In this document: one piece after another, positions 1-64,000 of the stretch
Layout: each line of letters starts with the position of its first letter
How positions within the stretch are numbered: position 1 is the first letter of the stretch
DNA from: Pseudoroseomonas cervicalis
GTDB taxonomy: Bacteria > Pseudomonadota > Alphaproteobacteria > Acetobacterales > Acetobacteraceae
NCBI RefSeq assembly: GCF_030818485.1
Contig: NZ_JAUTAJ010000005.1
Coordinates: forward strand, 62,001-126,000
Direction of reading: 5' to 3'
DNA length: 64,000 nucleotides
The notes under the pieces: generated by a model
What the model was told of the DNA's origin: nothing
The model's input: only the letters and a program-made list of their open reading frames with translations
Database searches by the model: none
Translations under genes and position numbers: made by a program

Positions 1-316
1 GGCCCGGCGCGATGCCTGGCGCCAGCGCCTGGCGGAGCAGGGCGGCGGGCTGAGCCTGGAGGCGGTGGACCAGGTCGCGGCGCGGCTGGCGGCGCTGACC
101 GACACGGCGCTGCCGGCCCTGGATCTGGCGCCGGAGCTCTGGTGGTCGTCGACCGCCCCCGACCCGGCCGCCGTCTCCACCGCCTGGGCCCGGCCCGGCG
201 CCCCGGCGCCACGCCTGCATGGCGCCATCGACGCCCCGCATGAGGCGATGATGCAGCACCCCGGCCTGCTGGAGGCGCTGCGCCGCCGGCTGGGCGAAGC
301 GGCCCCGGGCGGCTGA
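1..316 (+). CDS. C-terminal fragment of an unidentified protein (runs off the left edge)
   Basis: The frame is open from base 2 to a TGA at 314-316, about 104 residues, so only the C-terminus of a longer gene is visible. The end contains an ELWWSST stretch and then DAPHEAMMQHPGLLEAL before a basic, Gly-rich tail. A late Asp...His pair is compatible with an alpha/beta-hydrolase or thioesterase end, but that is a guess. It reads in the same direction as the siderophore operon that begins 85 bp downstream, so it may belong to an iron-related unit. I do not recognise the family. Confidence 0.5.
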   Translation, partial: ARRDAWRQRLAEQGGGLSLEAVDQVAARLAALTDTALPALDLAPELWWSSTAPDPAAVSTAWARPGAPAPRLHGAIDAPHEAMMQHPGLLEALRRRLGEAAPGG

Positions 317-401
317 TCGCCGCCCGGAAAAATGCCGAAAGCGTGAAAATCCGCCGCGCTCATCCGTCTCAGTTCCGGGAAGGCCGAGGGGGCCGGACGT
401 G

Positions 402-2580
402 ATGGAACGCCGGGGGATAGGGCGGATGGGCTGCATGCGGATCGATATGGGCTGGCGGGGCACCTCGCCCCTGCTGCGGGGGCTGCTCTGCACCACCGCA
501 CTGACGGTGCTGAGCCCCGGCGCCTGGGCGCAGGGGGCGGCACCGGGCGAGGTGACGCAGCTGCCCAATCTGAGCGTCAGCGGCCAGGCCCCGGCGGCCC
601 AGGGCTTCGTGCCGCTGCGCGGCACCGCCGGCAGCAAGACCGACACGCCGCCGATCGAGGTGCCGCAATCCGTCTCCACGGTGACGCGGGAGCAGATCGA
701 GATCCAGGGCGCCCAGACGGTCAGCGAGGCGCTGCGCTACAGCGCCGGCGTCGCCGTGCAGCCTTTCGGCACCGACACGCGCTATGATCAGATCCGCCTG
801 CGCGGCTTCGATGCGCACACGCTCGGCGACTACCGCGACGGGCTGCGCCAGCCGGCCAACAATTTCGCCTATTTCCGCACCGAGCCCTATGGGCTGGAGC
901 GGATCGACATCCTGCGCGGCCCGGCCTCGGTGCTGTATGGGCAGAACGCGCCGGGCGGGCTGGTCAACCGCATCTCCAAGCTGCCGCCGGAGCAGGCGCT
1001 GCGCGAGATCACCCTGGGCTATGGCAGCAATGACCGCATCCAGGGCGGCTTCGACCTGGGCGGGCCGATCGACAGCGAGGGGCAGTTCCTCTACCGCCTG
1101 ACCGGCTTCGTGCGCGATGCCGACAACCCGCAATACAAGAGCATGTCGGATGACCGCGTCTATATCGCGCCCTCGCTGACCTGGCGGCCGACCGGCGACA
1201 CCAGCATCACCCTGCTCGGCGAATATCTGCGCGATGAGAGCGGCTATGGCTGGTTCTACACGCCGAACAACCAGCGCCCGACGCGGCTCTGGCTGAACGA
1301 GCCGCATTTCGACGATTTCGACCAGACGCAGTACCAGATCGGCTACCGCGCCGAGCACCGTTTCGACGATGTCTGGACGGTGCGGCAGAATTTCCGTTAC
1401 GGCCGGGTCGAGATCGAGAACAGCTATGTCTTCGGCCTGACCGCCGCCGCCAATGGCAATGTGGCGCGGACCTGGGAGCGCTTCAACCAGACGCTGGACA
1501 GCGTCGTCATCGACAACCAGGTCGAGGCGCGCTTCACCACCGGCCCGCTGCGCCACACCGTGCTGGCCGGCTTCGACTATCAGCAATACAACTGGTCGAC
1601 CTTCGGCCGTGGCGGCAATGCGTCGGCCATCAACATCAACAACCCGGTCTATGGCCGGCCGATCAACCTCGCCACCGGCATCGTCTCGCAGAATGCCGCG
1701 CAGCACCTGAACCAGTATGGCGTCTATCTGCAGGAGCAGGCCAAGCTCGGCGAGCGCTGGGTGCTGACCGCCGGCCTGCGCTATGACTGGGTCGATGGCC
1801 GCACCACCAACCGTCCGACCTTCACGCGCGTAACCTCGGCCGCCAATGAGCTGGATGATGGTGCGCTCACGGGCCGCATCGGCCTGACCTATCTCTCGCC
1901 GATCGGCCTCGCGCCCTATGCGAGCTACACCACCTCCTTCCAGCCGCAGCTCGGCACCACAGCGCCATCGCGCGGCGCGACGCCCTACGACCCGACGACC
2001 AGGCAAGCAGTATGAGGTGGGCGTGAAGTACCAGCCGCCGGGGATGAACAGCTTCATCACCCTGGCCGCCTTCCACCTGGTGCAGCAGAACGTGCTGACC
2101 ACCGATGTGCAGAATCCGGGCTACAGCGTGCAGACCGGCGAGATCCGCTCGCGCGGCTTCGAGCTGGAGGGCGTGGCCAGCCTCGCCGAGGGGCTGAACC
2201 TGGTCGGCAGCATCACCTATCAGGATGTCGAGGTGACGCGCAGCAACACCAACACGCTGAACAATGTGCCGGTGCTGGTGCCGCGCCAGCTCGCCTCGGT
2301 CTGGGCCGACTACAGCATCCAGGACGGGCCGTTCCGCGGCCTCGGCCTCGGCGCCGGTGTGCGCTACCAGGGCCACACCTATGCCGACAACACCAACAGC
2401 CGCAGCAACCCGAACTTCGTGCTGTTCGACGCCATGGTGCGCTACGATTTCCTCGAGCATTACCGCCTGCAGGTGAACGCCACCAACCTGACCGATCGCG
2501 ACACCTATTCCTGCCAGAACAATGCCTGCTACTGGGGGCCGGGCCGCACCGTGCTGGCCTCGCTGCGCTACCGGTGGTGA
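402..2580 (+). pseudogene. TonB-dependent siderophore receptor (FhuA-like), frameshifted
   Basis: Outer-membrane receptor for ferric siderophores. The N-terminus carries a signal peptide ending near GAWAQ, then a plug domain (roughly residues 60-170: VPQSVSTVTREQI, RIDILRGPASVLYGQNAPGG) and a beta-barrel ending in the aromatic terminus ASLRYRW. ATG 402 follows a GAGGGGG ribosome site at 386-392; a GTG lies just before it. The first frame ends at TGA 2013 and the rest of the barrel continues in the next frame from about 2002. Removing one A at 2001 joins the halves into an uninterrupted ~725-residue protein of normal length, reading DPTTGKQYEVG across the join. FhuD, FhuB, a reductase and FhuC follow, so the ligand is probably a ferric hydroxamate. 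The break is either a sequence error or a very recent mutation. Confidence 0.9.
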
Positions 2581-2584
2581 GGCG

Positions 2585-3457
2585 ATGATGCTCCCGCGCC
2601 GCCAGCTCCTGGCGGCCGGGCTCGGCCTGGCGGCGCTCTCCGCCGGCCCGGCGCGGGCCGGGGCCGCGCCGCGCCTGCTGGCGCTCGACTGGAGCATTGT
2701 CGAGACGCTGCTGGTGCTGGGCCAGGCGCCGCTCGGCGTGCCGGAGACCGGGAATTACGGGCGCACCGTGCAGCAACCGGCGCTGCCGCCGGGCTGCGTC
2801 GATCTCGGCCTGCGCGTCGAGCCCAATCTGGAGCTGATCCAGGCGCTGCGGCCCGAGCTGGTGCTGATCAACAGCGGCCAGGACGGTTTCCTCGGCGCCA
2901 ATCTGCGCCGCATCGCCCGCACCGAGACGCTGCGCATCTATGGCACGCCGCAGAACCCCTATGCCCAGGCGGCGCAGGAGACGCGGCGCCTGGCCGCCAT
3001 GCTTGGCGCGGAGGCCGTGGCGGAGCGCTATCTCGACGGTGTCGAGCAGCGCCTGGCCACGCTGCCGCGCGCGGCGCCGGATGCCGCGCCGGTCTATCTG
3101 ATCTCGCTGCTCGATCAGCGCCACGCCATGGTCTATGGCGCGCGCAGCATCTTCCAGCGCGGGCTGGATGCGCTCGGCCTGCGCAATGCCTGGCAGCGCC
3201 CGACCAATGGCTGGGGCTTCGCCATGAGCGGCCTGGCCGGTCTAGCCGCCGAGCCGCGCGCGCGGCTGCTGCATATCGGCCCCATCCCGCCGGAGATCGA
3301 GGCGGCGCTGCAGGGCAGCCGGCTCTGGCAGGGCCTGCCCTTCATCCGCGAGGGGCGTTTCGGCCTGCTGCCGCCGCTCTGGGTGTTCGGCGCCGTGCCG
3401 ACCGCCGAGCGGTTTTCCCAGCTGCTGGCCGAACGGGCGGAGGTGCTGCATGGCTGA
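2585..3457 (+). CDS. fhuD: Iron-siderophore ABC transporter substrate-binding protein (FhuD-like)
   Basis: Periplasmic binding protein that delivers ferric hydroxamates to FhuB. About 290 residues, the usual FhuD length. The N-terminus PRRQLLAAGLGLAALSAGPARAG is an Arg-Arg signal peptide, possibly Tat-dependent. The class III binding-protein layout is visible: LDWSIVETLLVLG, then VPETGNYG, GLRVEPNLELIQALRPELVL and a long connecting helix. ATG 2585 starts 4 bp after the receptor stop; a second ATG follows directly. The stop overlaps the fhuB start at 3450, indicating translational coupling. FhuD is preferred over FecB or BtuF because of the fused FhuB next to it. Confidence 0.88.
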   Translation: MMLPRRQLLAAGLGLAALSAGPARAGAAPRLLALDWSIVETLLVLGQAPLGVPETGNYGRTVQQPALPPGCVDLGLRVEPNLELIQALRPELVLINSGQDGFLGANLRRIARTETLRIYGTPQNPYAQAAQETRRLAAMLGAEAVAERYLDGVEQRLATLPRAAPDAAPVYLISLLDQRHAMVYGARSIFQRGLDALGLRNAWQRPTNGWGFAMSGLAGLAAEPRARLLHIGPIPPEIEAALQGSRLWQGLPFIREGRFGLLPPLWVFGAVPTAERFSQLLAERAEVLHG

Positions 3458-5465
3458 GGCCGCCACCCTTCCGGCCGCGCCGCGCCGCCGCCATGGCGGG
3501 CTCTGGGCCGGGCTGCTGGCGGCGCTGCTGCTGGCGCTGGCCGTGGCGCTGACGCTGCGCGGCATCACCGCGCGCCTGCCGCCCAGCCTGGCCTGGCAGG
3601 CGCTGTCCGGCACCCTCGACGATGCCCGGCAGGTCATCTTCCTCTATGGCGACCTGCCGCGCCTGGCCATGGCGCTGCTGGCCGGCGGCGGGCTGGCGCT
3701 GGCCGGCACGCTGTTTCAGCAGGTGCTGCGCAACCCGCTGGCCTCGCCCACCACCCTCGGTACCGCGGCCGGCGCGCATCTGGCGGTCAGCGCCGCGCTC
3801 GCCCTGGCGCCGGGGCTGCTGGCCTGGGGGCGGGAATGGCTGGCGCTCGCCGGCGCGCTGGCCGCCATGCTGGCGGTACTGGGGCTGACCTGGCGGCGCG
3901 GCCTGTCGCCGGTCTCGGTCATCCTGGCCGGGCTGGTGGTCAATCTCTATTGCGGCGCGCTGGAATTCACCCTGACGCTGTTCCACCAGGAACGCATGAT
4001 CAGCGTCTTCATCTGGGGCGCCGGCTCGCTGGTGCAGAATGACTGGGCCGAGAGCCAGGCCCTGGCGATCCGCCTCGCCGTGCTGGCGCTGCTCACCCTG
4101 CCGCTGCTGCGGCCGCTCTCGCTGCTGGATCTGGGTGAGGAAGGCGGCCGCAGCCTCGGCCTCTCGGTCGCCAGCACCAGGCTGCTGGGGCTCGGCCTCG
4201 GCGTTGCCGCCACCGCCTGCGTGGTGGCGGCGGTGGGCGTCATCGGCTTCGTGGGGCTGGCGGCGCCGGTGCTGGCGCGGCTGCTGGGCGCGCGGCGCTT
4301 CGGGCGGCAATTGTTGGTGGCGCCGCTGCTGGGCGCGCTGCTGCTCTGGTTCACCGACCAGCTGGTGCAGTTCCTCACCGGCCCGAATTACGACCTGCCG
4401 ACCGGCACGCTCACCGCGGTGGTGGTGGCGCCGGTGCTGATCGCGCTGCTGCCCAGGCTGCGCGGCAGCCCGCCCCAGGCCGAGCGCGGCGCCGCCGGCG
4501 GCGCGCCGCGCCTCTCCCGGCCGGGGCGGGCGCTGCTGCTGCTGGCGCTGGCGCTGCTGCCGGTGCTGGCGCTCGGCCTCGCCTTCGGCCGCGACGCGGC
4601 GGGCTGGAGCTGGGCGGTGGGCGAGACGCTGCAGGGCCTGCTGCCCTGGCGCGCGCCGCGGCTCGCCACCGCCATGGCGGCCGGTGTGCTGCTCGGCCTG
4701 GCCGGCGGGGTGCTGCAGCGGCTCTCCGGCAATCCGATGGCCAGCCCCGAGGTGCTCGGCATCTCCTCCGGCGCCGCGCTCGGCGTGCTGCTGGCGGTGC
4801 TGCTGGTGCCCGGCGGGGCCGGGCAGGGGGCGCAGCTCCTGGGCGCCGCGCTCGGCGCCGGGCTGGCCCTGGCGGCGCTGCTGCTGCTCGGCCGCCGCAT
4901 GGCCTATGCGCCGGAGCGGCTGCTGCTGGCGGGGCTGGTGCTCGGCACGGTCTGCGGCACGGTGGTGACGCTGCTGATGGCCTCGGGCGATCCGCGGGCG
5001 CTGGCGCTGCGCGCCTGGATGGCCGGCTCCACCTACCGCGCCGGCCCGGCCGAGGCCTGGTCCAGCGGCGTGGCCGCGCTGCTGGCGCTGGCCGTGCTGC
5101 CGCTGGCGGCGCGCTGGCTGGATGTGCTGCCGCTGGGGCCGGGTGTGGCGCGCGCGCTCGGCCTGCGGCCCGCCGCCTGCCGCGCGCTGCTGCTGCTGGC
5201 GGCCTCGCTGCTGACGGCGGCGGCGACGCTGGCGATCGGCCCGCTCAGCTTCACCGGGCTGATGGCGCCGCATATCGCCCGGCTGATGGGTTTCGCCCGC
5301 GCCCTGCCGCAGCTGCTGGGCGCCGCCCTGGTGGGCGCGCTGATCATGGGCGCGGCCGACTGGGCCGGGCGCAACCTCCTGTTTCCCTATCAGCTGCCGG
5401 TCGGGCTGGTCGCCACCTTCCTGGGCGGCCCCTACCTGATCTGGCTGCTGCGCGCGCGGCGCTGA
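3450..5465 (+). CDS. fhuB: Fe(3+)-hydroxamate ABC transporter permease FhuB (two fused FecCD domains)
   Basis: Inner-membrane permease for ferric siderophores. At 671 residues it is twice the size of a normal FecCD permease and contains two tandem copies, the FhuB hallmark. Copy 1 (about 1-330) has GTLFQQVLRNPLASPTTLG and GFVGLAAPVLARLLG. Copy 2 (about 345-671) has GVLQRLSGNPMASPEVLGISSGAALG and GPLSFTGLMAPHIARLMG. These are the conserved RNPLA/GNPMA and G-L-P-H/R loop motifs that contact the ATPase. Many hydrophobic segments fill the remainder. It overlaps fhuD by 8 bp, and its ATPase partner FhuC lies three genes downstream. Confidence 0.95.
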   Translation: MAEAATLPAAPRRRHGGLWAGLLAALLLALAVALTLRGITARLPPSLAWQALSGTLDDARQVIFLYGDLPRLAMALLAGGGLALAGTLFQQVLRNPLASPTTLGTAAGAHLAVSAALALAPGLLAWGREWLALAGALAAMLAVLGLTWRRGLSPVSVILAGLVVNLYCGALEFTLTLFHQERMISVFIWGAGSLVQNDWAESQALAIRLAVLALLTLPLLRPLSLLDLGEEGGRSLGLSVASTRLLGLGLGVAATACVVAAVGVIGFVGLAAPVLARLLGARRFGRQLLVAPLLGALLLWFTDQLVQFLTGPNYDLPTGTLTAVVVAPVLIALLPRLRGSPPQAERGAAGGAPRLSRPGRALLLLALALLPVLALGLAFGRDAAGWSWAVGETLQGLLPWRAPRLATAMAAGVLLGLAGGVLQRLSGNPMASPEVLGISSGAALGVLLAVLLVPGGAGQGAQLLGAALGAGLALAALLLLGRRMAYAPERLLLAGLVLGTVCGTVVTLLMASGDPRALALRAWMAGSTYRAGPAEAWSSGVAALLALAVLPLAARWLDVLPLGPGVARALGLRPAACRALLLLAASLLTAAATLAIGPLSFTGLMAPHIARLMGFARALPQLLGAALVGALIMGAADWAGRNLLFPYQLPVGLVATFLGGPYLIWLLRARR

Positions 5466-5481
5466 CACGAAGGACCCCGCC

Positions 5482-6549
5482 ATGACCCACACCGCCGAGG
5501 CGCTGATCCGGCTGCGCGACCCCGATGCCGTCGCGGCGCGTCTGGTCGAGCATCTGGCCGAGCACGGGCTGGTCTTCCAGCGGCGCGGCAACGCCCTGGT
5601 GGCCGAGCTGCCGGTGGGCAGCGGCAGCCTGGAGGTGCGCCCCGGCGCGCTGCAGGTCGGCGCCAGCGCGCCCGACCGCGCCGGGTTGGAGCGGCTCTGC
5701 CTGGCCATCGCCGAGCATGTGGTGGAATTCGCCGAGGGCGAGACGCCCGAGATCGGCTGGCAGGGCCTGGGCCAGGCCGCGCTGCTGGCCGATTTCCGCG
5801 AGCTGCGCGTGGTGGGCGTGCAGGACATCGCCCCCCGCCTGCGCCGGCTGGTGCTCGCCGGCGAGGATCTGGCGCGTTTCGACACGCTCGAGGATCTGCA
5901 TGTGCGGCTCTACATCCCGCCCGAGGGCGAGCGCGACCCGCAATGGCCGCGCCAGGCGGCGGATGGCAGGCTGCTCTGGCCGGCGCCGGAGCGCCGCCCG
6001 GCGCGGCGCGCCTACACCCTCCGCCGCGTCGATGCGGCGCGCGGCCTGGTCGAGATCGATTTCGTGCTGCACCCGCATGGCCAGGGGGAGAGCCCCGGCG
6101 CCCGCTTCGCCGGGGCCGCGCGGCCGGGCGATCGCTGCGGCATCACCGGCCCCGGCGGCGGCGGGCTGAAGCCGGCCGATTGGCACCTGCTGCTGGGCGA
6201 CGAGACGGCGCTGCCCGCCATCGCCCGGCTGCTGGAGGCGATGCCGCGCACGGCCCGCGGCGTGGCGGTGGTCGAGGTGGATGGCGCGGCCGACGAGATC
6301 CCGGTCGGCCACCCGCCCGGCTACACGCTGCGCTGGCTGCACCGCGCCCCGGCCGAACCGGGGCAGCACAGCCTGCTGCCCGGCGCCCTGGCCGGGATCG
6401 CCTGGCCGGAGCATGGCAGCCGCTATGTCTGGGCCGCCTGCGAGCAGGAGGGCGCCGTGCGGTTGCGCGAGGCGCTGCGCGAAGCCGGGCTCGAAAAACC
6501 CGAATTCCGTGTCGCCGCCTATTGGCGGCGCGGCCATGAGGGGGACTGA
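5482..6549 (+). CDS. Siderophore-interacting protein with N-terminal DUF2218 domain (ferric-siderophore reductase, ViuB/SIP family)
   Basis: Cytoplasmic FAD-dependent reductase expected to release iron from imported siderophore. Residues 1-95 resemble DUF2218, a small domain often fused to this family. From about residue 105 the FAD-binding part begins (VGVQDIAPRLRRLVLAGEDL), with RRAYTLRRVD as the flavin-contacting R-x-Y-T motif, HPHGQGESPGARFA and ITGPGGGGL. The C-terminal NAD(P)H-type half contains LLLGDETALPAIARLLE, the SIP signature. The 355-residue length fits a DUF2218 plus SIP fusion. The start is 17 bp after fhuB behind GAAGGA. The family is well known; the exact siderophore substrate is not deducible. 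Confidence 0.9.
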   Translation: MTHTAEALIRLRDPDAVAARLVEHLAEHGLVFQRRGNALVAELPVGSGSLEVRPGALQVGASAPDRAGLERLCLAIAEHVVEFAEGETPEIGWQGLGQAALLADFRELRVVGVQDIAPRLRRLVLAGEDLARFDTLEDLHVRLYIPPEGERDPQWPRQAADGRLLWPAPERRPARRAYTLRRVDAARGLVEIDFVLHPHGQGESPGARFAGAARPGDRCGITGPGGGGLKPADWHLLLGDETALPAIARLLEAMPRTARGVAVVEVDGAADEIPVGHPPGYTLRWLHRAPAEPGQHSLLPGALAGIAWPEHGSRYVWAACEQEGAVRLREALREAGLEKPEFRVAAYWRRGHEGD

Positions 6550-6553
6550 CACC

Positions 6554-8215
6554 ATGATCGCCCTGCTGCGCCCCTTCTGGCCGCATGTGCTGCTCGCCGG
6601 GCTCTGCGGCAGCCTGGCCGGCCTCGGCACCGTCGCGCTGCTGGCCATCGTCAACCGGCTGCTGAGCGGCCAGGCGCCGCTGGATGCCGCGCGTTTCGGC
6701 CTGTTCGCGCTGCTCTGCCTGGTGGCGCTGGCCGGGCGCGCCATCGCCGATCTCAGCATCAACGCCGTCGGCCAGCGCCTGGTGGCGGAGGTGCGGCGCA
6801 GCCTGGCAGAGAAGATCCTCTGCGCGCCGATCGACGCGCTGGAGCGCTATCGCAGCCACCGGCTGATCCCGGTGCTGACGCAGGATGTCGACATGATCAG
6901 CGATGTCGCCTTCCTGCTCGGCGGGCTGTCGGCGGCGGCGGCGGTGCTGCTGGGCTGCCTGGCCTATCTCGCCTGGCTGTCGCCCCTGATGTTCGCCGTG
7001 GTGGTGCTGGTGCTGGGCGCCGGCACCGCGCTGCAATTCCTCGCACGGCTGCGCGGTGTGCGCGGCTTCACCGAGGCGCGCGACCGCGAGGATGATCTGC
7101 ACAAGGCCTATCGCGACATCGCCTCCGGCGCCAAGGAGCTGCGGCTGAGCCGCGCCCGCCGCCGCGCCGTGTTCGAGGGCCGCATCGGCGCCACCATCGA
7201 CGCCATCACCGCCATCAATGCGCGCGCCATCCGGGTCTTCGTGCTGGCCAATGCGCTGGGCTCGGCGCTGCATTTCCTGGTGATCGGCATCGTGCTGGCT
7301 GCGGCCCTGGCGCAGCCGGGCCTGGCGCCGGAGACGCTGACCGGCTTCGTGCTGGTGCTGCTGTTCATCAAGGGCCCGCTGGAGCAGCTGCTGCAGACCC
7401 TGCCGGCGGTGGGCCGCGCCCAGGTGGCGTTCCGCCGCATCGCCGACCTCTCCCGCCGCTTCGCGGCGCGCGAGCCCGGGCTGATGCTGGCGCCGCCCGC
7501 CAGCGCCGCGCCGGCGCCGCAGCGCATCGCGCTCAGCGGCGTCACCTATGAATTCCCGGCCGCCGAGGGGGCGGAGCCCTTCCGCCTCGGCCCCGTCGAT
7601 CTGACGCTGCGGCGCGGCGAGATCCTGTTCTTGGTGGGCGAGAACGGTGCCGGCAAGACGACGCTGATCAAGCTGCTGCTCGGCCTCTACGCGCCGCGCG
7701 AGGGCGCGCTGCTGGTCGATGGCCAGGCGCTGGGCGAGGCGGAGCGCGATGGCTATCGCCAGCTCTTCTCCACCGTCTTCGCCGACTACCACCTGTTCGA
7801 GGAGCTGGCCTCGGGCGAGGGCGCGCGGCCCGATGATGCGGCGCGTGAGGCGGAGCTGCGGCGCCACCTGCAGCGGCTGGAGCTGTCGCACAAGGTGGCG
7901 GTGCGCGACGGGCAGCTGACCACGACCGACCTGTCCACCGGCCAGCGCAAGCGGCTGGCCCTGCTGCAGGCCTGGCTGGAGCGGCGGCCCTTCCTGGTGT
8001 TCGACGAATGGGCGGCCGACCAGGACCCGGCCTTCCGCCGCATCTTCTACACCGAGTTCCTGCCCGAGCTGCGCGCCGCCGGGCATGGTGTGCTCGTCAT
8101 CTCGCATGACGACCGCTACTTCCACCTGGCCGACCGTCTGCTGCGCCTGGATCGCGGCCGGCTGGTGGAGATGGCCGGCACCGATCTGACGCCTTCCCAC
8201 CCGGCCGCGCCATGA
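6554..8215 (+). CDS. Cyclic peptide/siderophore export ABC transporter, fused permease-ATPase (PvdE/SyrD type)
   Basis: Half-transporter with an N-terminal six-helix domain (about residues 1-300) and a C-terminal ATPase. Walker A is GENGAGKTTLIKLL near residue 360, the signature LSTGQRKRLALL near 460, and Walker B FLVFDEWAADQDP near 480. LSTGQ and DEWAADQDP are characteristic of the PvdE/SyrD/YojI cyclic-peptide exporter group rather than importers. About 553 residues, normal for this group. ATG 6554 was chosen because upstream codons overlap the reductase gene. Its stop overlaps the next ATG (ATGATG at 8212). An exporter inside an uptake operon suggests siderophore recycling or secretion, but no NRPS gene is visible in the window. 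Confidence 0.9.
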   Translation: MIALLRPFWPHVLLAGLCGSLAGLGTVALLAIVNRLLSGQAPLDAARFGLFALLCLVALAGRAIADLSINAVGQRLVAEVRRSLAEKILCAPIDALERYRSHRLIPVLTQDVDMISDVAFLLGGLSAAAAVLLGCLAYLAWLSPLMFAVVVLVLGAGTALQFLARLRGVRGFTEARDREDDLHKAYRDIASGAKELRLSRARRRAVFEGRIGATIDAITAINARAIRVFVLANALGSALHFLVIGIVLAAALAQPGLAPETLTGFVLVLLFIKGPLEQLLQTLPAVGRAQVAFRRIADLSRRFAAREPGLMLAPPASAAPAPQRIALSGVTYEFPAAEGAEPFRLGPVDLTLRRGEILFLVGENGAGKTTLIKLLLGLYAPREGALLVDGQALGEAERDGYRQLFSTVFADYHLFEELASGEGARPDDAAREAELRRHLQRLELSHKVAVRDGQLTTTDLSTGQRKRLALLQAWLERRPFLVFDEWAADQDPAFRRIFYTEFLPELRAAGHGVLVISHDDRYFHLADRLLRLDRGRLVEMAGTDLTPSHPAAP

Positions 8216-9030
8216 TGCCGACACCCCTGCCCGGAAGCCCGCCCATGCAAGAGGACGAGACGCTGTTCAGCCTGGAGGAGGCGGGTTTCCGCGTCGAGCA
8301 GCGCTGGCTGCTGCAGCCGCTGAGCCTGGAGCTGGCGCCCGGGCGCATCATCGGGCTGATCGGGCATAATGGCTCCGGCAAGTCGACGCTGCTGAAGCTG
8401 CTGGCGCGGCAGCTGGCGCCGAGCCAGGGCCGCATCCGCTTCGGCGGCAGGCCGCTCGCCGAATGGGGCGGGCGGGAGCTGGCGCGGCGCATCGCCTATC
8501 TGCCGCAGAGCACCGCCGCGGCACCCGGGCTGCTGGTGCGGGAGCTGGTGGCGCTCGGCCGCTATCCCTGGCATGGCGCGCTGGGCCGCTTCGGCGCCGA
8601 GGACCGCGCGCGCGTTGCCGCCGCCATGGCGGCGACCGAGGTGGAGGGCTTCGCCGACCGCCAGGTCGACACCCTCTCGGGCGGCGAGCGGCAGCGCGCC
8701 TGGCTCGCCATGCTGGTGGCGCAGGATGCGCGCTGCCTGCTGCTGGACGAGCCGATCTCGGCGCTCGACATCGCGCATCAGGTGGAGGTGCTGGCGCTGG
8801 TGCAGCGGCTGAGCCGCGAGCGGCGCATCGGCACCATCCTGGTGCTGCACGACGTCAACATGGCGGCGCGCTATTGCGACGAGATCGTCGCGCTGCATTC
8901 CGGCCGGCTGATCGCGCGCGGCGCGGCGGCAGAGATGATGCGGGCGGAGACGCTGCAGGGCATCTATGGCGTGCCCTTCGCCATGCTGCCCAACCCCGCC
9001 GCCGGGCCGCCGCTGGCCTTCCCGGCCTGA
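8212..9030 (+). CDS. fhuC: Iron-siderophore ABC transporter ATP-binding protein FhuC
   Basis: ATPase energising ferric hydroxamate uptake through FhuB. Walker A GHNGSGKST (residues 51-59), Q-loop YLPQS, signature LSGGERQRAWLAML (near 155), Walker B CLLLDEPISALDI and switch histidine in LVLHDVN are all present. About 272 residues, usual for FhuC/FepC ATPases. A later start at PMQEDETLF (residue 12 on) is also possible. The gene overlaps the exporter by 4 bp and closes the six-gene iron operon. FhuC is chosen over FepC because of the fused FhuB. Confidence 0.92.
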   Translation: MMPTPLPGSPPMQEDETLFSLEEAGFRVEQRWLLQPLSLELAPGRIIGLIGHNGSGKSTLLKLLARQLAPSQGRIRFGGRPLAEWGGRELARRIAYLPQSTAAAPGLLVRELVALGRYPWHGALGRFGAEDRARVAAAMAATEVEGFADRQVDTLSGGERQRAWLAMLVAQDARCLLLDEPISALDIAHQVEVLALVQRLSRERRIGTILVLHDVNMAARYCDEIVALHSGRLIARGAAAEMMRAETLQGIYGVPFAMLPNPAAGPPLAFPA

Positions 9031-9139
9031 AGCGCCACGCTTCACATTCGGCGGCGCGGAGCCCGTCGGCCGCCGCCACCGCTTCCCCGCGGGCCCGGCT
9101 CTGCTTTGCTGGGCCCGCCGCCGGGGAGGGGCGGGATGC

Positions 9140-10066
9140 ATGCCGGAGGCCGATCTCCGCCTGGCCACGCCGCGCGCCGTCTCGGCGGAGGCCGCGCTGC
9201 TCGCCGCCATCTGCCACCATGCCGAGCATAATCGCCGCATCCACTGGGCGGAGCGGTTGATCAGCAAGGCCTTCGGCCGGCCGGTCGCCTCGCTCACCGC
9301 CGGGCAGCTCATCGTCATGCATTTCGAGGCGCTGGCCGGGCTCGGCCCGCCGCCCACGCTGACGCGGCTGCAGCAGGCGATGGGGCATGCGCGCAGCGTC
9401 GCCGGCTTCCTGGCGCTGCTGCGGGGCCTGCGCATGGTGGCGCAGCTGCCCGACCCGCTGGACAGCCGCCAGCGCCGCCTGGTGCCGCAGCCGCGCCTGC
9501 TGGAGGGGCTGTGCCGCTGGCTGGAGGGGCAGCTGCGCTGCGCCGCGCTGCTCGGCCTGGTGCCGCCGGAATGGGAGGCGCGGCTTTCCACCGATCCCGC
9601 CTTCTACGCCGCGCTGCTGCGCGCCTCGCGCACCGGGCTGGATGGCGCGCTGGCGCGGGTGGAGGCGCATCCGCCCTGGGCCTGGTTCCACCGCCATGAT
9701 GCCGGGGACCGCATCGCGCTGCGGCTGCTCGGGCTGGATGCGGCGGCGCGGCTCAGCCTGGATGCCGCTCCGCGGCTGGCCGGTCAGCCGGAAGACATCT
9801 GGCTGCAGGGCTCGGCCCAGGACATCGCCGGGGCGATCGGCGTCTCGCGCTCGCATGTGCGCAATGTGCTGAACGGGGCGGAGCGGGAGGGGCTGTTGCG
9901 GCATGACGCGGCGCGGCGGCTGGTGCGGCTCTCCCCCGCGCTGCGCGGGGAGTTCGCCGCCTGGTTCCGCGCCGAGCTGGACTGGCTGGCCGAGGCCGCG
10001 CAGCGCGCCGCGCGGGAGGCGGATGCATGCAGGGTTTGGACTTCTCCGCTGCCCGCCCCGCGCTGA
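9140..10066 (+). CDS. Unknown ~308-residue protein with winged-helix (MarR-like) segments, putative transcriptional regulator
   Basis: ATG 9140 follows GGGAGGGGCGGG. The C-terminal part (about residues 225-275: GSAQDIAGAIGVSRSHVRNVLNGAEREGLL) is a clear helix-turn-helix followed by a wing-like segment. The N-terminal part (about 50-115: SLTAGQLIVMHFEALAG...LTRLQQAMGHARSVAGFLALLRGLRMV) looks like a second winged-helix unit. Two DNA-binding-like domains in one chain would make it a pseudo-dimer. It lies 109 bp after fhuC and just before carbonic anhydrase, so it could regulate either. There is no recognisable ligand domain. The role as a regulator is inferred from the fold only. Confidence 0.65.
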   Translation: MPEADLRLATPRAVSAEAALLAAICHHAEHNRRIHWAERLISKAFGRPVASLTAGQLIVMHFEALAGLGPPPTLTRLQQAMGHARSVAGFLALLRGLRMVAQLPDPLDSRQRRLVPQPRLLEGLCRWLEGQLRCAALLGLVPPEWEARLSTDPAFYAALLRASRTGLDGALARVEAHPPWAWFHRHDAGDRIALRLLGLDAAARLSLDAAPRLAGQPEDIWLQGSAQDIAGAIGVSRSHVRNVLNGAEREGLLRHDAARRLVRLSPALRGEFAAWFRAELDWLAEAAQRAAREADACRVWTSPLPAPR

Positions 10067-10120
10067 GCATGCCGCCGGATGCGGGTGGCCGGTGCCCCCG
10101 CGCAGCGGGAGGCGAAGAGG

Positions 10121-10804
10121 ATGTGCGGGATCTGCGATGGCGGCGTGGCGCGGCGCGGGCTGATGGGGGGCGCGCTGGCGGCGGGGCTGGCGGCGGCGCT
10201 GCCGGCGCTGGCGCAGCCGGACAGCGAGCCATCGCCCACGACACCGGAAGCGGCCTTGCAGCGGCTGCGCGAGGGCAATGCGCGCTATGCCGCCAATGCG
10301 CCGCGGCAGCGGGATTTCTCGGCGCGGCGCGCGGCGCTGGCGGCGGGCCAGTCGCCCTTCGCGGCGGTGCTGGGCTGCGCGGATTCCCGCGTGGCGCCGG
10401 AGCTGGCCTTCGACCAGGATCCGGGCGACCTCTTCGTGGTGCGGGTGGCCGGCAATTTCGTCACGCGGGAGGGGCTGGGCAGCCTGGAATATGGCGCCAG
10501 GGTGCTGGGCACCAAGGTGATCCTGGTGCTGGGCCATAGCAGCTGCGGCGCGGTGGATGCCACGGTGGCCGCGCTGCGGCAGCCCCAGGCGCTGCCGGGC
10601 CATATTGGCGAGCTGGTGGAGGCGCTGAAGCCCGGCATCGCCCCGGCGCTGGAGCAGGGTGACGCGGTGGCCGCCAATGTCCGGTACAATGTCCTGCGCC
10701 TGCTGCAATCCGGCCCGGTGCTGCCGGAGATGGTGGCCGCCGGCCAGCTGCGCGTGGCCGGCGGCGTCTACGATCTGGCCACCGGCCAGGTGCGTTTCCT
10801 CTGA
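10121..10804 (+). CDS. Beta-class carbonic anhydrase, exported
   Basis: Zinc enzyme interconverting CO2 and bicarbonate. The zinc ligands of the beta class are visible: C86 and D88 with R90 in CADSR, then H139 and C142 in GHSSCGAV. The N-terminus VARRGLMGGALAAGLAAALPALAQ is a signal peptide with an Arg-Arg pair, suggesting export (perhaps Tat) to the periplasm. ATG 10121 was selected because GGGAGGCGAAGAGG precedes it; an upstream ATG at 10079 would bury the signal peptide. About 227 residues, normal for bacterial beta-CAs with a leader. A strong terminator follows at 10857. Confidence 0.93.
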   Translation: MCGICDGGVARRGLMGGALAAGLAAALPALAQPDSEPSPTTPEAALQRLREGNARYAANAPRQRDFSARRAALAAGQSPFAAVLGCADSRVAPELAFDQDPGDLFVVRVAGNFVTREGLGSLEYGARVLGTKVILVLGHSSCGAVDATVAALRQPQALPGHIGELVEALKPGIAPALEQGDAVAANVRYNVLRLLQSGPVLPEMVAAGQLRVAGGVYDLATGQVRFL

Positions 10805-10812
10805 GGCGGCCG

Positions 10813-10833
10813 CCGGGCGCCAGCGGCGCCCGG
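10813..10833. other. Perfect 9-bp hairpin followed by an A8 run
   Basis: CCGGGCGCC-AGC-GGCGCCCGG lies 8 bp after the carbonic anhydrase stop. It is followed by CCCTGGC and AAAAAAAA (10841-10848). It has no T-run on the plus strand, so it probably assists the stronger terminator at 10857 rather than acting alone. Confidence 0.5.
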
Positions 10834-10856
10834 CCCTGGCAAAAAAAAGAAGGGGG

Positions 10857-10887
10857 CCCGGGGGAATTCATTCCCCCGGACTGTTTT
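10857..10887 (+). terminator. Intrinsic terminator after the carbonic anhydrase gene
   Basis: Perfect stem CCGGGGGAAT (10858-10867), TC loop, ATTCCCCCGG (10870-10879), followed by ACTGTTTT. This is the classic stem plus T-run arrangement. It separates the iron/carbonic anhydrase region from the DUF4139 gene. Confidence 0.8.
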
Positions 10888-10983
10888 GTGTCTCTGTCTC
10901 TCCAACCCGTGTCCCCGCCCCGGATTGACCGCCTTCGCCCGCTTTCCGTTACTGGCCGCGACCCTGTCGCGGAGACACCGGAT

Positions 10984-12987
10984 ATGCGCCGCCTGACCCT
11001 GCTGATGACGATGATCGCCCTGCCGCTCTCGGCGCTGGGGCAGGAGCTGCCGGTCAGCGCGGTGGTGATGTCCTCGGGCGGGCTGATGCAGGTGGAGCGG
11101 CGGGGCGAGCTGCCGGCCGATGGCGTCGCCCGCTTCCGGGTGCCGCTCTCCGCCGTGGATGACGTGCTGAAGAGCCTGGTGGTGCGCGACCCGGCCGGGC
11201 GGGTGGAAAGCGTGCGGCTGCCGGCCGCCGACCTGGCCGGCGAGGCGTTTCGCGGCCTGCCGCTGCGCCCCGCCGATTTCGCCAGCCGGGCGACGCTGCT
11301 GAACGCGCTGCGCGGCCAGGCGGTGGAGGCCAAGGGCGTGCAGGGCCGCATCGCCGAGGCGGCGGAGGTGGAGGGCGGGCTGCGTCTGGCGCTGCTCACG
11401 CCGACCGGCCTGGCCAGCGTGGTGCTGGGCGAGGGCGAGGAGGCGAAGCTGCAGGATGCCGGCCTCGCCGCGCGCATCGCCCGCGCCGCCGAGGCGCTGG
11501 CCACGGCGCAGCGCGACGAGGAGCGTCTGGTCGAGGTGGTGCTGCGCGGCGAGCGGGCGCGCGAGGTCAGCCTGACCAGCCTGGTCTCCGCCCCGGTCTG
11601 GAAACCCTCCTGGCGGCTGGTGCTGCCGCAGGCGGGCGGCGCCGGCGAGGCACGGCTGCAGGGCTGGGCGGTGGTCGAGAACCTGTCCGGCGCCGACTGG
11701 AACGGGGTGCGCCTGACCCTGGTCTCCGGCGCCGCGGCCGGGCTGCGCCAGTCGCTCTACACGCCGGTCGAGGTGCCGCGCGAGGAATTGCCGCTGCGGC
11801 TGGCCGAACAGCTCGGCGTTACCGCCGACACCGGCGCCCGCCCGCCGCCGCCGCCGATGCCGGTGATGCCGGCCCCGGCGGCGCCGGCCCCGGCCGCCGA
11901 GCTGCAGCGCGGCCGTGCCCGCGCGGCCGATCTGGCCCAGGCGCCGATCGCCGCCGCGGCCGCCGCGGCCCTGGCCGAGGCCTCGCCCGGCCGCATCACC
12001 TACACCCTGCCGGAGCCGGTGACGCTGCCGGCCGGCAGCACCGCCAACCTGCCCTTCCTGGATGCCGGCCTGCCCGCCGAGCGGGTCTGGTGGGTGCAGG
12101 ACCGCCAGGCGCGGCACCCGCTGCAGGCGGCGCTGCTGAGCAATCGCGGCGGGCAGACGCTGCCGGACGGCATCGTCACCGTGTTCGGCGGCGACGGCAA
12201 CTGGCTGGGCGATGCCGAGCTGCGCGCCCTGCCGCCGGGCGAGGAGCGGCTGGTCGGCTTCGGCCGCGACCGCGATGTCGAGATCAGCAGCGCCGAGAGC
12301 AGCGAGACGCGCATCCGCGCCGTGGCGCTGCGCCCGGGGCGGGTCACGCTGCAGACGGTGCGGCGGGAGGAGGTGGCCTTCACCATCGATCCGCGCGGCG
12401 CCCGCGGCCGGCTGCTGATCGACCTGCCGCGCCGCAGCGGCGCCGAGCCGCGCTTCGAGGTGGCGGCGGAGGGCGCCTTCGGCCTGCGCCACAGCGTGGC
12501 GCTGAACGGGCAGAGGACCGAGCTGCGCCTGCCCTTCGAGCGCGAGGTGCAGCAGAGCGTGCCGCTCTGGGATCCCGGCCTTGGCGACCCGCTGCTGCTG
12601 GAATGGCGCCGGCTGGAGCAGCAGCCCTCGGTGCGCCGCCTGCCCGGCGGACCCGGCACGCTGGAGACGCTGCGCGAGATGCTGCAGCGCCTGCCGCCCG
12701 AGGCCGAGGGCCGCGAGGCCTTCGCGGCGCTGGTCGAGCAGATGACCGAGGCGCGCCGGCTGCTGGAGGCCTTCGAGACCGAATGGCGCGCCCATGCGGC
12801 GGCCGAGGCGGCGCTGGGCCGTGCCCGCGCGGCGGTCGAGGATCGCAGCGGCGCGGCGCGGGAGGAGGCGCGCCAGGCGCTGAACCGCGCCAGCCAGGCG
12901 GTGGAGCGGGCCGGCGCGCGGGCGGATGCCGCCTGGGCGGCCTGGCAGGGCGCGGTGCGCGGCATCCTGGCGGCCAGCGCCGGCTGA
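10984..12987 (+). CDS. DUF4139 domain-containing protein, exported
   Basis: About 667 residues. It begins with a signal peptide (MRRLTLLMTMIALPLSALGQ), so it is probably periplasmic. The family usually has an N-terminal DUF4140 and a central DUF4139 domain; the conserved WKPSWRLVLP and GWAVVENLSGADWNGVRLTLVSG segments at about residues 200-245 match the DUF4139 start. A Pro-Ala-rich linker (about 280-330) follows, then a beta-rich second half. The C-terminus is a long Ala/Glu/Arg helical stretch (about 570-667), likely coiled coil. ATG 10984 is chosen because it starts directly at the leader. Relatives are annotated as mucoidy-inhibitor MuiA-like, but no biochemical role is established that I can cite. 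Confidence 0.82.
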   Translation: MRRLTLLMTMIALPLSALGQELPVSAVVMSSGGLMQVERRGELPADGVARFRVPLSAVDDVLKSLVVRDPAGRVESVRLPAADLAGEAFRGLPLRPADFASRATLLNALRGQAVEAKGVQGRIAEAAEVEGGLRLALLTPTGLASVVLGEGEEAKLQDAGLAARIARAAEALATAQRDEERLVEVVLRGERAREVSLTSLVSAPVWKPSWRLVLPQAGGAGEARLQGWAVVENLSGADWNGVRLTLVSGAAAGLRQSLYTPVEVPREELPLRLAEQLGVTADTGARPPPPPMPVMPAPAAPAPAAELQRGRARAADLAQAPIAAAAAAALAEASPGRITYTLPEPVTLPAGSTANLPFLDAGLPAERVWWVQDRQARHPLQAALLSNRGGQTLPDGIVTVFGGDGNWLGDAELRALPPGEERLVGFGRDRDVEISSAESSETRIRAVALRPGRVTLQTVRREEVAFTIDPRGARGRLLIDLPRRSGAEPRFEVAAEGAFGLRHSVALNGQRTELRLPFEREVQQSVPLWDPGLGDPLLLEWRRLEQQPSVRRLPGGPGTLETLREMLQRLPPEAEGREAFAALVEQMTEARRLLEAFETEWRAHAAAEAALGRARAAVEDRSGAAREEARQALNRASQAVERAGARADAAWAAWQGAVRGILAASAG

Positions 12988-13087
12988 GAGCGTCACCGAA
13001 GCTTCACGCCACCGCCATGGGACCCTCCCTGCCGGGTTAACATCCGGCTGCTAAGGCGCGCCCGCTTTCCCGGGAGAGAGGCCGCGC

Positions 13088-15115
13088 ATGAGCATCCGCA
13101 ACCGTCTTCTCGCCGCGCTGCTGCTGATCGGCGGGCTGACCCTGGCGCTGGCCGCCTGGCTGACCGCCGGCGCCCTGGCCGAGCTGCGCGGCGCCGAGGC
13201 GGCGGAGCGCGCCGCGGCGCGGCAGGCGCGGCTGGCCATGGCGCGCCAGGCGGTGGTGGAGGAGGCGGCGGCGCTGACCGATCTGGCCATCGCCGCGCCG
13301 CGCGCGGCGGAGGAGGCCGGGCTGGCCCTGCTGCGGCAGCGCGCCGCGCGCAGCCAGGCAGCGCTGGAGGGCATCCCGGCCGGCGAGGCGCTGGCGGCGC
13401 TGCGCCCGGCGCTGTGGCAGGCGGCGGCGCTGCCGCGCGACGAGCGCGACCGCGCGCAGGCCGGCGCCCTGGCCGAGGCGCTGTCGGCCAGCCTGGCGCC
13501 GCTGCGGCGGCAGGCGCTGCTGGGCGCCCGCGCCGTGGGCGGCGAGGCCGCCGGCGCCCTGGCGCTCGCCGAGGAGGCGCAGGCGCTGTTCGAGCGGATG
13601 AGCGAGCGGGCGATGATGCTCTCCCTCGGCATCGCCGGCGGCGCCATGGGCTATGACGGGGCGATCGCCGCCACCGCGCTGGGCGGAAGGGTGGCCGAGG
13701 CCTGGTCGCGGCTGCAGGCGCAGGCGGCGCTGCTGGAGAATGCGGCGCTGCGCGACGCCGCCGAGGGGCTGGCGCAGGGGCTGATGCGCGAGGCCGAGCC
13801 GCTGTTTGCCGAGCTGGTGGCGGCGGCGCGGGACGGGCTGCCGGCGCCGATGACCTATGCCGCCTATCGCGACTGGGCCGGGCCGGCGCTGCAAGCCGCC
13901 CTGCCGCCGCGCGACGCGGCGCTGGCGGAGGCGGGGCAGGCCGCCCGCCGCGATGCCGAGGCCGCCGGGCGGCGGCTGCTGCTGGCCGGCGGCGCGGTGC
14001 TGCTGGCGCTGCTGCTCGCTGCCGCCGCGGCGGCGAGCCTGGTGCTGGGCGTGGCGCGGCCGCTGCGGGCGCTGACCGGGGCGGTCGCCGCCCTGGCCCG
14101 TGGCGAGCTGGACACCGCCCTGCCGGGCGATGGCGCCCCGGCGCGCGCCGCGACGCGCGACGAGATCGCCGGCATGGCCGCCGCGCTGCGGCTGCTGCGC
14201 GGCGAGGCGCGCGAGGCGCGGCGCCTGGCCGCCGAGATGGCCGAGCAGCAGGCGGCGCGCAGCCGCCGCGCGGCGCGGCTGGAGGCGCTGCTCAGCGCGT
14301 TCGAGGCGGAGCTGGCGCAGGGGCTGCAGGAGGTGGCCTCGGCCGCCGCGCGGCTGGACGCCACCACCGCCGAGATGGCCGGCAGCGCCGGGCGCGGCGC
14401 CGCGGCGGCCGGGGCGGCGGCGCAGGCCAGCCAGGGCGCCAGCCACCATATCGGCGCGGTGACCGCGGCGGCCGAGGCGCTGGCGGGCTCGATCGCCGGG
14501 GTGTCGCGCCAGGTGGCCGACAGCGCCGCCGCCGCCGGCCGCGCCGCCGCCCAGGCGCGCGCCACCGAGCGGCAGGTGCGCGACCTGGCCGGCAGCGCCG
14601 CGCAGGTGACCGAGGTGCTGGGGCTGGTCGAGGCGATCGCGCGGCAGACCAACCTGCTGGCGCTGAACGCGACCATCGAGGCAGCGCGGGCCGGGGAGGC
14701 CGGGCGCGGCTTCGCCGTGGTGGCGGGCGAGGTGAAGGCGCTGGCGCAGCAGACCGCCGGCGCCACCGAGCGCATCGCCACCCAGGTCGCCGGCATGCAG
14801 CGCGGCACCGAGGCGGCGGCGCGCGCCATGGGCGAGATCGCCGAGGCGGTGCTGGGGCTGGACGGCATGGCGGCGCGGGTGGCCGAGGCGGCGGCGCTGC
14901 AATCGGCCGCCACCAGCGGCATCGCCGGCGATGTGGCGCATGCCGCGGCGCAGGCGCAGGAGGCCAGCGCCCAGGCCGGCGGCACGCGGCAGCGCCTGGC
15001 GGAGATGGGCGCGGCCTTTGGCGGGCTGCATGAGGCGGCCTCGGGCCTGTCCGGCCGCACCGGCCAGCTGCGCCAGCGCGCCGAGGCCTTCCTGGCCGCC
15101 GCCCGGGCGGCCTGA
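13088..15115 (+). CDS. Methyl-accepting chemotaxis protein
   Basis: Chemoreceptor of 675 residues. TM1 is at about 7-27 and TM2 at about 296-318, with an Ala-rich helical periplasmic sensor domain between. A HAMP domain follows ([29 protein letters not shown], about 315-370). The cytoplasmic signalling part contains the hairpin tip around residues 513-555 ([33 protein letters not shown]), the near-invariant MCP signature that contacts CheA and CheW. ATG 13088 follows GGGAGAGAGG. No che genes are nearby, so it is an orphan receptor. The very Ala-rich composition is normal for this GC content. Confidence 0.95.
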
Positions 15116-15128
15116 TCTTCTTTCGGTC

Positions 15129-15149
15129 CGGCCGCCCGCCGGGCGGCCG
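15129..15149. terminator. Hairpin between convergent genes
   Basis: CGGCCGCCC-GCC-GGGCGGCCG is a perfect 9-bp stem with a 3-nt loop between the chemoreceptor stop and the TerC-CBS stop. It is symmetrical and could serve both strands. It lacks a clear T-run on either side. Confidence 0.45.
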
Positions 15150-15158
15150 TGCGGCGCG

Positions 15159-16718
15159 TCAGCCCGGCTCGGGGCCGGCGGGCGGCGCCGGGCGCAGCCG
15201 CAGCCGCGCCGGGCGGAAGCCCTGCATCGAGGCGACCTCGAGCACCAGCCCGCCGACCTCCACCCGGTCGCCCTCCTCGGGCAGCCGGCCGAGCCGGTCC
15301 ATCATCAGCCCGACCACGGTGGAATATTCGCCGGCCGCCTCGGCCAGCCGCGTGTCCAGCTGCTGGTCCAGCCCGTGCACGTCGAAATTGGCGTCCACCA
15401 GCCAGACGCCCTCGCCCTCCGGCTCCAGCCGCGGGCCGGTCTCGCCGCCCTCGGGGAATTCGCCGGCGATCGCCTCGAAGATGTCGGTGGGCGTCGCGAT
15501 GCCCTCCAGCGTGCCGTATTCGTCCAGCACCACCGCCATCTGCACCGGGGAGCCGCGCAGCTTCTCCATCAGCCGCAGCACGTCCATCCGGTCATGCACC
15601 AGCAGCGGCGGGCGGACCGAGCGCGCCATGTCGATGGCGCCGCGCTCGATCAGGTCGCGCAGCAGATCCTTGGCCAGCGCCACGCCGGCCAGGTCCTCGA
15701 TGCGGCCGCGCGCCAGCAGGAAGCGCGAATGCCCGGTCTCCAGGATGATGCGGCGATGCTCCTCGGGGCTGGCGGCGGTGTCCAGCCAGACCACCCCGTT
15801 GCGCGGCGTCATGATCGAGCGCACCGGGCGCTCGGCCAGCGCCATGACGCCCTGGACCATGGAGCGCTCCTCGGGGCGGAACACCGCCTCGGGCTGCGGC
15901 GCGTCCTCGCCGGGGGCGGCGTGCTGCGCCTCCCCGCCACGGCCACCGCCCAGCATGCGCAGCACCGCGAGCGCGGTGCGCTCGCGCAGGTCGCCGCTGC
16001 GCAGGCGGCGCGCATGGCCGCGCCGGGCCAGCTGGTTGAAGGCCTCGATCAGCACCGAGAAGCCGATGGCGGCGTAGAGATAGCCCTTCGGGATGTGGAA
16101 GCCGAGGCCCTCCGCGATCAGGCTGAAGCCGATCATCAGCAGGAAGCCGAGGCAGAGGATCACCACCGTCGGATGCGCGGTGACGAAGCGCATCAGCGGG
16201 CGGCTGGCCGCGATCATCACCGCGATGGCGATGATGACGGCGATGTACATGATGGTCAGGTGCTGCACCATGCCGACCGCGGTGATCACGCTGTCGAGCG
16301 AGAAGACGGCGTCCAGCACGACGATCTGCGCGACGACCTGCCAGAAGCTGGCCCAGACCTTCGGGCCTTCCTTGGCGCCGTGGTCGCCCTCCAGCCGCTC
16401 ATGCAGCTCGGTGGTCGCCTTGAACAGCAGGAACAGCCCGCCCAGCACCAGGATCAGCCCGCGCCCGGTGACGGTGACGCCGGCGAAGCTGAAGAGCGGC
16501 GCGGTCAGCCCGACGATCCAGGAAATGCCGGCGAGCAGGCCGAGGCGCATGATCAGCGCCAGCGACAGGCCGATGATGCGGGCCTTGTTGCGCTGCTCGG
16601 GCGGCAGCTTGTCGGCGAGGATGGCAATGAAGATCAGATTGTCGATGCCGAGCACCAGCTCGAGCACGATCAGCGTCCCGAGGCCCAGCCAGGCGGTCGG
16701 GTCGGCGATCCATTCCAT
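15159..16718 (-). CDS. TerC family membrane protein with CBS pair and CorC/HlyC domain (YoaE/YegH-like)
   Basis: Integral membrane protein of 519 residues. Residues 1-230 are a TerC domain with about seven hydrophobic segments and the conserved [19 protein letters not shown] start, where the Asp-Asn pair is typical. Two CBS repeats follow (about 280-400: [18 protein letters not shown] and [19 protein letters not shown], with [19 protein letters not shown]). The last ~90 residues form a CorC_HlyC domain ([36 protein letters not shown]). The family has been linked to metal ion export, including manganese in TerC members. Its role here is inferred. A DedA gene lies just upstream on the same strand. 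Confidence 0.9.
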
Positions 16719-16803
16719 CGTCGTTCAGGCTCCAGTCAGGAGAGGGGGGGTGGCCGGCAGGAGCCGGCGGGGCCGCCTGCCTGCTGGGAGAGGGTCCGTC
16801 ATG

Positions 16804-17448
16804 TCAGCGGCGCGGCAGCCAGGCGGCCATCGCCTCGGAGAGCGGGGCGCGGAGGCGCTGCCAGCCGAACCACAGCAGCAGCGCGCCGCCGGCCAGCGCC
16901 GCCAGCGTCAGCGGGCTGGGATCGGGGCCGATCTGCCGCGCCAGCCAGCCGCCCAGGCTGCCCGGCATCAGCATCAGCGGCGCCCAGACCAGGGCGGAGA
17001 GGATGTTGGCGCTCTGGAAGGGCAGGTTGCGCATGCCGGTGATGCCGGCGGCCAGCGGGGTGACGGCGCGCATCGGCCCGATGAAGCGGCCAAGGAACAC
17101 CGCCCACCAGCCCCAGCGGCGGAACACCACGACCGACCAGGCATAGACCCGGCGGCAGGAGGCCGGCAGCCAGCGCCGCACCCGGGCGGGGCCGACGGCG
17201 CGGGCCAGCCAGTAGCCGGCGGCATCGCCCAGGATGCCGCCCAGCACGCAGCCCAGCAGCACCGGCAGCGGGTCGATCATGCCGGCGCCGAGCATCGCCC
17301 CGATGCCCAGCAGCAGCGCCGTCGAGGGCACCAGGATGCTGACCACCGGAAAGGATTCCAGGAAGGCGATCAGGAAGGTCACCGGCGCCGCCCAGGCAGC
17401 GTTGAGGCGTACCCAGGCGTCGAGCGCCGAGATCCAGTCTTCCAGCAT
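16804..17448 (-). CDS. DedA family (SNARE-associated/VTT domain) membrane protein
   Basis: Inner-membrane protein of 214 residues, normal for DedA. It has several hydrophobic helices, the FLESFPVVSILVPSTALLLG N-terminal motif with the conserved acidic residue and Pro, GDAAGYWLAR, and the F-x-G-R-x-x-x-P signature FLGRFIGPMRAVTPLAAG. DedA proteins are implicated in undecaprenyl-phosphate or phospholipid flipping and envelope homeostasis; that is family knowledge. It precedes the TerC-CBS gene by 85 bp on the minus strand, so they may be co-transcribed. Confidence 0.9.
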   Translation of the reverse strand: MLEDWISALDAWVRLNAAWAAPVTFLIAFLESFPVVSILVPSTALLLGIGAMLGAGMIDPLPVLLGCVLGGILGDAAGYWLARAVGPARVRRWLPASCRRVYAWSVVVFRRWGWWAVFLGRFIGPMRAVTPLAAGITGMRNLPFQSANILSALVWAPLMLMPGSLGGWLARQIGPDPSPLTLAALAGGALLLWFGWQRLRAPLSEAMAAWLPRR

Positions 17449-17608
17449 GATGAAGGCGAGGTAACAGTTTGCCGCCCGCCCTGCCAGAGGGAAAGCGGGA
17501 TCCTGGCGCGGGCGTGAGGCCGCCTTGGCCGTGCCGCCCCGGCGCCCAGCCGCCGAGGACGCTCGGCCCTCCAGGGCGCCCAGCCCAGGGCGTCGCGGTC
17601 CGGCACGG

Positions 17609-18538
17609 TCAGGCCGGGGCGCTGCCCTCCATGGCGCGGCTGTCCAGCGCCCGGCTGTCCAGGATCATGCGGTAGAGCGCCGCCGCGGCCGGCGCCAGCG
17701 CCTCCCCCCGCCGCCGGACCAGCGCCAGGGACCGGCGCAGCGCCGGCTCGACCAGCGGCACCTCGACCAGGCCGGAGAGCAGCCGGCCGCGCTGCGCCGC
17801 CGAGGGCAGGATGGCGACGCCGATGCCGGTGGCCGCCAGCGCCATGGCGCTCGGCGTGTTCTCCACCACGAAGCGGCCGCGCAGCGGCAGGCCGGAGGCC
17901 CGGAGCTGCTGCTCCACCGCCGTGCGGTTGCCGCTGCTGCCGCCCAGCGTGATCAGATCCTCCCCCGCCAGCTCCGCCCAGCGCAGGCTCTCCCTGTCGG
18001 CCAGCGCGTGCGAGGGGTGGCAGACCAGCACCAGCCTGTCGGTGGAGAGCAGATCCTCCTCCAGCTCCGCCTGGGGGGCCTGCATGATGTGGATGCCGAA
18101 TTCGGCGGCGCCGCCGCGCACCGCCTCGGTCACCGCGCTGCCGGAGCGTTCCAGCAGCATCACCCGGTTGCCGGGGTGGCGCCGCGCATACTCGGCCAGC
18201 AGCAGCGGCAGCCGCTCATAGGCGACGGCCGGCATGGTCGCCAGGGTGACATCGCCGGCCGCGAGGCGGGAGGTGGTGCGCAGCCGCTGCAGCCCATGCG
18301 TCAGATCCTCCACCACCCGGCGCGCCAGCGGCAGGAAGTCGCGCCCCGCGGCGGTCAGCCCGGTGCGGCGGGTGGTGCGGTCGAGCAGCGCCAGGCCGAC
18401 ATAGGCCTCCAGCCGCTGGATGCGGCGGGTCAGGCCGGTCTGGGTGAGGCCGAGCCGCTCCGCCGCGCGGCTGAAGCTGCCGAGCTCCGCCACCATGACG
18501 AAGGCCTGGATGTCGTCCATCGGCAGGTGCATGCGCAT
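17609..18538 (-). CDS. LysR family transcriptional regulator
   Basis: 309 residues, the usual LTTR length. The N-terminal winged helix is intact: MDDIQAFVMVAELGSFSRAAERLGLTQTGLTRRIQRLEAYVGLALLDR. The effector-binding domain follows (VTLATMPAVAYERLPLLL...RHPGNRVMLLERSG, then IGVAILPS). It is transcribed divergently from the amidohydrolase/CitE/TctC/CaiB operon with 122 bp between the starts, the standard arrangement for a LysR activator of the facing operon. The inducer is probably the organic acid or CoA-thioester intermediate handled by that operon, which is inference. An ATG six bases further upstream is an alternative start. Confidence 0.93.
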   Translation of the reverse strand: MRMHLPMDDIQAFVMVAELGSFSRAAERLGLTQTGLTRRIQRLEAYVGLALLDRTTRRTGLTAAGRDFLPLARRVVEDLTHGLQRLRTTSRLAAGDVTLATMPAVAYERLPLLLAEYARRHPGNRVMLLERSGSAVTEAVRGGAAEFGIHIMQAPQAELEEDLLSTDRLVLVCHPSHALADRESLRWAELAGEDLITLGGSSGNRTAVEQQLRASGLPLRGRFVVENTPSAMALAATGIGVAILPSAAQRGRLLSGLVEVPLVEPALRRSLALVRRRGEALAPAAAALYRMILDSRALDSRAMEGSAPA

Positions 18539-18558
18539 GCCTCATCAATCGATGCCAT

Positions 18559-18572
18559 TAATGCATTATACT
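18559..18572. promoter_or_regulatory. Divergent promoter elements between LysR and amidohydrolase genes
   Basis: The palindrome TAATGCATTA (18559-18568) overlaps a TATAAT box read on the minus strand (18570-18565), 27 bp before the LysR ATG, and TATACT on the plus strand (18567-18572). It is an AT-rich island in GC-rich DNA. Overlapping divergent promoters with a LysR operator are the likely reading. Confidence 0.45.
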
Positions 18573-18660
18573 TGCGTCCGCGCCTGCGCCAGAGTGCCGG
18601 ACAGCAACAAGGCCGCGTCCAGCGGCCGGCCCGGAAACGCCAGGACCCGACCGACCCGCC

Positions 18661-19503
18661 ATGCCCGATCTGTCCTTCGTGCCCGAAGGCGCCTGCGACG
18701 CGCATCTGCACATCCTGGATGCGCGCTTCCCCGCCGCCGGCCCGACGCCGCCGGGCGCGAGGCTGGCCGATTACCGGGCGGTGCAGCGCCGCCTGGGCCT
18801 CTCGCGCGCCGTGCTGGTGCAGGCCAAGCATCACGGCTTCGATCCGGCCTGCCTGCTGGAGGCCCTGGCCGCGCTCGGGCCGGATGGGCGCGGCATCGCC
18901 GTGGCGACGCCCGACATCGGCGATGCCGCGCTGCGCCGGCTGGATGAGGGCGGGGTGCGCGGCCTGCGCTTCAGCCTGTGGAACCCGGCCGACAGCCAGA
19001 CCAGCCTGGAGATGCTGGCGCCGCTGGCCGCGCGCATCGCGCCGCTGGGCTGGCACGCCCAGCTGCACCTGACCGCCGACCAGATCCTGGACGCCGCGCC
19101 GATCCTCGAGGCGCTGCCCTGCCCGATGGTGTTCGACCATATGGCGCGGCTGCCGGCGGGGCAGGGGGCGGGGCCGGGCGCGGCGCATCCCGCCTTCGCC
19201 GTGGTGGCGCGGCTGCTGCAGCGCGGCCGCGCCTGGGTGAAGCTCTCCGGCGCCTATCTGGTCGACCCCGCCGGCCCGCCCTGGGACGCCGCCGGCGCCA
19301 TCGCCCGCGCCTTTCTGGCCGAGGCGCCGGAGCGCCTGGTCTGGGGCAGCGACTGGCCGCATGTGACCGAGCGCCACAAGCCCGACGCCGCCACGCTGCT
19401 CGGCCTGCTGGCCGAATGGGCGGGCGCGCCGGCCGCCGCCCGCATCCTCTCCGACAATGCCGCCGCGCTCTACGGCTTCGCCGACGGGACCCGCACGCCA
19501 TGA
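18661..19503 (+). CDS. Amidohydrolase family protein (2-pyrone-4,6-dicarboxylate lactonase-like)
   Basis: TIM-barrel hydrolase of 280 residues in the amidohydrolase-2 group. The barrel-start metal motif is DAHLHILD; later elements are RGLRFSLWNP, LHLTADQIL, FDHMARLP, VKLSGAYLV and the strand-8 Asp in VWGSDWPHV. GSDWPH and the small size match LigI-type 2-pyrone-4,6-dicarboxylate lactonases and related lactonases or hydrolases of organic acids. Start at ATG 18661; no strong ribosome site is visible. The stop overlaps the CitE-like ATG (ATGA at 19500). In this operon it probably opens or releases the acid that is then activated by the CoA-transferase. Confidence 0.85.
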   Translation: MPDLSFVPEGACDAHLHILDARFPAAGPTPPGARLADYRAVQRRLGLSRAVLVQAKHHGFDPACLLEALAALGPDGRGIAVATPDIGDAALRRLDEGGVRGLRFSLWNPADSQTSLEMLAPLAARIAPLGWHAQLHLTADQILDAAPILEALPCPMVFDHMARLPAGQGAGPGAAHPAFAVVARLLQRGRAWVKLSGAYLVDPAGPPWDAAGAIARAFLAEAPERLVWGSDWPHVTERHKPDAATLLGLLAEWAGAPAAARILSDNAAALYGFADGTRTP

Positions 19504-20414
19504 CCCTCGCCCCGCTCATCGCCATGCGCAGCAAGCTGTTCCTGCCCGGCTCGCGGCCGGAGCTCTTCACCAAGGGCCAGGCCTCGGCCGCCGATGCGCT
19601 GAGCTATGATCTGGAGGATTCGGTGGCCCCCGCGCGCAAGGCCGAGGCACGCGCGGCGGTGGCCGCGGCGCTGCGCGCGGCGCCGCCGGGCGGCAAGCTG
19701 GCCATCGTGCGCGTCAACGCCCCGGGCACGCCCCATTTCGAGGCGGATATCGCCGCCATCCTCGGCGCCGGGCTGGACGCCATCAACCTGCCCATGGTCG
19801 AGGATGCGGCCGGGCTGCGCGATGCCATCGCCGCCATCGAGGGCGCCGAGCGGGCAGGCGGCCACGCCGCCTGCGCCATCCTGGCCAATATCGAGACGCC
19901 GCGCGGCCTGCGCCTGGCCGGCGAGATCGCGACGGCGCATCCGCGCGTGGCCGGGCTGCAGATCGGCTATGGCGATCTGTTCGAGCCCTTCGCCATCGCC
20001 CGCGACGAGGAGGTGGCGCTGCAGCAGGTACGGCTGCAGGTGCGGCTGGCCGCGGCCGAGGCGCGCATCCCGGCCTTCGACGGCGCGCTGGCCGATATCG
20101 CCGCGCCGGAGCGCTGCCGGGCCGAGGCGGAGGCCGCGCGGCGCCTCGGCTTCGCCGGGAAATCCTGCATCCATCCGAGCCAGATCGCCGTGGTGAACGC
20201 CGCCTTCCAGCCGACGCAGCGGCAGATCGCCCATGCCGCGCGGGTGCTGGCCGCCGCCGCGACGGCCGAGGCGGAGGGCGTCGGCGCCTACACCGTCGAT
20301 GGCCAGATGGTCGACGCGCCCTTCGTCGAGAGCGCCCGCGCCCTGATGGCGCTGGCCGAGCGCCTCGGCCTCGCCCCCGCCGGCGCCGCCGCGCCCGCCA
20401 ACCCCCGCAACTGA
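19500..20414 (+). CDS. HpcH/HpaI aldolase family CoA ester lyase (CitE-like)
   Basis: About 304 residues, typical of citramalyl/malyl-CoA lyases and CitE-like proteins. Conserved elements are RSKLFLPGSRPELFTKG at the N-terminus, SYDLEDSVAPARKAEAR (metal-binding Asp/Glu), VRVNAPGTPHFEADI, LPMVEDA, ANIETPRGL, GYGDLFEPF and GKSCIHPSQI. The start ATG 19500 overlaps the previous stop, so longer upstream reading is not needed. The neighbouring CaiB-type transferase suggests it cleaves a hydroxyacyl-CoA such as a citramalyl-CoA-like thioester. The exact substrate cannot be read from sequence. Confidence 0.88.
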   Translation: MTLAPLIAMRSKLFLPGSRPELFTKGQASAADALSYDLEDSVAPARKAEARAAVAAALRAAPPGGKLAIVRVNAPGTPHFEADIAAILGAGLDAINLPMVEDAAGLRDAIAAIEGAERAGGHAACAILANIETPRGLRLAGEIATAHPRVAGLQIGYGDLFEPFAIARDEEVALQQVRLQVRLAAAEARIPAFDGALADIAAPERCRAEAEAARRLGFAGKSCIHPSQIAVVNAAFQPTQRQIAHAARVLAAAATAEAEGVGAYTVDGQMVDAPFVESARALMALAERLGLAPAGAAAPANPRN

Positions 20415-20456
20415 ACCGGACGCCGCGCGAGACGGCGCCGTGGAGGAACCCAGGAC

Positions 20457-21461
20457 ATGACCGAACCGCTTCCGCTCCGCCGCCGGCGCCTGCTGCAAGG
20501 CGCGCTGGCGGCCCCGCTGCTGCCCGCCCTGCTGCCGGGCCTGGCCCGCCCGGCCCTGGCCCAGGGCGCCTGGCCGTCGCGCACCGTGCGGGTGATCGTG
20601 CCCTTCACCCCGGGCGGCTCGAACGATGCCGTGGCGCGGCCGCTGGCCGAGCATTTCCAGCGCCGCCTGGGCCAGCCCTTCGTGGTCGAGAACCGCCCCG
20701 GCGCCGGCAGCACGCTGGGCTCGGCCGAGGTGGCGCGCTCCCCCGCCGATGGCTACACGCTGCTGGTCACCTCCTCGACCTTCGCCACCAGCGCGGCGAC
20801 GCAGCGCACCCCCTATGACGCGACCGGCGATTTCGAGGGCGTCGCGCTCTGCGCCACGGCGCCGCTGCTGGTGCTGGCCAACAAGGATTTCCCGGCCAGC
20901 ACCCTGGCCGAGGCGGCCGCCTATATCCGCGCCAATCCGGGCAAGGTGGATTACGGCTCGGCCGGCCCCGGCAGCATCAACCAGCTTTCGGCCGAGCTGT
21001 TCGCGCAGCGCGCGGGCGGGCTGCAGCTGGTGCACATCCCCTATCGCGGCATGGGGCCGGCCACGACCGACCTGGTCGCCGGCACCATCCAGCTGCTCTT
21101 CACCACCGTGCCCTCTGCCGCCGGGCTGGTGCGCGAGAACGCCGTGAAGGTGCTGGGCTGGACCTCGGAGGCGCGGCCGGAGAGCGGTCCCGCGGCGCCG
21201 ACGCCGAAGGAGAGCGGCCTCGACTACAGCGCCGAGATCTGGTGGGGGCTGCTGGCCCGCCGCGGCACCCCGCCCGAGATCCTCCGCCGGCTGAACGAGG
21301 CGGCGAATGAGGCGCTGGGCGAGGGGCGGCTGGCGCAATATCTGCGCAGCGAGGGTGCCACCCCCGCGACGCGCCCGCCCGGCGAGTTCGACGCCTTCCT
21401 GCGGCAGGACGTGGCGCGCTGGCGCCAGGTGGCCGAGACCGCGCAGATCCGGATCGACTGA
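20457..21461 (+). CDS. Tripartite tricarboxylate transporter substrate-binding protein (TctC/Bug family)
   Basis: Exported periplasmic binding protein of 334 residues. The leader RRRRLLQGALAAPLLPALLPGLARPALAQ precedes the hallmark start WPSRTVRVIVPFTPGGSNDAVARPLAEHF. Further Bug motifs are FVVENRPGAGSTLGSAEVARSPADGYTLL, YGSAGPGSINQLSAELF and VHIPYRGMGPATTDLVAG. Such proteins bind carboxylates for TctAB-type permeases, but no TctA or TctB gene is present in the window; Bug proteins are frequently orphan. Preceded by GTGGAGGAAC and followed after 2 bp by the CoA-transferase. Confidence 0.92.
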   Translation: MTEPLPLRRRRLLQGALAAPLLPALLPGLARPALAQGAWPSRTVRVIVPFTPGGSNDAVARPLAEHFQRRLGQPFVVENRPGAGSTLGSAEVARSPADGYTLLVTSSTFATSAATQRTPYDATGDFEGVALCATAPLLVLANKDFPASTLAEAAAYIRANPGKVDYGSAGPGSINQLSAELFAQRAGGLQLVHIPYRGMGPATTDLVAGTIQLLFTTVPSAAGLVRENAVKVLGWTSEARPESGPAAPTPKESGLDYSAEIWWGLLARRGTPPEILRRLNEAANEALGEGRLAQYLRSEGATPATRPPGEFDAFLRQDVARWRQVAETAQIRID

Positions 21462-21463
21462 GC

Positions 21464-22714
21464 ATGACCGACACCACCGCGACGCCCCCCCGCCTGGCCC
21501 GCAAGCGCTTCGACCCGGAGGCGCGCGGCGCGCTGGACGGGGTGCGGGTGCTCGACCTCGCCCGGCTGGTCGCCGGCAACACGCTGAGCATGGTGCTGGC
21601 CGACCATGGCGCCGAGGTGGTGAAGGTCGAGCCGCCGGAGGGCGACACGCTGCGCGCCTGGAAGGTGCGCGGCGTCGAGACCTCCTGGAAGAGCTGGTGC
21701 CGCAACAAGAAGAGCATCTGCCTCGACCTGCGCTCCGAAGAAGGCCAGGGCGTGGTGCGCGCCCTGGTGCGCGAGGCGGCCATGCTGACCGAGAGCTTCC
21801 GCCCCGGCGTGCTGGAGGCGATGGGGCTCTCGCCCGAGGCGCTGCTGGCGATCAACCCGGCGCTGGTGATCGTGCGCATCAGCGGCTGGGGGCAGGACGG
21901 GCCGTATCGCCACAAGCCCGGCTTCGGCACGCTGGTGGAAGGCTATTCCGGCTTCGCCGCCGTCAACGGCTTCGCCGATCGCGAGCCGGTGCTGCCGCCG
22001 ATGTTCATGGGTGATTGCTATGCCGGCCTCTACGGCGCCAGCACCGCCATGATCGCGCTGCGCCATGCCGAGCGCACCGGCCAGGGCCAGGTGATCGACC
22101 TGTCGCTGATCGATCCGATGCTGGCGGTGATGGACCCGCAGGCGGCGAATTACCGCCTGACCGGCAAGGTGAAGCAGCGCACCGGCAGCCGCAGCACCAA
22201 CACCGCGCCGCGCAACGCCTATCGCTGCCGCGATGGCGGCTGGGTCTGCCTCTCCTCCTCCACCCAGGGCATGACGGAGAAGCTGCTGCGCAGCATCGGC
22301 CGGCCCGAGCTGATCGAGGATCCGCGCTTCCGCACCAATCCGGACCGGCTGCAGCACTGGCAGGAGCTGGACGCGATCATCGGCGGCTTCATCGGCGCGC
22401 GCGACAAGCGCGAGGTGCTGGCGCATTTCGACGCCGCCGGCGTCACCATCGGCCCGATCATGGACGCCGCCGACCTGCTGCAGGACGAGTATGTCGCGGC
22501 GCGCGAGGCGCTGATCGAGGTGCCGGATGACGACATGCCGGATGGCTATGTGCCGATGCATGGCATGGTGACGCGGCTTTCCGCGACGCCCGGCATCCTG
22601 GCGCGGCCGGCGCCGAAGCTCGGCGAGCACAATGAGGACATCCTGCGCCCGGCGCTGGGCGAGGCAGCTTATGCGCGGCTGGCCGCGCAGGGCATCATCC
22701 GCGGCGGCGCCTGA
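21464..22714 (+). CDS. CaiB/BaiF family CoA-transferase
   Basis: Class III CoA-transferase, 416 residues. Recognisable elements are LDGVRVLDLARLVAGNTLSMVLADHGAEVVKVEPPEGD, the RNKKSICLDLR segment, LTESFRPGVLEAMGL and the catalytic Asp region PPMFMGDCYAGLYGAS. The C-terminal linker/closing domain is complete, ending near EAAYARLAAQGIIRGGA. Such enzymes move CoA from a donor such as succinyl-CoA to an organic acid. With the CitE-like lyase upstream it forms an activate-then-cleave pair. Start 2 bp after the TctC stop, so translation is probably coupled. Confidence 0.92.
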   Translation: MTDTTATPPRLARKRFDPEARGALDGVRVLDLARLVAGNTLSMVLADHGAEVVKVEPPEGDTLRAWKVRGVETSWKSWCRNKKSICLDLRSEEGQGVVRALVREAAMLTESFRPGVLEAMGLSPEALLAINPALVIVRISGWGQDGPYRHKPGFGTLVEGYSGFAAVNGFADREPVLPPMFMGDCYAGLYGASTAMIALRHAERTGQGQVIDLSLIDPMLAVMDPQAANYRLTGKVKQRTGSRSTNTAPRNAYRCRDGGWVCLSSSTQGMTEKLLRSIGRPELIEDPRFRTNPDRLQHWQELDAIIGGFIGARDKREVLAHFDAAGVTIGPIMDAADLLQDEYVAAREALIEVPDDDMPDGYVPMHGMVTRLSATPGILARPAPKLGEHNEDILRPALGEAAYARLAAQGIIRGGA

Positions 22715-22746
22715 GACCGCGCGGCGAGAGAGGGAAGGAAACGGGA

Positions 22747-23745
22747 ATGAACAGGATGGAGGCCGGCGCCCTGGGGCGCATCGGGCGCCGCGGCCTGCTG
22801 GGCGCGGCGGCGGCGGCGGGGCTGCTGCCGCTGCCCTCGCGGGCGCAGGAGAGCTGGCCGGCGCGGCCGGTGCGCATCATCGTCAGCTATGGCGCCGGCG
22901 GCGCGGTGGACACCGTGGCACGGCTGGTCTTCGCCCGCGTCGGCACGCGGCTGGGCCAGAGCCTGGTGATCGAGAACCGCGCCGGCGCCGGCGGCAGCAT
23001 CGCCGCCAATGCCGTCGCGCAGGCGAAGCCCGATGGCTACACGCTGCTCGACGATGCCAGCGGCTTCTCCATCAATCCCGGCCTGCTGCCGCGCCTGCCC
23101 TATGATGCGCGCAAGGATTTCGTCGCCGTCTCCGGCATCGTCACCGTGCCGAATGTGCTGCTGCTGGGCCCCGCCTGCCCGGCGAAGGACGTGGCCGAGC
23201 TGGTGGCGCTGGCGAAGCAGCGCCCGGGCGAGCTGACCTGCGCCAGCACCGGCACCGGCTCCTCCCAGCATCTGGGGCTGGAGCTGTTCAACCGCATGGC
23301 GGGCACCGAGATCACCCATGTGCCCTATCGCGACACGCCGGCGGCGCAGAATGACCTGCGGGCCGGGCGCATCGCCATGATCGTCTCCACCGCCACCTCC
23401 GCCCTGCCGCTGCACGGCCAGGAAAATCTGCGCGTCATCGCCCATGGCGGCGAGGCGCCGGTGGAGAAGCTGCCCGGCGTGCCCGCCATCGCCGCGACGC
23501 TGCCGGGCTATCGGAGCCTGGAATGGCACGGGCTGTTCGCGCCCGCTGGCACGCCGGCGCCGATCATCGCCGCGCTGCACGCCGCCATCGCCGAGAGCCT
23601 GGGCGAGCCGGAGCTGGTGGAGCGTCTGGCGCTGCTGGGCGCCAGGCCGAACCGCGTGTCGCAGGCCGAGTTCGCCGGCTTCGTCGCCGGCGAGATCGAC
23701 AAATGGGGCAGGCTGATCCGCGAGGCCGGCATCACCCCGGGCTGA
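22747..23745 (+). CDS. Second TctC/Bug family substrate-binding protein of the operon
   Basis: 332 residues with leader GRRGLLGAAAAAGLLPLPSRAQ, then WPARPVRIIVSYGAGGAVDTVARLVF, VIENRAGAGGSIAANAVAQAKPDGYTLL, CASTGTGSSQHLGLELF and THVPYRDTPAAQNDLRAG, the standard Bug landmarks. ATG 22747 follows AGAGAGGGAAGGAAAC. It differs clearly from the first TctC, so the two probably bind different carboxylates and this is not a recent duplication. It ends 14 bp before the convergent ABC ATPase gene. Confidence 0.92.
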   Translation: MNRMEAGALGRIGRRGLLGAAAAAGLLPLPSRAQESWPARPVRIIVSYGAGGAVDTVARLVFARVGTRLGQSLVIENRAGAGGSIAANAVAQAKPDGYTLLDDASGFSINPGLLPRLPYDARKDFVAVSGIVTVPNVLLLGPACPAKDVAELVALAKQRPGELTCASTGTGSSQHLGLELFNRMAGTEITHVPYRDTPAAQNDLRAGRIAMIVSTATSALPLHGQENLRVIAHGGEAPVEKLPGVPAIAATLPGYRSLEWHGLFAPAGTPAPIIAALHAAIAESLGEPELVERLALLGARPNRVSQAEFAGFVAGEIDKWGRLIREAGITPG

Positions 23746-23759
23746 GGCGCGCGCCGCCT

Positions 23760-25457
23760 CTAGCCCGGCGGGTGCGGGATGGCCGCCAGCAGCTCGCGCG
23801 TGTACTCGGCCTGCGGCGCGTGCAGCACCTGCTCGGTCGGCCCTTCTTCGACGATGCGGCCCTGGCGCATGACGATGACGCGGTCGCAGAGCAGCCGCAC
23901 CACATGCAGGTCGTGGCTGACAAAGAGGTAGCTCATGCCCAGCCGCAGCTTCAGATCCTGCAGCAGGTTCAGCACCACCGCCTGAACCGAGACGTCGAGC
24001 GCCGCCGTCGGCTCGTCGAGGATGACCAGATCCGGGTTCAGCGCGATGGCGCGGGCGATGCCGACCCGCGCCTTCTGCCCGCCGGAGAGCTGATGCGGAA
24101 ACCGGTGCAGCAGGGCGCGCGGCAGGCCGACCAGGTCGGCCAGCTCCGCCACGCGGTCGCGCAGGGCGGCGCCGCGCGCCTGCCCCATGCGCAGGATCGG
24201 GTCGGCGATGGCGCGCGCCGCGGTCAGGCGCGGGTTCAGGCTGTCGGTCGGGTCCTGGAACACCATCTGGATGCGCCGGCGCAGCGGCGAGGCGGCGAAG
24301 CCGCGCGCCGGCATGGCGCCGATCTCCTGGCCCAGGAAACGGATGCTGCCGGCGCTGGGGTCCAGCAGCCGCATCAGCATCATCGAGGTGGTGGATTTGC
24401 CGCAGCCGCTCTCCCCCACCAGGCCGACGCTCTCGCCGCGCCGCAGGGTGAAGCCGATGCCGTCCACGGCGCGGAAGGGCGCCGGCGCCTCGCCGCGCCG
24501 CAACCAGCGTGCCAGCAGACCCGCCTTGCCCTCGCGCGGATACTCCTTCACGAGGCCGGTCACTTCCAGCAGGGGCGGTGCATCCGGGGCCGTGTCCGTC
24601 GCCGCGGCATCGGGCAGCGGCGCGGCGCTGCCCTCCGGCAGCAGATCGCGCAGCTGCGCGCCGGGGCGCGGCGTGGCGCGCATCAGCCGCCGCGTATAGG
24701 GGTGCTGCGGCGCGCGGAAGATCGCCTCGGCGGCGGCCTTCTCCACCACCTCGCCCTGCTGCATCACGGCGACCCGGTCGCAATAGGCGGCGGCCAGGCC
24801 GAGATCATGGGTGATCAGCAGCGTCGACAAGCCGCGCTCGCGCGTCAGCTCGGCCACCAGATCCATCACCGCCTTCTGCGTCGTCACGTCGAGGCCGGTG
24901 GTGGGCTCGTCGGCGATCAGCAGGCGCGGGCGGCAGGCCAGGGCGAGGGCGATGACCACGCGCTGGCACATGCCGCCCGAGAGCTCGAAGGGATAGGCAT
25001 CATAGCGCTCGGCGGCGCGGGCGATGCGCACCTGCTCCAGCGCCTCGATCGCCTTCTCGCGGGCATTGGCGCGCGTTGCCTGGCCGTGGCGGCGCAGCAC
25101 ATCGGCGATCTGCTTGCCCACCGGGCGGATCGGGTTCAGCGCGGCGCGCGGGTTCTGGAAGATCATCGAGATCTCCCGCCCGCGGATATCCTGCATCTCG
25201 CTTTCGCTGAGATCGCGCAGCGCCACGCCGGAGAAGGCGATGGAACCCTCGGCGATGCGGCCGGCGCGGTCGAGGATGCGCATCACCGCATAGGAGGTGA
25301 CGGATTTGCCGGAGCCGCTTTCGCCCACCACACCCAGCGTCTCGCCACGGGCGATGGAGAGGTCGACGCGCTTCACCGCCCGCACCATGCCGCGGCGCGT
25401 GGCGAATTCGACGGTGAGGTTCTGCACCTCCAGCAGCGGGATGGCCTGGCTGTCCAT
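23760..25457 (-). CDS. Dipeptide/nickel-type ABC transporter, fused double ATP-binding protein (DppD-DppF fusion)
   Basis: 565 residues containing two complete ABC domains. Domain 1 (about 1-260) has GESGSGKSVTSYAVMRIL, ELSGGMCQRVVIALAL and LLIADEPTTGLDV. Domain 2 (about 290-565) has GESGCGKSTTSMMLMRLL, QLSGGQKARVGIARAI and LVILDEPTAALDV. Both carry the oligopeptide-ATPase C-terminal extension (HPYTRRLM and QAEYTRELLAAIPHPPG). This is the YejF/GsiA-type fusion. It is the last gene of a minus-strand unit with DppC, DppB, a binding protein and allophanate hydrolase, 3 bp after the permease stop. The substrate is likely a short peptide or amide/ureido compound. Confidence 0.93.
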   Translation of the reverse strand: MDSQAIPLLEVQNLTVEFATRRGMVRAVKRVDLSIARGETLGVVGESGSGKSVTSYAVMRILDRAGRIAEGSIAFSGVALRDLSESEMQDIRGREISMIFQNPRAALNPIRPVGKQIADVLRRHGQATRANAREKAIEALEQVRIARAAERYDAYPFELSGGMCQRVVIALALACRPRLLIADEPTTGLDVTTQKAVMDLVAELTRERGLSTLLITHDLGLAAAYCDRVAVMQQGEVVEKAAAEAIFRAPQHPYTRRLMRATPRPGAQLRDLLPEGSAAPLPDAAATDTAPDAPPLLEVTGLVKEYPREGKAGLLARWLRRGEAPAPFRAVDGIGFTLRRGESVGLVGESGCGKSTTSMMLMRLLDPSAGSIRFLGQEIGAMPARGFAASPLRRRIQMVFQDPTDSLNPRLTAARAIADPILRMGQARGAALRDRVAELADLVGLPRALLHRFPHQLSGGQKARVGIARAIALNPDLVILDEPTAALDVSVQAVVLNLLQDLKLRLGMSYLFVSHDLHVVRLLCDRVIVMRQGRIVEEGPTEQVLHAPQAEYTRELLAAIPHPPG

Positions 25458-25460
25458 GGC

Positions 25461-26351
25461 TCAGCTCCGGCGCTGCGGGTCGACGATGTCGCGCAGACCG
25501 TCGCCCAGCAGGTTGAAGGTGAAGACGGCGAGCATCAGCGCCAGGCCGGGGAACAGCGCCACCCACCATTCGCCGGAGACGATGTAGGAGGCGCCCTCGG
25601 CCACCATGATGCCCCATTCCGGCGTCGGCGGCTTGACGCCGAGGCCGATGAAGGAGAGGCCGGCGGCGTTCAGGATGGCATAGCCCATGGTCAGCGACAT
25701 CTGCACCGCCATGATCGGCAGGATGTTGGGCAGGATCGTCGTCAGCAGCACGCGGTATTCGCCATTGCCGGTCAGCCGCGCCGCCTGGACATAGCCGGCC
25801 TCGCGCCGGACTGCCGCTTCCGCCCGCGCGATGCGGGCGTAGAGGGGAAAATTCACGATGGCGGTCGCGATGACGATGTTGGTCACCGTGTTGCCCAGCG
25901 CCGCGACGATGCCCATGGCCAGCACGAAGAGCGGGAAGGCCATGATGGTGTCGGCCAACCTTCCCACGATGCGGTCGGTCCAGCCGCCGAAATAGCCGGC
26001 GGCGATGCCGGACAGCCCGCCCAGCAGAAAGACGAGCGCGACGGAGGAAAGCGCGATGCCCATGTCGAGCCGCGCCGCCACCATGACGCGGGAGAGGATG
26101 TCGCGCCCCAGATGATCCGTGCCGAAGGGGTGGCGCGCCGAGGGGGCGGCGAGGGCCCGGCTGGTGTCGCTGGCCAGCGGATCGAAGGGCGCCAGCACCG
26201 GGCCCAGCACGGCGCAGAGCAGCAGCAGGAAGAACAGCACGAAGGCGGCGGCGGTGACCGGGTTCTCCGCCACCACATGCCGCGCATGGCGCAGCAGGGC
26301 GGCGAGCGGCGAGCCACTCTCGGCCGCGGGCAAAGCAGGGGTCTCGGCCAT
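25461..26351 (-). CDS. ABC transporter permease, DppC/GsiD type
   Basis: About 296 residues. N-terminal cytoplasmic part, first transmembrane helix (VTAAAFVLFFLLLLCAVLGPVLAPFDP), then the OppC-type motif HPFGTDHLGRDILSRVMVAARLDMGIAL, further helices, and the EAA loop EAAVRREAGYVQAARLTGNGEYRVLLTTILPN that docks the ATPase. It ends IVDPQRRS, typical for DppC (D-P-x-x-R). ATG 26351 shares its A with the stop of the DppB gene (TGATG), which fixes the start; a longer upstream reading would run through DppB. Confidence 0.93.
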   Translation of the reverse strand: MAETPALPAAESGSPLAALLRHARHVVAENPVTAAAFVLFFLLLLCAVLGPVLAPFDPLASDTSRALAAPSARHPFGTDHLGRDILSRVMVAARLDMGIALSSVALVFLLGGLSGIAAGYFGGWTDRIVGRLADTIMAFPLFVLAMGIVAALGNTVTNIVIATAIVNFPLYARIARAEAAVRREAGYVQAARLTGNGEYRVLLTTILPNILPIMAVQMSLTMGYAILNAAGLSFIGLGVKPPTPEWGIMVAEGASYIVSGEWWVALFPGLALMLAVFTFNLLGDGLRDIVDPQRRS

Positions 26352-27364
26352 CACGCCACCTTGCGCATGCGGGGATCGATCAGCCCGTAGAGCAGGTCGA
26401 TCGCCAGGTTCAGCAGGATGTAGAGCACCGCCATGGTCAGCACGAAGCCCTGCACCGGCGCGAAGTCGGAGGCGATCAGCGCCTCCACCGCATAGGAGCC
26501 GATGCCCGGCCAGGCGAAGACCTTCTCCACCAGCACATTGGCGCCGAGCAGGAAGGAGAAGACCATGCCGAGCGTCGTCAGCACCGGCAGCATGGCGTTG
26601 CGGAAGGCATAGGCGAAGACGATGGTGCGGCCGGACAGGCCGCTGGCCCGCGCGGTGCGGATGAACTCGGCCGAGAGGGCGGCGAGCATCGCCGCGCGCG
26701 TCATGCGCGCCAGCGGCGCCAGGGCGAAGAGGCCCAGCGTTGCCGCCGGCAGGATGATCTGCGCCAGCGCGGCGCGGAACACTTCGCCGTCGGCGACAAG
26801 CAGGCTGTCGACCAGCAGAAAACCGGTGCGCGCCGGCGGCTCGCTGAGGAAACTGTCGAGCCGGCCGAGCGGCGCCGGCACCCAGCCCAGCAGGTAGTAG
26901 AAGACATAGACCGCCAGCAGCCCGGTGAAGAACACCGGGAGAGACACGCCGGCGGTGGTGACCAGGCGGCAGAGATGGTCGATCCACGAGCCCTGGCGCA
27001 GCGCCGCCAGGATGCCGAGCGGCACGGCGACGGCGACCGCCAGGAACAGGCCGAGCAGCGTCAGCTCCGCCGAGGCCGGCAGCCGCGCCGCGATCTCGGC
27101 GGCCACCGGCTGGCCGGTGGTCAGGGAGTTGCCGAGATCGCCCTGCGCCAGCGCGGTGATGTAGCCCAGGAACTGCACCCAGAGCGGCTGGTCGAGGCCG
27201 AGCTGCGCACGGATGGCGGCGATCGCCTCCGGCGAGGCGACGGGCCCGGCGAAATAGATCGCCGGGTCGCCGGGCAGCACGCGGGTCAGCAGGAAGGTGA
27301 CGATGATCACCCCCGCCAGGCTGGGCAGCGCCGTGCCCAGCCGTGTCAACGCGGTGCGCAGCAT
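26351..27364 (-). CDS. ABC transporter permease, DppB/GsiC type
   Basis: 337 residues. It begins with the OppB start RTALTRLGTALPSLAGVIIVTFLLTRVLPGDPA, then IRAQLGLDQPLWVQFLGYI, about six membrane segments and the loop [41 protein letters not shown], which holds the EAA-type ATPase contact. The C-terminus LINLAIDLLYGLIDPRMRK-like end is usual. It is 12 bp after the binding-protein stop and overlaps the DppC start, so the five transport genes are one transcript. Confidence 0.93.
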   Translation of the reverse strand: MLRTALTRLGTALPSLAGVIIVTFLLTRVLPGDPAIYFAGPVASPEAIAAIRAQLGLDQPLWVQFLGYITALAQGDLGNSLTTGQPVAAEIAARLPASAELTLLGLFLAVAVAVPLGILAALRQGSWIDHLCRLVTTAGVSLPVFFTGLLAVYVFYYLLGWVPAPLGRLDSFLSEPPARTGFLLVDSLLVADGEVFRAALAQIILPAATLGLFALAPLARMTRAAMLAALSAEFIRTARASGLSGRTIVFAYAFRNAMLPVLTTLGMVFSFLLGANVLVEKVFAWPGIGSYAVEALIASDFAPVQGFVLTMAVLYILLNLAIDLLYGLIDPRMRKVA

Positions 27365-27376
27365 CGGTGTCGCTCC

Positions 27377-28972
27377 TCAGCCCTTGGTGAAGGCGCGGAA
27401 ATCCGGCTCGCGGCAGGGCCAGAACTGGTAGCCGCCGATATTCTTCTGCATCGCCATGTCATGCAGCGGCTGCGCCAGCGGCAGCACCGGCGCCTGCTCC
27501 TGCGCGAGACCCACGAAGCCCTTCACCGCCCGCTCATACTCCGCCGGGTCGGCGGTGAAGCGGGCGGTGTCGATCAGCCGGTCCATCTCCGGATTCTGGT
27601 AGGAGGCGACGTTGAAGATCGAGTTGCTGCCGTGGAAGTTCCAGAAGAAGTAGTAGTCGGGCCAGTCCAGCCAGCCGGCGAAGCGGTTGATCACCATGGG
27701 CGCCGTCTTCTTCGCCAGCTCGCCGCGGAAATTGGCGCCGGGCACCTTGTTCAGCTCGACCGTGATGCCGAGCGGGGCGAGGGCCTCCTTGATCAGCACG
27801 GCGATGGGCTCGGCGACCGTCGCCTGGCCGGCATCGAACAGCACCGAGGTGGTCAGCCCGCCCGGCGCCACCTGCTGCACCAGGGCGCGCGCCTTCTCCA
27901 TGTTGGTGGTGTAGGGGAAGGGCTGCGGCCAGGCGGTGGTCGGGCCGCCCTCGGCGCCATACATGCCGACGCCGCGGCCATACAGCGCCACCTGCATGAT
28001 CTTCTCATAGGGCAGCGCCCAGGCCACCGCCTGGCGCAGCCGCATATCGGTGAAGGGGCCGGTCGCGCTGTTCATGGCGCAGTACCAGATGCCGTTCGGC
28101 ACCGGCACGCCCACCACCTTCACCCGCCCCGCCGCGGCGAGATCGGCGAAATCCTTGGGCGGCAGCAGGGCGGAGACATCGGCGTCACCCCGCTCCAGCA
28201 GCGCGCGGCGCGTGGACGGCGAGGGGATGTCGCGGGTGATGATGCGGCGCAGCTGCGGCTTGCGGCCCCACCATTCCTCGTTGCGGGTGTAGATGGTCTC
28301 GGTGCCCGGCTTCCAGCTCTCGACCCGGAAGGCGCCGGAGCCGGCGACATTGTTCTTCAGCCATTCCTTGGCCCAGGGGTCGCCGCCGGCATTGGCCTTG
28401 GCGGTCTCGCTGTCGATCACATAGGGGATGGTGACGCCGAGATTGGGCATCAGCAGCTTGTCGCGGCGGATGAAGTCGATGCGGAAGGTCCGGTCGTCGA
28501 GGGCCACGAACTGCTCGGGCTTCTCCATCGAGCCGGCGGCCATCTGCGTGGTGGCGAAGCCGCCGATCGACACGGCACGGTCCAGCGACCATTTCACATC
28601 CTGCGCGCGCACCGGGCGGCCGGAATGGAATTTCGCGTCGCGCAGCCTGAAGGTGACGCTCATGCCGTCGCTGGCTTCCTGCCAGCTCTCGGCCAGCTCC
28701 GGCTCCAGCTCGTGCAGGGTGAAGGTGTGGCCGGCATTGTCGGGCAGCGGCACGCTCTTGTGCCGCACCAGGCGGTCATAGCAGTTCAGCGCCACGCCAT
28801 TCACCGGCTGCGAGGCGCCGATGCCCTGCATGTCCATGCTGTTGGGGCCGTATTCCTGCACCAGCAGCAGGGTCTCGGCGCGGCTGGCGGATTGCGCCGC
28901 CGCCGGAGAGGCGCGCAGCGCCGGGGCGGCGAGGGCGCCGGCCGTGGCGGCCAGGAAAGCACGACGTTGCAT
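27377..28972 (-). CDS. ABC transporter substrate-binding protein, family 5 (DppA/OppA type)
   Basis: About 531 residues, normal for family 5. Leader MQRRAFLAATAGALAAPALRASPAAAQ; ATG 28972 was chosen because the sixteen in-frame codons upstream add nothing to the leader. Landmarks: HELEPELAESWQEASDGMSVTFRLRDAKFHSGRPVRAQDVKWSLDRA, GSGAFRVESWKPG, RAVAWALPYEKIMQ-type and EQAPVLPLAQ near the C-terminus. It probably captures the amide or peptide whose nitrogen is released by the allophanate hydrolase encoded upstream; this link is contextual. Confidence 0.92.
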   Translation of the reverse strand: MQRRAFLAATAGALAAPALRASPAAAQSASRAETLLLVQEYGPNSMDMQGIGASQPVNGVALNCYDRLVRHKSVPLPDNAGHTFTLHELEPELAESWQEASDGMSVTFRLRDAKFHSGRPVRAQDVKWSLDRAVSIGGFATTQMAAGSMEKPEQFVALDDRTFRIDFIRRDKLLMPNLGVTIPYVIDSETAKANAGGDPWAKEWLKNNVAGSGAFRVESWKPGTETIYTRNEEWWGRKPQLRRIITRDIPSPSTRRALLERGDADVSALLPPKDFADLAAAGRVKVVGVPVPNGIWYCAMNSATGPFTDMRLRQAVAWALPYEKIMQVALYGRGVGMYGAEGGPTTAWPQPFPYTTNMEKARALVQQVAPGGLTTSVLFDAGQATVAEPIAVLIKEALAPLGITVELNKVPGANFRGELAKKTAPMVINRFAGWLDWPDYYFFWNFHGSNSIFNVASYQNPEMDRLIDTARFTADPAEYERAVKGFVGLAQEQAPVLPLAQPLHDMAMQKNIGGYQFWPCREPDFRAFTKG

Positions 28973-29019
28973 GGGCTGTCTCCGGTCCGGTGCGGATAGG
29001 GAAGGGGTGGGGCGGCGCA

Positions 29020-29430
29020 TCAGGCGGGCGCCCGGTCGCGGCGGGCGAGCCAGGCGCGCCAGCCGCCGCTGTCAGAGATATCCTCGGCCTGGCGGATGCC
29101 CTCGGCCTCCACCAGGAAGCCCTTGGGCGTGCCGCCATCCTCCAGCAGCAGCGTGCCGAGGCCGAGCGGCGCCGGGATGGCCGCCAGCAGCGCGCCGATG
29201 CGGGCGAGCGGCAGCGACCACACTTCCAGCGCGATGGCATGGCCGGCGCCGGGCGCGACGCGCAGCAGGCCGGGGCGCTCCGGCGGGCCGCCGGGCAGGC
29301 GGTAGAGCCGGTAGCAGGGCAGGGTGCGCGCAGCGCGCAGGAAGCTCGCCTCCAGCGCCAGCAGCTCGCCATTCAGCGGCAGGCCGGACATATGCGCGCC
29401 GACCACGGCGATCTCCATGCGCGGGCTCAT
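29020..29430 (-). CDS. Allophanate hydrolase C-terminal domain protein (separate gene)
   Basis: 136 residues that match the C-terminal domain normally fused to allophanate hydrolase (AtzF): IAVVGAHMSGLPLNGELLALEASFLRAARTLPCYRLYRL, ALEVWSLPLARIGALLAAIPAPLGLGTLLLEDG and KGFLVEAEGIRQAEDIS. In AtzF this domain follows the amidase in one polypeptide of about 600 residues and takes part in the later step of allophanate breakdown to ammonia and CO2. Here it is a separate gene whose ATG overlaps the amidase stop by 4 bp, so the two chains are probably made in equal amounts and pair. Confidence 0.85.
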   Translation of the reverse strand: MSPRMEIAVVGAHMSGLPLNGELLALEASFLRAARTLPCYRLYRLPGGPPERPGLLRVAPGAGHAIALEVWSLPLARIGALLAAIPAPLGLGTLLLEDGGTPKGFLVEAEGIRQAEDISDSGGWRAWLARRDRAPA

Positions 29431-30776
29431 GCCGCGGCCTCGAAGCGCAGGCCGAGGGCCGCCAGCGCCGCATCCGACCCGCCCGGACCGATGAAGGTGG
29501 CGCCGGCGGGCAGGCCGTCCGGCCGGTCCGGCCCGGGCACGGCCAGCGCCGCCAGCCCCAGCAGATTGACGAAATTGGTGTAGGTCCCGAGCCGGGCATT
29601 CGGCCCGATCGGGTCGGCCTCCAGCTCCGCCAGGGTCGGGAAGAGCGGGGCGGTCGGCACCGCCAGCGCGTCGATGCCGGCCCAGAGGGGCTGCGTCGCA
29701 TGGCGCAGCGCCTGCAGCCGGTGCAAGGCGCGGAAGGCGTCGGCGGCGCTGTGGCGGCTGCCCTGGCCCTCGATGATGCCGCGCGTCACCGCCAGCACCG
29801 CGCCCTGCGGCGCCGTGCCGAGGAACTCCTCCAGCGAGGCCAGGCGCTCGGCCACCCAGGCGCCCTCATAGAGCAGGTCGGCGACCTCGAAGAACGGAGA
29901 GAAATCGACCGGCACCAGCGCCAGGCCGAGCCCGGCCAGGCGCTCCAGCGCCGCATCCCAGGCGGCCTCGGCGGCGGCGTCGTAGCGGCGGCGGCTGGCC
30001 TCGTCCGGGATGCCGATGCGGCGCGCGGCGGGGGCCGAGGCGGGGTCGCCCGGGGGGAAGTCGCGCGACCAGGGATCGCCGGCATCGGGGCCGGCCAGCA
30101 CGGCATGCACCGCCCAGGCCTCGGCGACGCCGCGGGTGAAGACGGAGACGCAGTCGAGCGAGCGGCAGGCCGGCACCACGCCGCGGCTGGACACGGCGCC
30201 GGGCGTCGGCTTCAGCCCGACCAGCCCGCACAGCCCGGCCGGGACGCGCCCCGACCCGGCCGTGTCGGTGCCGAGCGCGAAGGGCAGCAGCCCGCGCGCC
30301 ACGGCGACCGCCGAGCCGGAGGAGGAGCCGCCCGGCACCCGCCCCGGCGCGCGCGGGTTGCGCGGAATGGCATGCGGGGTGCGCACCCCCACCAGCCCGG
30401 TCGCGAACTGGTCCAGATTGGTCTTGGCCATGGGGATGGCCCCGGCCTCGACCAGCCGCTGCACCGCGCCGGCATCTTGCTCCGGGGCATAGGCGAAGGC
30501 GGGGCAGGCGGCGCTGGTCGGCATGCCGGCCACGTCGATATTGTCCTTCACCGCGAAGGGAATGCCCCAGAGCGGTTTTCCCCCGGGGGCGGGGCCGAGG
30601 GAAGCCAGGCGCTCCGCCAGCGCGGCCTCGTCGATCACATGCAGGAAGATGCCGGGATCGTCACAGGCCAGCAGCCGGTCGCGCAAGGCGGGCAGCAGAT
30701 CGGCCGGGCGGGCGCCGCCCTCATAGGCACGCTGCCACTCGCCCAGATCGGCCAAGGGAAGGGTGGGAAGATCCAT
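29427..30776 (-). CDS. atzF: Allophanate hydrolase, amidase-signature domain (AtzF N-terminal part)
   Basis: 449 residues of amidase-signature fold. The catalytic Ser-cisSer-Lys triad is visible: Lys in IPFAVKDNIDVAGMPTSAACPAF, cis-Ser in VPGGSSSGSAVAVARGLLPFALG and the nucleophile in TDTAGSGRVPAGLCGLVGLKPTPGAVS. LWGIPFAVKDNIDVAG and RVPAGLCGLVGLKPT are close to AtzF/urea-amidolyase allophanate hydrolases. It is shorter than AtzF because the C-terminal domain is on the next gene. First gene after the 157-bp control region holding the ATTGCATGCAAT palindrome. Allophanate arises from biuret or urea carboxylation, but no urea carboxylase is seen in the window. Confidence 0.88.
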   Translation of the reverse strand: MDLPTLPLADLGEWQRAYEGGARPADLLPALRDRLLACDDPGIFLHVIDEAALAERLASLGPAPGGKPLWGIPFAVKDNIDVAGMPTSAACPAFAYAPEQDAGAVQRLVEAGAIPMAKTNLDQFATGLVGVRTPHAIPRNPRAPGRVPGGSSSGSAVAVARGLLPFALGTDTAGSGRVPAGLCGLVGLKPTPGAVSSRGVVPACRSLDCVSVFTRGVAEAWAVHAVLAGPDAGDPWSRDFPPGDPASAPAARRIGIPDEASRRRYDAAAEAAWDAALERLAGLGLALVPVDFSPFFEVADLLYEGAWVAERLASLEEFLGTAPQGAVLAVTRGIIEGQGSRHSAADAFRALHRLQALRHATQPLWAGIDALAVPTAPLFPTLAELEADPIGPNARLGTYTNFVNLLGLAALAVPGPDRPDGLPAGATFIGPGGSDAALAALGLRFEAAA

Positions 30777-30897
30777 GCGGCGGCCCTGCAGCTGCCCCGT
30801 CCGGACCTCCGGACGAAAGGCTCAGCCTGGGCTCAGCAAGCGGCGTGCCAGCCGAAACCGCAATGAAACAGCGCGCTTCGCAGGCGAGCGCGGCTGA

Positions 30898-30909
30898 ATT
30901 GCATGCAAT
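30898..30909. promoter_or_regulatory. Palindromic operator candidate for the GntR regulator
   Basis: ATTGCATGCAAT is a perfect 12-bp palindrome located between the GntR stop (30934) and the allophanate hydrolase start (30776), 122 bp before that start. FCD-type GntR regulators commonly bind short TTG-N4-CAA-like palindromes. AT-rich surroundings (GAAATTGCCC, AATGATCAATC) mark a promoter region. Confidence 0.55.
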
Positions 30910-30933
30910 CTCCGGAAATTGCCCAAAGAATGA

Positions 30934-31641
30934 TCAATCGCCGGCCTGCAGCAGCGCCGCGCCGCCGGCCAGGCTCTCCCAGGAGGCCCCACTGAAAGAA
31001 ATATGCCGGCGCATGGCTTCGGCGGCGGCCTCGGCATCGGCGCGCAGCAGGGCGGCCACCACCGCCGCATGCTCGGCATGGGAGCGGGCAAGGCGCGCGG
31101 GCGCCTCGAACTGCGCGCCGCGGAAGGGCGCCAGCTGGCGATGCGTGGCCAGCGCCACCTCGGCCAGATGCGGGTTGTGCGCGCCTTCATAGAGCAGGGT
31201 GTGGAAGCGGCGATTGGCGTCGCGATAGCCGGCACGGTCGCCCGCCCGCACCAGCGGCGCCATGGCGGCGTGCAGCGCCTCCAGCGATGCGCGTTCCCGC
31301 GCCGTCATGCGCAGGGCCGACCAGCGGGCGCAGAGCGCCTCCAGCTCGGCCAGCAGCTCGAAACCGGCGCGCAGCCGGGAGGGGGCGGGGCAGGCCACCA
31401 CCGCGCCGCGATGCGGCCGCAGCTCCACCAGCCCGGTGGCCGTCAGCTGGCGCAACGCCTCGCGCACGGGGGTGCGGGAGGTGCCGGCCTCATCGGCCAG
31501 GGCCTGCTCGTCCAGCTTCTGCCCGGGGGCGAGGGCGCCGCTGACGATGCGCTCGGCCAGCGCGGCGGCCAGCGCCTCGGCCCGGGTCGGCGGCCGGGCG
31601 GGCGGGTCGGCGGGGCGGCGCAGCGGGGCGGGCGGTGGCAA
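30934..31641 (-). CDS. GntR family transcriptional regulator, FCD type
   Basis: 235 residues. The N-terminal winged helix (about 20-80) reads LAERIVSGALAPGQKLDEQALADEAGTSRTPVREALRQLTATGLVELRPHRGAVV, a canonical GntR DNA-binding domain. The FCD domain follows, with the metal-binding Asp/His set in DANRRFHTLLYEGAHN, SHAEHAAVVAALLRADAEAAAEAMRRHI. It stands directly upstream of the allophanate hydrolase and transporter genes on the same strand and most likely controls them through the palindrome at 30898. The effector is probably a carboxylate or amide related to the transported compound. Confidence 0.9.
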   Translation of the reverse strand: MPPPAPLRRPADPPARPPTRAEALAAALAERIVSGALAPGQKLDEQALADEAGTSRTPVREALRQLTATGLVELRPHRGAVVACPAPSRLRAGFELLAELEALCARWSALRMTARERASLEALHAAMAPLVRAGDRAGYRDANRRFHTLLYEGAHNPHLAEVALATHRQLAPFRGAQFEAPARLARSHAEHAAVVAALLRADAEAAAEAMRRHISFSGASWESLAGGAALLQAGD

Positions 31642-31655
31642 GGCGTCTCTCCGGG

Positions 31656-31690
31656 CAGGGCGGGCATTGGCGCATGGCGCCCCCGCCCTG
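31656..31690. other. Compound inverted repeat between phosphoesterase and GntR genes
   Basis: Outer arms CAGGGCGGG (31656-31664) and CCCGCCCTG (31682-31690) enclose an inner hairpin GGCGC-ATG-GCGCC (31669-31681). On the minus strand there is no T-run after it, so it could be a weak terminator for the phosphoesterase gene or a regulatory structure ahead of gntR. Confidence 0.35.
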
Positions 31691-31722
31691 GCCAGGGCTT
31701 TTTCCGCGCGCAGCCGCCCCCG

Positions 31723-32637
31723 TCACGGCGCGGCCAGGGCCTCCGCCGGCCGCAGCAGCGCCGCCGGGTCGGGCATGGGCGGCAGGGTGGTGGTGGTGGA
31801 TGCGGCGTTGCGCTCGGTCCAGCCGGTCATGTCGATGACGAACATGCGCTCCGGCTCCACCAGCCTGTGCTCGGCGCGGCCATCGGCGTGCAGGCGCCAT
31901 TCCAGATAGCCGGGGCGCGGCAGGCGGCCATCCTGCTCCAGCCCGCGCCGCGCATTGACCATGGCGGTGGCCGGCGCCCAGATGATCGGCATGCCGCGAT
32001 GCTGCATCTGCCGGTAGACATGCAGATGGCCGCAGGCGATCGCCCGGACGCCGCCGGCGGCGCAGAGGCCGAGGAACTCCGCCCGCGCCGCATGCGGCAG
32101 GCAGGCGGTGGTGAAGCGGGCATCCTCCACATCCCCGGCGAAGGGCGGCATGTGCAGCAGCACGAAGACGTGGCGGTCCTCGCGGCTGGCCAGCGCCTCG
32201 CGCAGGAAATCGCGCTGCGCGGCTTCCTCGGGCAGGCCGCTGGCCATCAGCGCGCTGTCCAGCCCGATGATGCGCCAGGCGCCGAGATCGCGCCGCCACC
32301 ATTGCGGCCCGACATGGCGCCGCCAGGCGGCGATGCGCGCGGGCGTCACCGGCTGGTCGAGCCGCGCATGGCCCGGCGCCTCGCCGATATCGTGATTGCC
32401 CGGCACGGCCAGCCAGGGAATGCCGAGCGCCGCCATGCAGGCGGCACCATGCCGCAGATCATCCTCCGCCGCCGGGCCGTTGAAGGAGAGATCGCCGCCA
32501 TGCAGGATCAGCGAGGGCGGATCGGCCAGCATCGCCGCGCGGAAGGCGGCGAAGTTGACAGCGAAATAGCCATGGCTGGCGGAGAGATGCGTGTCGCTGA
32601 CCTGCACCAGGCGCAGCGGGGTTTCGGCGTGGCTCAT
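31723..32637 (-). CDS. Calcineurin-like metallophosphoesterase (CpdA-like)
   Basis: About 304 residues. All metal-binding motifs of the calcineurin-like fold are present in order: VSDTHL (D-x-H), ILHGGDLSFNG (G-G-D), VPGNHD (G-N-H-D), VLLHMPP and CGHLHVYRQ (G-H-x-H). It resembles CpdA/Rv0805-type cyclic-nucleotide phosphodiesterases and other class III phosphodiesterases; substrate not determinable. ATG 32637 overlaps the stop of the upstream binding-protein gene by 4 bp (ATGA), which fixes the start. The pairing suggests a phosphodiester-linked nutrient, which is inference only. Confidence 0.9.
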   Translation of the reverse strand: MSHAETPLRLVQVSDTHLSASHGYFAVNFAAFRAAMLADPPSLILHGGDLSFNGPAAEDDLRHGAACMAALGIPWLAVPGNHDIGEAPGHARLDQPVTPARIAAWRRHVGPQWWRRDLGAWRIIGLDSALMASGLPEEAAQRDFLREALASREDRHVFVLLHMPPFAGDVEDARFTTACLPHAARAEFLGLCAAGGVRAIACGHLHVYRQMQHRGMPIIWAPATAMVNARRGLEQDGRLPRPGYLEWRLHADGRAEHRLVEPERMFVIDMTGWTERNAASTTTTLPPMPDPAALLRPAEALAAP

Positions 32638-34184
32638 GCGAAGCTCAGATTGTCCGGACGCAGATCCATGAAATAGAAGGTGTAGGGCCGCCAGCGGATA
32701 TTGCTGCGCACGGCGTAGAACTCGGCCGGCTGGTAGAGCACCGTGCCGGGCGATTCCGCCTCCCAGGCGTCGAGCATGGCGGCGAACAGGGCACGCCGGC
32801 GGGCGGGGTCGGTCTCCGCCTCCAGCGCGCGGCCGGCGGCGTTGAAGGCCGCGGTCGAGCGGAAGGCGCCGGAGGTCTGGAACCAGCTGGACGGGCCCCA
32901 GGACAGCCAGAGCGAGCCCAGCGGGTCGGGCAGCCGCGTCGAGTTGGAATTGTTGCCGATCTGCTGGCCGGGGCCGCGCATCTGGCTGAAATTCTCCACC
33001 ACCTGCAGCCGCGCCCTGACGCCGATCTCGCGCCACATCTCAATCATCACCTGCGCCGCGCGCAGCGCGTTGGTGTAGTAATGCGGCATGGTGCGGTAGG
33101 TGATCTCCTCCCCCGCATAGCCGGCCTCGCGCAGCAGGCGCCGCGCCTCGGCCGGGTCGTGGCGCAGGCTGCGGCCTTCGAGGAAGAGCGTGCCATATTC
33201 GGGGAAGTTGTGGCCGGGCGGCACCACCGCCGCGCCATCCCACAGCGTGTCCACCAGAAGCTGGCGGTCGATGCCAAGGCCGAGCGCCTGGCGCAGCCGC
33301 CGGTCGCCCATGCCCGGGCCGCGCTCGTCGAAGGTCAGCACATGGGCGTTGGCCAGCACCACCTGGCGGATGTCGATGCCCCGCTGGCCGCGCAGCGGCG
33401 CCACCTGGTCGGGCGGCACATTGGTGATCAGCCCGACATCGCCGGCCTGCAGCGCGGCGACGCGCGCGGCGAGCTCCGGGATCTGGCGGAACACCACCTG
33501 GCGCGCCGTGGGCCGGCCCATCCAGTGATCGTCGAAGGCGTCGAGGGTGATGCGCTGGTCGGTCTGGAACTCGCGCAGCCTGTAGGGGCCGCTGCCCACC
33601 GGGTCGCGGCTGAAACCGTCGAAGCCGCGCTCCTCATAGGCGCGGCGATTGACGATCCAGGCGCACCAGGAGGCGAGGCGCTGCTCCAGCAGCACATCCG
33701 GCACGCGGGTGCGGAAGCGCACCCCATTCTCGCCCACCGCCTCGACACTGGCCAGCGTGGCGAAATAGGAGCGCGCCTCGGGCATCAGCGCCTCCGGCCC
33801 GTGCATGCGGCGCGACATGAAGGTGTAGACGACGTCCTCGGCCGTCAGCAGGTCGCCATTGTGGAAGCGCACGCCCGGCCGCAGCGTCAGCACCAGCTCG
33901 GAGGGGCTGGTGCGCTCCCAGGCGGTCGCCAGATGCGGCTGCAGCGCGGCGCCGCCGCCATCGGGCGTGCCCAGGAAGTTGCGCCGGATCAGCGTATCGA
34001 AGATGGAGTAGGTGACGCGGGTGCCGACATTGGACAGCTCGCGCGCCGGCTCCAGCGTCGGCGGCAATTCGGGCACGCCGATCTGCAGCACCGGTCGGGG
34101 ATCGGCGCCCTGGGCGAGGGCGGGGCGGGCGGCGGCGCCCAGCGCCATCCCGGCGCCGAGCAGGCTTCGTCTGGTCCAGGGCAT
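32634..34184 (-). CDS. Orphan ABC transporter substrate-binding protein, family 5 (peptide/nickel type)
   Basis: 516 residues with leader RRSLLGAGMALGAAARPALAQ and family-5 landmarks ALQPHLATAWERTSPSELVLTLRPGVRFHNGDLLTAEDVVYTFM, RDPVGSGPYRLREFQ, RLRQALGLGIDRQLLVDTLW and WYSGS-like late lobe elements. No permease or ATPase gene adjoins it; only the phosphoesterase follows. It may use the DppBCDF system encoded at 23760-27364 or permeases elsewhere. It is clearly distinct from the DppA-like protein at 27377. Confidence 0.92.
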   Translation of the reverse strand: MPWTRRSLLGAGMALGAAARPALAQGADPRPVLQIGVPELPPTLEPARELSNVGTRVTYSIFDTLIRRNFLGTPDGGGAALQPHLATAWERTSPSELVLTLRPGVRFHNGDLLTAEDVVYTFMSRRMHGPEALMPEARSYFATLASVEAVGENGVRFRTRVPDVLLEQRLASWCAWIVNRRAYEERGFDGFSRDPVGSGPYRLREFQTDQRITLDAFDDHWMGRPTARQVVFRQIPELAARVAALQAGDVGLITNVPPDQVAPLRGQRGIDIRQVVLANAHVLTFDERGPGMGDRRLRQALGLGIDRQLLVDTLWDGAAVVPPGHNFPEYGTLFLEGRSLRHDPAEARRLLREAGYAGEEITYRTMPHYYTNALRAAQVMIEMWREIGVRARLQVVENFSQMRGPGQQIGNNSNSTRLPDPLGSLWLSWGPSSWFQTSGAFRSTAAFNAAGRALEAETDPARRRALFAAMLDAWEAESPGTVLYQPAEFYAVRSNIRWRPYTFYFMDLRPDNLSFA

Positions 34185-34250
34185 GGCGTCGGCTCATCCG
34201 GATATGCGGAGGCCTCTCTGCCAAAGCGGGATGAAGCCGGCTTGACGGTT

Positions 34251-34275
34251 CGGCGGCAATTGCGTGATGCCGCCG
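34251..34275. promoter_or_regulatory. Inverted repeat in the divergent region upstream of the SDR gene
   Basis: CGGCGGCA (34251-34258) and TGCCGCCG (34268-34275) flank a 9-nt AT-richer spacer, with TTGACG starting at 34242 just before. This looks like a -35-like element overlapped by an operator in the space between the minus-strand binding protein and the plus-strand SDR. Confidence 0.35.
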
Positions 34276-34377
34276 GGGGCGGAACGAGCGGCCGAGGGGC
34301 GTGACCGCGGGCAAGCCGCCGGGGCAGGATCGGCGCGATGTGGGCCGCCCCGGCCCGCCCGAGCCGAGGAAACCGCC

Positions 34378-35070
34378 TTGCCCCAGCCAAATGACACCGC
34401 CCCGCATGCCGTGCTGACCGGCGCCTCCTCCGGCATTGGCGAGGCCATCCTGCACCGCCTGCTGCGCGAGGGCTGGCGGGTCACCGCGCTCAGCCGCAGG
34501 CCGCCCGCCATCCAGCACCCGGCGCTCGCCCACCGCCCGGCCGATCTGGGCGACGCCACGGCGCTGCGCGCGGCGGCCGGGGGGCTGCAGGCCGATGCCT
34601 TCATCCATGCCGCCGGCCTGATGGCCACCGCCCCGCTCGGCGAGCTCCAGGCGGAGGCCGGGGCCAGCATGTGGCAGCTGCATGTGCAGGCCCCCAGCCT
34701 GCTGGCCGATCTGCTGCTGCCCGGCATGGGCGAGGGCGGGCGCATCGTGCTGCTGGGCAGCCGCACCGCCAATGGCGCCGCCGGGCGCAGCCAGTATGCC
34801 GCCAGCAAATCGGCGCTGACCGGCCTGGCCCGTTCTTGGGCGGCGGAGCTGGCGCCGCGCGGCATCACGGTGAATGTCGTGGCCCCCGCCGCCACCGACA
34901 CGCCGATGCTGCGCGACCCTGCCCGCGCCTCGGTCGCGCCGCGCCTGCCGCCGATCGGGCGGCTGATCCGCCCCGAGGAGGTGGCCGCGACGGTCGCCTT
35001 CCTGCTGGCGCCGGAGGCCGCCGCCATCACCGGCCAGACCATCGTGATCTGCGGCGGCAGCTCGCTGTGA
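34378..35070 (+). CDS. SDR family NAD(P)-dependent oxidoreductase
   Basis: About 230 residues. Nucleotide-binding Gly motif TGASSGIGEAIL, FIHAAGLM (N-A-A-G equivalent), catalytic Ser in IVLLGSRTANG, Y-x3-K in SQYAASKSAL, and the C-terminal PEEVAATVAFLLAPEAAAITGQTIVICGG typical of classical SDRs. There is no in-frame ATG between 34264 and the Gly motif that fits; TTG 34378 lies 7-8 nt after GAGGA (34366-34370) and is the best start. The substrate is unknown. It precedes the IclR-sialidase unit on the same strand and may reduce or oxidise a sugar acid in that pathway. Confidence 0.87.
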   Translation: MPQPNDTAPHAVLTGASSGIGEAILHRLLREGWRVTALSRRPPAIQHPALAHRPADLGDATALRAAAGGLQADAFIHAAGLMATAPLGELQAEAGASMWQLHVQAPSLLADLLLPGMGEGGRIVLLGSRTANGAAGRSQYAASKSALTGLARSWAAELAPRGITVNVVAPAATDTPMLRDPARASVAPRLPPIGRLIRPEEVAATVAFLLAPEAAAITGQTIVICGGSSL

Positions 35071-35124
35071 CGCGGCCCGCGGCGGTTGACAGGGGAGGGG
35101 CGAATGGAGGACGCTAGGAAAAGA

Positions 35125-35148
35125 CGAACACAAGTTCGCATTCCGAAC
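35125..35148. promoter_or_regulatory. IclR-type operator, copy 1 (autoregulatory)
   Basis: Three half-sites are arranged CGAAC (35125-35129), 4 nt, GTTCG (35134-35138), 5 nt, CGAAC (35144-35148). The 15-bp core GTTCGCATTCCGAAC recurs exactly at 38342. The site ends 15 bp before the GTG start of the IclR gene, so it would serve autoregulation. GTTCG-N5-CGAAC-like palindromes are typical of IclR-family regulators such as PcaR and PobR. Confidence 0.7.
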
Positions 35149-35163
35149 ATCAGGAGCGGGACG

Positions 35164-37254
35164 GTGCCAGCAGCAGAGGCGGAGGAGGTGGCGCGCAAGC
35201 CGCGCCCGGCCGCCGCCAAGAATCCGAAGAATGTCGTGCAATCCGCCGCCAAGGTCTTCGCGGTGCTGCGCGCCTTCGGCCCCGACCTGCCGGAGCTGAC
35301 GCTGGCCGAGATCGCCGCCCGCGCCGGCACGGATCGCGGCACCGCCTTCCGCCTGGTGCACACGCTGGAGGCGCTGGGCTATCTGCGCGCCGTCCCCGAC
35401 AGCCGCCGCTTCCGCCTGACGCTGCAATGCCTGGAGCTGGGCTTCTCCGCCCTGGCCGCGCATGGCCTGCCCGACCACGCCACGCCGCTGCTGCGCGAGC
35501 TGGTGCCGGGCTTCGGCGACGCCGCCTCGCTCGGCGCGGTGGAGGGCGGCGACGTGGTCTATCTGGCGCGGGTGCAGACGGGGCTGGAGCGGCTGGGCAT
35601 GGCGCGCGGCCCCGGCACCCGGGTCGGCGCCTATGCCACCGCGCTCGGCCATGCCGTGCTGGCCTTCCTGCCGCGCGAGGAGCAGCTGCGCGCCCTGGAG
35701 GCGCGCGAGCGCGTCAAGCTCTCCGAACGCACCGTGACCGAGCTGCCGGCGCTGCTGGCGCGGCTGGAGGCGGTGCGGGCGCAGGGCTACGCCGTCTCGG
35801 ATGGCGAGAATGCCTATGGGCTGCGCACCGTCGCGGCGCCGGTGCTGGACGTCGCCGGCCGCCCCTGCGCGGGGGTCAGCCTGACCATCGAGGCCGGGCG
35901 CGCGCCGCTCGAGGATTTCGTCGCCGCCGGCCTGCCGCGGCTGCGCGCGGTGGCCCGCTCGCTGGAGGAGGCGCTGCGCCTCTCCCGCGGCGCCATCGCC
36001 GCCCCCCGGCGCCGGCTGACGCAGCGTGGAGGAAACAGCGCAGCCATGATCAGGACCAATGCGGAAGGGCGGCTCGATCTCGGCGAGGCCGGGCTGGTCC
36101 GCCCGGCGCCCGAGGATCCGGCGCGGCTGGAAGCCTATATTCCGCCGGCCACGGTGCAGAGCCATGCGGCCAATCTGACGCCACTGCCGGATGGTTCGCT
36201 GGGCTGCGTCTGGTTCGGCGGCACGCAGGAAGGCGTGCCGGATATCTGCGCCTGGTTCTCCCGCCTCGATCCGGGCGCGGAGCGCTGGTCGGCGCCGATG
36301 CGCCTGTCCGACGATCCGGCGCGTTCGGAGCAGAACCCGCTGCTCTTCCCGGCCCCCGATGGCACGCTCTGGCTGATCTGGACGGCGCAGATCTCCGGCA
36401 ACCAGGACACCGCCATCGTGCGCAAGCGCGTCTCCCGCGACATGGGCCGCAGCTGGGGCCCGGTGGAGACGCTGTTCGGCCCGCGGCCGGAGGGCGGCAC
36501 CTTCATGCGCCAGCCCGTCGTGGTGCTGGACAATGGCGACTGGCTGCTGCCGATCTGGGTCTGCAAGAGCACGCCCGGAAAGAAATGGGTCGGCGATGAC
36601 GACATCAGCGCCGTCAAGCTCTCCACCGACCAGGGGAAGAGCTGGACCGAGATCGAGGTGCCGGAAAGCCTCGGCTGCGTGCACATGTCGATCGTCGATC
36701 TGCGCGACGGCACGCTGGCGGCCTTCTACCGCAGCCGCTGGGCCGACAATGTCCATGTCTCGCGCTCGACCGATGGCGGCCGCTCCTGGAGCGCGCCGGA
36801 ACCCACCGAGCTGCCGAACAACAATTCCTCGATCCAGGTGGCGCGGCTGTCGAACGGCCATCTGGCGATGGTGTTCAACCACAGCAGCGCGGCGGATGCG
36901 ACCGAGCGGCGCCTGTCGCTCTATGACGACATCGAGGATGACAGCGATGACGGCAAGGTGGTCGCCGCCATCGACACGACGCGCCGCAGCACCTTCTGGG
37001 GCGTGCCGCGCGCGCCGATGACGCTGGCCATCTCCGAGGATGGCGGCCGCAGCTGGCCCTGGCGCCGCAATCTCGAAACCGGCGACGGCTACTGCATGAC
37101 CAACAATTCGCGCGAGGGGCTGAACCGCGAATTCTCCTACCCCAGCGTCACCGAGGGGAAGGATGGGCGGCTGCACATCGCCTACACCGTCTATCGCCAG
37201 GCCATCAAATACGTCTCGGTCCCCGAGGGCTGGGTCAAGGAGCAGACCGCATGA
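35164..37254 (+). CDS. IclR family regulator fused in frame to a BNR/sialidase-like protein
   Basis: One open frame of about 697 codons encodes two unlike proteins. Residues 25-285 are an IclR regulator: winged helix VVQSAAKVFAVLRAFG...LTLAEIAARAGTDRGTAFRLVHTLEALGYL and effector domain (GPGTRVGAYATALGHAVLAFLP, GYAVSDGENAYGLRTVAAPVLD). From 36046 a sialidase-like beta-propeller follows. GTG 35164 was chosen because AGGAG lies 7 nt before it and the operator copy lies just upstream; ATG 35104 would put the operator inside the gene. A C6 run at 36002-36007 precedes an out-of-frame TGA at 36017; one C fewer would end the regulator there at ~284 residues, a normal IclR size. So this may be two genes joined by a one-base insertion. 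Confidence 0.75.
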   Translation: MPAAEAEEVARKPRPAAAKNPKNVVQSAAKVFAVLRAFGPDLPELTLAEIAARAGTDRGTAFRLVHTLEALGYLRAVPDSRRFRLTLQCLELGFSALAAHGLPDHATPLLRELVPGFGDAASLGAVEGGDVVYLARVQTGLERLGMARGPGTRVGAYATALGHAVLAFLPREEQLRALEARERVKLSERTVTELPALLARLEAVRAQGYAVSDGENAYGLRTVAAPVLDVAGRPCAGVSLTIEAGRAPLEDFVAAGLPRLRAVARSLEEALRLSRGAIAAPRRRLTQRGGNSAAMIRTNAEGRLDLGEAGLVRPAPEDPARLEAYIPPATVQSHAANLTPLPDGSLGCVWFGGTQEGVPDICAWFSRLDPGAERWSAPMRLSDDPARSEQNPLLFPAPDGTLWLIWTAQISGNQDTAIVRKRVSRDMGRSWGPVETLFGPRPEGGTFMRQPVVVLDNGDWLLPIWVCKSTPGKKWVGDDDISAVKLSTDQGKSWTEIEVPESLGCVHMSIVDLRDGTLAAFYRSRWADNVHVSRSTDGGRSWSAPEPTELPNNNSSIQVARLSNGHLAMVFNHSSAADATERRLSLYDDIEDDSDDGKVVAAIDTTRRSTFWGVPRAPMTLAISEDGGRSWPWRRNLETGDGYCMTNNSREGLNREFSYPSVTEGKDGRLHIAYTVYRQAIKYVSVPEGWVKEQTA
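36046..37254 (+). other. Sialidase-like (exo-alpha-sialidase/BNR) part with its own start signals
   Basis: ATG 36046 is preceded by TGGAGGAAAC (GGAGG at 36028-36032), so a separate 402-residue protein could start here. Asp-box repeats of the sialidase propeller are visible: VSRDMGRSWGP, LSTDQGKSWTE, RSTDGGRSWSAP and ISEDGGRSWPW. NPLLFPAPDGTLWLIWTAQ and HMSIVDLRDGTLAAFYRSRWADN fit the BNR_2 group. There is no signal peptide, so it is probably cytoplasmic. The next gene, a DapA/NanA-family aldolase, overlaps its stop, which suggests a glycosidase- or lyase-like step before aldol cleavage. Confidence 0.75.
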
Positions 37255-38174
37255 GCATCGCCACCGCACCGACCGCGGCCAACATCGCGCTGCGGGGCCC
37301 GACCGGCGTGTTCTGCGCCGCGCTGACCCCGCTGACCGAGGATCTGGCGCCGGACCACGCCGAGTTCGCCGCGCATGCCAAGTGGCTGCTCGAGGAGGGC
37401 TGCGACGGCATCGCCATGCTGGGCACCACGGGCGAGGCCAATTCCTTCTCGGCGGCGGAGCGCCAGGCGCTGCTGGAGGCGACCATCGCCGCCGGCGTGG
37501 CCCCCACGAAGCTGCTGCCCGGCACCGGCGTCGCCGCCTTTACCGAGACGGTGCAGCTGACGAAGCATGCGCTGTCCTGCGGCGTCACCGATGTCGTGAT
37601 GCTGCCGCCCTTCTACTACAAGGGCGTCAGCGATGACGGCGTCTATGCCGCCTATGCCGAGGTGCTGCAGCGCATCGGCGATGCGAAGCTGCGCGTGGTG
37701 CTCTACCACATCCCGCAGATGTCGGCGGTGCCGATCAGCCACGCGGTGATCGAGCGGCTGCTGAAGGATTTCCCGCAGAGCATCGTGGGCATCAAGGATT
37801 CGGCCGGCGACATCGCCAATATGGAGGCCATGGTGGCGCGTTTCCCCGGCTTCTCGGTGCTGGCGGGGGCGGATCCGCTGATGCTGCCGCTGCGCCGCAA
37901 GGGGGGGGCCGGCTGCATCACCGCCACCTCCAACCTCGTCGCCCGCGACCTGGCCTTCGTCTACCGCCATGCGCTGGAGGAAGACCGCGCGGCCGAGGTG
38001 GATGCGGCGCAGGCCCGCGTGGTGGCGGCGCGCAACAAGGCCTCGCGCTTCGCGCAGATGGCGTCGCTGAAGGCGATGACGGCGGCGCGCACCGGCAAGC
38101 CGGGCTGGGCGCGGCTGCGCCCGCCGCTGCTGAAGCTGGCGCCCGAGGAAGCGGCGGCGCTGGCCGCCGGCTGA
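37251..38174 (+). CDS. Dihydrodipicolinate synthase/N-acetylneuraminate lyase family aldolase
   Basis: Class I aldolase of 307 residues. Schiff-base Lys in VGIKDSAGD (about residue 181), Tyr of the proton relay in VLYHIPQ (about 152) and the carboxylate-binding loop GTTGEANSF (about 57-63) are all present. The family covers DapA, NanA and sugar-acid aldolases or dehydratases such as KDG and 5-keto-4-deoxyglucarate dehydratase. Context (sialidase-like gene, IclR, TctC) favours sugar-acid catabolism over lysine synthesis. ATG 37251 overlaps the sialidase stop (ATGA), indicating coupling. Confidence 0.9.
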   Translation: MSIATAPTAANIALRGPTGVFCAALTPLTEDLAPDHAEFAAHAKWLLEEGCDGIAMLGTTGEANSFSAAERQALLEATIAAGVAPTKLLPGTGVAAFTETVQLTKHALSCGVTDVVMLPPFYYKGVSDDGVYAAYAEVLQRIGDAKLRVVLYHIPQMSAVPISHAVIERLLKDFPQSIVGIKDSAGDIANMEAMVARFPGFSVLAGADPLMLPLRRKGGAGCITATSNLVARDLAFVYRHALEEDRAAEVDAAQARVVAARNKASRFAQMASLKAMTAARTGKPGWARLRPPLLKLAPEEAAALAAG

Positions 38175-38179
38175 GCCCG

Positions 38180-38200
38180 GCGCGCCCAGAAGGGGCGCGC
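38180..38200 (+). terminator. Hairpin 6 bp after the aldolase stop
   Basis: GCGCGCCC, 5-nt loop AGAAG, GGGCGCGC. It is GC-only and has no immediate T-run, but its position suggests termination or mRNA end protection for the IclR-sialidase-aldolase transcript. Confidence 0.45.
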
Positions 38201-38276
38201 GGCCGCGCGGGGGCGCTGGCCCCTGCGCTTTCTTGCCGTGTGTCACGGCAATGTCGGAAAAATCCCGTCTCCTGTG

Positions 38277-38305
38277 ATGGCCGCGGCGATTGACGCCGCG
38301 GCCAT
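38277..38305. other. Perfect 12-bp inverted repeat upstream of the third TctC gene
   Basis: ATGGCCGCGGCG, loop ATTGA, CGCCGCGGCCAT, followed a few bases later by ATCTTTT. It could be a terminator read from the left, or a structure controlling the TctC promoter just to the right. Confidence 0.45.
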
Positions 38306-38332
38306 TGCCATGACATCTTTTCCGCAGTTTCC

Positions 38333-38356
38333 CGGACAAGTGTTCGCATTCCGAAC
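38333..38356. promoter_or_regulatory. IclR-type operator, copy 2 (TctC promoter)
   Basis: The core GTTCGCATTCCGAAC (38342-38356) is identical to copy 1 at 35134. An upstream half-site CGGAC (38333-38337) at the same 4-nt spacing matches CGAAC with one change. It lies 138 bp before the TctC start, so the IclR regulator likely controls uptake of its pathway substrate. Confidence 0.7.
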
Positions 38357-38493
38357 TTTGGGCGGGAGAGGGAAGGCGTCCATCCGGGAAAGCTCCGCCG
38401 GGCCACCTGGCCGGCGGGGGCGGGGATCGCCTTCCGCCCTTGTCATGCAAGCCGCGCGGCCATGCATCGCCGCGGCACCGGAGGATGTCTCAG

Positions 38494-39477
38494 ATGAACA
38501 GGCGAACCCTTCTCGGGCTCGGCGCGGCGGCGGCCGCCGGCGGGCTGCTGAAGACCCCGGCGGTCTGGGCCCAGGATGCCTGGCCGCGTGCCCGGCCGAT
38601 CCGCCTGGTCTGCCCCTTCGCCCCCGGCGCCGCGACCGACGCCATGGCGCGGCTGGCGGCGCAGAAGATCACCGAGAAGCTCGGCGCCAATGTGGTGGTG
38701 GAGAACCGCACCGGCGGCGGCGGCGTGCCCGGCACGCAATCGGTGCAGCAATCGCCGGCCGATGGCTACACCCTGCTCGGCTCCAGCCTGACGCACACCA
38801 TGCTGCGGCATGTGCTGCGCGCCGTGCCCTTCGACCCGCAGGCCGATTTCGCCCCCATCGCCCGCACCGCGCGCGGCCCGCTGATGATGGTGATGACGCC
38901 GAAGCGCCCGCCCATGAGCATCACCCAGATCGTCGAGGCGGCGAAGAAGGCGCCGGCCGAGTGGACCTTCGCCATCTCCTCGCTCGGCGCGCCGGGGCAT
39001 CTGGCCACCATCGACTTCAACCGCCGCACCGGCGCCAATATCGAGGGCACCTCCTATCGCGGCACGGCGCCGGCGCTGCTCGACGTCGCCGCCGGCAATG
39101 CGCATGTGATGATCGATGCCACCTTCGCCCTGCTGCAGGCGGCGCGCAGCGGCCAGGTGCACCCGATCGGCATCTCGACGCGCCAGCGCTCGGCTTTGGC
39201 CCCCGAGATCCCGACGCTGATCGAGGCCGGGCTGCCGGATTTCGAATTCTATTCCTGGTACGGCGTCTGGGCCCCCAAGGGCACGCCGAGTGCCATCTGC
39301 GAGACGCTGAACGGCGTGCTGACCGAGGCGATGCGCGACGCCGATGCGGCGGAGCGGCTGAAGAGCCTGGTGGTCGAGCCGGTGTCGCAGACCGTGCCGG
39401 AGATGCGCGCCTATATCGAGGAGGAGGTGAAGCGCAACGCCGAGCTGCTGCGCATCGCCAATTTCCAGCCGGAGTGA
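38494..39477 (+). CDS. Third TctC/Bug family substrate-binding protein
   Basis: About 327 residues. Leader MNRRTLLGLGAAAAAGGLLKTPAVWAQ, then WPRARPIRLVCPFAPGAATDAMARLAAQKI, VVVENRTGGGGVPGTQSVQQSPADGYTLLG and GTSYRGTAPALLDVAAGN. ATG 38494 was chosen over ATG 38485 because GGAGG (38480-38484) is 9 nt before it but touches the earlier ATG. Promoter region carries IclR operator copy 2, so it is probably the uptake component for the sialidase/aldolase pathway. No TctA or TctB is nearby. Confidence 0.92.
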   Translation: MNRRTLLGLGAAAAAGGLLKTPAVWAQDAWPRARPIRLVCPFAPGAATDAMARLAAQKITEKLGANVVVENRTGGGGVPGTQSVQQSPADGYTLLGSSLTHTMLRHVLRAVPFDPQADFAPIARTARGPLMMVMTPKRPPMSITQIVEAAKKAPAEWTFAISSLGAPGHLATIDFNRRTGANIEGTSYRGTAPALLDVAAGNAHVMIDATFALLQAARSGQVHPIGISTRQRSALAPEIPTLIEAGLPDFEFYSWYGVWAPKGTPSAICETLNGVLTEAMRDADAAERLKSLVVEPVSQTVPEMRAYIEEEVKRNAELLRIANFQPE

Positions 39478-39484
39478 GCCGGCC

Positions 39485-39509
39485 GGCGCGGCCCCGCCCG
39501 GGCCGCGCC
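39485..39509 (+). terminator. Hairpin after the third TctC gene
   Basis: Perfect 10-bp stem GGCGCGGCCC / GGGCCGCGCC with loop CGCCC, 8 bp after the stop and followed by CTTCCG. The T-run is weak. Confidence 0.5.
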
Positions 39510-39584
39510 CTTCCGCCCCGGCGGACACGCCGCCAACATTCCCCGCATGACAAGGTTCCGCGCGCCTGCTAGCCAGGATGCGCA

Positions 39585-39965
39585 ATGATGCGCCGCGCCA
39601 GACCGCTGCTGGGCCTGCTGTCGCTGCTGCTGCTCCTGCAATGGGGGGCGGGGCTGGTGCCGCATCTGCGCGCCATGGCGGCCTCACCTGCGGAGGCGGT
39701 CATCATCTGCTCGCCGGATGGGATGCGCACCCTGCATCTGGATGCCGAGGGGCAGCCCACCGATCCGGACAAGGCGCCGGGCATGGGCGGCTGCTGCATG
39801 CTCTGCCCCGGCCCGCTGGGGCTGGGCGCGCCGGAGACCGGGCCGGTCGCCGCGCCGGTCGCGCTCTGGCAGCGCCTGCTGGCGGCCCGGCCACTGGTCG
39901 TGGACCAGCTGCCGCCGCCGCGCCCGGGCGAGGCCCACCCACCCCGCGCACCGCCGATCGGCTGA
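39585..39965 (+). CDS. DUF2946-like small exported protein
   Basis: 126 residues. N-terminal hydrophobic segment (LLGLLSLLLLLQWGAGLVPHL), then VIICSPDGMRTLHLD, followed by a Cys cluster GGCCMLCPGPLGLG, and a Pro-rich tail. The IC-x-x-G and CC-x-x-C pattern is that of DUF2946 proteins, which often sit next to TonB receptors and PepSY-TM genes in metal uptake loci; the cysteines suggest metal binding, but the function is unknown. Start at the first of two adjacent ATGs. It lies 142 bp before the PepSY-TM gene. Confidence 0.72.
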   Translation: MMRRARPLLGLLSLLLLLQWGAGLVPHLRAMAASPAEAVIICSPDGMRTLHLDAEGQPTDPDKAPGMGGCCMLCPGPLGLGAPETGPVAAPVALWQRLLAARPLVVDQLPPPRPGEAHPPRAPPIG

Positions 39966-40017
39966 GGCTGAACGGGCCCCCGCGCCCGCCCTCGCTTCAT
40001 CCTGTCGGAGATCCGCC

Positions 40018-40110
40018 ATGCCTCGCCTGAAGTCGCGGCGGCGCAGCCCTGCGCTGCGCGCCGCCCCCTCGACCCTTGCCCTGCCGGCCCTGGCCGGCCC
40101 CGCGCCATGA
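40018..40110 (+). CDS. Small 30-residue ORF, leader peptide or receptor remnant
   Basis: ATG 40018 follows GTCGGAGATCCGCC and encodes a peptide beginning MPRLKSRRRSPALRAAPS, with a basic start and a hydrophobic TLALPALAGPAP end. The TGA overlaps the PepSY-TM ATG at 40107 (ATGA). It looks like the N-terminal signal region of an outer-membrane receptor truncated by deletion, or a short coupling leader. No homologue is recognised. Confidence 0.3.
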   Translation: MPRLKSRRRSPALRAAPSTLALPALAGPAP

Positions 40111-41502
40111 GCGCCGCCCCGCGCCGCGACGGCGCCGAGCTGAAGGCCTTCCTGGCCCGGCTGCATTTCTATATCGGCCTGTTCGTCGGGCCCTTCCTGC
40201 TGGTCGCGGCGCTGACCGGATTGCTCTATGTGGCGACGCCGCAGCTGGAGGAGGCGCTCTACCGCCCCGTCCTGCGGACCGACAGCCAGGGCGCGCCGCA
40301 GAGCCTTGCGGCGCAGCTCGACGCCGCGCGCGCCGTGGCGGGGCCGGAGGCGCGCTTCTTCGCCCTGCGCCCGGCGCCGGCGCCCGGCCAGACGACGCGG
40401 GTGATGTTCACCACCCCCGGCCTCGGCGATTCGGAAAGCCGCGCCATCTTCATCGACCCGGTGACGCTGGCGGTGCTGGGCGACCACATCGTCTATGGCA
40501 CCAAGCGGCATCCTGCCGCTGCGCACCGGCATCGACTACCTGCACCGCAACCTGATGCTGGGCGAGCCCGGGCGGCTCTACAGCGAGCTGGCGGCCTCCT
40601 GGCTGTGGATCGCGGCGCTGGGCGGGGTGCTGCTCTGGCTGTGGCGCGACACCGGCGCGATGGCGCGCCGCGCACCGGGCAACCGCAGGCTGCGCACCCG
40701 GCGGCTGCACGGGCTGGTGGGGGTGACCGTGGCCCTCGGCCTGCTCTTCCTCTCCGCCACCGGCCTGACCTGGTCGCGCTGGGCCGGCGAGCGGATCGAC
40801 ATGCTGCGCGGCGCCATGGGATGGGTCACGCCCTCCGTCAGCCTGGCGCTGCAGCCCGCCGCGCTGCCGGCGCCGGCCATGGGGCATGGCGACCATGCGC
40901 ATCACGGCGCCGCGCCGGCCGCGCCGCCGCCCGCCGCCGGCACCGAGGATCCGGGGTTGCGGCTGGATGCGGTGCTGGCAGCGGCGCGTGCCGCCGGCAT
41001 CGATTCGGGCTTCGTCGAGATCCGCCCGCCGCGCCCCGGCCGCGCCTGGCTGGTGCGGGAATATGACCGCTCCTGGCCCACCCAGGTCGACACCGTGGCG
41101 ATCGACCCCGCCACGCTGCGGGTCACCAGCCGGGCCGATTTCGCCAGCTTCCCGCTGGTCGCCAAGCTGATCCGCTGGGGCATCGACCTGCATATGGGCG
41201 TGCTGTTCGGGGTCGCGAACCAGATCCTGGTCGGGCTGGTGGCGCTGGGGCTGATCGGCTCGGGGCTCTATGGCTACCGCATCTGGTGGCAGAACCGGCC
41301 GCCCGCCGGCGCCCTGCCGCGCAGCCTGGCGCAAGCCTGGCTGCGGCTCGGCCCGGCGGCGCGGCTGGTTGTGCTGGCCGTCGGGCTGGCGCTGGGCTGG
41401 GCGCTGCCGGTGGCCGGCGCCAGCCTGGTGCTGTTCCTGCTGGTGGATCTGCTGCGCTGGCGCCGCGCCGCCAGCCGGGCGCGGCCGGTCCCGGCCGAAT
41501 GA
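40107..41502 (+). pseudogene. PepSY-associated TM helix domain protein, frameshifted
   Basis: Inner-membrane protein of the PepSY_TM (PiuB-like) group, often beside siderophore genes and thought to act in ferric-siderophore reduction. N-terminus: LARLHFYIGLFVGPFLLVAALTGLLYVATPQLEEALY. The first frame fails near 40503 and the protein continues in the next frame: SGILPLRTGIDYLHRNLMLGEPGRLYSELAASWLWIAALGG, then a His-rich loop (GHGDHAHHGAAP), a PepSY-like region and C-terminal helices. Removing one A at 40503/40504 gives an unbroken ~464-residue protein, the normal length. This is one of three single-A insertions in the window. Confidence 0.87.
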
Positions 41503-41596
41503 CCGGGAAGGGGCGGCGCGACCGGCGCCGCCCGCCCTGGCCTTGCGACCCCCGCCGCCCTAGCCTCCGGCGCATGTTCCGCCGCCCTGTCGCGCC

Positions 41597-42304
41597 ATGA
41601 CCGGCATCCCCTTCGACCCGCCCGGCGCCATGGGCCCGCTGCAGCGCGGCCGGGTGCGGCTGGAGCATTGCGTGCCCGGGCAGGCCGATGCGGCGCGGCA
41701 GGCCGCCTGGCTGGCGCTGCTCTCGCCGGACGAGCAGGCCCGCGCGGCGCGGTTCCATTTCGCCGAGGATCGCCGCGCCTATCTGGCCGCGCATGCCCTG
41801 GCGCGGCGCATGCTGGCCGGGGCCAGCGGCCGCGCACCCTCCTCGCTGCGCTTTGTCGCCGGCCCGGCCGGCCGGCCGGAGCTGGACCCGGCGCTGGGTC
41901 TCCCCGGGCTGCGCTTCAACCTCAGCCATGCGCGCGGGCTGGTGGCCTGCGCCCTTGCGCTGGAGGATGATGTGGGGGTGGATGTCGAGGCGCTGTCGCG
42001 CGCGGCGCGTGTGGCCGACCTCGCCGCCCGCTATTTCGCGCCGGAGGAAGCGGCCGCCCTGGCGCGGTTGCCGGCGGAGCGCCGGGAGGCGGCGTTCCTG
42101 CGGCTCTGGACCCTGAAGGAAGCCTTTGTGAAGGCCATAGGGCAGGGGCTGTCCTTCGGGCTGGAGCGCTTCGCGCTGCGGCTCGACCCGCCCGCCTTGC
42201 TGCGCGCCCCGGCGGAGGCCGGGCCCGTCTCGGGCTGGGCCTTCCACCAGGCGATGCCGCTGCCCGACCATGTGCTGTCGGTCGCGCTGCGGCGGCGCGG
42301 GTAG
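41597..42304 (+). CDS. 4'-phosphopantetheinyl transferase superfamily protein (Sfp-like)
   Basis: 235 residues. Sfp-type motifs: LPGLRFNLSHARGLVACAL, GVDVEALSR (metal-binding Asp and Glu), and FLRLWTLKEAFVKAIGQGL (W-x-x-K-E-A-x-x-K). It transfers the phosphopantetheine arm from CoA to carrier proteins of NRPS, PKS or other synthases. ATG 41597 directly follows a short gap after the PepSY-TM gene. Together with the cyclic-peptide exporter in the Fhu operon it hints that an NRPS siderophore is made elsewhere in the genome. Confidence 0.9.
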   Translation: MTGIPFDPPGAMGPLQRGRVRLEHCVPGQADAARQAAWLALLSPDEQARAARFHFAEDRRAYLAAHALARRMLAGASGRAPSSLRFVAGPAGRPELDPALGLPGLRFNLSHARGLVACALALEDDVGVDVEALSRAARVADLAARYFAPEEAAALARLPAERREAAFLRLWTLKEAFVKAIGQGLSFGLERFALRLDPPALLRAPAEAGPVSGWAFHQAMPLPDHVLSVALRRRG

Positions 42305-42325
42305 CGCCCCGGCAGACCGGGGCGC
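42304..42325. terminator. Bidirectional hairpin between convergent genes
   Basis: GCGCCCCGG-CAGA-CCGGGGCGC is a perfect 9-bp stem in the 27-bp gap between the phosphopantetheinyl transferase stop and the binding-protein stop. It could serve both transcripts. Confidence 0.6.
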
Positions 42326-42331
42326 CGTGCG

Positions 42332-43375
42332 TCAGGAACCGGACAGGCCGTGCAGCCCGGGCATGAACAGATCCTGCCACGTCTCCGGCCTGTTGCGGAT
42401 GCTGCCCACCGCGCCCATGAAGCGCGCATATTCCATCAGCCCCTTCGGCGTGGTGCTGAAATGCGTGTCCGGCTCGGACAGCATGCCGACCACATCCTGG
42501 TCGCTGACGCCGGAGGGCGAGACGCGGTTGAAGATCGCCGCCGCCTGCGGCTTGTCATTGGCGATCAGCGCATTGGCCTCGTCCATGGCGGCGAGGAAGG
42601 CGGTCATGATGCGCGGATTGGCGGCGACGAACTGCTTCGGCGCGAAGGTGACGTCGAGCGTCGCATCGCCCAGCACCTCGCTGGCGGCGATCACCTTGTG
42701 GATCTTCGGATCGGCCAGCTCGCGCGCCGAATAGGGCGGCGAGGCGAAATGCGCGGCGATCTCGGTGCGCCCGCTCATCAGCGCGGTGTAGGCCTCGGGA
42801 TGCGGCAGGCCGACCGTCATCGGGTCGAGCCTGGCGTAGTTCGCCTGGCCGAACTGCTTGGCCACCAGCATCTGCAGCACCACCGCGGCGAGCGAGGTCT
42901 TGATGCCGGGCAGCGCGATCTTGTCATTCGGCGTGAAATCGCCGAGGGCGCGGATATGCGGCCGGTTGGTGTTCAGCACCAGCGCGCAGCTGCTCATGCC
43001 CGAGACGCCGATGATCTCCGAGCGCGGGATGCCGCGGGCGCGCGACCACAGGGTGACGAAGCCCGGCGCGCCGGTGCCGGCGATGTCGAGCGAGCCGGCC
43101 AGCATGGCGTCGTTGATGACATTGCCGCCATCGAGCATCTGCCAGCTGACCTCGAGCGGGCCGAGCTCGGCCCGCGCCGCGTGCTTCTCCAGCAGCTTCT
43201 GGTCGCGCATGACGATCAGCGGCAGGTAGAGAATGCCATAGCCATGCGACAGCCGCACGCGGGAGGCCTCGGCATGGGCCGGGCGGGCCAGCAGCGCGGG
43301 CAGGGCGAGGGTGGCGGGCAGGGCAGCGGCGGCGCCGAGCAGCGTGCGGCGGGAGAGACGGGGCATCCTGGACAT
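42332..43375 (-). CDS. ABC transporter substrate-binding protein (SsuA/TauA/NrtA type)
   Basis: 347 residues. Leader LSRRTLLGAAAALPATLALPALLARPAHAEA, then a type-2 periplasmic binding fold with VRLSHGYGILYLPLIVMRDQKLLEKHA, VSWQMLDGGNVINDAMLAGSLDIAGTGAPGFVTLW and KIALPGIKTSLAAVVLQM. This matches nitrate/sulfonate/taurine-type and pyrimidine-precursor-type binding proteins; the ligand is not certain. Third gene of an ATPase-permease-binding protein operon on the minus strand. Confidence 0.9.
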   Translation of the reverse strand: MSRMPRLSRRTLLGAAAALPATLALPALLARPAHAEASRVRLSHGYGILYLPLIVMRDQKLLEKHAARAELGPLEVSWQMLDGGNVINDAMLAGSLDIAGTGAPGFVTLWSRARGIPRSEIIGVSGMSSCALVLNTNRPHIRALGDFTPNDKIALPGIKTSLAAVVLQMLVAKQFGQANYARLDPMTVGLPHPEAYTALMSGRTEIAAHFASPPYSARELADPKIHKVIAASEVLGDATLDVTFAPKQFVAANPRIMTAFLAAMDEANALIANDKPQAAAIFNRVSPSGVSDQDVVGMLSEPDTHFSTTPKGLMEYARFMGAVGSIRNRPETWQDLFMPGLHGLSGS

Positions 43376-43417
43376 TTCCTTTTTTCCTTGTTGCGGCGGA
43401 AGGGAGCGGGCGTCAGC

Positions 43418-44299
43418 TCAGTGCTGCATGCCCCAGCGGCGGATGGTGCGCTTCTCGATATTGGCGAAGATGACGCTTTCCACGAACAGGCCGATCAGGA
43501 TCACGAAGAACAGCCCGGCGAAGACATTGGCGGTCTCCAGCTGGTTGCGGTTCTCGAAGATGAACCAGCCGAGCCCGCCCGAGCCGGAGGAGACACCGAA
43601 GACCAGCTCCGCCGCGATCAGCGTGCGCCAGGCGAAGGCCCAGCCGACCTTGAGGCCGGTCAGAATGGCCGGGAAGGCGGCCGGGATCAGGATGTCCTTC
43701 ACCAGGCGCAGACCGCTGAGGCCGTAATTCTGGCCCACCATCTTCAGCGTCTTGGACACCGAGCGGAAGCCGCCATGGGTGTTCAGCGCGATCGCCCAGA
43801 GCACCGAATGCACCAGCACGAAGATGACGCTGCCGGCGCCGAGGCCGAACCAGATCAGCGCCAGCGGCAGCAGGGCGATGGCCGGCAGCGGGTTGAACAT
43901 CGAGGTCAGCGTCTCGAGCAGGTCGGTGCCGATGCGCGAGCCGATGGCGACCGTGGTCAGCACCGCGGCCAGCGCGATGCCGATGCCATAGCCGATCAGC
44001 AGCGTGCGCAGCGAGATCAGCGTGCGCGCCGGGATCACGCCATTGGCGATGTTCTCGAACAGCGCCATGACGGTGTCGGAGAAGGGCGGGAACAGCAGCG
44101 GGTTGCCCAGCCACTGGCCATAGGCCTCCCAGATCGCCGCCAGCACCGCCAGGATCAGCGCCTTGCGCAGCGCGCCGATGCGGTAGATGGATTCCCAGGC
44201 GGAGATCGGCTTGTTGATCTCGCCGATGCCGGCGCGGCTCGGCTCGCGCACGATCTCGGGGCGGGCGACCAGCGGCGTCTGGTTGACGGTGATGCTCAT
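43418..44299 (-). CDS. ABC transporter permease (SsuC/TauC type)
   Basis: 293 residues with about six membrane helices. Residues 45-65 (IGALRKALILAVLAAIWEAYG) are the first helix; the EAA loop is SVSKTLKMVGQNYGLSGLRLVKDILIPAAFPAILTGLKVGWAFAWRTLIAAEL, which is the SsuC/TauC signature. The start overlaps nothing; it begins 13 bp after the ATPase stop. It probably pairs with the ATPase at 44313 and the binding protein at 42332. Confidence 0.92.
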   Translation of the reverse strand: MSITVNQTPLVARPEIVREPSRAGIGEINKPISAWESIYRIGALRKALILAVLAAIWEAYGQWLGNPLLFPPFSDTVMALFENIANGVIPARTLISLRTLLIGYGIGIALAAVLTTVAIGSRIGTDLLETLTSMFNPLPAIALLPLALIWFGLGAGSVIFVLVHSVLWAIALNTHGGFRSVSKTLKMVGQNYGLSGLRLVKDILIPAAFPAILTGLKVGWAFAWRTLIAAELVFGVSSGSGGLGWFIFENRNQLETANVFAGLFFVILIGLFVESVIFANIEKRTIRRWGMQH

Positions 44300-44312
44300 G
44301 ATCCGCCTCTCC

Positions 44313-45086
<774 letters not shown>

Positions 45087-45155
45087 GTCCGTACCTTTCT
45101 TCCCAGAGGGTCCCGGGCCTTGCCGCCCGGATTTGTCTCCTGGCTATCACGCGAA

Positions 45156-45206
45156 GCTTTTGCCAAACTGACAGCGACAAGAAATTTCGTGCTGCGGTGC
45201 AAAAGC
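45156..45206. promoter_or_regulatory. Widely spaced inverted repeat in the divergent ABC/two-component region
   Basis: GCTTTTGC (45156-45163) and GCAAAAGC (45199-45206) are a perfect 8-bp inverted pair 35 nt apart in an AT-richer region between the ATPase start and the response regulator start. Candidate operator for the response regulator or another factor. Confidence 0.4.
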
Positions 45207-45216
45207 GACAGGTTTG

Positions 45217-45879
45217 ATGCGGATCCTGCTGGTGGAAGACACGGCCGATGTCGGCGAGGGCATCGCCGCCAGGCTGCAGCGCATGGGCCATGAGGTGGAT
45301 TGGGAGCGCGACGGCGCCGATGCCGAGGCGCGGCTGGAGCTGCAATCCTACGATCTCGTCATCCTCGACGTGATGCTGCCGCCGCCCGATGGGCTCGCCC
45401 TGCTGCGGCGCGCGCGCGGGCGGGGGCTGGCCACCCCGGTGTTGATGCTCACCGCGCGCTCCAGCGTGGCCGACCGGGTGGATGCGCTGGATCTCGGTGC
45501 CGACGACTATCTCGTGAAGCCCTTCGACTTCCTGGAGCTGGAGGCGCGGGTGCGCGCGCTGCTGCGGCGGCAGGGCGGGGCCTCCACCAACCTGCTGCGC
45601 TGCGGCGACATCACCATCGACCTCGCCGGCCGCACCGTCGAGCTGGCCGGCGAGGCGGTGGAGATGACACGGCGCGAACTGGCGCTGCTGGAGATCCTGG
45701 CCAGCCGCGCCGGGCGTGTCGTCGGCAAGGAGGAGATCGTCGAGGCGCTGTTCGGCCTGGAAGGCGCCGGCAGCAACGCGGTCGAGCAATATGTCACGCG
45801 GCTGCGCCGCAAGCTCGCCGCCTCCAGCGCCGAGATCCGCACGCTGCGCGGCCTCGGCTACCAGCTGGTGGTGCGGTGA
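45217..45879 (+). CDS. Two-component response regulator, OmpR/PhoB family
   Basis: 220 residues. Receiver domain: ILLVEDTADVGEG (acidic pair), phospho-Asp in DLVILDVMLPPPDGLALL (about residue 51), Thr in LMLTARS and Lys in DYLVKPFDFLEL. C-terminal OmpR winged helix: TIDLAGRTVELAGEAVEMTRRELALLEILASRAGRVV...EQYVTRLRRKLAASSAEIRTLRGLGYQLV. ATG 45217 is used although a TTG sits directly before. Its last bases overlap the GTG start of the sensor kinase, the typical pair arrangement. Target genes unknown. Confidence 0.95.
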   Translation: MRILLVEDTADVGEGIAARLQRMGHEVDWERDGADAEARLELQSYDLVILDVMLPPPDGLALLRRARGRGLATPVLMLTARSSVADRVDALDLGADDYLVKPFDFLELEARVRALLRRQGGASTNLLRCGDITIDLAGRTVELAGEAVEMTRRELALLEILASRAGRVVGKEEIVEALFGLEGAGSNAVEQYVTRLRRKLAASSAEIRTLRGLGYQLVVR

Positions 45880-47307
45880 GGCTGTCGCGCTCGCTGCATG
45901 CGCGCGTGGCCGTGCTGCTGGCCTCGGTGCTGGGCTGCGCCAGCCTCGGCATCATCCTGGCCGGCTGGTATTACGCCCGGCTGACGGCCGATGGCGCCTA
46001 TGACACGCTGCTGCGCGCCGGCGCCGCGCAGATCGCCGAGAACACCTATCAGCAGGGCGCCATGCTGGTGGCCGATCCGCCGGTCTCGGTGCTGGCCGCA
46101 CTCTCCGCCGGCGACCGCGCCGGCTACAAGGTGGTCGATCCGCGCGGCGTGGTGGTGGCCGGCGCCGGTGATCTGGAGCTGGTCGGGCTGGAGGCCGAGC
46201 GCGAGACGCTGCGCCGCCGCGGCTGGCTGCTGCTGGATGGAAGCTGGCGAGGCGAGGCGGTGCGCATCGCCGTCACCACACGGCGCCTCGACACCGGCTG
46301 GGCCGAGATGGCGGTGGCCCAGACGCTGCACGGCCGCACCGGGCTGGCGCGCGACCTGGCCGGCAAGGCGGTGCTGGCGGTGCTGGTGCTGAACGGGCTG
46401 GCGCTCGGCGCCGCGCTGCTCGCCACACGCCGCGCCCTGGCGCCGCTGGAGCGCGTGCAGGCGGCGCTGCGCGAGCGCGACCCGCGCGACCTCTCGCCGC
46501 TGCAAGGCCGAGGTGCCGCCGGAGATCGCCGGCGTCATCGCCGCGCTGAACGGCTTCATGGCGCGGCTCGACCAGCGCATCGGCATGATGCAGCGGATGA
46601 TCGGCGATGCCGCGCACCAGCTGCGCACGCCGCTCGCCGCGCTGGCCTCGCAGATCGATCTGCTGCTGGTCGAGCAGGATGCGGCGCGGCGCGAGGCGCA
46701 GCGCCAGCGCATCGCCGAGCGCACCGGGCAGCTCGGCCGGCTGGCGGGCCAACTGTTCAACCACGCCATGGTGACGCACCGCGCCGATCTGGCGCCGCGC
46801 GCCCCGGTCGATCTGGTGGCGCTGGCGCGGCAGGCGCTGCTGGACCTGCCGGTCAGCAACCCGGCCTGGGCGCGGCACGCGCCGACGCTCGGGCTCGACG
46901 CGCCGGAGGCGCCGCTCGCCATCCCGGGCGATGCCGTCAGCCTGCGCGAGGCGCTGCTGAACCTGCTGAACAACGCCGTGCAGCATGGCGCGCCGGGGCG
47001 GCTCGAGGTGCGGCTGCGGCGCGAGGCCGGGGAGGCGGTGCTGGAGGTGGTGGATGACGGGCCGGGCATCCCGCCCGCCCTCTGGCCGCGGGTGCGCCAG
47101 CCCTTCCATGCGCGGCCGGGCGGGCAGGGCGGTGCCGGCCTTGGCCTCGCCATCGCCGGGGAGGTGATGCGCGCGCATGGCGGCAGCCTGTCCTTCCGCA
47201 GCGGCGGCGACGGCTTCGCCGTGCTGCTGCGCTTCCCGCTGCCGCCGGGCGAGGCGGCCCCCGCCGCCGAGGCCGGGCCGGCGCCGGGCACCGCCGCGGC
47301 CGGCTGA
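45876..47307 (+). pseudogene. Sensor histidine kinase (EnvZ/QseC type), frameshifted
   Basis: Partner of the response regulator. GTG 45876 overlaps the regulator stop. The first frame encodes TM1 (RVAVLLASVLGCASLGIILAG), a periplasmic two-component sensor domain of the 2CSK_N type and TM2 (AVLAVLVLNGLALGAALLA). At about 46504 the frame shifts; the next frame continues from VPPEIAGVIAALNGFMARL through the H-box MIGDAAHQLRTPLAALASQIDLL, N-box LLNLLNNAVQHG, and G-boxes VDDGPGIPP and GGAGLGLAIAGEVMRAHGG. Removing one A at 46504/46505 (CTGCAGGCC instead of CTGCAAGGCC) restores a ~476-residue kinase. All catalytic motifs are intact, so the break is probably a sequence error. Confidence 0.88.
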
Positions 47308-47400
47308 CCGTCCGGCCGGGCTTCCGGCGCCGCGTTGAAAAGCGCGGCCAACTCGGCCATTAGGCCAGGCGGGCCAGCCATCGCCGCGAGGGGAGAGACA

Positions 47401-49557
47401 TTGCGCAGATTCCGCTCCGCCGGCGCCGCCTGGCGGCAGCTTCCCGCGGCCGAGCGCTTCCGGCTGGCGGCGGTGCTGGCCGGCACCGCCGCCCCGGGCG
47501 TCCTCGCCGCCCTGCTGCTCGGCCTGCAGCTGCGCGGCACCGCCTTCCTGCCGCTCTGGCTGGCCCAGGCGCTGCCGCTGCTGCTCGCCGCCCTGGCCGG
47601 GCTGGCGGCGCTGGCGGTCGGGCTGCTGCTGGCGGCGGCGCTGCGGGTGCGGCCGCTGCCCTCTCCCCCGGCCGGCGCCCTGGCCACGCCCCGCGCCGCG
47701 CCGGCGGCCATCGAGCCCGCCCCGCCGCCGCCCGACGCGAACCGCGCCGAGGCCATGCGCGGGCTGGTCGACGAGGTCTCCGCCGCCCAGGCGGCGCTGG
47801 ACCAGCTGCGCCGCGCGGCGGAGATGCTGGACGGGCTGGATGACGGGGTGCTGGCGCTGGATGCCGCCGGCACCATCCGCTTCGCCAACGACCCTGCCCT
47901 GGCGCTGTGCGGCCGCAGCGCCGCGCAGGTGGTCGGCCAGGCGCTGGGCGCGGTCTTCCCGGGCCTCGGCGATGCGGCGGTGCTGCGGGCCGTCGCCCGG
48001 GTGGCGCAGGGCGGCGAGGCGCAGCGGCTGGATGACCCGGTGACGCTGTCCGGGCGCAGCCTGCTGCTCGGCCTCTCGCCGCTGCCGGGCGGGGTGACGC
48101 TGCGCCTGCGCGACCTGACGCCGCTGCGCGAGGCCGAGGAAAAGCTGAAGACGGCGGAGGAGAAGCTGCGCGTGGCGCTGGAGGGCAGCGGCATGGCGGG
48201 CTGGGACATGGACCTGGCCGATGGCCGCATGCGCTGGTCGCCACGGCTGTTCCAGCTGCTCGGCCTGCCACGGCGCGAGGGCGGCTTCGGCCTGTTCGAG
48301 GAATGGCTGGCGCTGGTCGACCCCAAGGACGCGCCGGCGCTGCAGCAGGCCTGGCGCGGCGCGCATCGCGGCGGGGTGTTCCGCAACACCCACCGCATCC
48401 GCCGCCCCGATGGCGACACGCGCTGGCTGGAGGCCTATGGCGCCATGGCCGGCGGCGGCGCGACCGGCCGCTTCCTCGGCGTGGTGCTGGACGTCACGGC
48501 GCGGCAGCGGGCCGAGGAGCAGCGCGCTTTGCTGACGCGCGAGATCGACCACCGCGCCAAGAACGTGCTCTCCACCATCCAGGCGATCATCCGCCTGACC
48601 TCGCGCAGCGACCCGGAGCGCTTCGCCACCGCCATCGAGGGGCGCATCGGCGCGCTGGCCCGCGCCCACAGCCTGCTGGCGCGCGAGGGCTGGTCGGCGG
48701 TCGCGCTGCGCGACCTGGTCTGGTCGGAAATGACGGTGCGCGGCCGCGAGGCGGCGATCGACCTCTCCGGCCCGCCGGTGCTGATCGTGCCGGTCGCGGT
48801 GCAGCCGCTGGCCGTGGCGTTGCACGAGCTGGCGGTGAACGCGCTGGCGCATGGCGCGCTGTCGCGCCCCGGCGGCACGCTGACGGTGCAGTGGTCGGCG
48901 CATCCGGAGGGCGGGCTGGCGCTGCTGTGGACCGAAAGCGGCGGCCCGCCCCTGGCCGCGCCGCCGGAGCGCAAGGGCTTCGGCCGCCGGGTGATCGATT
49001 CCGCCATCAACGACCAGCTGGAAGGCAGCATCGCCTATCAGTGGCGGCGCGAGGGGCTGGCCTGCCGCATCCGCCTGCCGCAGAGCCGCTTCGAGGCGCA
49101 GTGGCAGGCGCTGGACACGCCGCGCCTGCCGCCGCCCATGCTGCAGCCCGAGGCGGAGGCGCCGGCCCTGGGCGAGGCGCCGCTGCAGGGCGCGCGCATC
49201 TTCCTGGTGGAGGATGAGCCGATGATCGGCGAGGCGCTGGCCACCATGCTGCGGCAATGGGGCTGCCAGCCGCTCGGCCCGGCGCGCTCGATCGACGAGG
49301 CGCTGCGCCGGCTGGTCGAGATGTCGGGGGCCATCGACCTGGCGCTGGTCGATGTCAACCTGAACGGCCAGGAATCCTTCCCCGTGGCCGAGCTGCTGGC
49401 GGCGCGCGGCGTGCCGGTGATCTACCTGACCGGCTATGCCGAGCTGCCGGGGACGCGGCTCGGCCATGCGGCGGCGATGCTGCGCAAGCCGGTCTCGGGC
49501 GAGCAGCTGAAGACGGCGCTGCGCCGCATCCTGGCCTTGCAGCCGCAGCGCGGCTGA
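47401..49557 (+). CDS. Hybrid HWE-family histidine kinase with PAS domains and C-terminal receiver
   Basis: About 718 residues. TTG 47401 is chosen because GAGGGGAGAGACA lies just before it; an upstream TTG at 47335 has no such site. Two membrane helices (about 30-85) are followed by a PAS-like domain (DGVLALDAAGTIRFANDPAL), a second PAS/PAC (GWDMDLADGRMRWSPRLFQLLGL...HRIRRPDGDTRWLEAYG), the HWE H-box LTREIDHRAKNVLSTIQAII, the ATPase part (LAVALHELAVNALAHGAL) and a receiver (IFLVEDEPMIGEAL; phospho-Asp in LALVDVNLNG; Lys in LRKPVS). HWE kinases with receivers often take part in general stress or light signalling; the input here is unknown. Confidence 0.92.
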   Translation: MRRFRSAGAAWRQLPAAERFRLAAVLAGTAAPGVLAALLLGLQLRGTAFLPLWLAQALPLLLAALAGLAALAVGLLLAAALRVRPLPSPPAGALATPRAAPAAIEPAPPPPDANRAEAMRGLVDEVSAAQAALDQLRRAAEMLDGLDDGVLALDAAGTIRFANDPALALCGRSAAQVVGQALGAVFPGLGDAAVLRAVARVAQGGEAQRLDDPVTLSGRSLLLGLSPLPGGVTLRLRDLTPLREAEEKLKTAEEKLRVALEGSGMAGWDMDLADGRMRWSPRLFQLLGLPRREGGFGLFEEWLALVDPKDAPALQQAWRGAHRGGVFRNTHRIRRPDGDTRWLEAYGAMAGGGATGRFLGVVLDVTARQRAEEQRALLTREIDHRAKNVLSTIQAIIRLTSRSDPERFATAIEGRIGALARAHSLLAREGWSAVALRDLVWSEMTVRGREAAIDLSGPPVLIVPVAVQPLAVALHELAVNALAHGALSRPGGTLTVQWSAHPEGGLALLWTESGGPPLAAPPERKGFGRRVIDSAINDQLEGSIAYQWRREGLACRIRLPQSRFEAQWQALDTPRLPPPMLQPEAEAPALGEAPLQGARIFLVEDEPMIGEALATMLRQWGCQPLGPARSIDEALRRLVEMSGAIDLALVDVNLNGQESFPVAELLAARGVPVIYLTGYAELPGTRLGHAAAMLRKPVSGEQLKTALRRILALQPQRG

Positions 49558-49642
49558 GCCTCGCCCGGCCTCCGGGACGCATGGCGCGCCGCCGCCGGGC
49601 GCGCTACTGAGGCGGCCCCAACGCTGCGATGGAGAAGGCGCA

Positions 49643-50977
49643 ATGATGGCAGCCACCGATATGCGGGCGGAGGCCGGGGCGCGTGCCCGCGAGCTGGCGC
49701 CCGAGCTGCGCTCCATCGTGCTGACCCACTACCCCGATGCCGAGACGCTGGATCTGATGCGCCCGGGCGAGGCGCTGAGCCTGGCCGAGCATCAGGCCGC
49801 CAACCGCGCCGTGGCCCAGGCCATGGCGGAGCAGGGGGTTGCCGTGCTGGTGCAGCAGGCCGAGCGCGGCGCCTTCCGCCGCTGGGCCGATGCCCATTCC
49901 GGTGCGGCGCCGGCGGGCTGGCGCGGGCGCGAGGCGCTGCTGCGCGGCGAGGCCGCCTGGCGCCTGCTGGGGCTGGACCCGGCGCGCCGCCCGGCGCCCG
50001 CCGCGCGCGGCGCCGGCACCCCGGCCGAGCGGCTGATGCGGCTTTTCGCCGGCGAGGATTCCGCCGCCTTCGAGCGCTGCGCCGAGGCGCTGATCGAGGA
50101 AGGGCGCGACGGCGTGCTGGAGCAGGCGGCGCGCCGCGTGGCGCAGCGCTATGGCGAGGAGGCGGCGGAGGAGTTCTCGCAGGAGCTGCTGGCCCTGGCC
50201 GCCGAGGGCGCGCTGGGCCCCTCCGGCTGGGCCGGGCTGGTGGCGCTGCCGGTGGCCCTGCCACCCGGCGAGCTGCCCGATGCGGCGGCGCTGATCGAGG
50301 GTTTCCTGGCGTCCGGGGCGCTGCCCGGCAATGTCGCGCTGCAGCTGCTGCCGGAGTGGCGCGCGGCCGAGGGCATCGCCGCCCTGACCCCCTGCCAGCT
50401 GCGCCAGGCGCTGCATCAGGCGCTGGCGGGCCAGGCGCCCGATTCGCTGCCGCCCGCCGCGCCCGAGGCGCTGCAGCAGGCGGGCTTCGGCGTGCTGGTC
50501 GGGCTGCAGCTCGATTGGGGTCTGCCGCTCTGGGAGGAGGTGCTGCGCGACGGCCTGCCCGCCCTGCCGGCCGAGGATGCGCCGCCCAGCCCGGAGGAGG
50601 CGGCCCGCGCCGAGGCTTTCGAGCGCTGGCGCCACGCCGCCTTCCAGGGGCAGGGCGGCTGCGTGCCGCTGGCCCTCGTCCCGCTGCCGGAGGTCGAGGC
50701 GGAGATCGCCGATTTCCTGGAGGAGGCGGGCGAACAGAGTGGCGGGCTGGACGAGATCCGCGATTTCGTCGAGGTGGCGCGGCAGGAGGCGCCGGGCGAG
50801 GAGCTGGTCTGCGTGCCGCGCGCCGGGGAGGGCGCGCTGCATCTGGCGCTCTACACCGCTTCCGGCCGGAAGCTGGACGAGATCAGCCTGGAGGCGGAGC
50901 GCCTGCCGGTGCCGCTGACCGAGATGCCGGCGCTGCTGGAGGGCATCGTGCCGCTGGCGCACCGCCCGCCGGGCTAG
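49643..50977 (+). CDS. Unknown 444-residue acidic, Ala-rich protein
   Basis: I do not recognise a family. ATGATG at 49643 follows GGAGAAGGCG. The protein has no signal peptide or membrane helix and looks cytoplasmic. It is rich in Ala, Glu, Leu and Arg, with many amphipathic helices and little beta. Features that stand out are MAEQGVAVLVQQAERGAFRRWADAH, a middle SQELLALAAEGALGPSGWAGLVALPVALPPGELPDAAALIEGFLAS, and a more beta-like end (GEELVCVPRAGEGALHLALYTASGRKLDEISLEAERLPVPL). It stands alone between a hybrid kinase and a convergent GntR gene, whose stop overlaps its own by 2 bp. Confidence 0.7.
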   Translation: MMAATDMRAEAGARARELAPELRSIVLTHYPDAETLDLMRPGEALSLAEHQAANRAVAQAMAEQGVAVLVQQAERGAFRRWADAHSGAAPAGWRGREALLRGEAAWRLLGLDPARRPAPAARGAGTPAERLMRLFAGEDSAAFERCAEALIEEGRDGVLEQAARRVAQRYGEEAAEEFSQELLALAAEGALGPSGWAGLVALPVALPPGELPDAAALIEGFLASGALPGNVALQLLPEWRAAEGIAALTPCQLRQALHQALAGQAPDSLPPAAPEALQQAGFGVLVGLQLDWGLPLWEEVLRDGLPALPAEDAPPSPEEAARAEAFERWRHAAFQGQGGCVPLALVPLPEVEAEIADFLEEAGEQSGGLDEIRDFVEVARQEAPGEELVCVPRAGEGALHLALYTASGRKLDEISLEAERLPVPLTEMPALLEGIVPLAHRPPG

Positions 50978-51666
50978 GTTCCGGCTTTGGCGGCGTCGCG
51001 GCGGCGCAGGAACTCCACCAGGGCGCGGCCGCCCTCCATCAGGTCGGCGCGCAGCGCGGCGCGCGCGGCCTGCGGGTCGCCGGCGCGCAGCGCGTCGAGG
51101 ATGTCGAGATGCCGGTGCCGGCCCGGATAGGCCGGCGGCGCCTCGGGGTAGTGGAAGGCGTGCACCGGCCCGTTGCGCAGCCACACCGTGTCGATGATGG
51201 CGCTGAGCTGCGGCATGCCGGCGGCGGCGTAGAGGCCGCGATGGAAGGCCCAGTTGGCCTTGTTGGCGGCGGCGCCTTCCCCCGCCGCCTCGGCGGCGGT
51301 GAGCGCGGCATGCGCCGCCTCCAGCGCGGCGATCCCGGCCGGGGTGATGCGCCGCGCCGCGGTCTCGGCCGCCAGCCCCTCCAGCTCCAGCCGGATGGTG
51401 CGCAGCTCCAGATATTCGTCATGCGTCAGTCCGGCGACCGTGATGGCGCGCGCCGCCTCGAAGCGCACTGCGCCGACGCGGGCGAGCTGCATGATGGCCT
51501 CGCGGATCGGCGTCTCCGACACCCCCATGCCGGCGGCGAGGTCGCGGATCTTCAGCCGCTGGCCGGGATGGAGCCGGCCCTCGAACAGCGCCGCCTCCAG
51601 CTCGGCATAGACCTTCATGGTGAGGTTGGAGCGCTCGACCGGCACCACCCTGGGCGTCACCGCCAT
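50974..51666 (-). CDS. GntR family transcriptional regulator, FCD type
   Basis: 230 residues. Winged helix: KVYAELEAALFEGRLHPGQRLKIRDLAAGMGVSETPIREAIMQLARVGAVRFEAARAITV. The FCD domain carries RLELEGLAAETAARRI, ANWAFHRGLYAAAGMPQL and GRHRHLDILDALRAGDPQAARAALRADL, with metal-binding residues apparent. It heads a minus-to-plus catabolic cluster and is the best candidate to bind the TGATATAGGATATATCA palindrome at 54668. Its stop overlaps the convergent unknown gene. Confidence 0.9.
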   Translation of the reverse strand: MAVTPRVVPVERSNLTMKVYAELEAALFEGRLHPGQRLKIRDLAAGMGVSETPIREAIMQLARVGAVRFEAARAITVAGLTHDEYLELRTIRLELEGLAAETAARRITPAGIAALEAAHAALTAAEAAGEGAAANKANWAFHRGLYAAAGMPQLSAIIDTVWLRNGPVHAFHYPEAPPAYPGRHRHLDILDALRAGDPQAARAALRADLMEGGRALVEFLRRRDAAKAGT

Positions 51667-51705
51667 GTCATTCCTGCTTCCTGGCCCGTCCTTTGGCCGG
51701 GGCAG

Positions 51706-51746
51706 CCTCTAGAGCATGATCCGCGCCGATGAAAGCGCGGATCATC
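51706..51746. repeat. REP-like palindromic element
   Basis: CTCTAGAGCATGATCCGCGC leads into an 8-nt loop (CGATGAAA) and the return arm GCGCGGATCAT, making a perfect 11-bp stem (51716-51726 with 51735-51745). The TCTAGAGCATGATCCG start matches the palindromic repeats known between genes in many Alphaproteobacteria (Methylobacterium and rhizobia). Only one copy was noticed in this window. Confidence 0.55.
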
Positions 51747-51784
51747 GCGGGGCAGGGGCGGGGCAGGGGCGGGTCCGGGCCGGC

Positions 51785-53368
51785 TCAGCCCTGCTTGCGC
51801 AGGTTGTAGAAGAGCGGCATGCCCTTCAGCACCCCGCTCAGCGAGGTGCGGTAGGCCGTCATCTGCTGGAACATGCCGAGCGGGATATAGGGCACGTCCT
51901 CGAAGGCCTGCAGCTGGATGTCGCGGCAGAGCCGCTTCTGCTCGGCCTCGTCATTGCTGTCGATCCATTGCTGGCGCAGCTCCTCGATGCGCGGGCTGCG
52001 CGGCCAGCCGAACAGCGCCGCATCGCCCGCGCCGCGCAGATAGGAATGCGCCGCGGGCGTGCGCATGCCGAAGCCCACGGCGAAGTTGCAGTTGATGCTC
52101 CAGCCGCCCTGGTCGAGCGGCGCGCGGGAGTTCAGCTTCTGCGACACCGTGGCCCAGTCCAGCGCCTGGTAGTCGAGGTTGAAGCCGAGCTTGCGGAACA
52201 TGTCGCCCGCCACCTCGCTCATCGCGTTCATGATGGGAAAGTCGGTGGGCGCCGCCAGCACCACGCGCTCGCCCTTGTAGCCGGCCTCGCGCAGCGCCGC
52301 GCGCGCCTTGTCGAGGTCGCGCGGGCCGGTCAGCGCCGCCATGCCGGCATCGTTCGCCATTGGCGAATCCGGCTGGAAGTAGCCGATGCCGGCGCGCCAG
52401 AGCTGGGTGTCGGTGCCGGCCACCGCCATCATGAAATCCGCCTGGTTGACGGCGCCGAGCAAGGCGCGGCGGATCGCCGGATTGTCGAAGGGCGGGTGCA
52501 GATGGTTCAGGCGCAGCACGCCGAACACGCCCTGATTGTCCATCACCTCGACCTTGATGTTGCGGTTGCGCCGCAGCATCGGCAGGAAATCGGCCGGCGG
52601 CTGCTCCCACCAGTCGATCTCGCCCGATTGCAGCGCCGCCGCCGCGGTCGCCGCATCGGGCAGGGTGTGCCACTCCACCCGGTCGATATGCGCGACCTTG
52701 GGGCCGGACCAGAAGCTGGTGCTCCCCTGGCGCGGCACATAGCCCGGCGCGCGTTCATAGATGGCGCGCGAGCCCGGGATGCGCTCCCCGGCCAGGAAGC
52801 GGAAGGGGCCGGAGCCGATCGCCTCGGGCACCTGGGCGCTGGTGGGCAGCGCCGCATGGCGTTCCTGCATGATCACCGGCAGCTGCGGCGCCGGCTTGCC
52901 CAGCACGTCGGGCAGCAGGCGGAAGGGGCGCTTCAGGCGGATGCGCACCGCGCGCTCGCCCTGCGGCGCCATCTCCTCCACCTGCACGAACAGCGTCTGG
53001 CCATAGGTGTCACGCTGGCCCCAGCGGCGCAGGCTGGCCACCACATCCTGCGGCCGCACGGGCTGGCCGTCATGGAAGACCAGCCCCTCGCGCAGCGTCA
53101 GCACCCATTCCAGCTTGTCCTCGCTGAGCGTGTGGCCCTCCAGCATCTGCGGCAGGGGGCGGTAATTCTCGTCGACACCGAACAGCGTGTCATAGACCAG
53201 CGCCGCATGATTGCGGCTGACATAGGCATTGCTCTGGATCGGGTCGATCGAGGCCAGATCGGCCTGCGGCGCGAAGCGCAGCACCGAACGCGGATCGGCG
53301 GCCCGCGCCAGGCGCGGCGCGGCGAGGCTGGCGGCGGCCACCCCCAGCATCAGGTCACGGCGTCTCAT
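51785..53368 (-). CDS. Orphan ABC transporter substrate-binding protein, family 5 (peptide type)
   Basis: About 527 residues. Leader MRRRDLMLGVAAASLAAPRLARAA has a twin-arginine look (RRRDLM). Family-5 landmarks: LPQMLEGHTLSEDKLEWVLTLREGLVFHDGQPVRPQDVVASLRRW, AIGSGPFRFLAGERIPGSRAIYERAPGYVPR and NPAIRRALLGAVNQADFMMAV. ATG 53368 follows GGAGGACAACCG on the minus strand, fixing the start. It is downstream of the aminotransferase and has no permease nearby, so it may share permeases with another system. It probably binds the nitrogenous substrate of the divergent amidase/DMFase-like operon. Confidence 0.92.
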   Translation of the reverse strand: MRRRDLMLGVAAASLAAPRLARAADPRSVLRFAPQADLASIDPIQSNAYVSRNHAALVYDTLFGVDENYRPLPQMLEGHTLSEDKLEWVLTLREGLVFHDGQPVRPQDVVASLRRWGQRDTYGQTLFVQVEEMAPQGERAVRIRLKRPFRLLPDVLGKPAPQLPVIMQERHAALPTSAQVPEAIGSGPFRFLAGERIPGSRAIYERAPGYVPRQGSTSFWSGPKVAHIDRVEWHTLPDAATAAAALQSGEIDWWEQPPADFLPMLRRNRNIKVEVMDNQGVFGVLRLNHLHPPFDNPAIRRALLGAVNQADFMMAVAGTDTQLWRAGIGYFQPDSPMANDAGMAALTGPRDLDKARAALREAGYKGERVVLAAPTDFPIMNAMSEVAGDMFRKLGFNLDYQALDWATVSQKLNSRAPLDQGGWSINCNFAVGFGMRTPAAHSYLRGAGDAALFGWPRSPRIEELRQQWIDSNDEAEQKRLCRDIQLQAFEDVPYIPLGMFQQMTAYRTSLSGVLKGMPLFYNLRKQG

Positions 53369-53423
53369 CGGTTGTCCTCCAGTGAAGTGAGCAGCGTCCC
53401 TGCGTTCTGTTTCTTGTTGTGGC

Positions 53424-54650
53424 TCAGAGCGCGGCGATGGCGGCGAAGCCGCGCTCGGCCGCCAGCAGCGCCCGGTCGATATCCGCCTCGGTATGCGCGG
53501 CCGACAGGAACATGTTGTGCCGGGGGTGGAAATAGACGCCCTCGGCCAGCGCCGCGCGGCAGAAGGCATCGCCCTTCTTCCAGCCGGCATCATCGTCGAA
53601 CAGGATCAGCGGCATCTGCGGCGGGCCGCTCTGGCGCAGCCCGATGCCGTGCCGCGCCGCCGCCTGCGCCAGCCCGTCGCGCAGCCGCGTGCCGAGGCGG
53701 TGCAGAAGCGCCGGCACATCGTCGCGCTGCGCCACGCGCAGCGTCGCCAGGGCGGCGGCCATCGGCACCGCCGCGCACCAGAAGGAGCCGGTGACGAAGA
53801 GCCGCGACGCCGCGTCGCGCAGCCATTCCGCCCCGGTCACCGCCGAGAGCGCATGGCCATTGGCGATCGACTTGCTCCAGGCGCAGAGATCGGGGCGGAT
53901 GCCGAGCGGCTCCCAGCTGCCGCGCAGGTCGAGCCGCAGGCCGGCGCGCACCTCGTCGATGATCAGCGGCGCGCCGGCGGCGTCGCAGGCGGCGCGGGCG
54001 GCGGCGGCGAAATCCGGATCCGGCATCTCCTGGTCCTGGCCGAGATCATGGCGGAAGGCGGAGACCAGGATGCCCGCCAGGTCGTCCCCCGCCTCGGCCA
54101 CCGCCGCGGCCAGGCTGTCCGTGTCGTTGAAGGTGTAGTGCAGCAGATGCGCACGATCCTCGGCGGTGACGCCGAGCAGCGAGGGCGAGCACCAGGGCAC
54201 CGCGCCGTGATAGGCGCCGCGCGCCACCAGCAGCTTGCGCCGCCCCGTGGCCAGCCGCGCCAGGGTGACGCAGCTGGTGGTGGCATCGGTGCCGTTCTTC
54301 TGGAACAGCGCCCATGCGGCGTGCGGCAGCATGTCGACCAGCGTCTCGGCCAGATCCACCATCACCGGAGCAGGGCCGTTCAGGCAGTCGCCCATGCGGC
54401 GCTGCCGCTCGGCGGCCTCCTCCACCTCGGCATGGCCGTGGCCGAGCAGGTTCGGCCCCCAGCTGCACATGAAGTCGAGATAGCGGCGGCCATCGGCATC
54501 CCAGAGATAGGCGCCCTCGCCACGCGAGAAGAATTGCGGATAGCCATCGGGCAGCTTGGCGGCGTGCAGATGGCCCCACATGCCGGAGGGCACGACGCGC
54601 GCGGCGCGCTGGCGGAGCGCGGCATCCTGGGAATTCAGCAAAGCGCTCAT
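53424..54650 (-). CDS. Class III pyridoxal-phosphate aminotransferase (glutamate-1-semialdehyde aminomutase-like)
   Basis: About 408 residues. PLP-binding Lys in DLCAWSKSIANGHALSAVTG (about residue 250), PLP-phosphate contact in FQKNGTDATTSCVTLARLATGRRKLL, PYHGA equivalent RGAYHGAVPW and acidic ring contact LIIDEVRAGLRLDL. The N-terminal FFSRGEGAYLWDADGRRYLDFMCSWGPNLLGHGH is typical of HemL-like class III enzymes. ATG 54650 follows AAAGGG; a longer upstream reading would run into the promoter palindrome. HemL itself is unlikely because of the catabolic context; a beta- or omega-amino-acid substrate is plausible. Confidence 0.9.
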   Translation of the reverse strand: MSALLNSQDAALRQRAARVVPSGMWGHLHAAKLPDGYPQFFSRGEGAYLWDADGRRYLDFMCSWGPNLLGHGHAEVEEAAERQRRMGDCLNGPAPVMVDLAETLVDMLPHAAWALFQKNGTDATTSCVTLARLATGRRKLLVARGAYHGAVPWCSPSLLGVTAEDRAHLLHYTFNDTDSLAAAVAEAGDDLAGILVSAFRHDLGQDQEMPDPDFAAAARAACDAAGAPLIIDEVRAGLRLDLRGSWEPLGIRPDLCAWSKSIANGHALSAVTGAEWLRDAASRLFVTGSFWCAAVPMAAALATLRVAQRDDVPALLHRLGTRLRDGLAQAAARHGIGLRQSGPPQMPLILFDDDAGWKKGDAFCRAALAEGVYFHPRHNMFLSAAHTEADIDRALLAAERGFAAIAAL

Positions 54651-54667
54651 CGGCCCTTTCCGCTCTT

Positions 54668-54684
54668 TGATATAGGATATATCA
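54668..54684. promoter_or_regulatory. Palindromic operator candidate between divergent catabolic operons
   Basis: TGATATAGGATATATCA is a perfect inverted repeat (7-bp arms, GGA centre) midway in the 68-bp gap between the aminotransferase ATG (minus) and the OtnK-like ATG (plus). AT-rich palindromes of this kind are typical sites for FCD-type GntR regulators. One site could control both operons. Confidence 0.65.
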
Positions 54685-54718
54685 TCTGACGCCATACGGG
54701 CTGGCAAGGGCTTTCGCG

Positions 54719-56011
54719 ATGACCGCTCCCTCCCTGATGCTCGCGGCGCTGGCCGATGATTTCACCGGCGCCGTGGAACTGGCGGCGATGCTGCGCGCGG
54801 CCGGCGCGCGCACCCGGCTGGTGGTCGGCGCCGATGCCATCCCGGACAGCGCGGGGGAGGCGGAGGCGCTGGTGGTGGCGCTGCGCAGCCGCGTGGCGCC
54901 AGCCGCCGAGGCGGAGGCCGAGGCCGAGCAGGCCGCCGCCGCGCTGCGGCGCCTCGGCGCGCGGATGCTGTTCCTGAAATACTGCGCCAGCTTCGACAGC
55001 CTCGATTCGGGCAATATCGGCAATGTGGCGGAGGTGCTGCGCCGGCATGGCCCGCCCGCGCCGGTGCTGTTCTGCCCGAGCTTCCCCGAGGCCGCGCGTT
55101 GCGTCTTCCGCGCGCATCTTTTCATCCAGGACCAGCTGCTGGAGCGCTCGCCGAAGCGGCACGACCCGCTGACGCCGATGACGCGCTCCGACCTCCGCCA
55201 GGTGCTGGCGCCGCAGACCACGCTTGGCGTGGGATACCTGCCCTATGAGGCGGTGCTGCAGGGGGGCGAGGCGATCCGGCGCCATGCGGAGGCGGAGCAG
55301 GCGGCGGGCCGCCCCTTCCTGATCGCCGATGCCATCACCGAGGAGGATCTGCAGCGCATCGCCTGGGGCGCGCGCGACTGGCCGCTGCTGACCGGCGGCT
55401 CCTCGGTCGCCGCCTGGCTGCCGCGCGCCTGGCAGGCGGAGGGGCGCATGGCGGCCACCCCGCCCGGCGCGCTGGCGCCGCTGCCCGGGCCCGGCGCGGT
55501 GCTGGCCGGCAGCTGCGCCGAGCGCACGCGCGAGCAGCTGGCCGAATTCGGCCGCCGCCACCCGGTGCTGGCGATCGACCCGCTGGAGGAGCCCGAGGCC
55601 GCCTTCGACAAGGCGCTGGCCTGGGCCAGCGGGCATCTAGGGTCGGCGCCCTTCTGCCTGACCACCTCGGCCGATCCGGCACGGGTGGCGGCGGCGCAGG
55701 CGGCGCTCGGCCCGATCCCGGCCGGGCGGCGGGCGGAGGCGCTGCTGGCCCGCCTCGGCGCCGCGCTGGCGCAGCGCGGGCTGCGGCGCCTGCTGGTGGC
55801 GGGCGGCGAGACCTCGGGCGCCGTGGTGCAGGGCCTGGGCATCCGCGAGCTGGAGGTCGCGCCCTATCGCGAGATCGGCATGGGGCTGTGCCGCGCGGAT
55901 GCGCCGGTGCCGCTGCTGCTCTGCCTGAAATCCGGCAAGCTCGGGGCCGTCGACATGTTCGAACGCACGCTGGCGGAGATGGAAGGGCAGGGCATGGGAA
56001 TGGCGCGATGA
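54719..56011 (+). CDS. otnK: Four-carbon acid sugar kinase family protein (OtnK-like, DUF1537)
   Basis: 430 residues. N-terminal signature LAALADDFTGAVELAAMLRAAGARTRLV (the L-A-D-D-x-T-G motif of the family), central FLKYCASFDSLDSGNIGNVAEVL with the K-x-x-S-x-x-S-x-x-x-G-N-I pattern, and C-terminal nucleotide-binding LLVAGGETSGAVVQGLGI and LKSGKLGAVDMF. Family members phosphorylate 3-oxo-tetronate, D-threonate and related C4 acids. The next gene is the OtnC-like decarboxylase, matching the known OtnK-OtnC pair. The start ATG 54719 is 35 bp after the palindrome. Confidence 0.9.
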   Translation: MTAPSLMLAALADDFTGAVELAAMLRAAGARTRLVVGADAIPDSAGEAEALVVALRSRVAPAAEAEAEAEQAAAALRRLGARMLFLKYCASFDSLDSGNIGNVAEVLRRHGPPAPVLFCPSFPEAARCVFRAHLFIQDQLLERSPKRHDPLTPMTRSDLRQVLAPQTTLGVGYLPYEAVLQGGEAIRRHAEAEQAAGRPFLIADAITEEDLQRIAWGARDWPLLTGGSSVAAWLPRAWQAEGRMAATPPGALAPLPGPGAVLAGSCAERTREQLAEFGRRHPVLAIDPLEEPEAAFDKALAWASGHLGSAPFCLTTSADPARVAAAQAALGPIPAGRRAEALLARLGAALAQRGLRRLLVAGGETSGAVVQGLGIRELEVAPYREIGMGLCRADAPVPLLLCLKSGKLGAVDMFERTLAEMEGQGMGMAR

Positions 56012-56664
56012 GCAATGCGGCGGAGAGCCTGCTCTGGCTCTACCGGGAGCTGGCGCGGCGCGGGCTGAACCATGGCAGCAGCGGCAATGTGAGCTGCCGC
56101 CAGGGCGATGCGCTGCTGATCACGCCGACCGGCGCCACGGCGGAGTCGCTGCGGGCGGAGCAGATGGTGGCCGTGCCGCTGGCCGGCCCCGCGGCGCCGG
56201 GCAGCGCGCCGTCGAGCGAATGGCCGATGCATGCGGCGGTCTATGCCGCCTGCCCCCGGGCCGAATGGGTGGTGCATTGCCATGCCGATGCCTGCACCGC
56301 GCTGGCCTGCCTGAATGAGGGTCTGCCGGTCTTCCACTACGCCGTGGTGGGCTTCGGCGGCAGCGCGGGCGTGCCCTGCGCGCCCTATGCCACCTTCGGC
56401 ACCCCGGCCCTGGCCGCGACGGTGACACAGACCATCCCCGGCCACACCGCCTGCCTGCTCGCCAATCACGGCATGATCTGCCACGGGCGCGACGCCGAGG
56501 GCGCGCTGGCCACCGCCATCCGGCTGGAGACACTGGCGCGGCAGTACCTGCTGGCGCGCTCGGCCGGCACGCCGCGCCTGCTCTCGGCCGAGGAGGTCGA
56601 GCAGGCCCGCCAGCGCTACCGGACCTATGGCCGCCCCACGCCCCCTGCCGAGGACCCCGCATGA
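56008..56664 (+). CDS. otnC: Class II aldolase/adducin family protein (OtnC-like 3-oxo-tetronate 4-phosphate decarboxylase)
   Basis: 218 residues. Phosphate-binding GSSGNVSCR near residue 25, acid residue in SSEWPMHAAVYAACP, Zn-binding His pair in VVHCHADACTAL and third His in LLANHGMIC. This matches fuculose-phosphate-aldolase-type enzymes and the OtnC subgroup, which decarboxylates the product of OtnK to dihydroxyacetone phosphate. ATG 56008 overlaps the kinase stop (ATGA). The tetronate dehydrogenase and isomerase normally found beside OtnK/OtnC are absent here, so the C4 intermediate may come from another reaction. Confidence 0.9.
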   Translation: MSNAAESLLWLYRELARRGLNHGSSGNVSCRQGDALLITPTGATAESLRAEQMVAVPLAGPAAPGSAPSSEWPMHAAVYAACPRAEWVVHCHADACTALACLNEGLPVFHYAVVGFGGSAGVPCAPYATFGTPALAATVTQTIPGHTACLLANHGMICHGRDAEGALATAIRLETLARQYLLARSAGTPRLLSAEEVEQARQRYRTYGRPTPPAEDPA

Positions 56665-58076
56665 GTGATTCCGAGATCGGCTATCTCTCCGCCGCCGAGC
56701 TGCTGGCGCAGTATCGCGCCCGCCGCCTCTCCCCGGTCGAGGTGGTGGAGGCGGTGCTGCGCCATGTCGAGGCGAGCGAGCCCGCGATCAACGCCATGGC
56801 GCGGCTGACGCCCGAGCACGCCCGCACCGCCGCGCGGGAGTCCGAGGCGCGCTGGATGCGCGGCGAGGCCAGGCTGCTCGACGGCGTGCCTGTCACCATC
56901 AAGGATCTGCAGCACACCAAGGGTGTGCAGACCGATTTCGGCACGAAGCTGATGCAGGGCACCATCCCGGATGTCGACGCGCCCTGTGTCACCCGGCTGC
57001 ACGAGGCCGGCTGCGCCATGCTGGGCAAGAGCACTGCCGCCGCCGAATGGGGCTGGAAGGGGGTCAGCCACAGCCCGGTCTATGGCATCACCCACAATCC
57101 GTGGAAGCGGGGCTACAATGCCGGCGCCTCCTCCTCCGGCGCGGGGGCGGGGGCGGCGGCGGGCTATGGCCCGCTGCACCAGGGCGGGGATGGCGCCGGC
57201 TCGATCCGCATGCCGGCGCATTTCAGCGGCGTCTACGGGCTGAAGCCGACGCATGGCCGCATCGCCAACTGGCCGATGTCGAACAACGACCTGGCGACGC
57301 ATATCGGGCCGCTGACCCGCACGGTGCGCGACGCCGCGCTGATGCTGCAGGCCATGGCCGGGCCGCATCCCTGGGACTACACGGCGCTGGAGGCGCCGCC
57401 GCAGGATTACGCGGCGCGGCTCGGTGACCTCGACCTGCGCGGCAGGCGCATCGCCTACAGCGCCGATCTCGGCCATGCGCGGGTCGATCCGGAGGTCGCC
57501 GCGCTGGTCGAGGAGGCGGTGCGGGCCCTCGAGGCGATGGGCGCGGTGGTCGAGGCGGTGACGCCCGCCTGGGGCCCGCAAGGGCCTGAGCTCGCGCGCT
57601 ATTTCTGGCCCGCCACCTTCAGCAGCCGGCTGAAATACCTCCCCGGGCGCGAGGCGGAGATGGATCCCGGCTTCGTCGCCATGATCCGCAGCATGGAGGG
57701 TCGCGGCGTCGCCGAATTCATGGCGATGCGCGAGCGCCGCTACGCCTATTGCCAGGCCATCCATGACTTCATGCAGGGCTATGACTTCCTGCTGACGCCG
57801 GCGGTCAGCGTCGCCGCCTTCCCGGCCGACCGTCTGCAGCCGGAGCACTGGCCCCAGCACCCCTGGGACTGGCTGAGCTGGGCCGAATTCAGCTACCCCT
57901 TCAACTGGTCCGGCAATCCGGCGGCCAGCCTGCCCTGCGGCTTCACCGCGGAAGGCCTGCCGGTCGGGTTGCAGATCGTCGGGCGGCGCTTTGACGATCT
58001 CGGCGTGCTGCAGGCCAGCGCGGCCTTCGAGGCGGCGCGCCCCTGGGCGCAGCACCGCCCGCCTCTGGCCGCCTGA
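56661..58076 (+). CDS. Amidase-signature family amidase
   Basis: 471 residues. Triad elements: Lys in GVPVTIKDLQHTKGVQTDFGT, cis-Ser in YNAGASSSGAGAGAAAGYG, and nucleophile Ser in GGDGAGSIRMPAHFSGVYGLKPTHGRI. GASSSGAG deviates from the common GGSSGG, but the three residues are in place. The C-terminus has FNWSGNPAASLPCGFTAEGLPVGLQIVG, typical of GatA-like amidases. ATG 56661 overlaps the aldolase stop (ATGA). It probably hydrolyses an amide intermediate made or used together with the DMFase-like protein two genes downstream. Confidence 0.9.
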   Translation: MSDSEIGYLSAAELLAQYRARRLSPVEVVEAVLRHVEASEPAINAMARLTPEHARTAARESEARWMRGEARLLDGVPVTIKDLQHTKGVQTDFGTKLMQGTIPDVDAPCVTRLHEAGCAMLGKSTAAAEWGWKGVSHSPVYGITHNPWKRGYNAGASSSGAGAGAAAGYGPLHQGGDGAGSIRMPAHFSGVYGLKPTHGRIANWPMSNNDLATHIGPLTRTVRDAALMLQAMAGPHPWDYTALEAPPQDYAARLGDLDLRGRRIAYSADLGHARVDPEVAALVEEAVRALEAMGAVVEAVTPAWGPQGPELARYFWPATFSSRLKYLPGREAEMDPGFVAMIRSMEGRGVAEFMAMRERRYAYCQAIHDFMQGYDFLLTPAVSVAAFPADRLQPEHWPQHPWDWLSWAEFSYPFNWSGNPAASLPCGFTAEGLPVGLQIVGRRFDDLGVLQASAAFEAARPWAQHRPPLAA

Positions 58077-58088
58077 GCGGAGCGCGCC

Positions 58089-58454
58089 ATGCTGGTGAAC
58101 GACCCCGCCGCGGCGCATTGGCCGGTCGATGCCACGCGGCTCGACCTGGCGCTGGAATTCCGCCGCCGCCCGCGTGGCCCGCATGGCGAGGCGCTGCAGA
58201 AGCTGCTGCACCGCATGCGCTGGTGGGGCGATGCCGATGGGCCGGCGCGCTGGGCGCTGCTGGTGGTGGAGCCCAACCGCCGCTGGATGCTGGCGCAGCT
58301 GCCGCGCCGGCGGGGCGAGGCGGTGCGCGTGCTGCCAAACCAGGTCTTCACCACGCTGGCGGCGGCGGAATGGGAGGTGTTCAAACGCCGCTGGGAGGCG
58401 CTGACCAGCGCGCCCCTGCCGCGCGAGATCGGCGAGGGAGAGGCCGGCACATGA
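58089..58454 (+). CDS. Small 121-residue protein of unknown function; candidate small subunit of the DMFase-like enzyme
   Basis: The reading begins at ATG 58089 behind GAGCGGAGCGCGCC. It has a basic, helical first half (LDLALEFRRRPRGPHGEALQKLLHRMRWWGD), a short beta segment (ARWALLVVEPNRRWMLAQLP) and a helical end (TTLAAAEWEVFKRRWEALTSAPLP). N,N-dimethylformamidase has a small alpha subunit of about 130 residues encoded directly upstream of the large subunit; size and position fit. Sequence similarity to that subunit is not obvious beyond an aromatic helix and LP near the end. Its stop overlaps the next ATG. Confidence 0.7.
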   Translation: MLVNDPAAAHWPVDATRLDLALEFRRRPRGPHGEALQKLLHRMRWWGDADGPARWALLVVEPNRRWMLAQLPRRRGEAVRVLPNQVFTTLAAAEWEVFKRRWEALTSAPLPREIGEGEAGT

Positions 58455-60775
58455 GCGATGAGAGCGATCCGCAGCGCCACCTGCTGCTCGATACGAATTC
58501 GGTGCTGGGCTATGCGTGGCCGATGATCGTCTCACCGGGGGAGGAGATCGGCTTCCACCTCTCCAGCGCGACGCTGCCCCGGGCGGAGGCCGCGCTGCTG
58601 CGGGTGCGCTGCGCCGATCCCGATCCGGACGGGCCGGGGCTGCAGCTCCATCCCATGCACTCGGCCATCGACGGTATGGTGGCGCTGCGCGAGCAGCCTT
58701 TGCATCCCGGCTCCTGGGCGGAGATCGCAGAGGCGCCGGCGCTGGAGGCGCTGCGCGGGCTGTCCGCCGCCGCCTTCCTCTGGCCCACCGCCCCCGGCCT
58801 CGCCTATGCGGGGGAGGCGGAGCAGACCGTGCTGGCACAATGGTGCGACGCGCGGGGCGAGGGCTGGCGGCTCGGCCTCGATGCCGAAGGCCGGCCGGAA
58901 TTCGTCGTCGCGGCGGGGGGCGAGACCTGGCGCGTCACCGGTGAGCGGCCCTTGCTGGAGCGCGAATGGGTGCTGCTGGGCGGGGTCTGGGACGGCGCCG
59001 CGCGCCGCCTGCGCCTGGTGCTGCGCAGCCTGGACCGCCAGGGCGGGCGCGACCGCACCGCCGAATACGACGCGCCCGGCCCGGCGGCGCTGCCCGCGCT
59101 GCCCGGCGTCGCGCTCTCCATGGCCGGCCATGCGGCGGGGCAGGGCAGGGGCGCGCGGCGCCTGCTGGACGGCAAGATCGACCGGCCGCGCCTGCACGCC
59201 CGGGCACTGGCGGCCGAGGCGCTGCACCGCCTCTGCGACGGGCTGCAACCGGCCGCCGCCGATCCGGATCTGCTGGGCGCCTGGGATTTCTCCAAGGGCA
59301 TGGCGACCGAGGCGGTGCAGGACCGCTCCCCCTGGCACCGCCATGGCGTGCTGCATCAGGGGCCGACCCGCGCCATGACCGGCGCCAATTGGGACGGCTC
59401 GGTGCGCGCCTGGACCGAGGCGCCCTGGCAATACGGCGCCATCCATTTCCACCGCGACGACATGGCGGAGGCCGGCTGGCAGGCGGATCTGCGGCTGCGC
59501 ATCCCGCCCGATTGGCGCAGCGGCTTCTACACGCTGCGGCTGCGCGCCAGCCCGCCGGGCGCGCCGCCGGTGGAGAGCCATGTCGCCTTCTTCCTGCGCG
59601 CGCCCATCGGCCGGCCGCGCGCGCGGCTCGCCTTCGTCGCCAGCACCGCGACCTTCCTGGCCTATGCCAACAGCGCGCTGCGCCTCGACCAGACGCATAC
59701 CGAGGCGATGCTGGAAGGGCTGCTGGCGCTGTCCGGCGACGATGCCTATCTGCAGGCGCATCGCGAGCTGGGCCTGTCCACCTACGACACGCATGATGAT
59801 GGCAGCGGCTGGTGCAGCAGCGGCGCGGCGCGGCCGATCCTGAACATGCGGCCGCTCGGCGCCACCTTCAACTACGGCAACGACACGCATATCCTCGACT
59901 GGCTCGAGCAGCAGGGCATCGATTACGACCTCATCACCGACGAGGATATCGACCGGCACGGGCTGCGGGTGCTGGCGCCCTATGCCTGCGTCATCACCGG
60001 CTCGCATCCCGAATATGTCTCGCGGCCGATGCTGGATGCGTTCGAGGCCTATCAGGCCGGCGGCGGGCGGCATCTCTATCTCGGCGGCAATGGCTTCTAC
60101 TGGCGCATCGCCTTCCACCCGGCACAGCCGCACCGGATCGAGATCCGCCGCGGCATGACCGGGCTGCGCACCTGGGAGGGCGAGGCGGGCGAGGACCACC
60201 TGGCCTTCACCGGCGAACCCTCCGGCCTGTGGCGTGGCCATGGGCGGCCGCCGCAGCGCCTGGTCGGCATCGGCATGGATGGCCAGGTCTTCACCGCCTC
60301 CGCCCCCTATCGCTGGCTGGAGGGGGCGCGCGACCCCTCGCTGGCCTGGCTGACCGAGGGGATCGACCTCGACGCGCCGCTCGGCGACCAGGGGCTGCGC
60401 GGCGGCGGCGCGGCGGGGCTGGAGGTGGACCGGGTGGAGCCGACGCTGGGCTCGCCGCCCGGCCTGGTGCGGCTGGCGACGGCCGACCGGCTCGGCTATG
60501 GCGGCGTGCCGGTGCCGGAAGAGGTGCGCACCCTGCATCGCGGGCTGATGGGCGACCAGAATGCCTGGCTGCGCGCCGATCTGGTGTTCTTCCCCACGGC
60601 GGCGGGCGGCGCGGTGTTTGCCACGGGTTCCATCGCCTATGCCTGCGCGCTGAGCTGCCAGGGCTATGGCAACCCGGTCAGCCGGCTGACCGGCAATGTG
60701 CTGCGCCGCTTCCTCGACCCCGCCCCCTTCCCGGCGACCCCGGAGGCCCCCCCGCGCCAGGGGCGCCATGGCTGA
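58451..60775 (+). CDS. N,N-dimethylformamidase beta-subunit-like protein
   Basis: About 774 residues. The first half is beta-rich and contains a LamG-like region (about 120-300: WVLLGGVWDGAARRLRLVLRSLD, LLDGKIDRPRLHARALAAEAL), followed by a flavin-unrelated catalytic domain resembling DMFase large subunit: ATFLAYANSALRLDQTH, STYDTHDDGSGWCSSGAARPILNMRP, FNYGNDTHILDWLEQQGIDYDLITDEDIDRHG and VITGSHPEYVS. From memory, the iron of DMFase is held by two Tyr and a Glu with a nearby His; Tyr in AYAN, Tyr in STYD (40 residues later) and the HPE of SHPEY (74-76 later) are spaced almost as in that enzyme. ATG 58451 overlaps the small gene (ATGA). Substrate unknown; probably an amide. Confidence 0.85.
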   Translation: MSDESDPQRHLLLDTNSVLGYAWPMIVSPGEEIGFHLSSATLPRAEAALLRVRCADPDPDGPGLQLHPMHSAIDGMVALREQPLHPGSWAEIAEAPALEALRGLSAAAFLWPTAPGLAYAGEAEQTVLAQWCDARGEGWRLGLDAEGRPEFVVAAGGETWRVTGERPLLEREWVLLGGVWDGAARRLRLVLRSLDRQGGRDRTAEYDAPGPAALPALPGVALSMAGHAAGQGRGARRLLDGKIDRPRLHARALAAEALHRLCDGLQPAAADPDLLGAWDFSKGMATEAVQDRSPWHRHGVLHQGPTRAMTGANWDGSVRAWTEAPWQYGAIHFHRDDMAEAGWQADLRLRIPPDWRSGFYTLRLRASPPGAPPVESHVAFFLRAPIGRPRARLAFVASTATFLAYANSALRLDQTHTEAMLEGLLALSGDDAYLQAHRELGLSTYDTHDDGSGWCSSGAARPILNMRPLGATFNYGNDTHILDWLEQQGIDYDLITDEDIDRHGLRVLAPYACVITGSHPEYVSRPMLDAFEAYQAGGGRHLYLGGNGFYWRIAFHPAQPHRIEIRRGMTGLRTWEGEAGEDHLAFTGEPSGLWRGHGRPPQRLVGIGMDGQVFTASAPYRWLEGARDPSLAWLTEGIDLDAPLGDQGLRGGGAAGLEVDRVEPTLGSPPGLVRLATADRLGYGGVPVPEEVRTLHRGLMGDQNAWLRADLVFFPTAAGGAVFATGSIAYACALSCQGYGNPVSRLTGNVLRRFLDPAPFPATPEAPPRQGRHG

Positions 60776-61019
60776 AGGCCGCGCCGGTGCGGCAATCTCC
60801 CCATCCCGCCGTCAAGGGCACAGAATGACCGCATGGCGTGGCGTTGGACGCAGTTCAGTCAAAGCCGCGTGAGCAGGGCGGCGACAAGGTAGAACAGGGC
60901 AGTATCCCGCCGGATTTCTTCGGTGCGAAGGGGGCGGGGGGGCGGATCTTGTGGGTTTGACTTCCTGAGGATAAGGTCGTGCTTCACGAGTATACGCGTC
61001 TGCCATCGGGAGCGTCACC

Positions 61020-62006
61020 ATGCCTCGCCAGGCTGCGCAGCATCTCCGGGAGGACGGCATCGCCGGGCTGATCACCCGGCATGCCATCGAGGCCATCTTC
61101 CTGCTCGACAGTGAGGGGCGCACCGTCTTCGCCAACCCCGCCGCCGAGGCGATGTTCGGCTGGTCCGCCGAGGAGCTGAGCGACCGCAAGCTGCACGACA
61201 TGCTGCACCATCACCATCCGGATGGGCGGCCCTTCCCGATGAGCGACTGCCCGCTCGGCCGTGTCTTCAGCACCGGCGAGAGCCTGCGTTCGCATGAGGA
61301 CGTGTTCTTCCACCGCGATGGCCGTCCCATCGACGTTTCCTGCTCCAACGCCGCCGTGCTGCGCGAGGGCAAGGTGATCGGCGGCGTGCTGATCGTGCGC
61401 GACATCTCCGAGCGCCGCCTCTACGAGCGTCACCGCCAGCTGCTGCTGGACGAGCTGAACCACCGCGTGCGCAACATGCTGACGGTGGTGCGCGCCATCG
61501 CCAACCAGTCGCTGACCGGCGGCGACATGGCGGCGGCGCGCGAGGCCTTCCTGGCGCGGCTGGATGCCATGGGCGATGCGCAGGCGCTGCTGATGCAGGA
61601 GGGCGGCATCGACGCGCCGCTGCGCCATGTGGTGGAGCACGCGCTGCGCCCCTTCCGCGCCGGGGAGGGCGCGGTGCGGCTGGAGGGCCCGCCCGTCAGC
61701 CTGCCGCCGCGCAAGGCGCTGACCCTGTCCATGGCGGTGCATGAGCTGGCGACCAACGCCACCAAATATGGCGCGCTGTCGCGGCCGGGCGGGCGGGTGC
61801 TGATCAGCTGGTCCGGCCAGGACACGCCCGCCAGCCCGCTGCGCCTGGTCTGGCGCGAGGAAGGCGGGCCGCCGGTGCGGCCGCCGCGCCATATCGGCTT
61901 CGGCACCCGGATGATCCGCCAGGCCCTGGCGGTGGAGTTCGAGGCGGAGATCGACCTGGATTTCGAGCCGGACGGGCTGGTCTGCACCCTGCGCCCGGCG
62001 GCCTGA
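61020..62006 (+). CDS. PAS domain HWE-family sensor histidine kinase
   Basis: 328 residues, soluble. One PAS domain (about 15-135: HAIEAIFLLDSEGRTVFANPAAEAMFGWSAEEL, DVFFHRDGRPIDVSCSNAAVLREGKVIGGVLIVRDISERR) is followed by the HWE/HisKA_2-like H-box LLLDELNHRVRNMLTVVRAI and an ATPase domain (LTLSMAVHELATNATKYGALSRPGG, VWREEGGPPVRPP, GFGTRMI). The ATPase lacks the usual F-box, as is normal for HWE kinases. The 244-bp gap upstream holds its promoter; no clear consensus was identified. No receiver domain, so it must act on a separate regulator. Confidence 0.92.
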   Translation: MPRQAAQHLREDGIAGLITRHAIEAIFLLDSEGRTVFANPAAEAMFGWSAEELSDRKLHDMLHHHHPDGRPFPMSDCPLGRVFSTGESLRSHEDVFFHRDGRPIDVSCSNAAVLREGKVIGGVLIVRDISERRLYERHRQLLLDELNHRVRNMLTVVRAIANQSLTGGDMAAAREAFLARLDAMGDAQALLMQEGGIDAPLRHVVEHALRPFRAGEGAVRLEGPPVSLPPRKALTLSMAVHELATNATKYGALSRPGGRVLISWSGQDTPASPLRLVWREEGGPPVRPPRHIGFGTRMIRQALAVEFEAEIDLDFEPDGLVCTLRPAA

Positions 62007-62026
62007 GCCGGCATCCTGGCGGCGGC

Positions 62027-62046
62027 CGGCCCGGAAGGCCGGGCCG
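62027..62046. terminator. Hairpin after the HWE kinase gene
   Basis: CGGCCCGG-AAGG-CCGGGCCG, a perfect 8-bp stem 21 bp after the stop. No T-run follows. Confidence 0.45.
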
Positions 62047-62094
62047 CGGCCGGGGCGGGCCCGGCGATCAGCGCCGATGCCCCCTCAAGCACAC

Positions 62095-62141
62095 CACATC
62101 GATTCATCACATAACAAATATTATGTAACTTATTTGATGTG
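62095..62141. other. AT-rich island with nested inverted repeats in a convergent gap
   Basis: CACATC (62095-62100) pairs with GATGTG (62136-62141), and ACATAA (62109-62114) with TTATGT (62121-62126). The ~40 bases are mostly A and T while the flanks are very GC-rich. Both neighbouring genes end towards it, so it is not an obvious promoter. Confidence 0.5.
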
Positions 62142-62240
62142 CCTGATGGGCTTCCAGCCCGGGGGCTACCCGCCGCCAGCCTCGCACCAAGGCGCGCCGC
62201 GGGACGGCCGGGAGGCGCCGAGGGCGCCTCCCGCGCCGGC

Positions 62241-64000
62241 TCAGGCGATCACGGCATGGGCCATGCGGCCTTCCTGCAGGCCGAATTGCAGGAAGTGCAG
62301 CAGCGGATTGACCTCCGCCTCGGCCACATCGGCATTGGCGGCGAGATAGGCCGCCGTGTCGAAGCCGGCGCTGGCGGCGCGGCCCTCCCGCCAGCCGAAG
62401 GCGTTGTAATGCGCCAGCGCGTCCAGCCCCGCCCCGGCGACATCGGCATTGGCCGCCAGGTAGTAGCCGGTGTCGAAATAGGCATTCGGGTCGCGCTGCT
62501 CGTCGCGGCCGAATTCCTGCCAATGGCCGCGCGCATCCAGCCCGGCCCGCGCCACATCGGCATTGGCCAGCAGGTAGTAGCCGGCATCGAAGCCATCCGC
62601 CTCCACCTGGCCGACCGCGGCGGCGATGCCGCGGCCCTCGGCCCGGCCGAAGCCCAGGTAATGCGTCAGCGGATCGATGCCATAGGCGGCGACATCGGCG
62701 TTGCGCGCCAGATAGGTCTCACCATCGAACAGGGCGGAAGGATCCCGCCCCTCCTTCCAGCCGAACTGCACATAGTGGTCGAGCGGGTTGAGGCCGGCCG
62801 CGGCCACGTCGCGATGGATGGCCAGATAGGCCTCGCCGTCGAACAGCGCGTTGGGGGCGCGGCCTTCCTTCCAGCCATACTCCCGGTAATGCGCCAGCAG
62901 GTCGGTGCCGGCGGCCAGCACATCCGGGTTCTGCGCCGCGTAATAGAGCGCATCCAGCAGCGCATGGCCGTGGTCGAGCCTGACGCTGCCATCGGCGAAC
63001 TCGATCCGCTCGATGCCGCTGGCGCGGATCACCTCGCCCGAGGCACGCAGCGTGATGCGGCCGACCGCATGATCCACCGCATAGGCGGCGATGCCCTGGC
63101 CCAGCACCAGCGTGTCGAAGCCGGCGCCGCCCTCGACGATGTCGGCGCCGCCCAGGCCCTGCAGCCGGTCATCGCCGGCGCCGCCGCGCAGCATGTCGCG
63201 CCCGGCGCCGCCGGTCAGCGTCTCGCCGCCATCGCCCGCCTGCTGCTCCGCCGCCAGCACCCCATCCTCGCGCAGCGCCAGGTTCTGGATGCGGCCGTCG
63301 CCGCCGGCGCCGGTATCGGCCCCGGCGAAGGCGCTCTCGCGCGTGCCATGCTCGGCCAGCAGATATTCGGCCAGCGCGTCCTGCTCGGTGCCGCGGGTGG
63401 CGAAGCCGCTGCGCCCCTCGCCCAGCAGCGCGCTGCCCTGCAGATCGATGCGGTCGGTAGCGTAGAGGCCGATCGGATAGCCATCGCCGCCATCGGCCAG
63501 GTAGCTCAGCGTGGTCATGCGGATGCCGCGCGCCGCATCGCCCTGCAGCACGCCATCCTGCAGGAGGGTGTCGAGGACGAAGCCATCCTCGTCGACGATC
63601 GCCAGGTTCCGGATGCGGCTGCCGGCCACCGCCACGCTGCCATCGGCATTCAGCCGCTGCGCCGTGCCGGCGGGGTCGTAGGAGAAGACGATGCCGCCCA
63701 CCTGGCCGAAGGAGCCCGGCGTGGCGCCCGGCGCGACACCGGCCACCGCATGCTCGACGATGCGCAGCAGCGCCTCGGCCGAGACGGTGACGATGGAGAG
63801 CGCATTGTTGAAGCGCAGCGAATTCTCGATGTCGAGCTGGCTGACCGCGCCTTCCGGCTTGCCGGCCTCCGGGTTGGCGGCCGGCGGCAGCTCACCCGCC
63901 TCGGCGCCCGTGCCGATGGTGCCGATCTCGGCGCGGATGCCGCCGCCATTCTTGATCGAGACGCTGACCGCGGCGTCGACCTGGCGCGCCAGCCAGAGAT
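62241..64000 (-). CDS. Secreted 5'-nucleotidase/RTX protein, C-terminal part (continues past the right edge)
   Basis: The frame is open to the window edge and encodes at least 585 residues. The visible part starts within a 5'-nucleotidase C-terminal domain: LWLARQVDAAVSVSIKNGGGIRAEI (substrate-binding N-G-G-G-I-R), LDIENSLRFNNALSIVTVSAEALLRIVEHAVAG and GSFGQVGGIVFSYDP. A spacer with DGRIQNLALREDG is followed by RTX calcium-binding nonapeptides (GGAGRDMLRGGAGDDRLQGLGGADIVEGGAGFDTL, about 63100-63220) and then six ~38-residue repeats. RTX motifs imply type I secretion and Ca-dependent folding outside the cell. Probable role is scavenging phosphate or nucleosides at the surface. Confidence 0.88.
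   Translation of the reverse strand, partial: LWLARQVDAAVSVSIKNGGGIRAEIGTIGTGAEAGELPPAANPEAGKPEGAVSQLDIENSLRFNNALSIVTVSAEALLRIVEHAVAGVAPGATPGSFGQVGGIVFSYDPAGTAQRLNADGSVAVAGSRIRNLAIVDEDGFVLDTLLQDGVLQGDAARGIRMTTLSYLADGGDGYPIGLYATDRIDLQGSALLGEGRSGFATRGTEQDALAEYLLAEHGTRESAFAGADTGAGGDGRIQNLALREDGVLAAEQQAGDGGETLTGGAGRDMLRGGAGDDRLQGLGGADIVEGGAGFDTLVLGQGIAAYAVDHAVGRITLRASGEVIRASGIERIEFADGSVRLDHGHALLDALYYAAQNPDVLAAGTDLLAHYREYGWKEGRAPNALFDGEAYLAIHRDVAAAGLNPLDHYVQFGWKEGRDPSALFDGETYLARNADVAAYGIDPLTHYLGFGRAEGRGIAAAVGQVEADGFDAGYYLLANADVARAGLDARGHWQEFGRDEQRDPNAYFDTGYYLAANADVAGAGLDALAHYNAFGWREGRAASAGFDTAAYLAANADVAEAEVNPLLHFLQFGLQEGRMAHAVIA
62253..62962 (-). repeat. Six ~38-residue tandem protein repeats in the RTX protein
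   Basis: Consensus FD-x-x-YYLA-x-N-x-DVA-x-AG-x-DPL-x-HY-x-x-FGW-x-EGRDP-x-A. Copies begin at ALLDALYYAAQNPDV, LFDGEAYLAIHRDV, LFDGETYLARNADV, GFDAGYYLLANADV, YFDTGYYLAANADV and GFDTAAYLAANADV; the third is stretched by about eight residues. Similar repeats occur at the ends of large alphaproteobacterial RTX proteins. Confidence 0.85.

Follow-up and report, generated by a model that had tools for sequence, protein, structure and literature searches.

Which compound is degraded by a cluster that joins a DMFase-type hydrolase and an amidase to an aminotransferase (AT), a kinase and a class II aldolase? The cluster lies within the window, by which we mean the whole stretch of 64,000 nucleotides of Pseudoroseomonas cervicalis DNA analysed here. 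The original prediction was that an amide is hydrolysed and the resulting C4 acid sent to triose phosphate by the kinase/decarboxylase pair OtnK/OtnC. Here, we tentatively propose a different route, in which the cluster, under the control of its GntR regulator, serves to break down an amino-polyol that is N-acylated (or N-formylated), with hydrolase, AT, kinase and aldolase acting in this order.

Gene content and layout

The genes form two divergent groups (Table 1). Gene and domain calls in the window confirmed that the amidase, the DMFase-like large protein and the kinase and aldolase genes make up a real operon, and the class III AT, the family-5 binding protein and the GntR regulator that were said to complete the cluster are all present. 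A gene for a DMFase-type small subunit has to be added to the earlier description. Adjacent genes overlap by 4 bp at three junctions (kinase/aldolase, aldolase/amidase and small/large DMFase subunit), and 12 bp separate the amidase gene from that of the DMFase small subunit. The start codon of the AT was set by homology, and a TTG start at 54707 is open as well.

Table 1. Features of the cluster, in window coordinates
Feature	Position	Strand	Basis or remark
Divergent group: class III AT, family-5 binding protein, FCD-type GntR regulator	54647-50974	-	
FCD-type GntR regulator	50974..51666	-	PF07729 4.9e-25; PF00392 1.3e-13
Family-5 extracellular solute-binding protein	51785..53365	-	PF00496 1.9e-58
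FumI-like class III AT	53424..54647	-	6hbs E 4.9e-128
Palindrome GATATATC, candidate operator	54676..54683	.	within the 71-bp AT/kinase gap (54648-54718)
Operon: kinase, class II aldolase, amidase, DMFase small and large subunits	54719-60775	+	
DUF1537-family kinase, divergent paralog of 3-oxo-tetronate kinase	54719..56011	+	PF07005, PF17042
Class II aldolase, FucA/ribulose-1-phosphate aldolase type	56008..56664	+	PF00596
Amidase-signature enzyme	56661..58076	+	PF01425 6e-94
DMFase-type small subunit, 121 aa	58089-58454	+	profile and fold match to 6lvb_B
DMFase-type large subunit	58451..60775	+	PF20254 3e-90, 303.8 bits (cut-off 27)

The GntR gene product is probably the regulator of the cluster; among the 11 matches listed, no NCBIfam equivalog cut-off was reached. 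The nearest solved chain of the solute-binding protein was 8vdx (E 3.3e-154), and there were no transporter subunits beside its gene. Neither the Rfam scan nor the tRNA scan gave a match anywhere in the window. A promoter and terminator scan of 54500-61100 gave one promoter-like site (0.2 in shuffles) and two overlapping terminator-like sites (0.8 in shuffles), with nothing at the AT/kinase gap.

The amide hydrolase and the aminotransferase

The large subunit matched the DMFase of Paracoccus sp. DMF (6lvb) over its full length, but with many substitutions (E 4.4e-124). Y405, Y445, E521, H519 and N547 align with DMFase residues and were invariant in eight orthologs; the iron ligands of DMFase are two tyrosines and one glutamate (PMC7686228). 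A large-subunit model from eight sequences was poor (pLDDT 42.1) and was set aside. For the small subunit, a search of the PDB with the single sequence gave no match; a profile of 30 sequences matched 6lvb_B with an E value of 2.2e-6, and the best fold match of the model was again 6lvb_B (probability, 1.00; E 2.1e-3). Profile and fold matches together rule out a large subunit lacking its partner. Since the small subunit is present, the amide hydrolase is, as judged from its sequence, a complete two-subunit DMFase-type enzyme in which the published iron site is conserved, and such a pair with its iron-site residues counts for the amino-polyol pathway. The window pair thus shares with 6lvb the two subunits, PF20254, the two-Tyr/one-Glu iron ligands and the H519/N547 residues but, unlike that system, is set in an aminotransferase/kinase/aldolase operon.

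The closest solved relative of the AT is FumI, the aminopentol aminotransferase of Sphingopyxis sp. MTA144 (6hbs), with the next best match at only 2.2e-49; 195 of 396 aligned residues are identical (49%), without a gap. HemL (glutamate-1-semialdehyde aminomutase) was considered and rejected, with 187 against the NCBIfam hemL cut-off of 527. FumI is described as acting on a 2-amino-3-hydroxy compound (PMC2933618), and with FumI as the closest relative this speaks for an amino-polyol substrate. On the other side, the AT falls outside the 61 to 74% identity range given for tested fumonisin transaminases in PMC9858248. The parts of the FumI sources at hand report no link to a DMFase. In L065 and L066, the two loci with the DMFases closest to that of the window, the ATs share 61 and 63% identity with FumI and cluster with it in the tree (97/64), a grouping that again favors the amino-polyol pathway; the amidases of both loci are 79% identical to the window's and adjoin the DMFase pair.

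Conservation of the linkage and a common palindrome

If the cluster is a functional unit, how much of it is kept elsewhere? Gene neighbourhoods were compared, and the gene order was partly kept in other loci rather than conserved nowhere, so that an arrangement unique to the window is ruled out by the related loci; the prediction of a catabolic unit that includes amide hydrolases was supported, with partial conservation in other bacteria. Of the 41 closest DMFase loci, 21 also have a FumI-like AT (at least 45% identity), as against none of the next 39; both the division of the 80 loci and the thresholds for identity were chosen after a first inspection of the loci. The AT-DMFase linkage is more than chance. 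Sixteen of the 21 AT-bearing DMFase loci have a ketone-cleaving module, be it kinase plus aldolase, split transketolase, fused TPP E1 or flavin monooxygenase, and the AT is likewise present in all six of the family genomes that encode a kinase from the window's subfamily (56 of 249 overall). Both counts argue for the amino-polyol pathway. Two findings argue against it: in the close DMFase set of 41 loci, 20 lack the AT, and three of these 20 (L098, L100 and L105) have a D-serine-dehydratase-like gene instead; and, among 20 further AT loci picked from 67 non-own matches, 16 have no kinase plus aldolase, transketolase or E1 in their vicinity (the exceptions are L188, L191, L202 and L204). Locus counts include near-duplicate species and are therefore not independent events, and L079, L085 and others stop at contig ends, so that absent genes may be absent sequence.

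The palindrome GATATATC in the AT/kinase gap was spotted first and afterwards counted against control groups, one of which (20 loci picked by AT, labelled "no Dlg") includes the DMFase-bearing L200. The window holds one site (0.06 expected), the whole 4.89-Mb genome two, and 21 related AT-bearing loci 44 (0.71 expected). The core is common by selection in the 56 sites profiled, which came from 29 picked sources. No cluster gene lies beside the second genomic site (L265), where the sole query match was a 35% SDR. The GntR protein may well be what binds the palindrome.

In L297 and L298, whose kinase orthologs were selected without regard to AT linkage, the motifs of both kinase and aldolase are preserved, and a split transketolase is present in L297; these findings, like the palindrome counts, are in favor of the amino-polyol pathway. 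However, neither L297 nor L298 has an adjacent AT, and the palindrome is missing near both of their kinase genes as well as from L065 and L066, which weighs against it.

Alternatively, the cluster might be a loose scavenging regulon, in which the AT, the amidase and the DMFase-type enzyme obtain nitrogen from different amides and amines, and kinase and aldolase are an unrelated sugar module with a common promoter region. The ATs of relatives are accompanied by varying amide hydrolases, the binding proteins are of the peptide type, and both the many AT loci devoid of kinase, transketolase or E1 and the L297 and L298 pairs would fit. However, in the window as well as in L188 and L202, the AT and kinase operons are served by a single palindrome-bearing divergent gap, and in the close DMFase set the AT was found in 8/8 kinase/aldolase loci and 11/11 E1 loci. 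We regard a scavenging regulon as rather unlikely.

Kinase, aldolase and the proposed pathway

In the route originally predicted, 3-oxo-tetronate kinase and 3-oxo-tetronate 4-phosphate decarboxylase would convert the C4 acid to DHAP, and the AT might make the 3-oxo acid straight from 3-amino-2,4-dihydroxybutanoate. The kinase belongs to the OtnK family, is directly followed by a class II aldolase, as in OtnK/OtnC systems, and narrowly passes the OtnK cut-off (NF043035, 368 bits versus 350), which also counts against the amino-polyol pathway. However, two canonical OtnKs encoded elsewhere in the same genome score 616 and 608 bits, a true OtnC (287 versus a cut-off of 250) is likewise encoded outside the cluster, and 12 kinase positions separate the AT-linked group from the canonical one. 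The aldolase stayed below the OtnC cut-off (111.5 bits versus 250) and has a Ser where 14 of 15 aldolases adjoining canonical kinases have Lys. With these scores, its FucA-type residues and the true OtnC elsewhere, OtnC was rejected for the aldolase, and the reading as an OtnK/OtnC pair does not fit well. LtnD/OtnI queries had no match either in the window or at 10 further AT-linked kinase loci, but this is a weak test because the LtnD-family query matched only 5/20 and the OtnI-type query 0/20 canonical OtnK loci. The C4-acid route, with a FucA-like aldolase and a divergent kinase with altered signature residues, is thus improbable.

In both NCBIfam and the PDB, the aldolase was most similar to L-fuculose-1-phosphate and ribulose-1-phosphate aldolases. 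From these it differs in its partner, a DUF1537 kinase, and in missing every NCBIfam aldolase cut-off (FucA, 166.8 versus 264; RU1PAld, 158.2 versus 300; a further model, 152 versus 400); the missed FucA cut-off is a point against the amino-polyol pathway. The motif PSSEW is of the FucA type. From the list that we take to be the FucA catalytic and phosphate-site residues, N27, T41, G42, S69, S70, E71, H90, H92, Y111, F130 and H154 are kept, with S24 in place of T26 and the Tyr209 counterpart shifted by one, at 207. FucA-type residues were present in 11 of 11 AT-linked aldolases, counted after L054 and L057 (same genomes as L074 and L080) had been dropped; this, and a kinase and aldolase unlike the canonical pair of the genome, favors the amino-polyol pathway.

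Breakdown of an N-acyl beta-amino acid, by analogy with N-acetyl-(R)-beta-phenylalanine acylase (8huy, E 1.7e-123, as similar to the large subunit as DMFase, with one molecule name for all its chains) and beta-phenylalanine aminotransferase (4ao9, E 5.9e-32 to the AT), is very improbable given the much stronger FumI match (E 4.9e-128), the DMFase-type small subunit and a kinase and aldolase for which we know of no role in such a route.

With these gene families, their linkage, the conserved residues and the common palindrome in hand, the reaction order and substrate class that we infer for the amino-polyol pathway are as follows. The two-subunit iron hydrolase, perhaps with the amidase, would cleave the amide to a 2-amino-3-hydroxy compound, whose amine the FumI-like AT would convert to a ketone, giving a hydroxyketone resembling a ketose. 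The divergent DUF1537 kinase would then phosphorylate a primary hydroxyl, and from the resulting phospho-ketose the FucA-type aldolase would release dihydroxyacetone phosphate together with an aldehyde. Triose phosphate is thus still a likely product, as predicted, but would arise by retro-aldol cleavage, not by decarboxylation. In some relatives, the place of the last two enzymes is taken, or shared, by a flavin monooxygenase or by a TPP enzyme, either a split transketolase or a fused E1, and the amide hydrolases are different ones.

An N-acylated 2-amino-polyol fits best as candidate substrate, possibly a sphingoid-like one. A salvage of N-acylated sphingoid-like bases, for which we see only a small chance, would employ the DMFase-type enzyme as deacylase, the AT to form a 1,3,4-trihydroxy-2-ketone (phytosphingosine-type head group), and kinase and aldolase to yield a fatty aldehyde along with DHAP; in FumI-clade relatives, where the substrate has no 1-hydroxyl, a flavin monooxygenase would be used instead.

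The cluster points to a likely naming error, with a kinase narrowly above the 3-oxo-tetronate kinase cut-off next to an aldolase other than its known partner. To our knowledge, few compounds have been established as substrates of DMFase-type iron hydrolases in nature; DMF, the substrate used in tests, is a synthetic solvent, and 8huy shows that the family is able to take N-acyl amines. One DMFase clade is now linked with an aminotransferase of the FumI type and, at some of the loci, also with ketone-cleaving enzymes and a common palindrome, and the substrate class is therefore testable in a few assays. If sphingoid salvage proved true, the DMFase family would gain a natural, non-solvent substrate class.

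Gene organization and a predicted two-subunit amide hydrolase

The single operon with a divergent aminotransferase, binding protein and GntR regulator described in the original prediction was indeed seen (see the table). The kinase and aldolase genes, the aldolase and amidase genes, and the genes for the 121-aa and large proteins overlap by 4 bp each, and the amidase gene lies 12 bp from the 121-aa gene. The large protein is the sole PF20254 match in the window's genome. The second amidase-containing group in the window is perhaps another amide or peptide uptake cluster.

Features of the window and of loci fetched for comparison (L numbers)
Feature	Coordinates	Strand	Content
Operon	54719-60775	+	DUF1537 kinase, class II aldolase, amidase, 121-aa protein, PF20254 large protein, in order
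Divergent group	54647-50974	-	Class III aminotransferase, family-5 binding protein, FCD-type GntR regulator
Palindrome	54676-54683		GATATATC
444-aa protein	49643-50977	+	Adjoins GntR gene; unmatched in Pfam and NCBIfam at E ≤ 0.01
PAS-HWE histidine kinase	61020-62006	+	Downstream of operon
HWE-like stretch	48481-49074		
Second group	27653-34124	-	Family-5 binding proteins, amidase, GntR regulator; all weak matches
Open frame to window edge	62241-63998	-	Multiple copies of ~45-residue segment; recurring 'HYxxFGWxEGR'-like pattern
Two-part proteins	L065:4647-6467; L066:4638-6449		SnoaL-like plus flavin monooxygenase-like; between FumI-like aminotransferase and amidase
M24 peptidase	L077:12326-13648	-	Bradyrhizobium; resembles prolidase or ectoine hydrolase; flanked by DMFase and aminotransferase
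Own-genome locus L237	C2:375000-388999		Canonical OtnK, LtnD-family-like stretch, aldolase above OtnC cut-off

Two solved structures matched the large subunit to almost the same degree: dimethylformamidase (DMFase; 6lvb) at E = 4.4e-124 and N-acetyl-(R)-beta-phenylalanine acylase (8huy) at E = 1.7e-123. The DMFase paper gives Y399, Y440 and E521 as iron ligands, plus H519 and N547, and describes the large subunit by itself as inactive (PMC7686228). In the alignment, these residues correspond to Y405, Y445, E521, H519 and N547 of the window protein, which are unvarying across eight orthologs. The DMFase-like large protein originally proposed stands, with the addition of a small subunit that had been left unmentioned. 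This is the predicted role of the 121-aa protein; a 30-sequence profile matched 6lvb_B (E = 2.2e-6), and 6lvb_B was also the top fold match of its predicted model (pLDDT 85.6; probability 1.00, E = 2.1e-3). As judged from sequence and model, the window encodes a DMFase-type amide hydrolase in full, with both subunits.

Aminotransferase and associated gene sets

Among solved structures, the top relative of the aminotransferase is FumI, which acts on aminopentol (aminopentol aminotransferase, 6hbs; E = 4.9e-128; runner-up, 2.2e-49), with 195 of 396 residues identical (49%) in a gap-free alignment. FumI uses pyruvate as the acceptor for the 2-amino group of its substrate, hydrolysed fumonisin B1, which is a 2-amino-3-hydroxy compound (PMC2933618). 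Since three more tested fumonisin transaminases share 61 to 74% identity with the two reported ones (PMC9858248), the window enzyme falls below the proven range. In the named contig scan, the DMFases nearest to that of the window were those of L065 and L066 (75 and 72%); the aminotransferases of these two loci are 61 and 63% identical to FumI and group with it in the tree (support, 97/64), at a fork outside the well-supported ones. Relatives are numerous (5,723 of the 7,998 scored proteins, at E ≤ 1e-30), and 56 of 249 family genomes have one at E ≤ 1e-100.

A DMFase-like match was present in 97 of 299 family genomes; among the matches listed, besides the window's own, seven proteins had 64 to 69% identity, other full-length ones at most 45% and some short partials up to 52%. 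The best 80 of 242 confirmed DMFase loci of the named collection were divided, following the order of the listing, into 41 close loci (L065 to L105; best segment, 44 to 75%) and 39 others. The small subunit was found in 40 of the close loci and 36 of the others, and the aminotransferase in 21 versus 0. The close loci also contained a GntR gene (21 loci), PotA-like and PotD-like transport genes (30) and a penicillin-acylase type hydrolase (14), and four further modules, i.e., a fused E1 (11), a kinase with an aldolase (8), a split transketolase (4) and a flavin monooxygenase (2). Every E1, kinase/aldolase and monooxygenase locus has the aminotransferase, as do three of the four transketolase loci (not L071), and at least one module is present at 16 of the 21 aminotransferase-bearing loci; none was found at L077, L079, L085, L092 and L093. 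A D-serine-dehydratase-like pyridoxal phosphate enzyme, an SDR and a gluconolactonase-like gene occur at L098, L100 and L105, all without the aminotransferase. An AroE-like dehydrogenase accompanies the split transketolase near DMFase or aminotransferase genes at L082, L089, L097, L071 and L202. The window appears to show a reduced and rearranged version: no fused E1 ortholog was found in its genome (best match, 43%, separate genes).

We also picked 20 loci from 67 aminotransferase matches outside the window's genome and retrieved the DNA surrounding each one, to a maximum of 20 kb. Sixteen had none of the kinase/aldolase, transketolase and E1 modules within the fetched region, which speaks against a universal pathway. 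L188 carries GntR, amidase (74%), binding protein, aminotransferase (79%), kinase (66%) and aldolase (65%) genes without a DMFase; L202, likewise without a DMFase, has AroE-like, aldolase, kinase, aminotransferase, GntR and split transketolase genes. L204 has a split transketolase and L191 a fused E1. A penicillin-acylase type gene and no DMFase were found at six of the 20 (L189, L190, L191, L192, L196 and L198).

Kinase and aldolase compared with OtnK and OtnC

The predicted OtnK/OtnC pair (3-oxo-tetronate kinase and 3-oxo-tetronate 4-phosphate decarboxylase) did not hold up well; from their sequences, the window kinase and aldolase are probably not such a pair. When 289 genomes from the class were scanned with the OtnK model (E ≤ 1e-40), every match in an unbroken gene scored at least 518 bits except the window kinase (368 bits); a split gene pair in one genome scored 366 and 141 bits. 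The window's genome also has two canonical (high-scoring) OtnK copies (616 and 608 bits). Twelve positions, each at least 80% uniform within both groups, separate aminotransferase-linked (n = 11) from canonical (n = 20) kinases, and three of these differences, D20E, S90A and H149D, are fixed in both. With the OtnC model, whose cut-off is 250 bits, the window aldolase scored 111.5 bits and an own-genome aldolase adjoining a canonical OtnK 287 bits; the top-scoring models for the window aldolase were fuculose- and ribulose-1-phosphate aldolases, whose cut-offs were not reached. At position 70, all 11 aminotransferase-linked aldolases share the Ser of FucA, and 14 of the 15 aldolases beside canonical kinases carry Lys, the exception (L252) being FucA-like itself. 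The residues of the FucA catalytic and phosphate sites are kept, with T26 replaced by Ser. No LtnD-like or OtnI-like neighbours were found at the aminotransferase-linked kinase loci, which says little, as the same queries matched just 5 and 0 of 20 canonical loci.

The 249 family genomes contain five orthologs of the window kinase (56 to 66% identity; next among the matches listed, at most 48%). Two of these, at L297 and L298, were picked without regard to aminotransferase linkage. Both retain the kinase motifs DDFTGAVELA and KYCATF (DDFTGATDLA and KYCSTF in 5 of 5 canonical comparison loci), and their aldolases have the FucA-type Ser-Ser-Glu motif. L297 additionally has a split transketolase, together with a gene resembling L-idonate dehydrogenase that scores under its cut-off. 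No aminotransferase adjoins either kinase; both genomes have one elsewhere, and all six family genomes that encode this type of kinase, counting the window's own, have it.

A shared palindrome and the proposed route

GATATATC lies in the 71-bp gap between the aminotransferase and kinase genes, the sole site in the window (0.06 expected) and one of two in the genome. The 21 aminotransferase-bearing DMFase loci contain 44 sites (0.71 expected), with at least one in 19 loci and none found in L065 or L066; the listed sites adjoin starts of penicillin-acylase, PotA-like, aminotransferase and binding-protein genes. Counts were 7 (1.11 expected) in the 20 close loci without the aminotransferase, 3 (3.74) in the 39 distant loci, 13 (0.92) in the 20 aminotransferase-picked loci and 1 (0.90) in 20 canonical OtnK loci; in L297 and L298 the palindrome is several kilobases off the kinase. 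We know of no binding motif for the FCD-GntR regulator, for which the palindrome is a candidate site.

Several gene sets adjoining the aminotransferase encode enzymes that cut beside a ketone. Thiamine diphosphate-dependent E1 or transketolase cleaves a ketol at C2-C3, a flavin monooxygenase cleaves at the ketone, and a kinase with a FucA-type aldolase leads to cleavage of a ketose 1-phosphate at C3-C4. Amide hydrolysis freeing a 2-amino-3-hydroxy amine would account for these sets; the kinase/aldolase version would further need hydroxyls at C1 and C4, i.e., a 2-amino-1,3,4-triol pattern, of which phytosphingosine is an example. Salvage of N-acylated sphingoid-like bases is improbable. The peptide- and Pot-type binding proteins, the DMFase pocket, described as narrow (PMC7686228), and the lack of any lipid gene noticed within the cluster speak against a lipid substrate. 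The aminotransferase-picked loci without a module lower the probability of both the sphingoid case and the general route. Our best explanation, which we hold tentatively and at somewhat less than an even chance, is a GntR-controlled unit that would convert an amide via an amine, a hydroxyketone and a phospho-ketose to dihydroxyacetone phosphate and an aldehyde.
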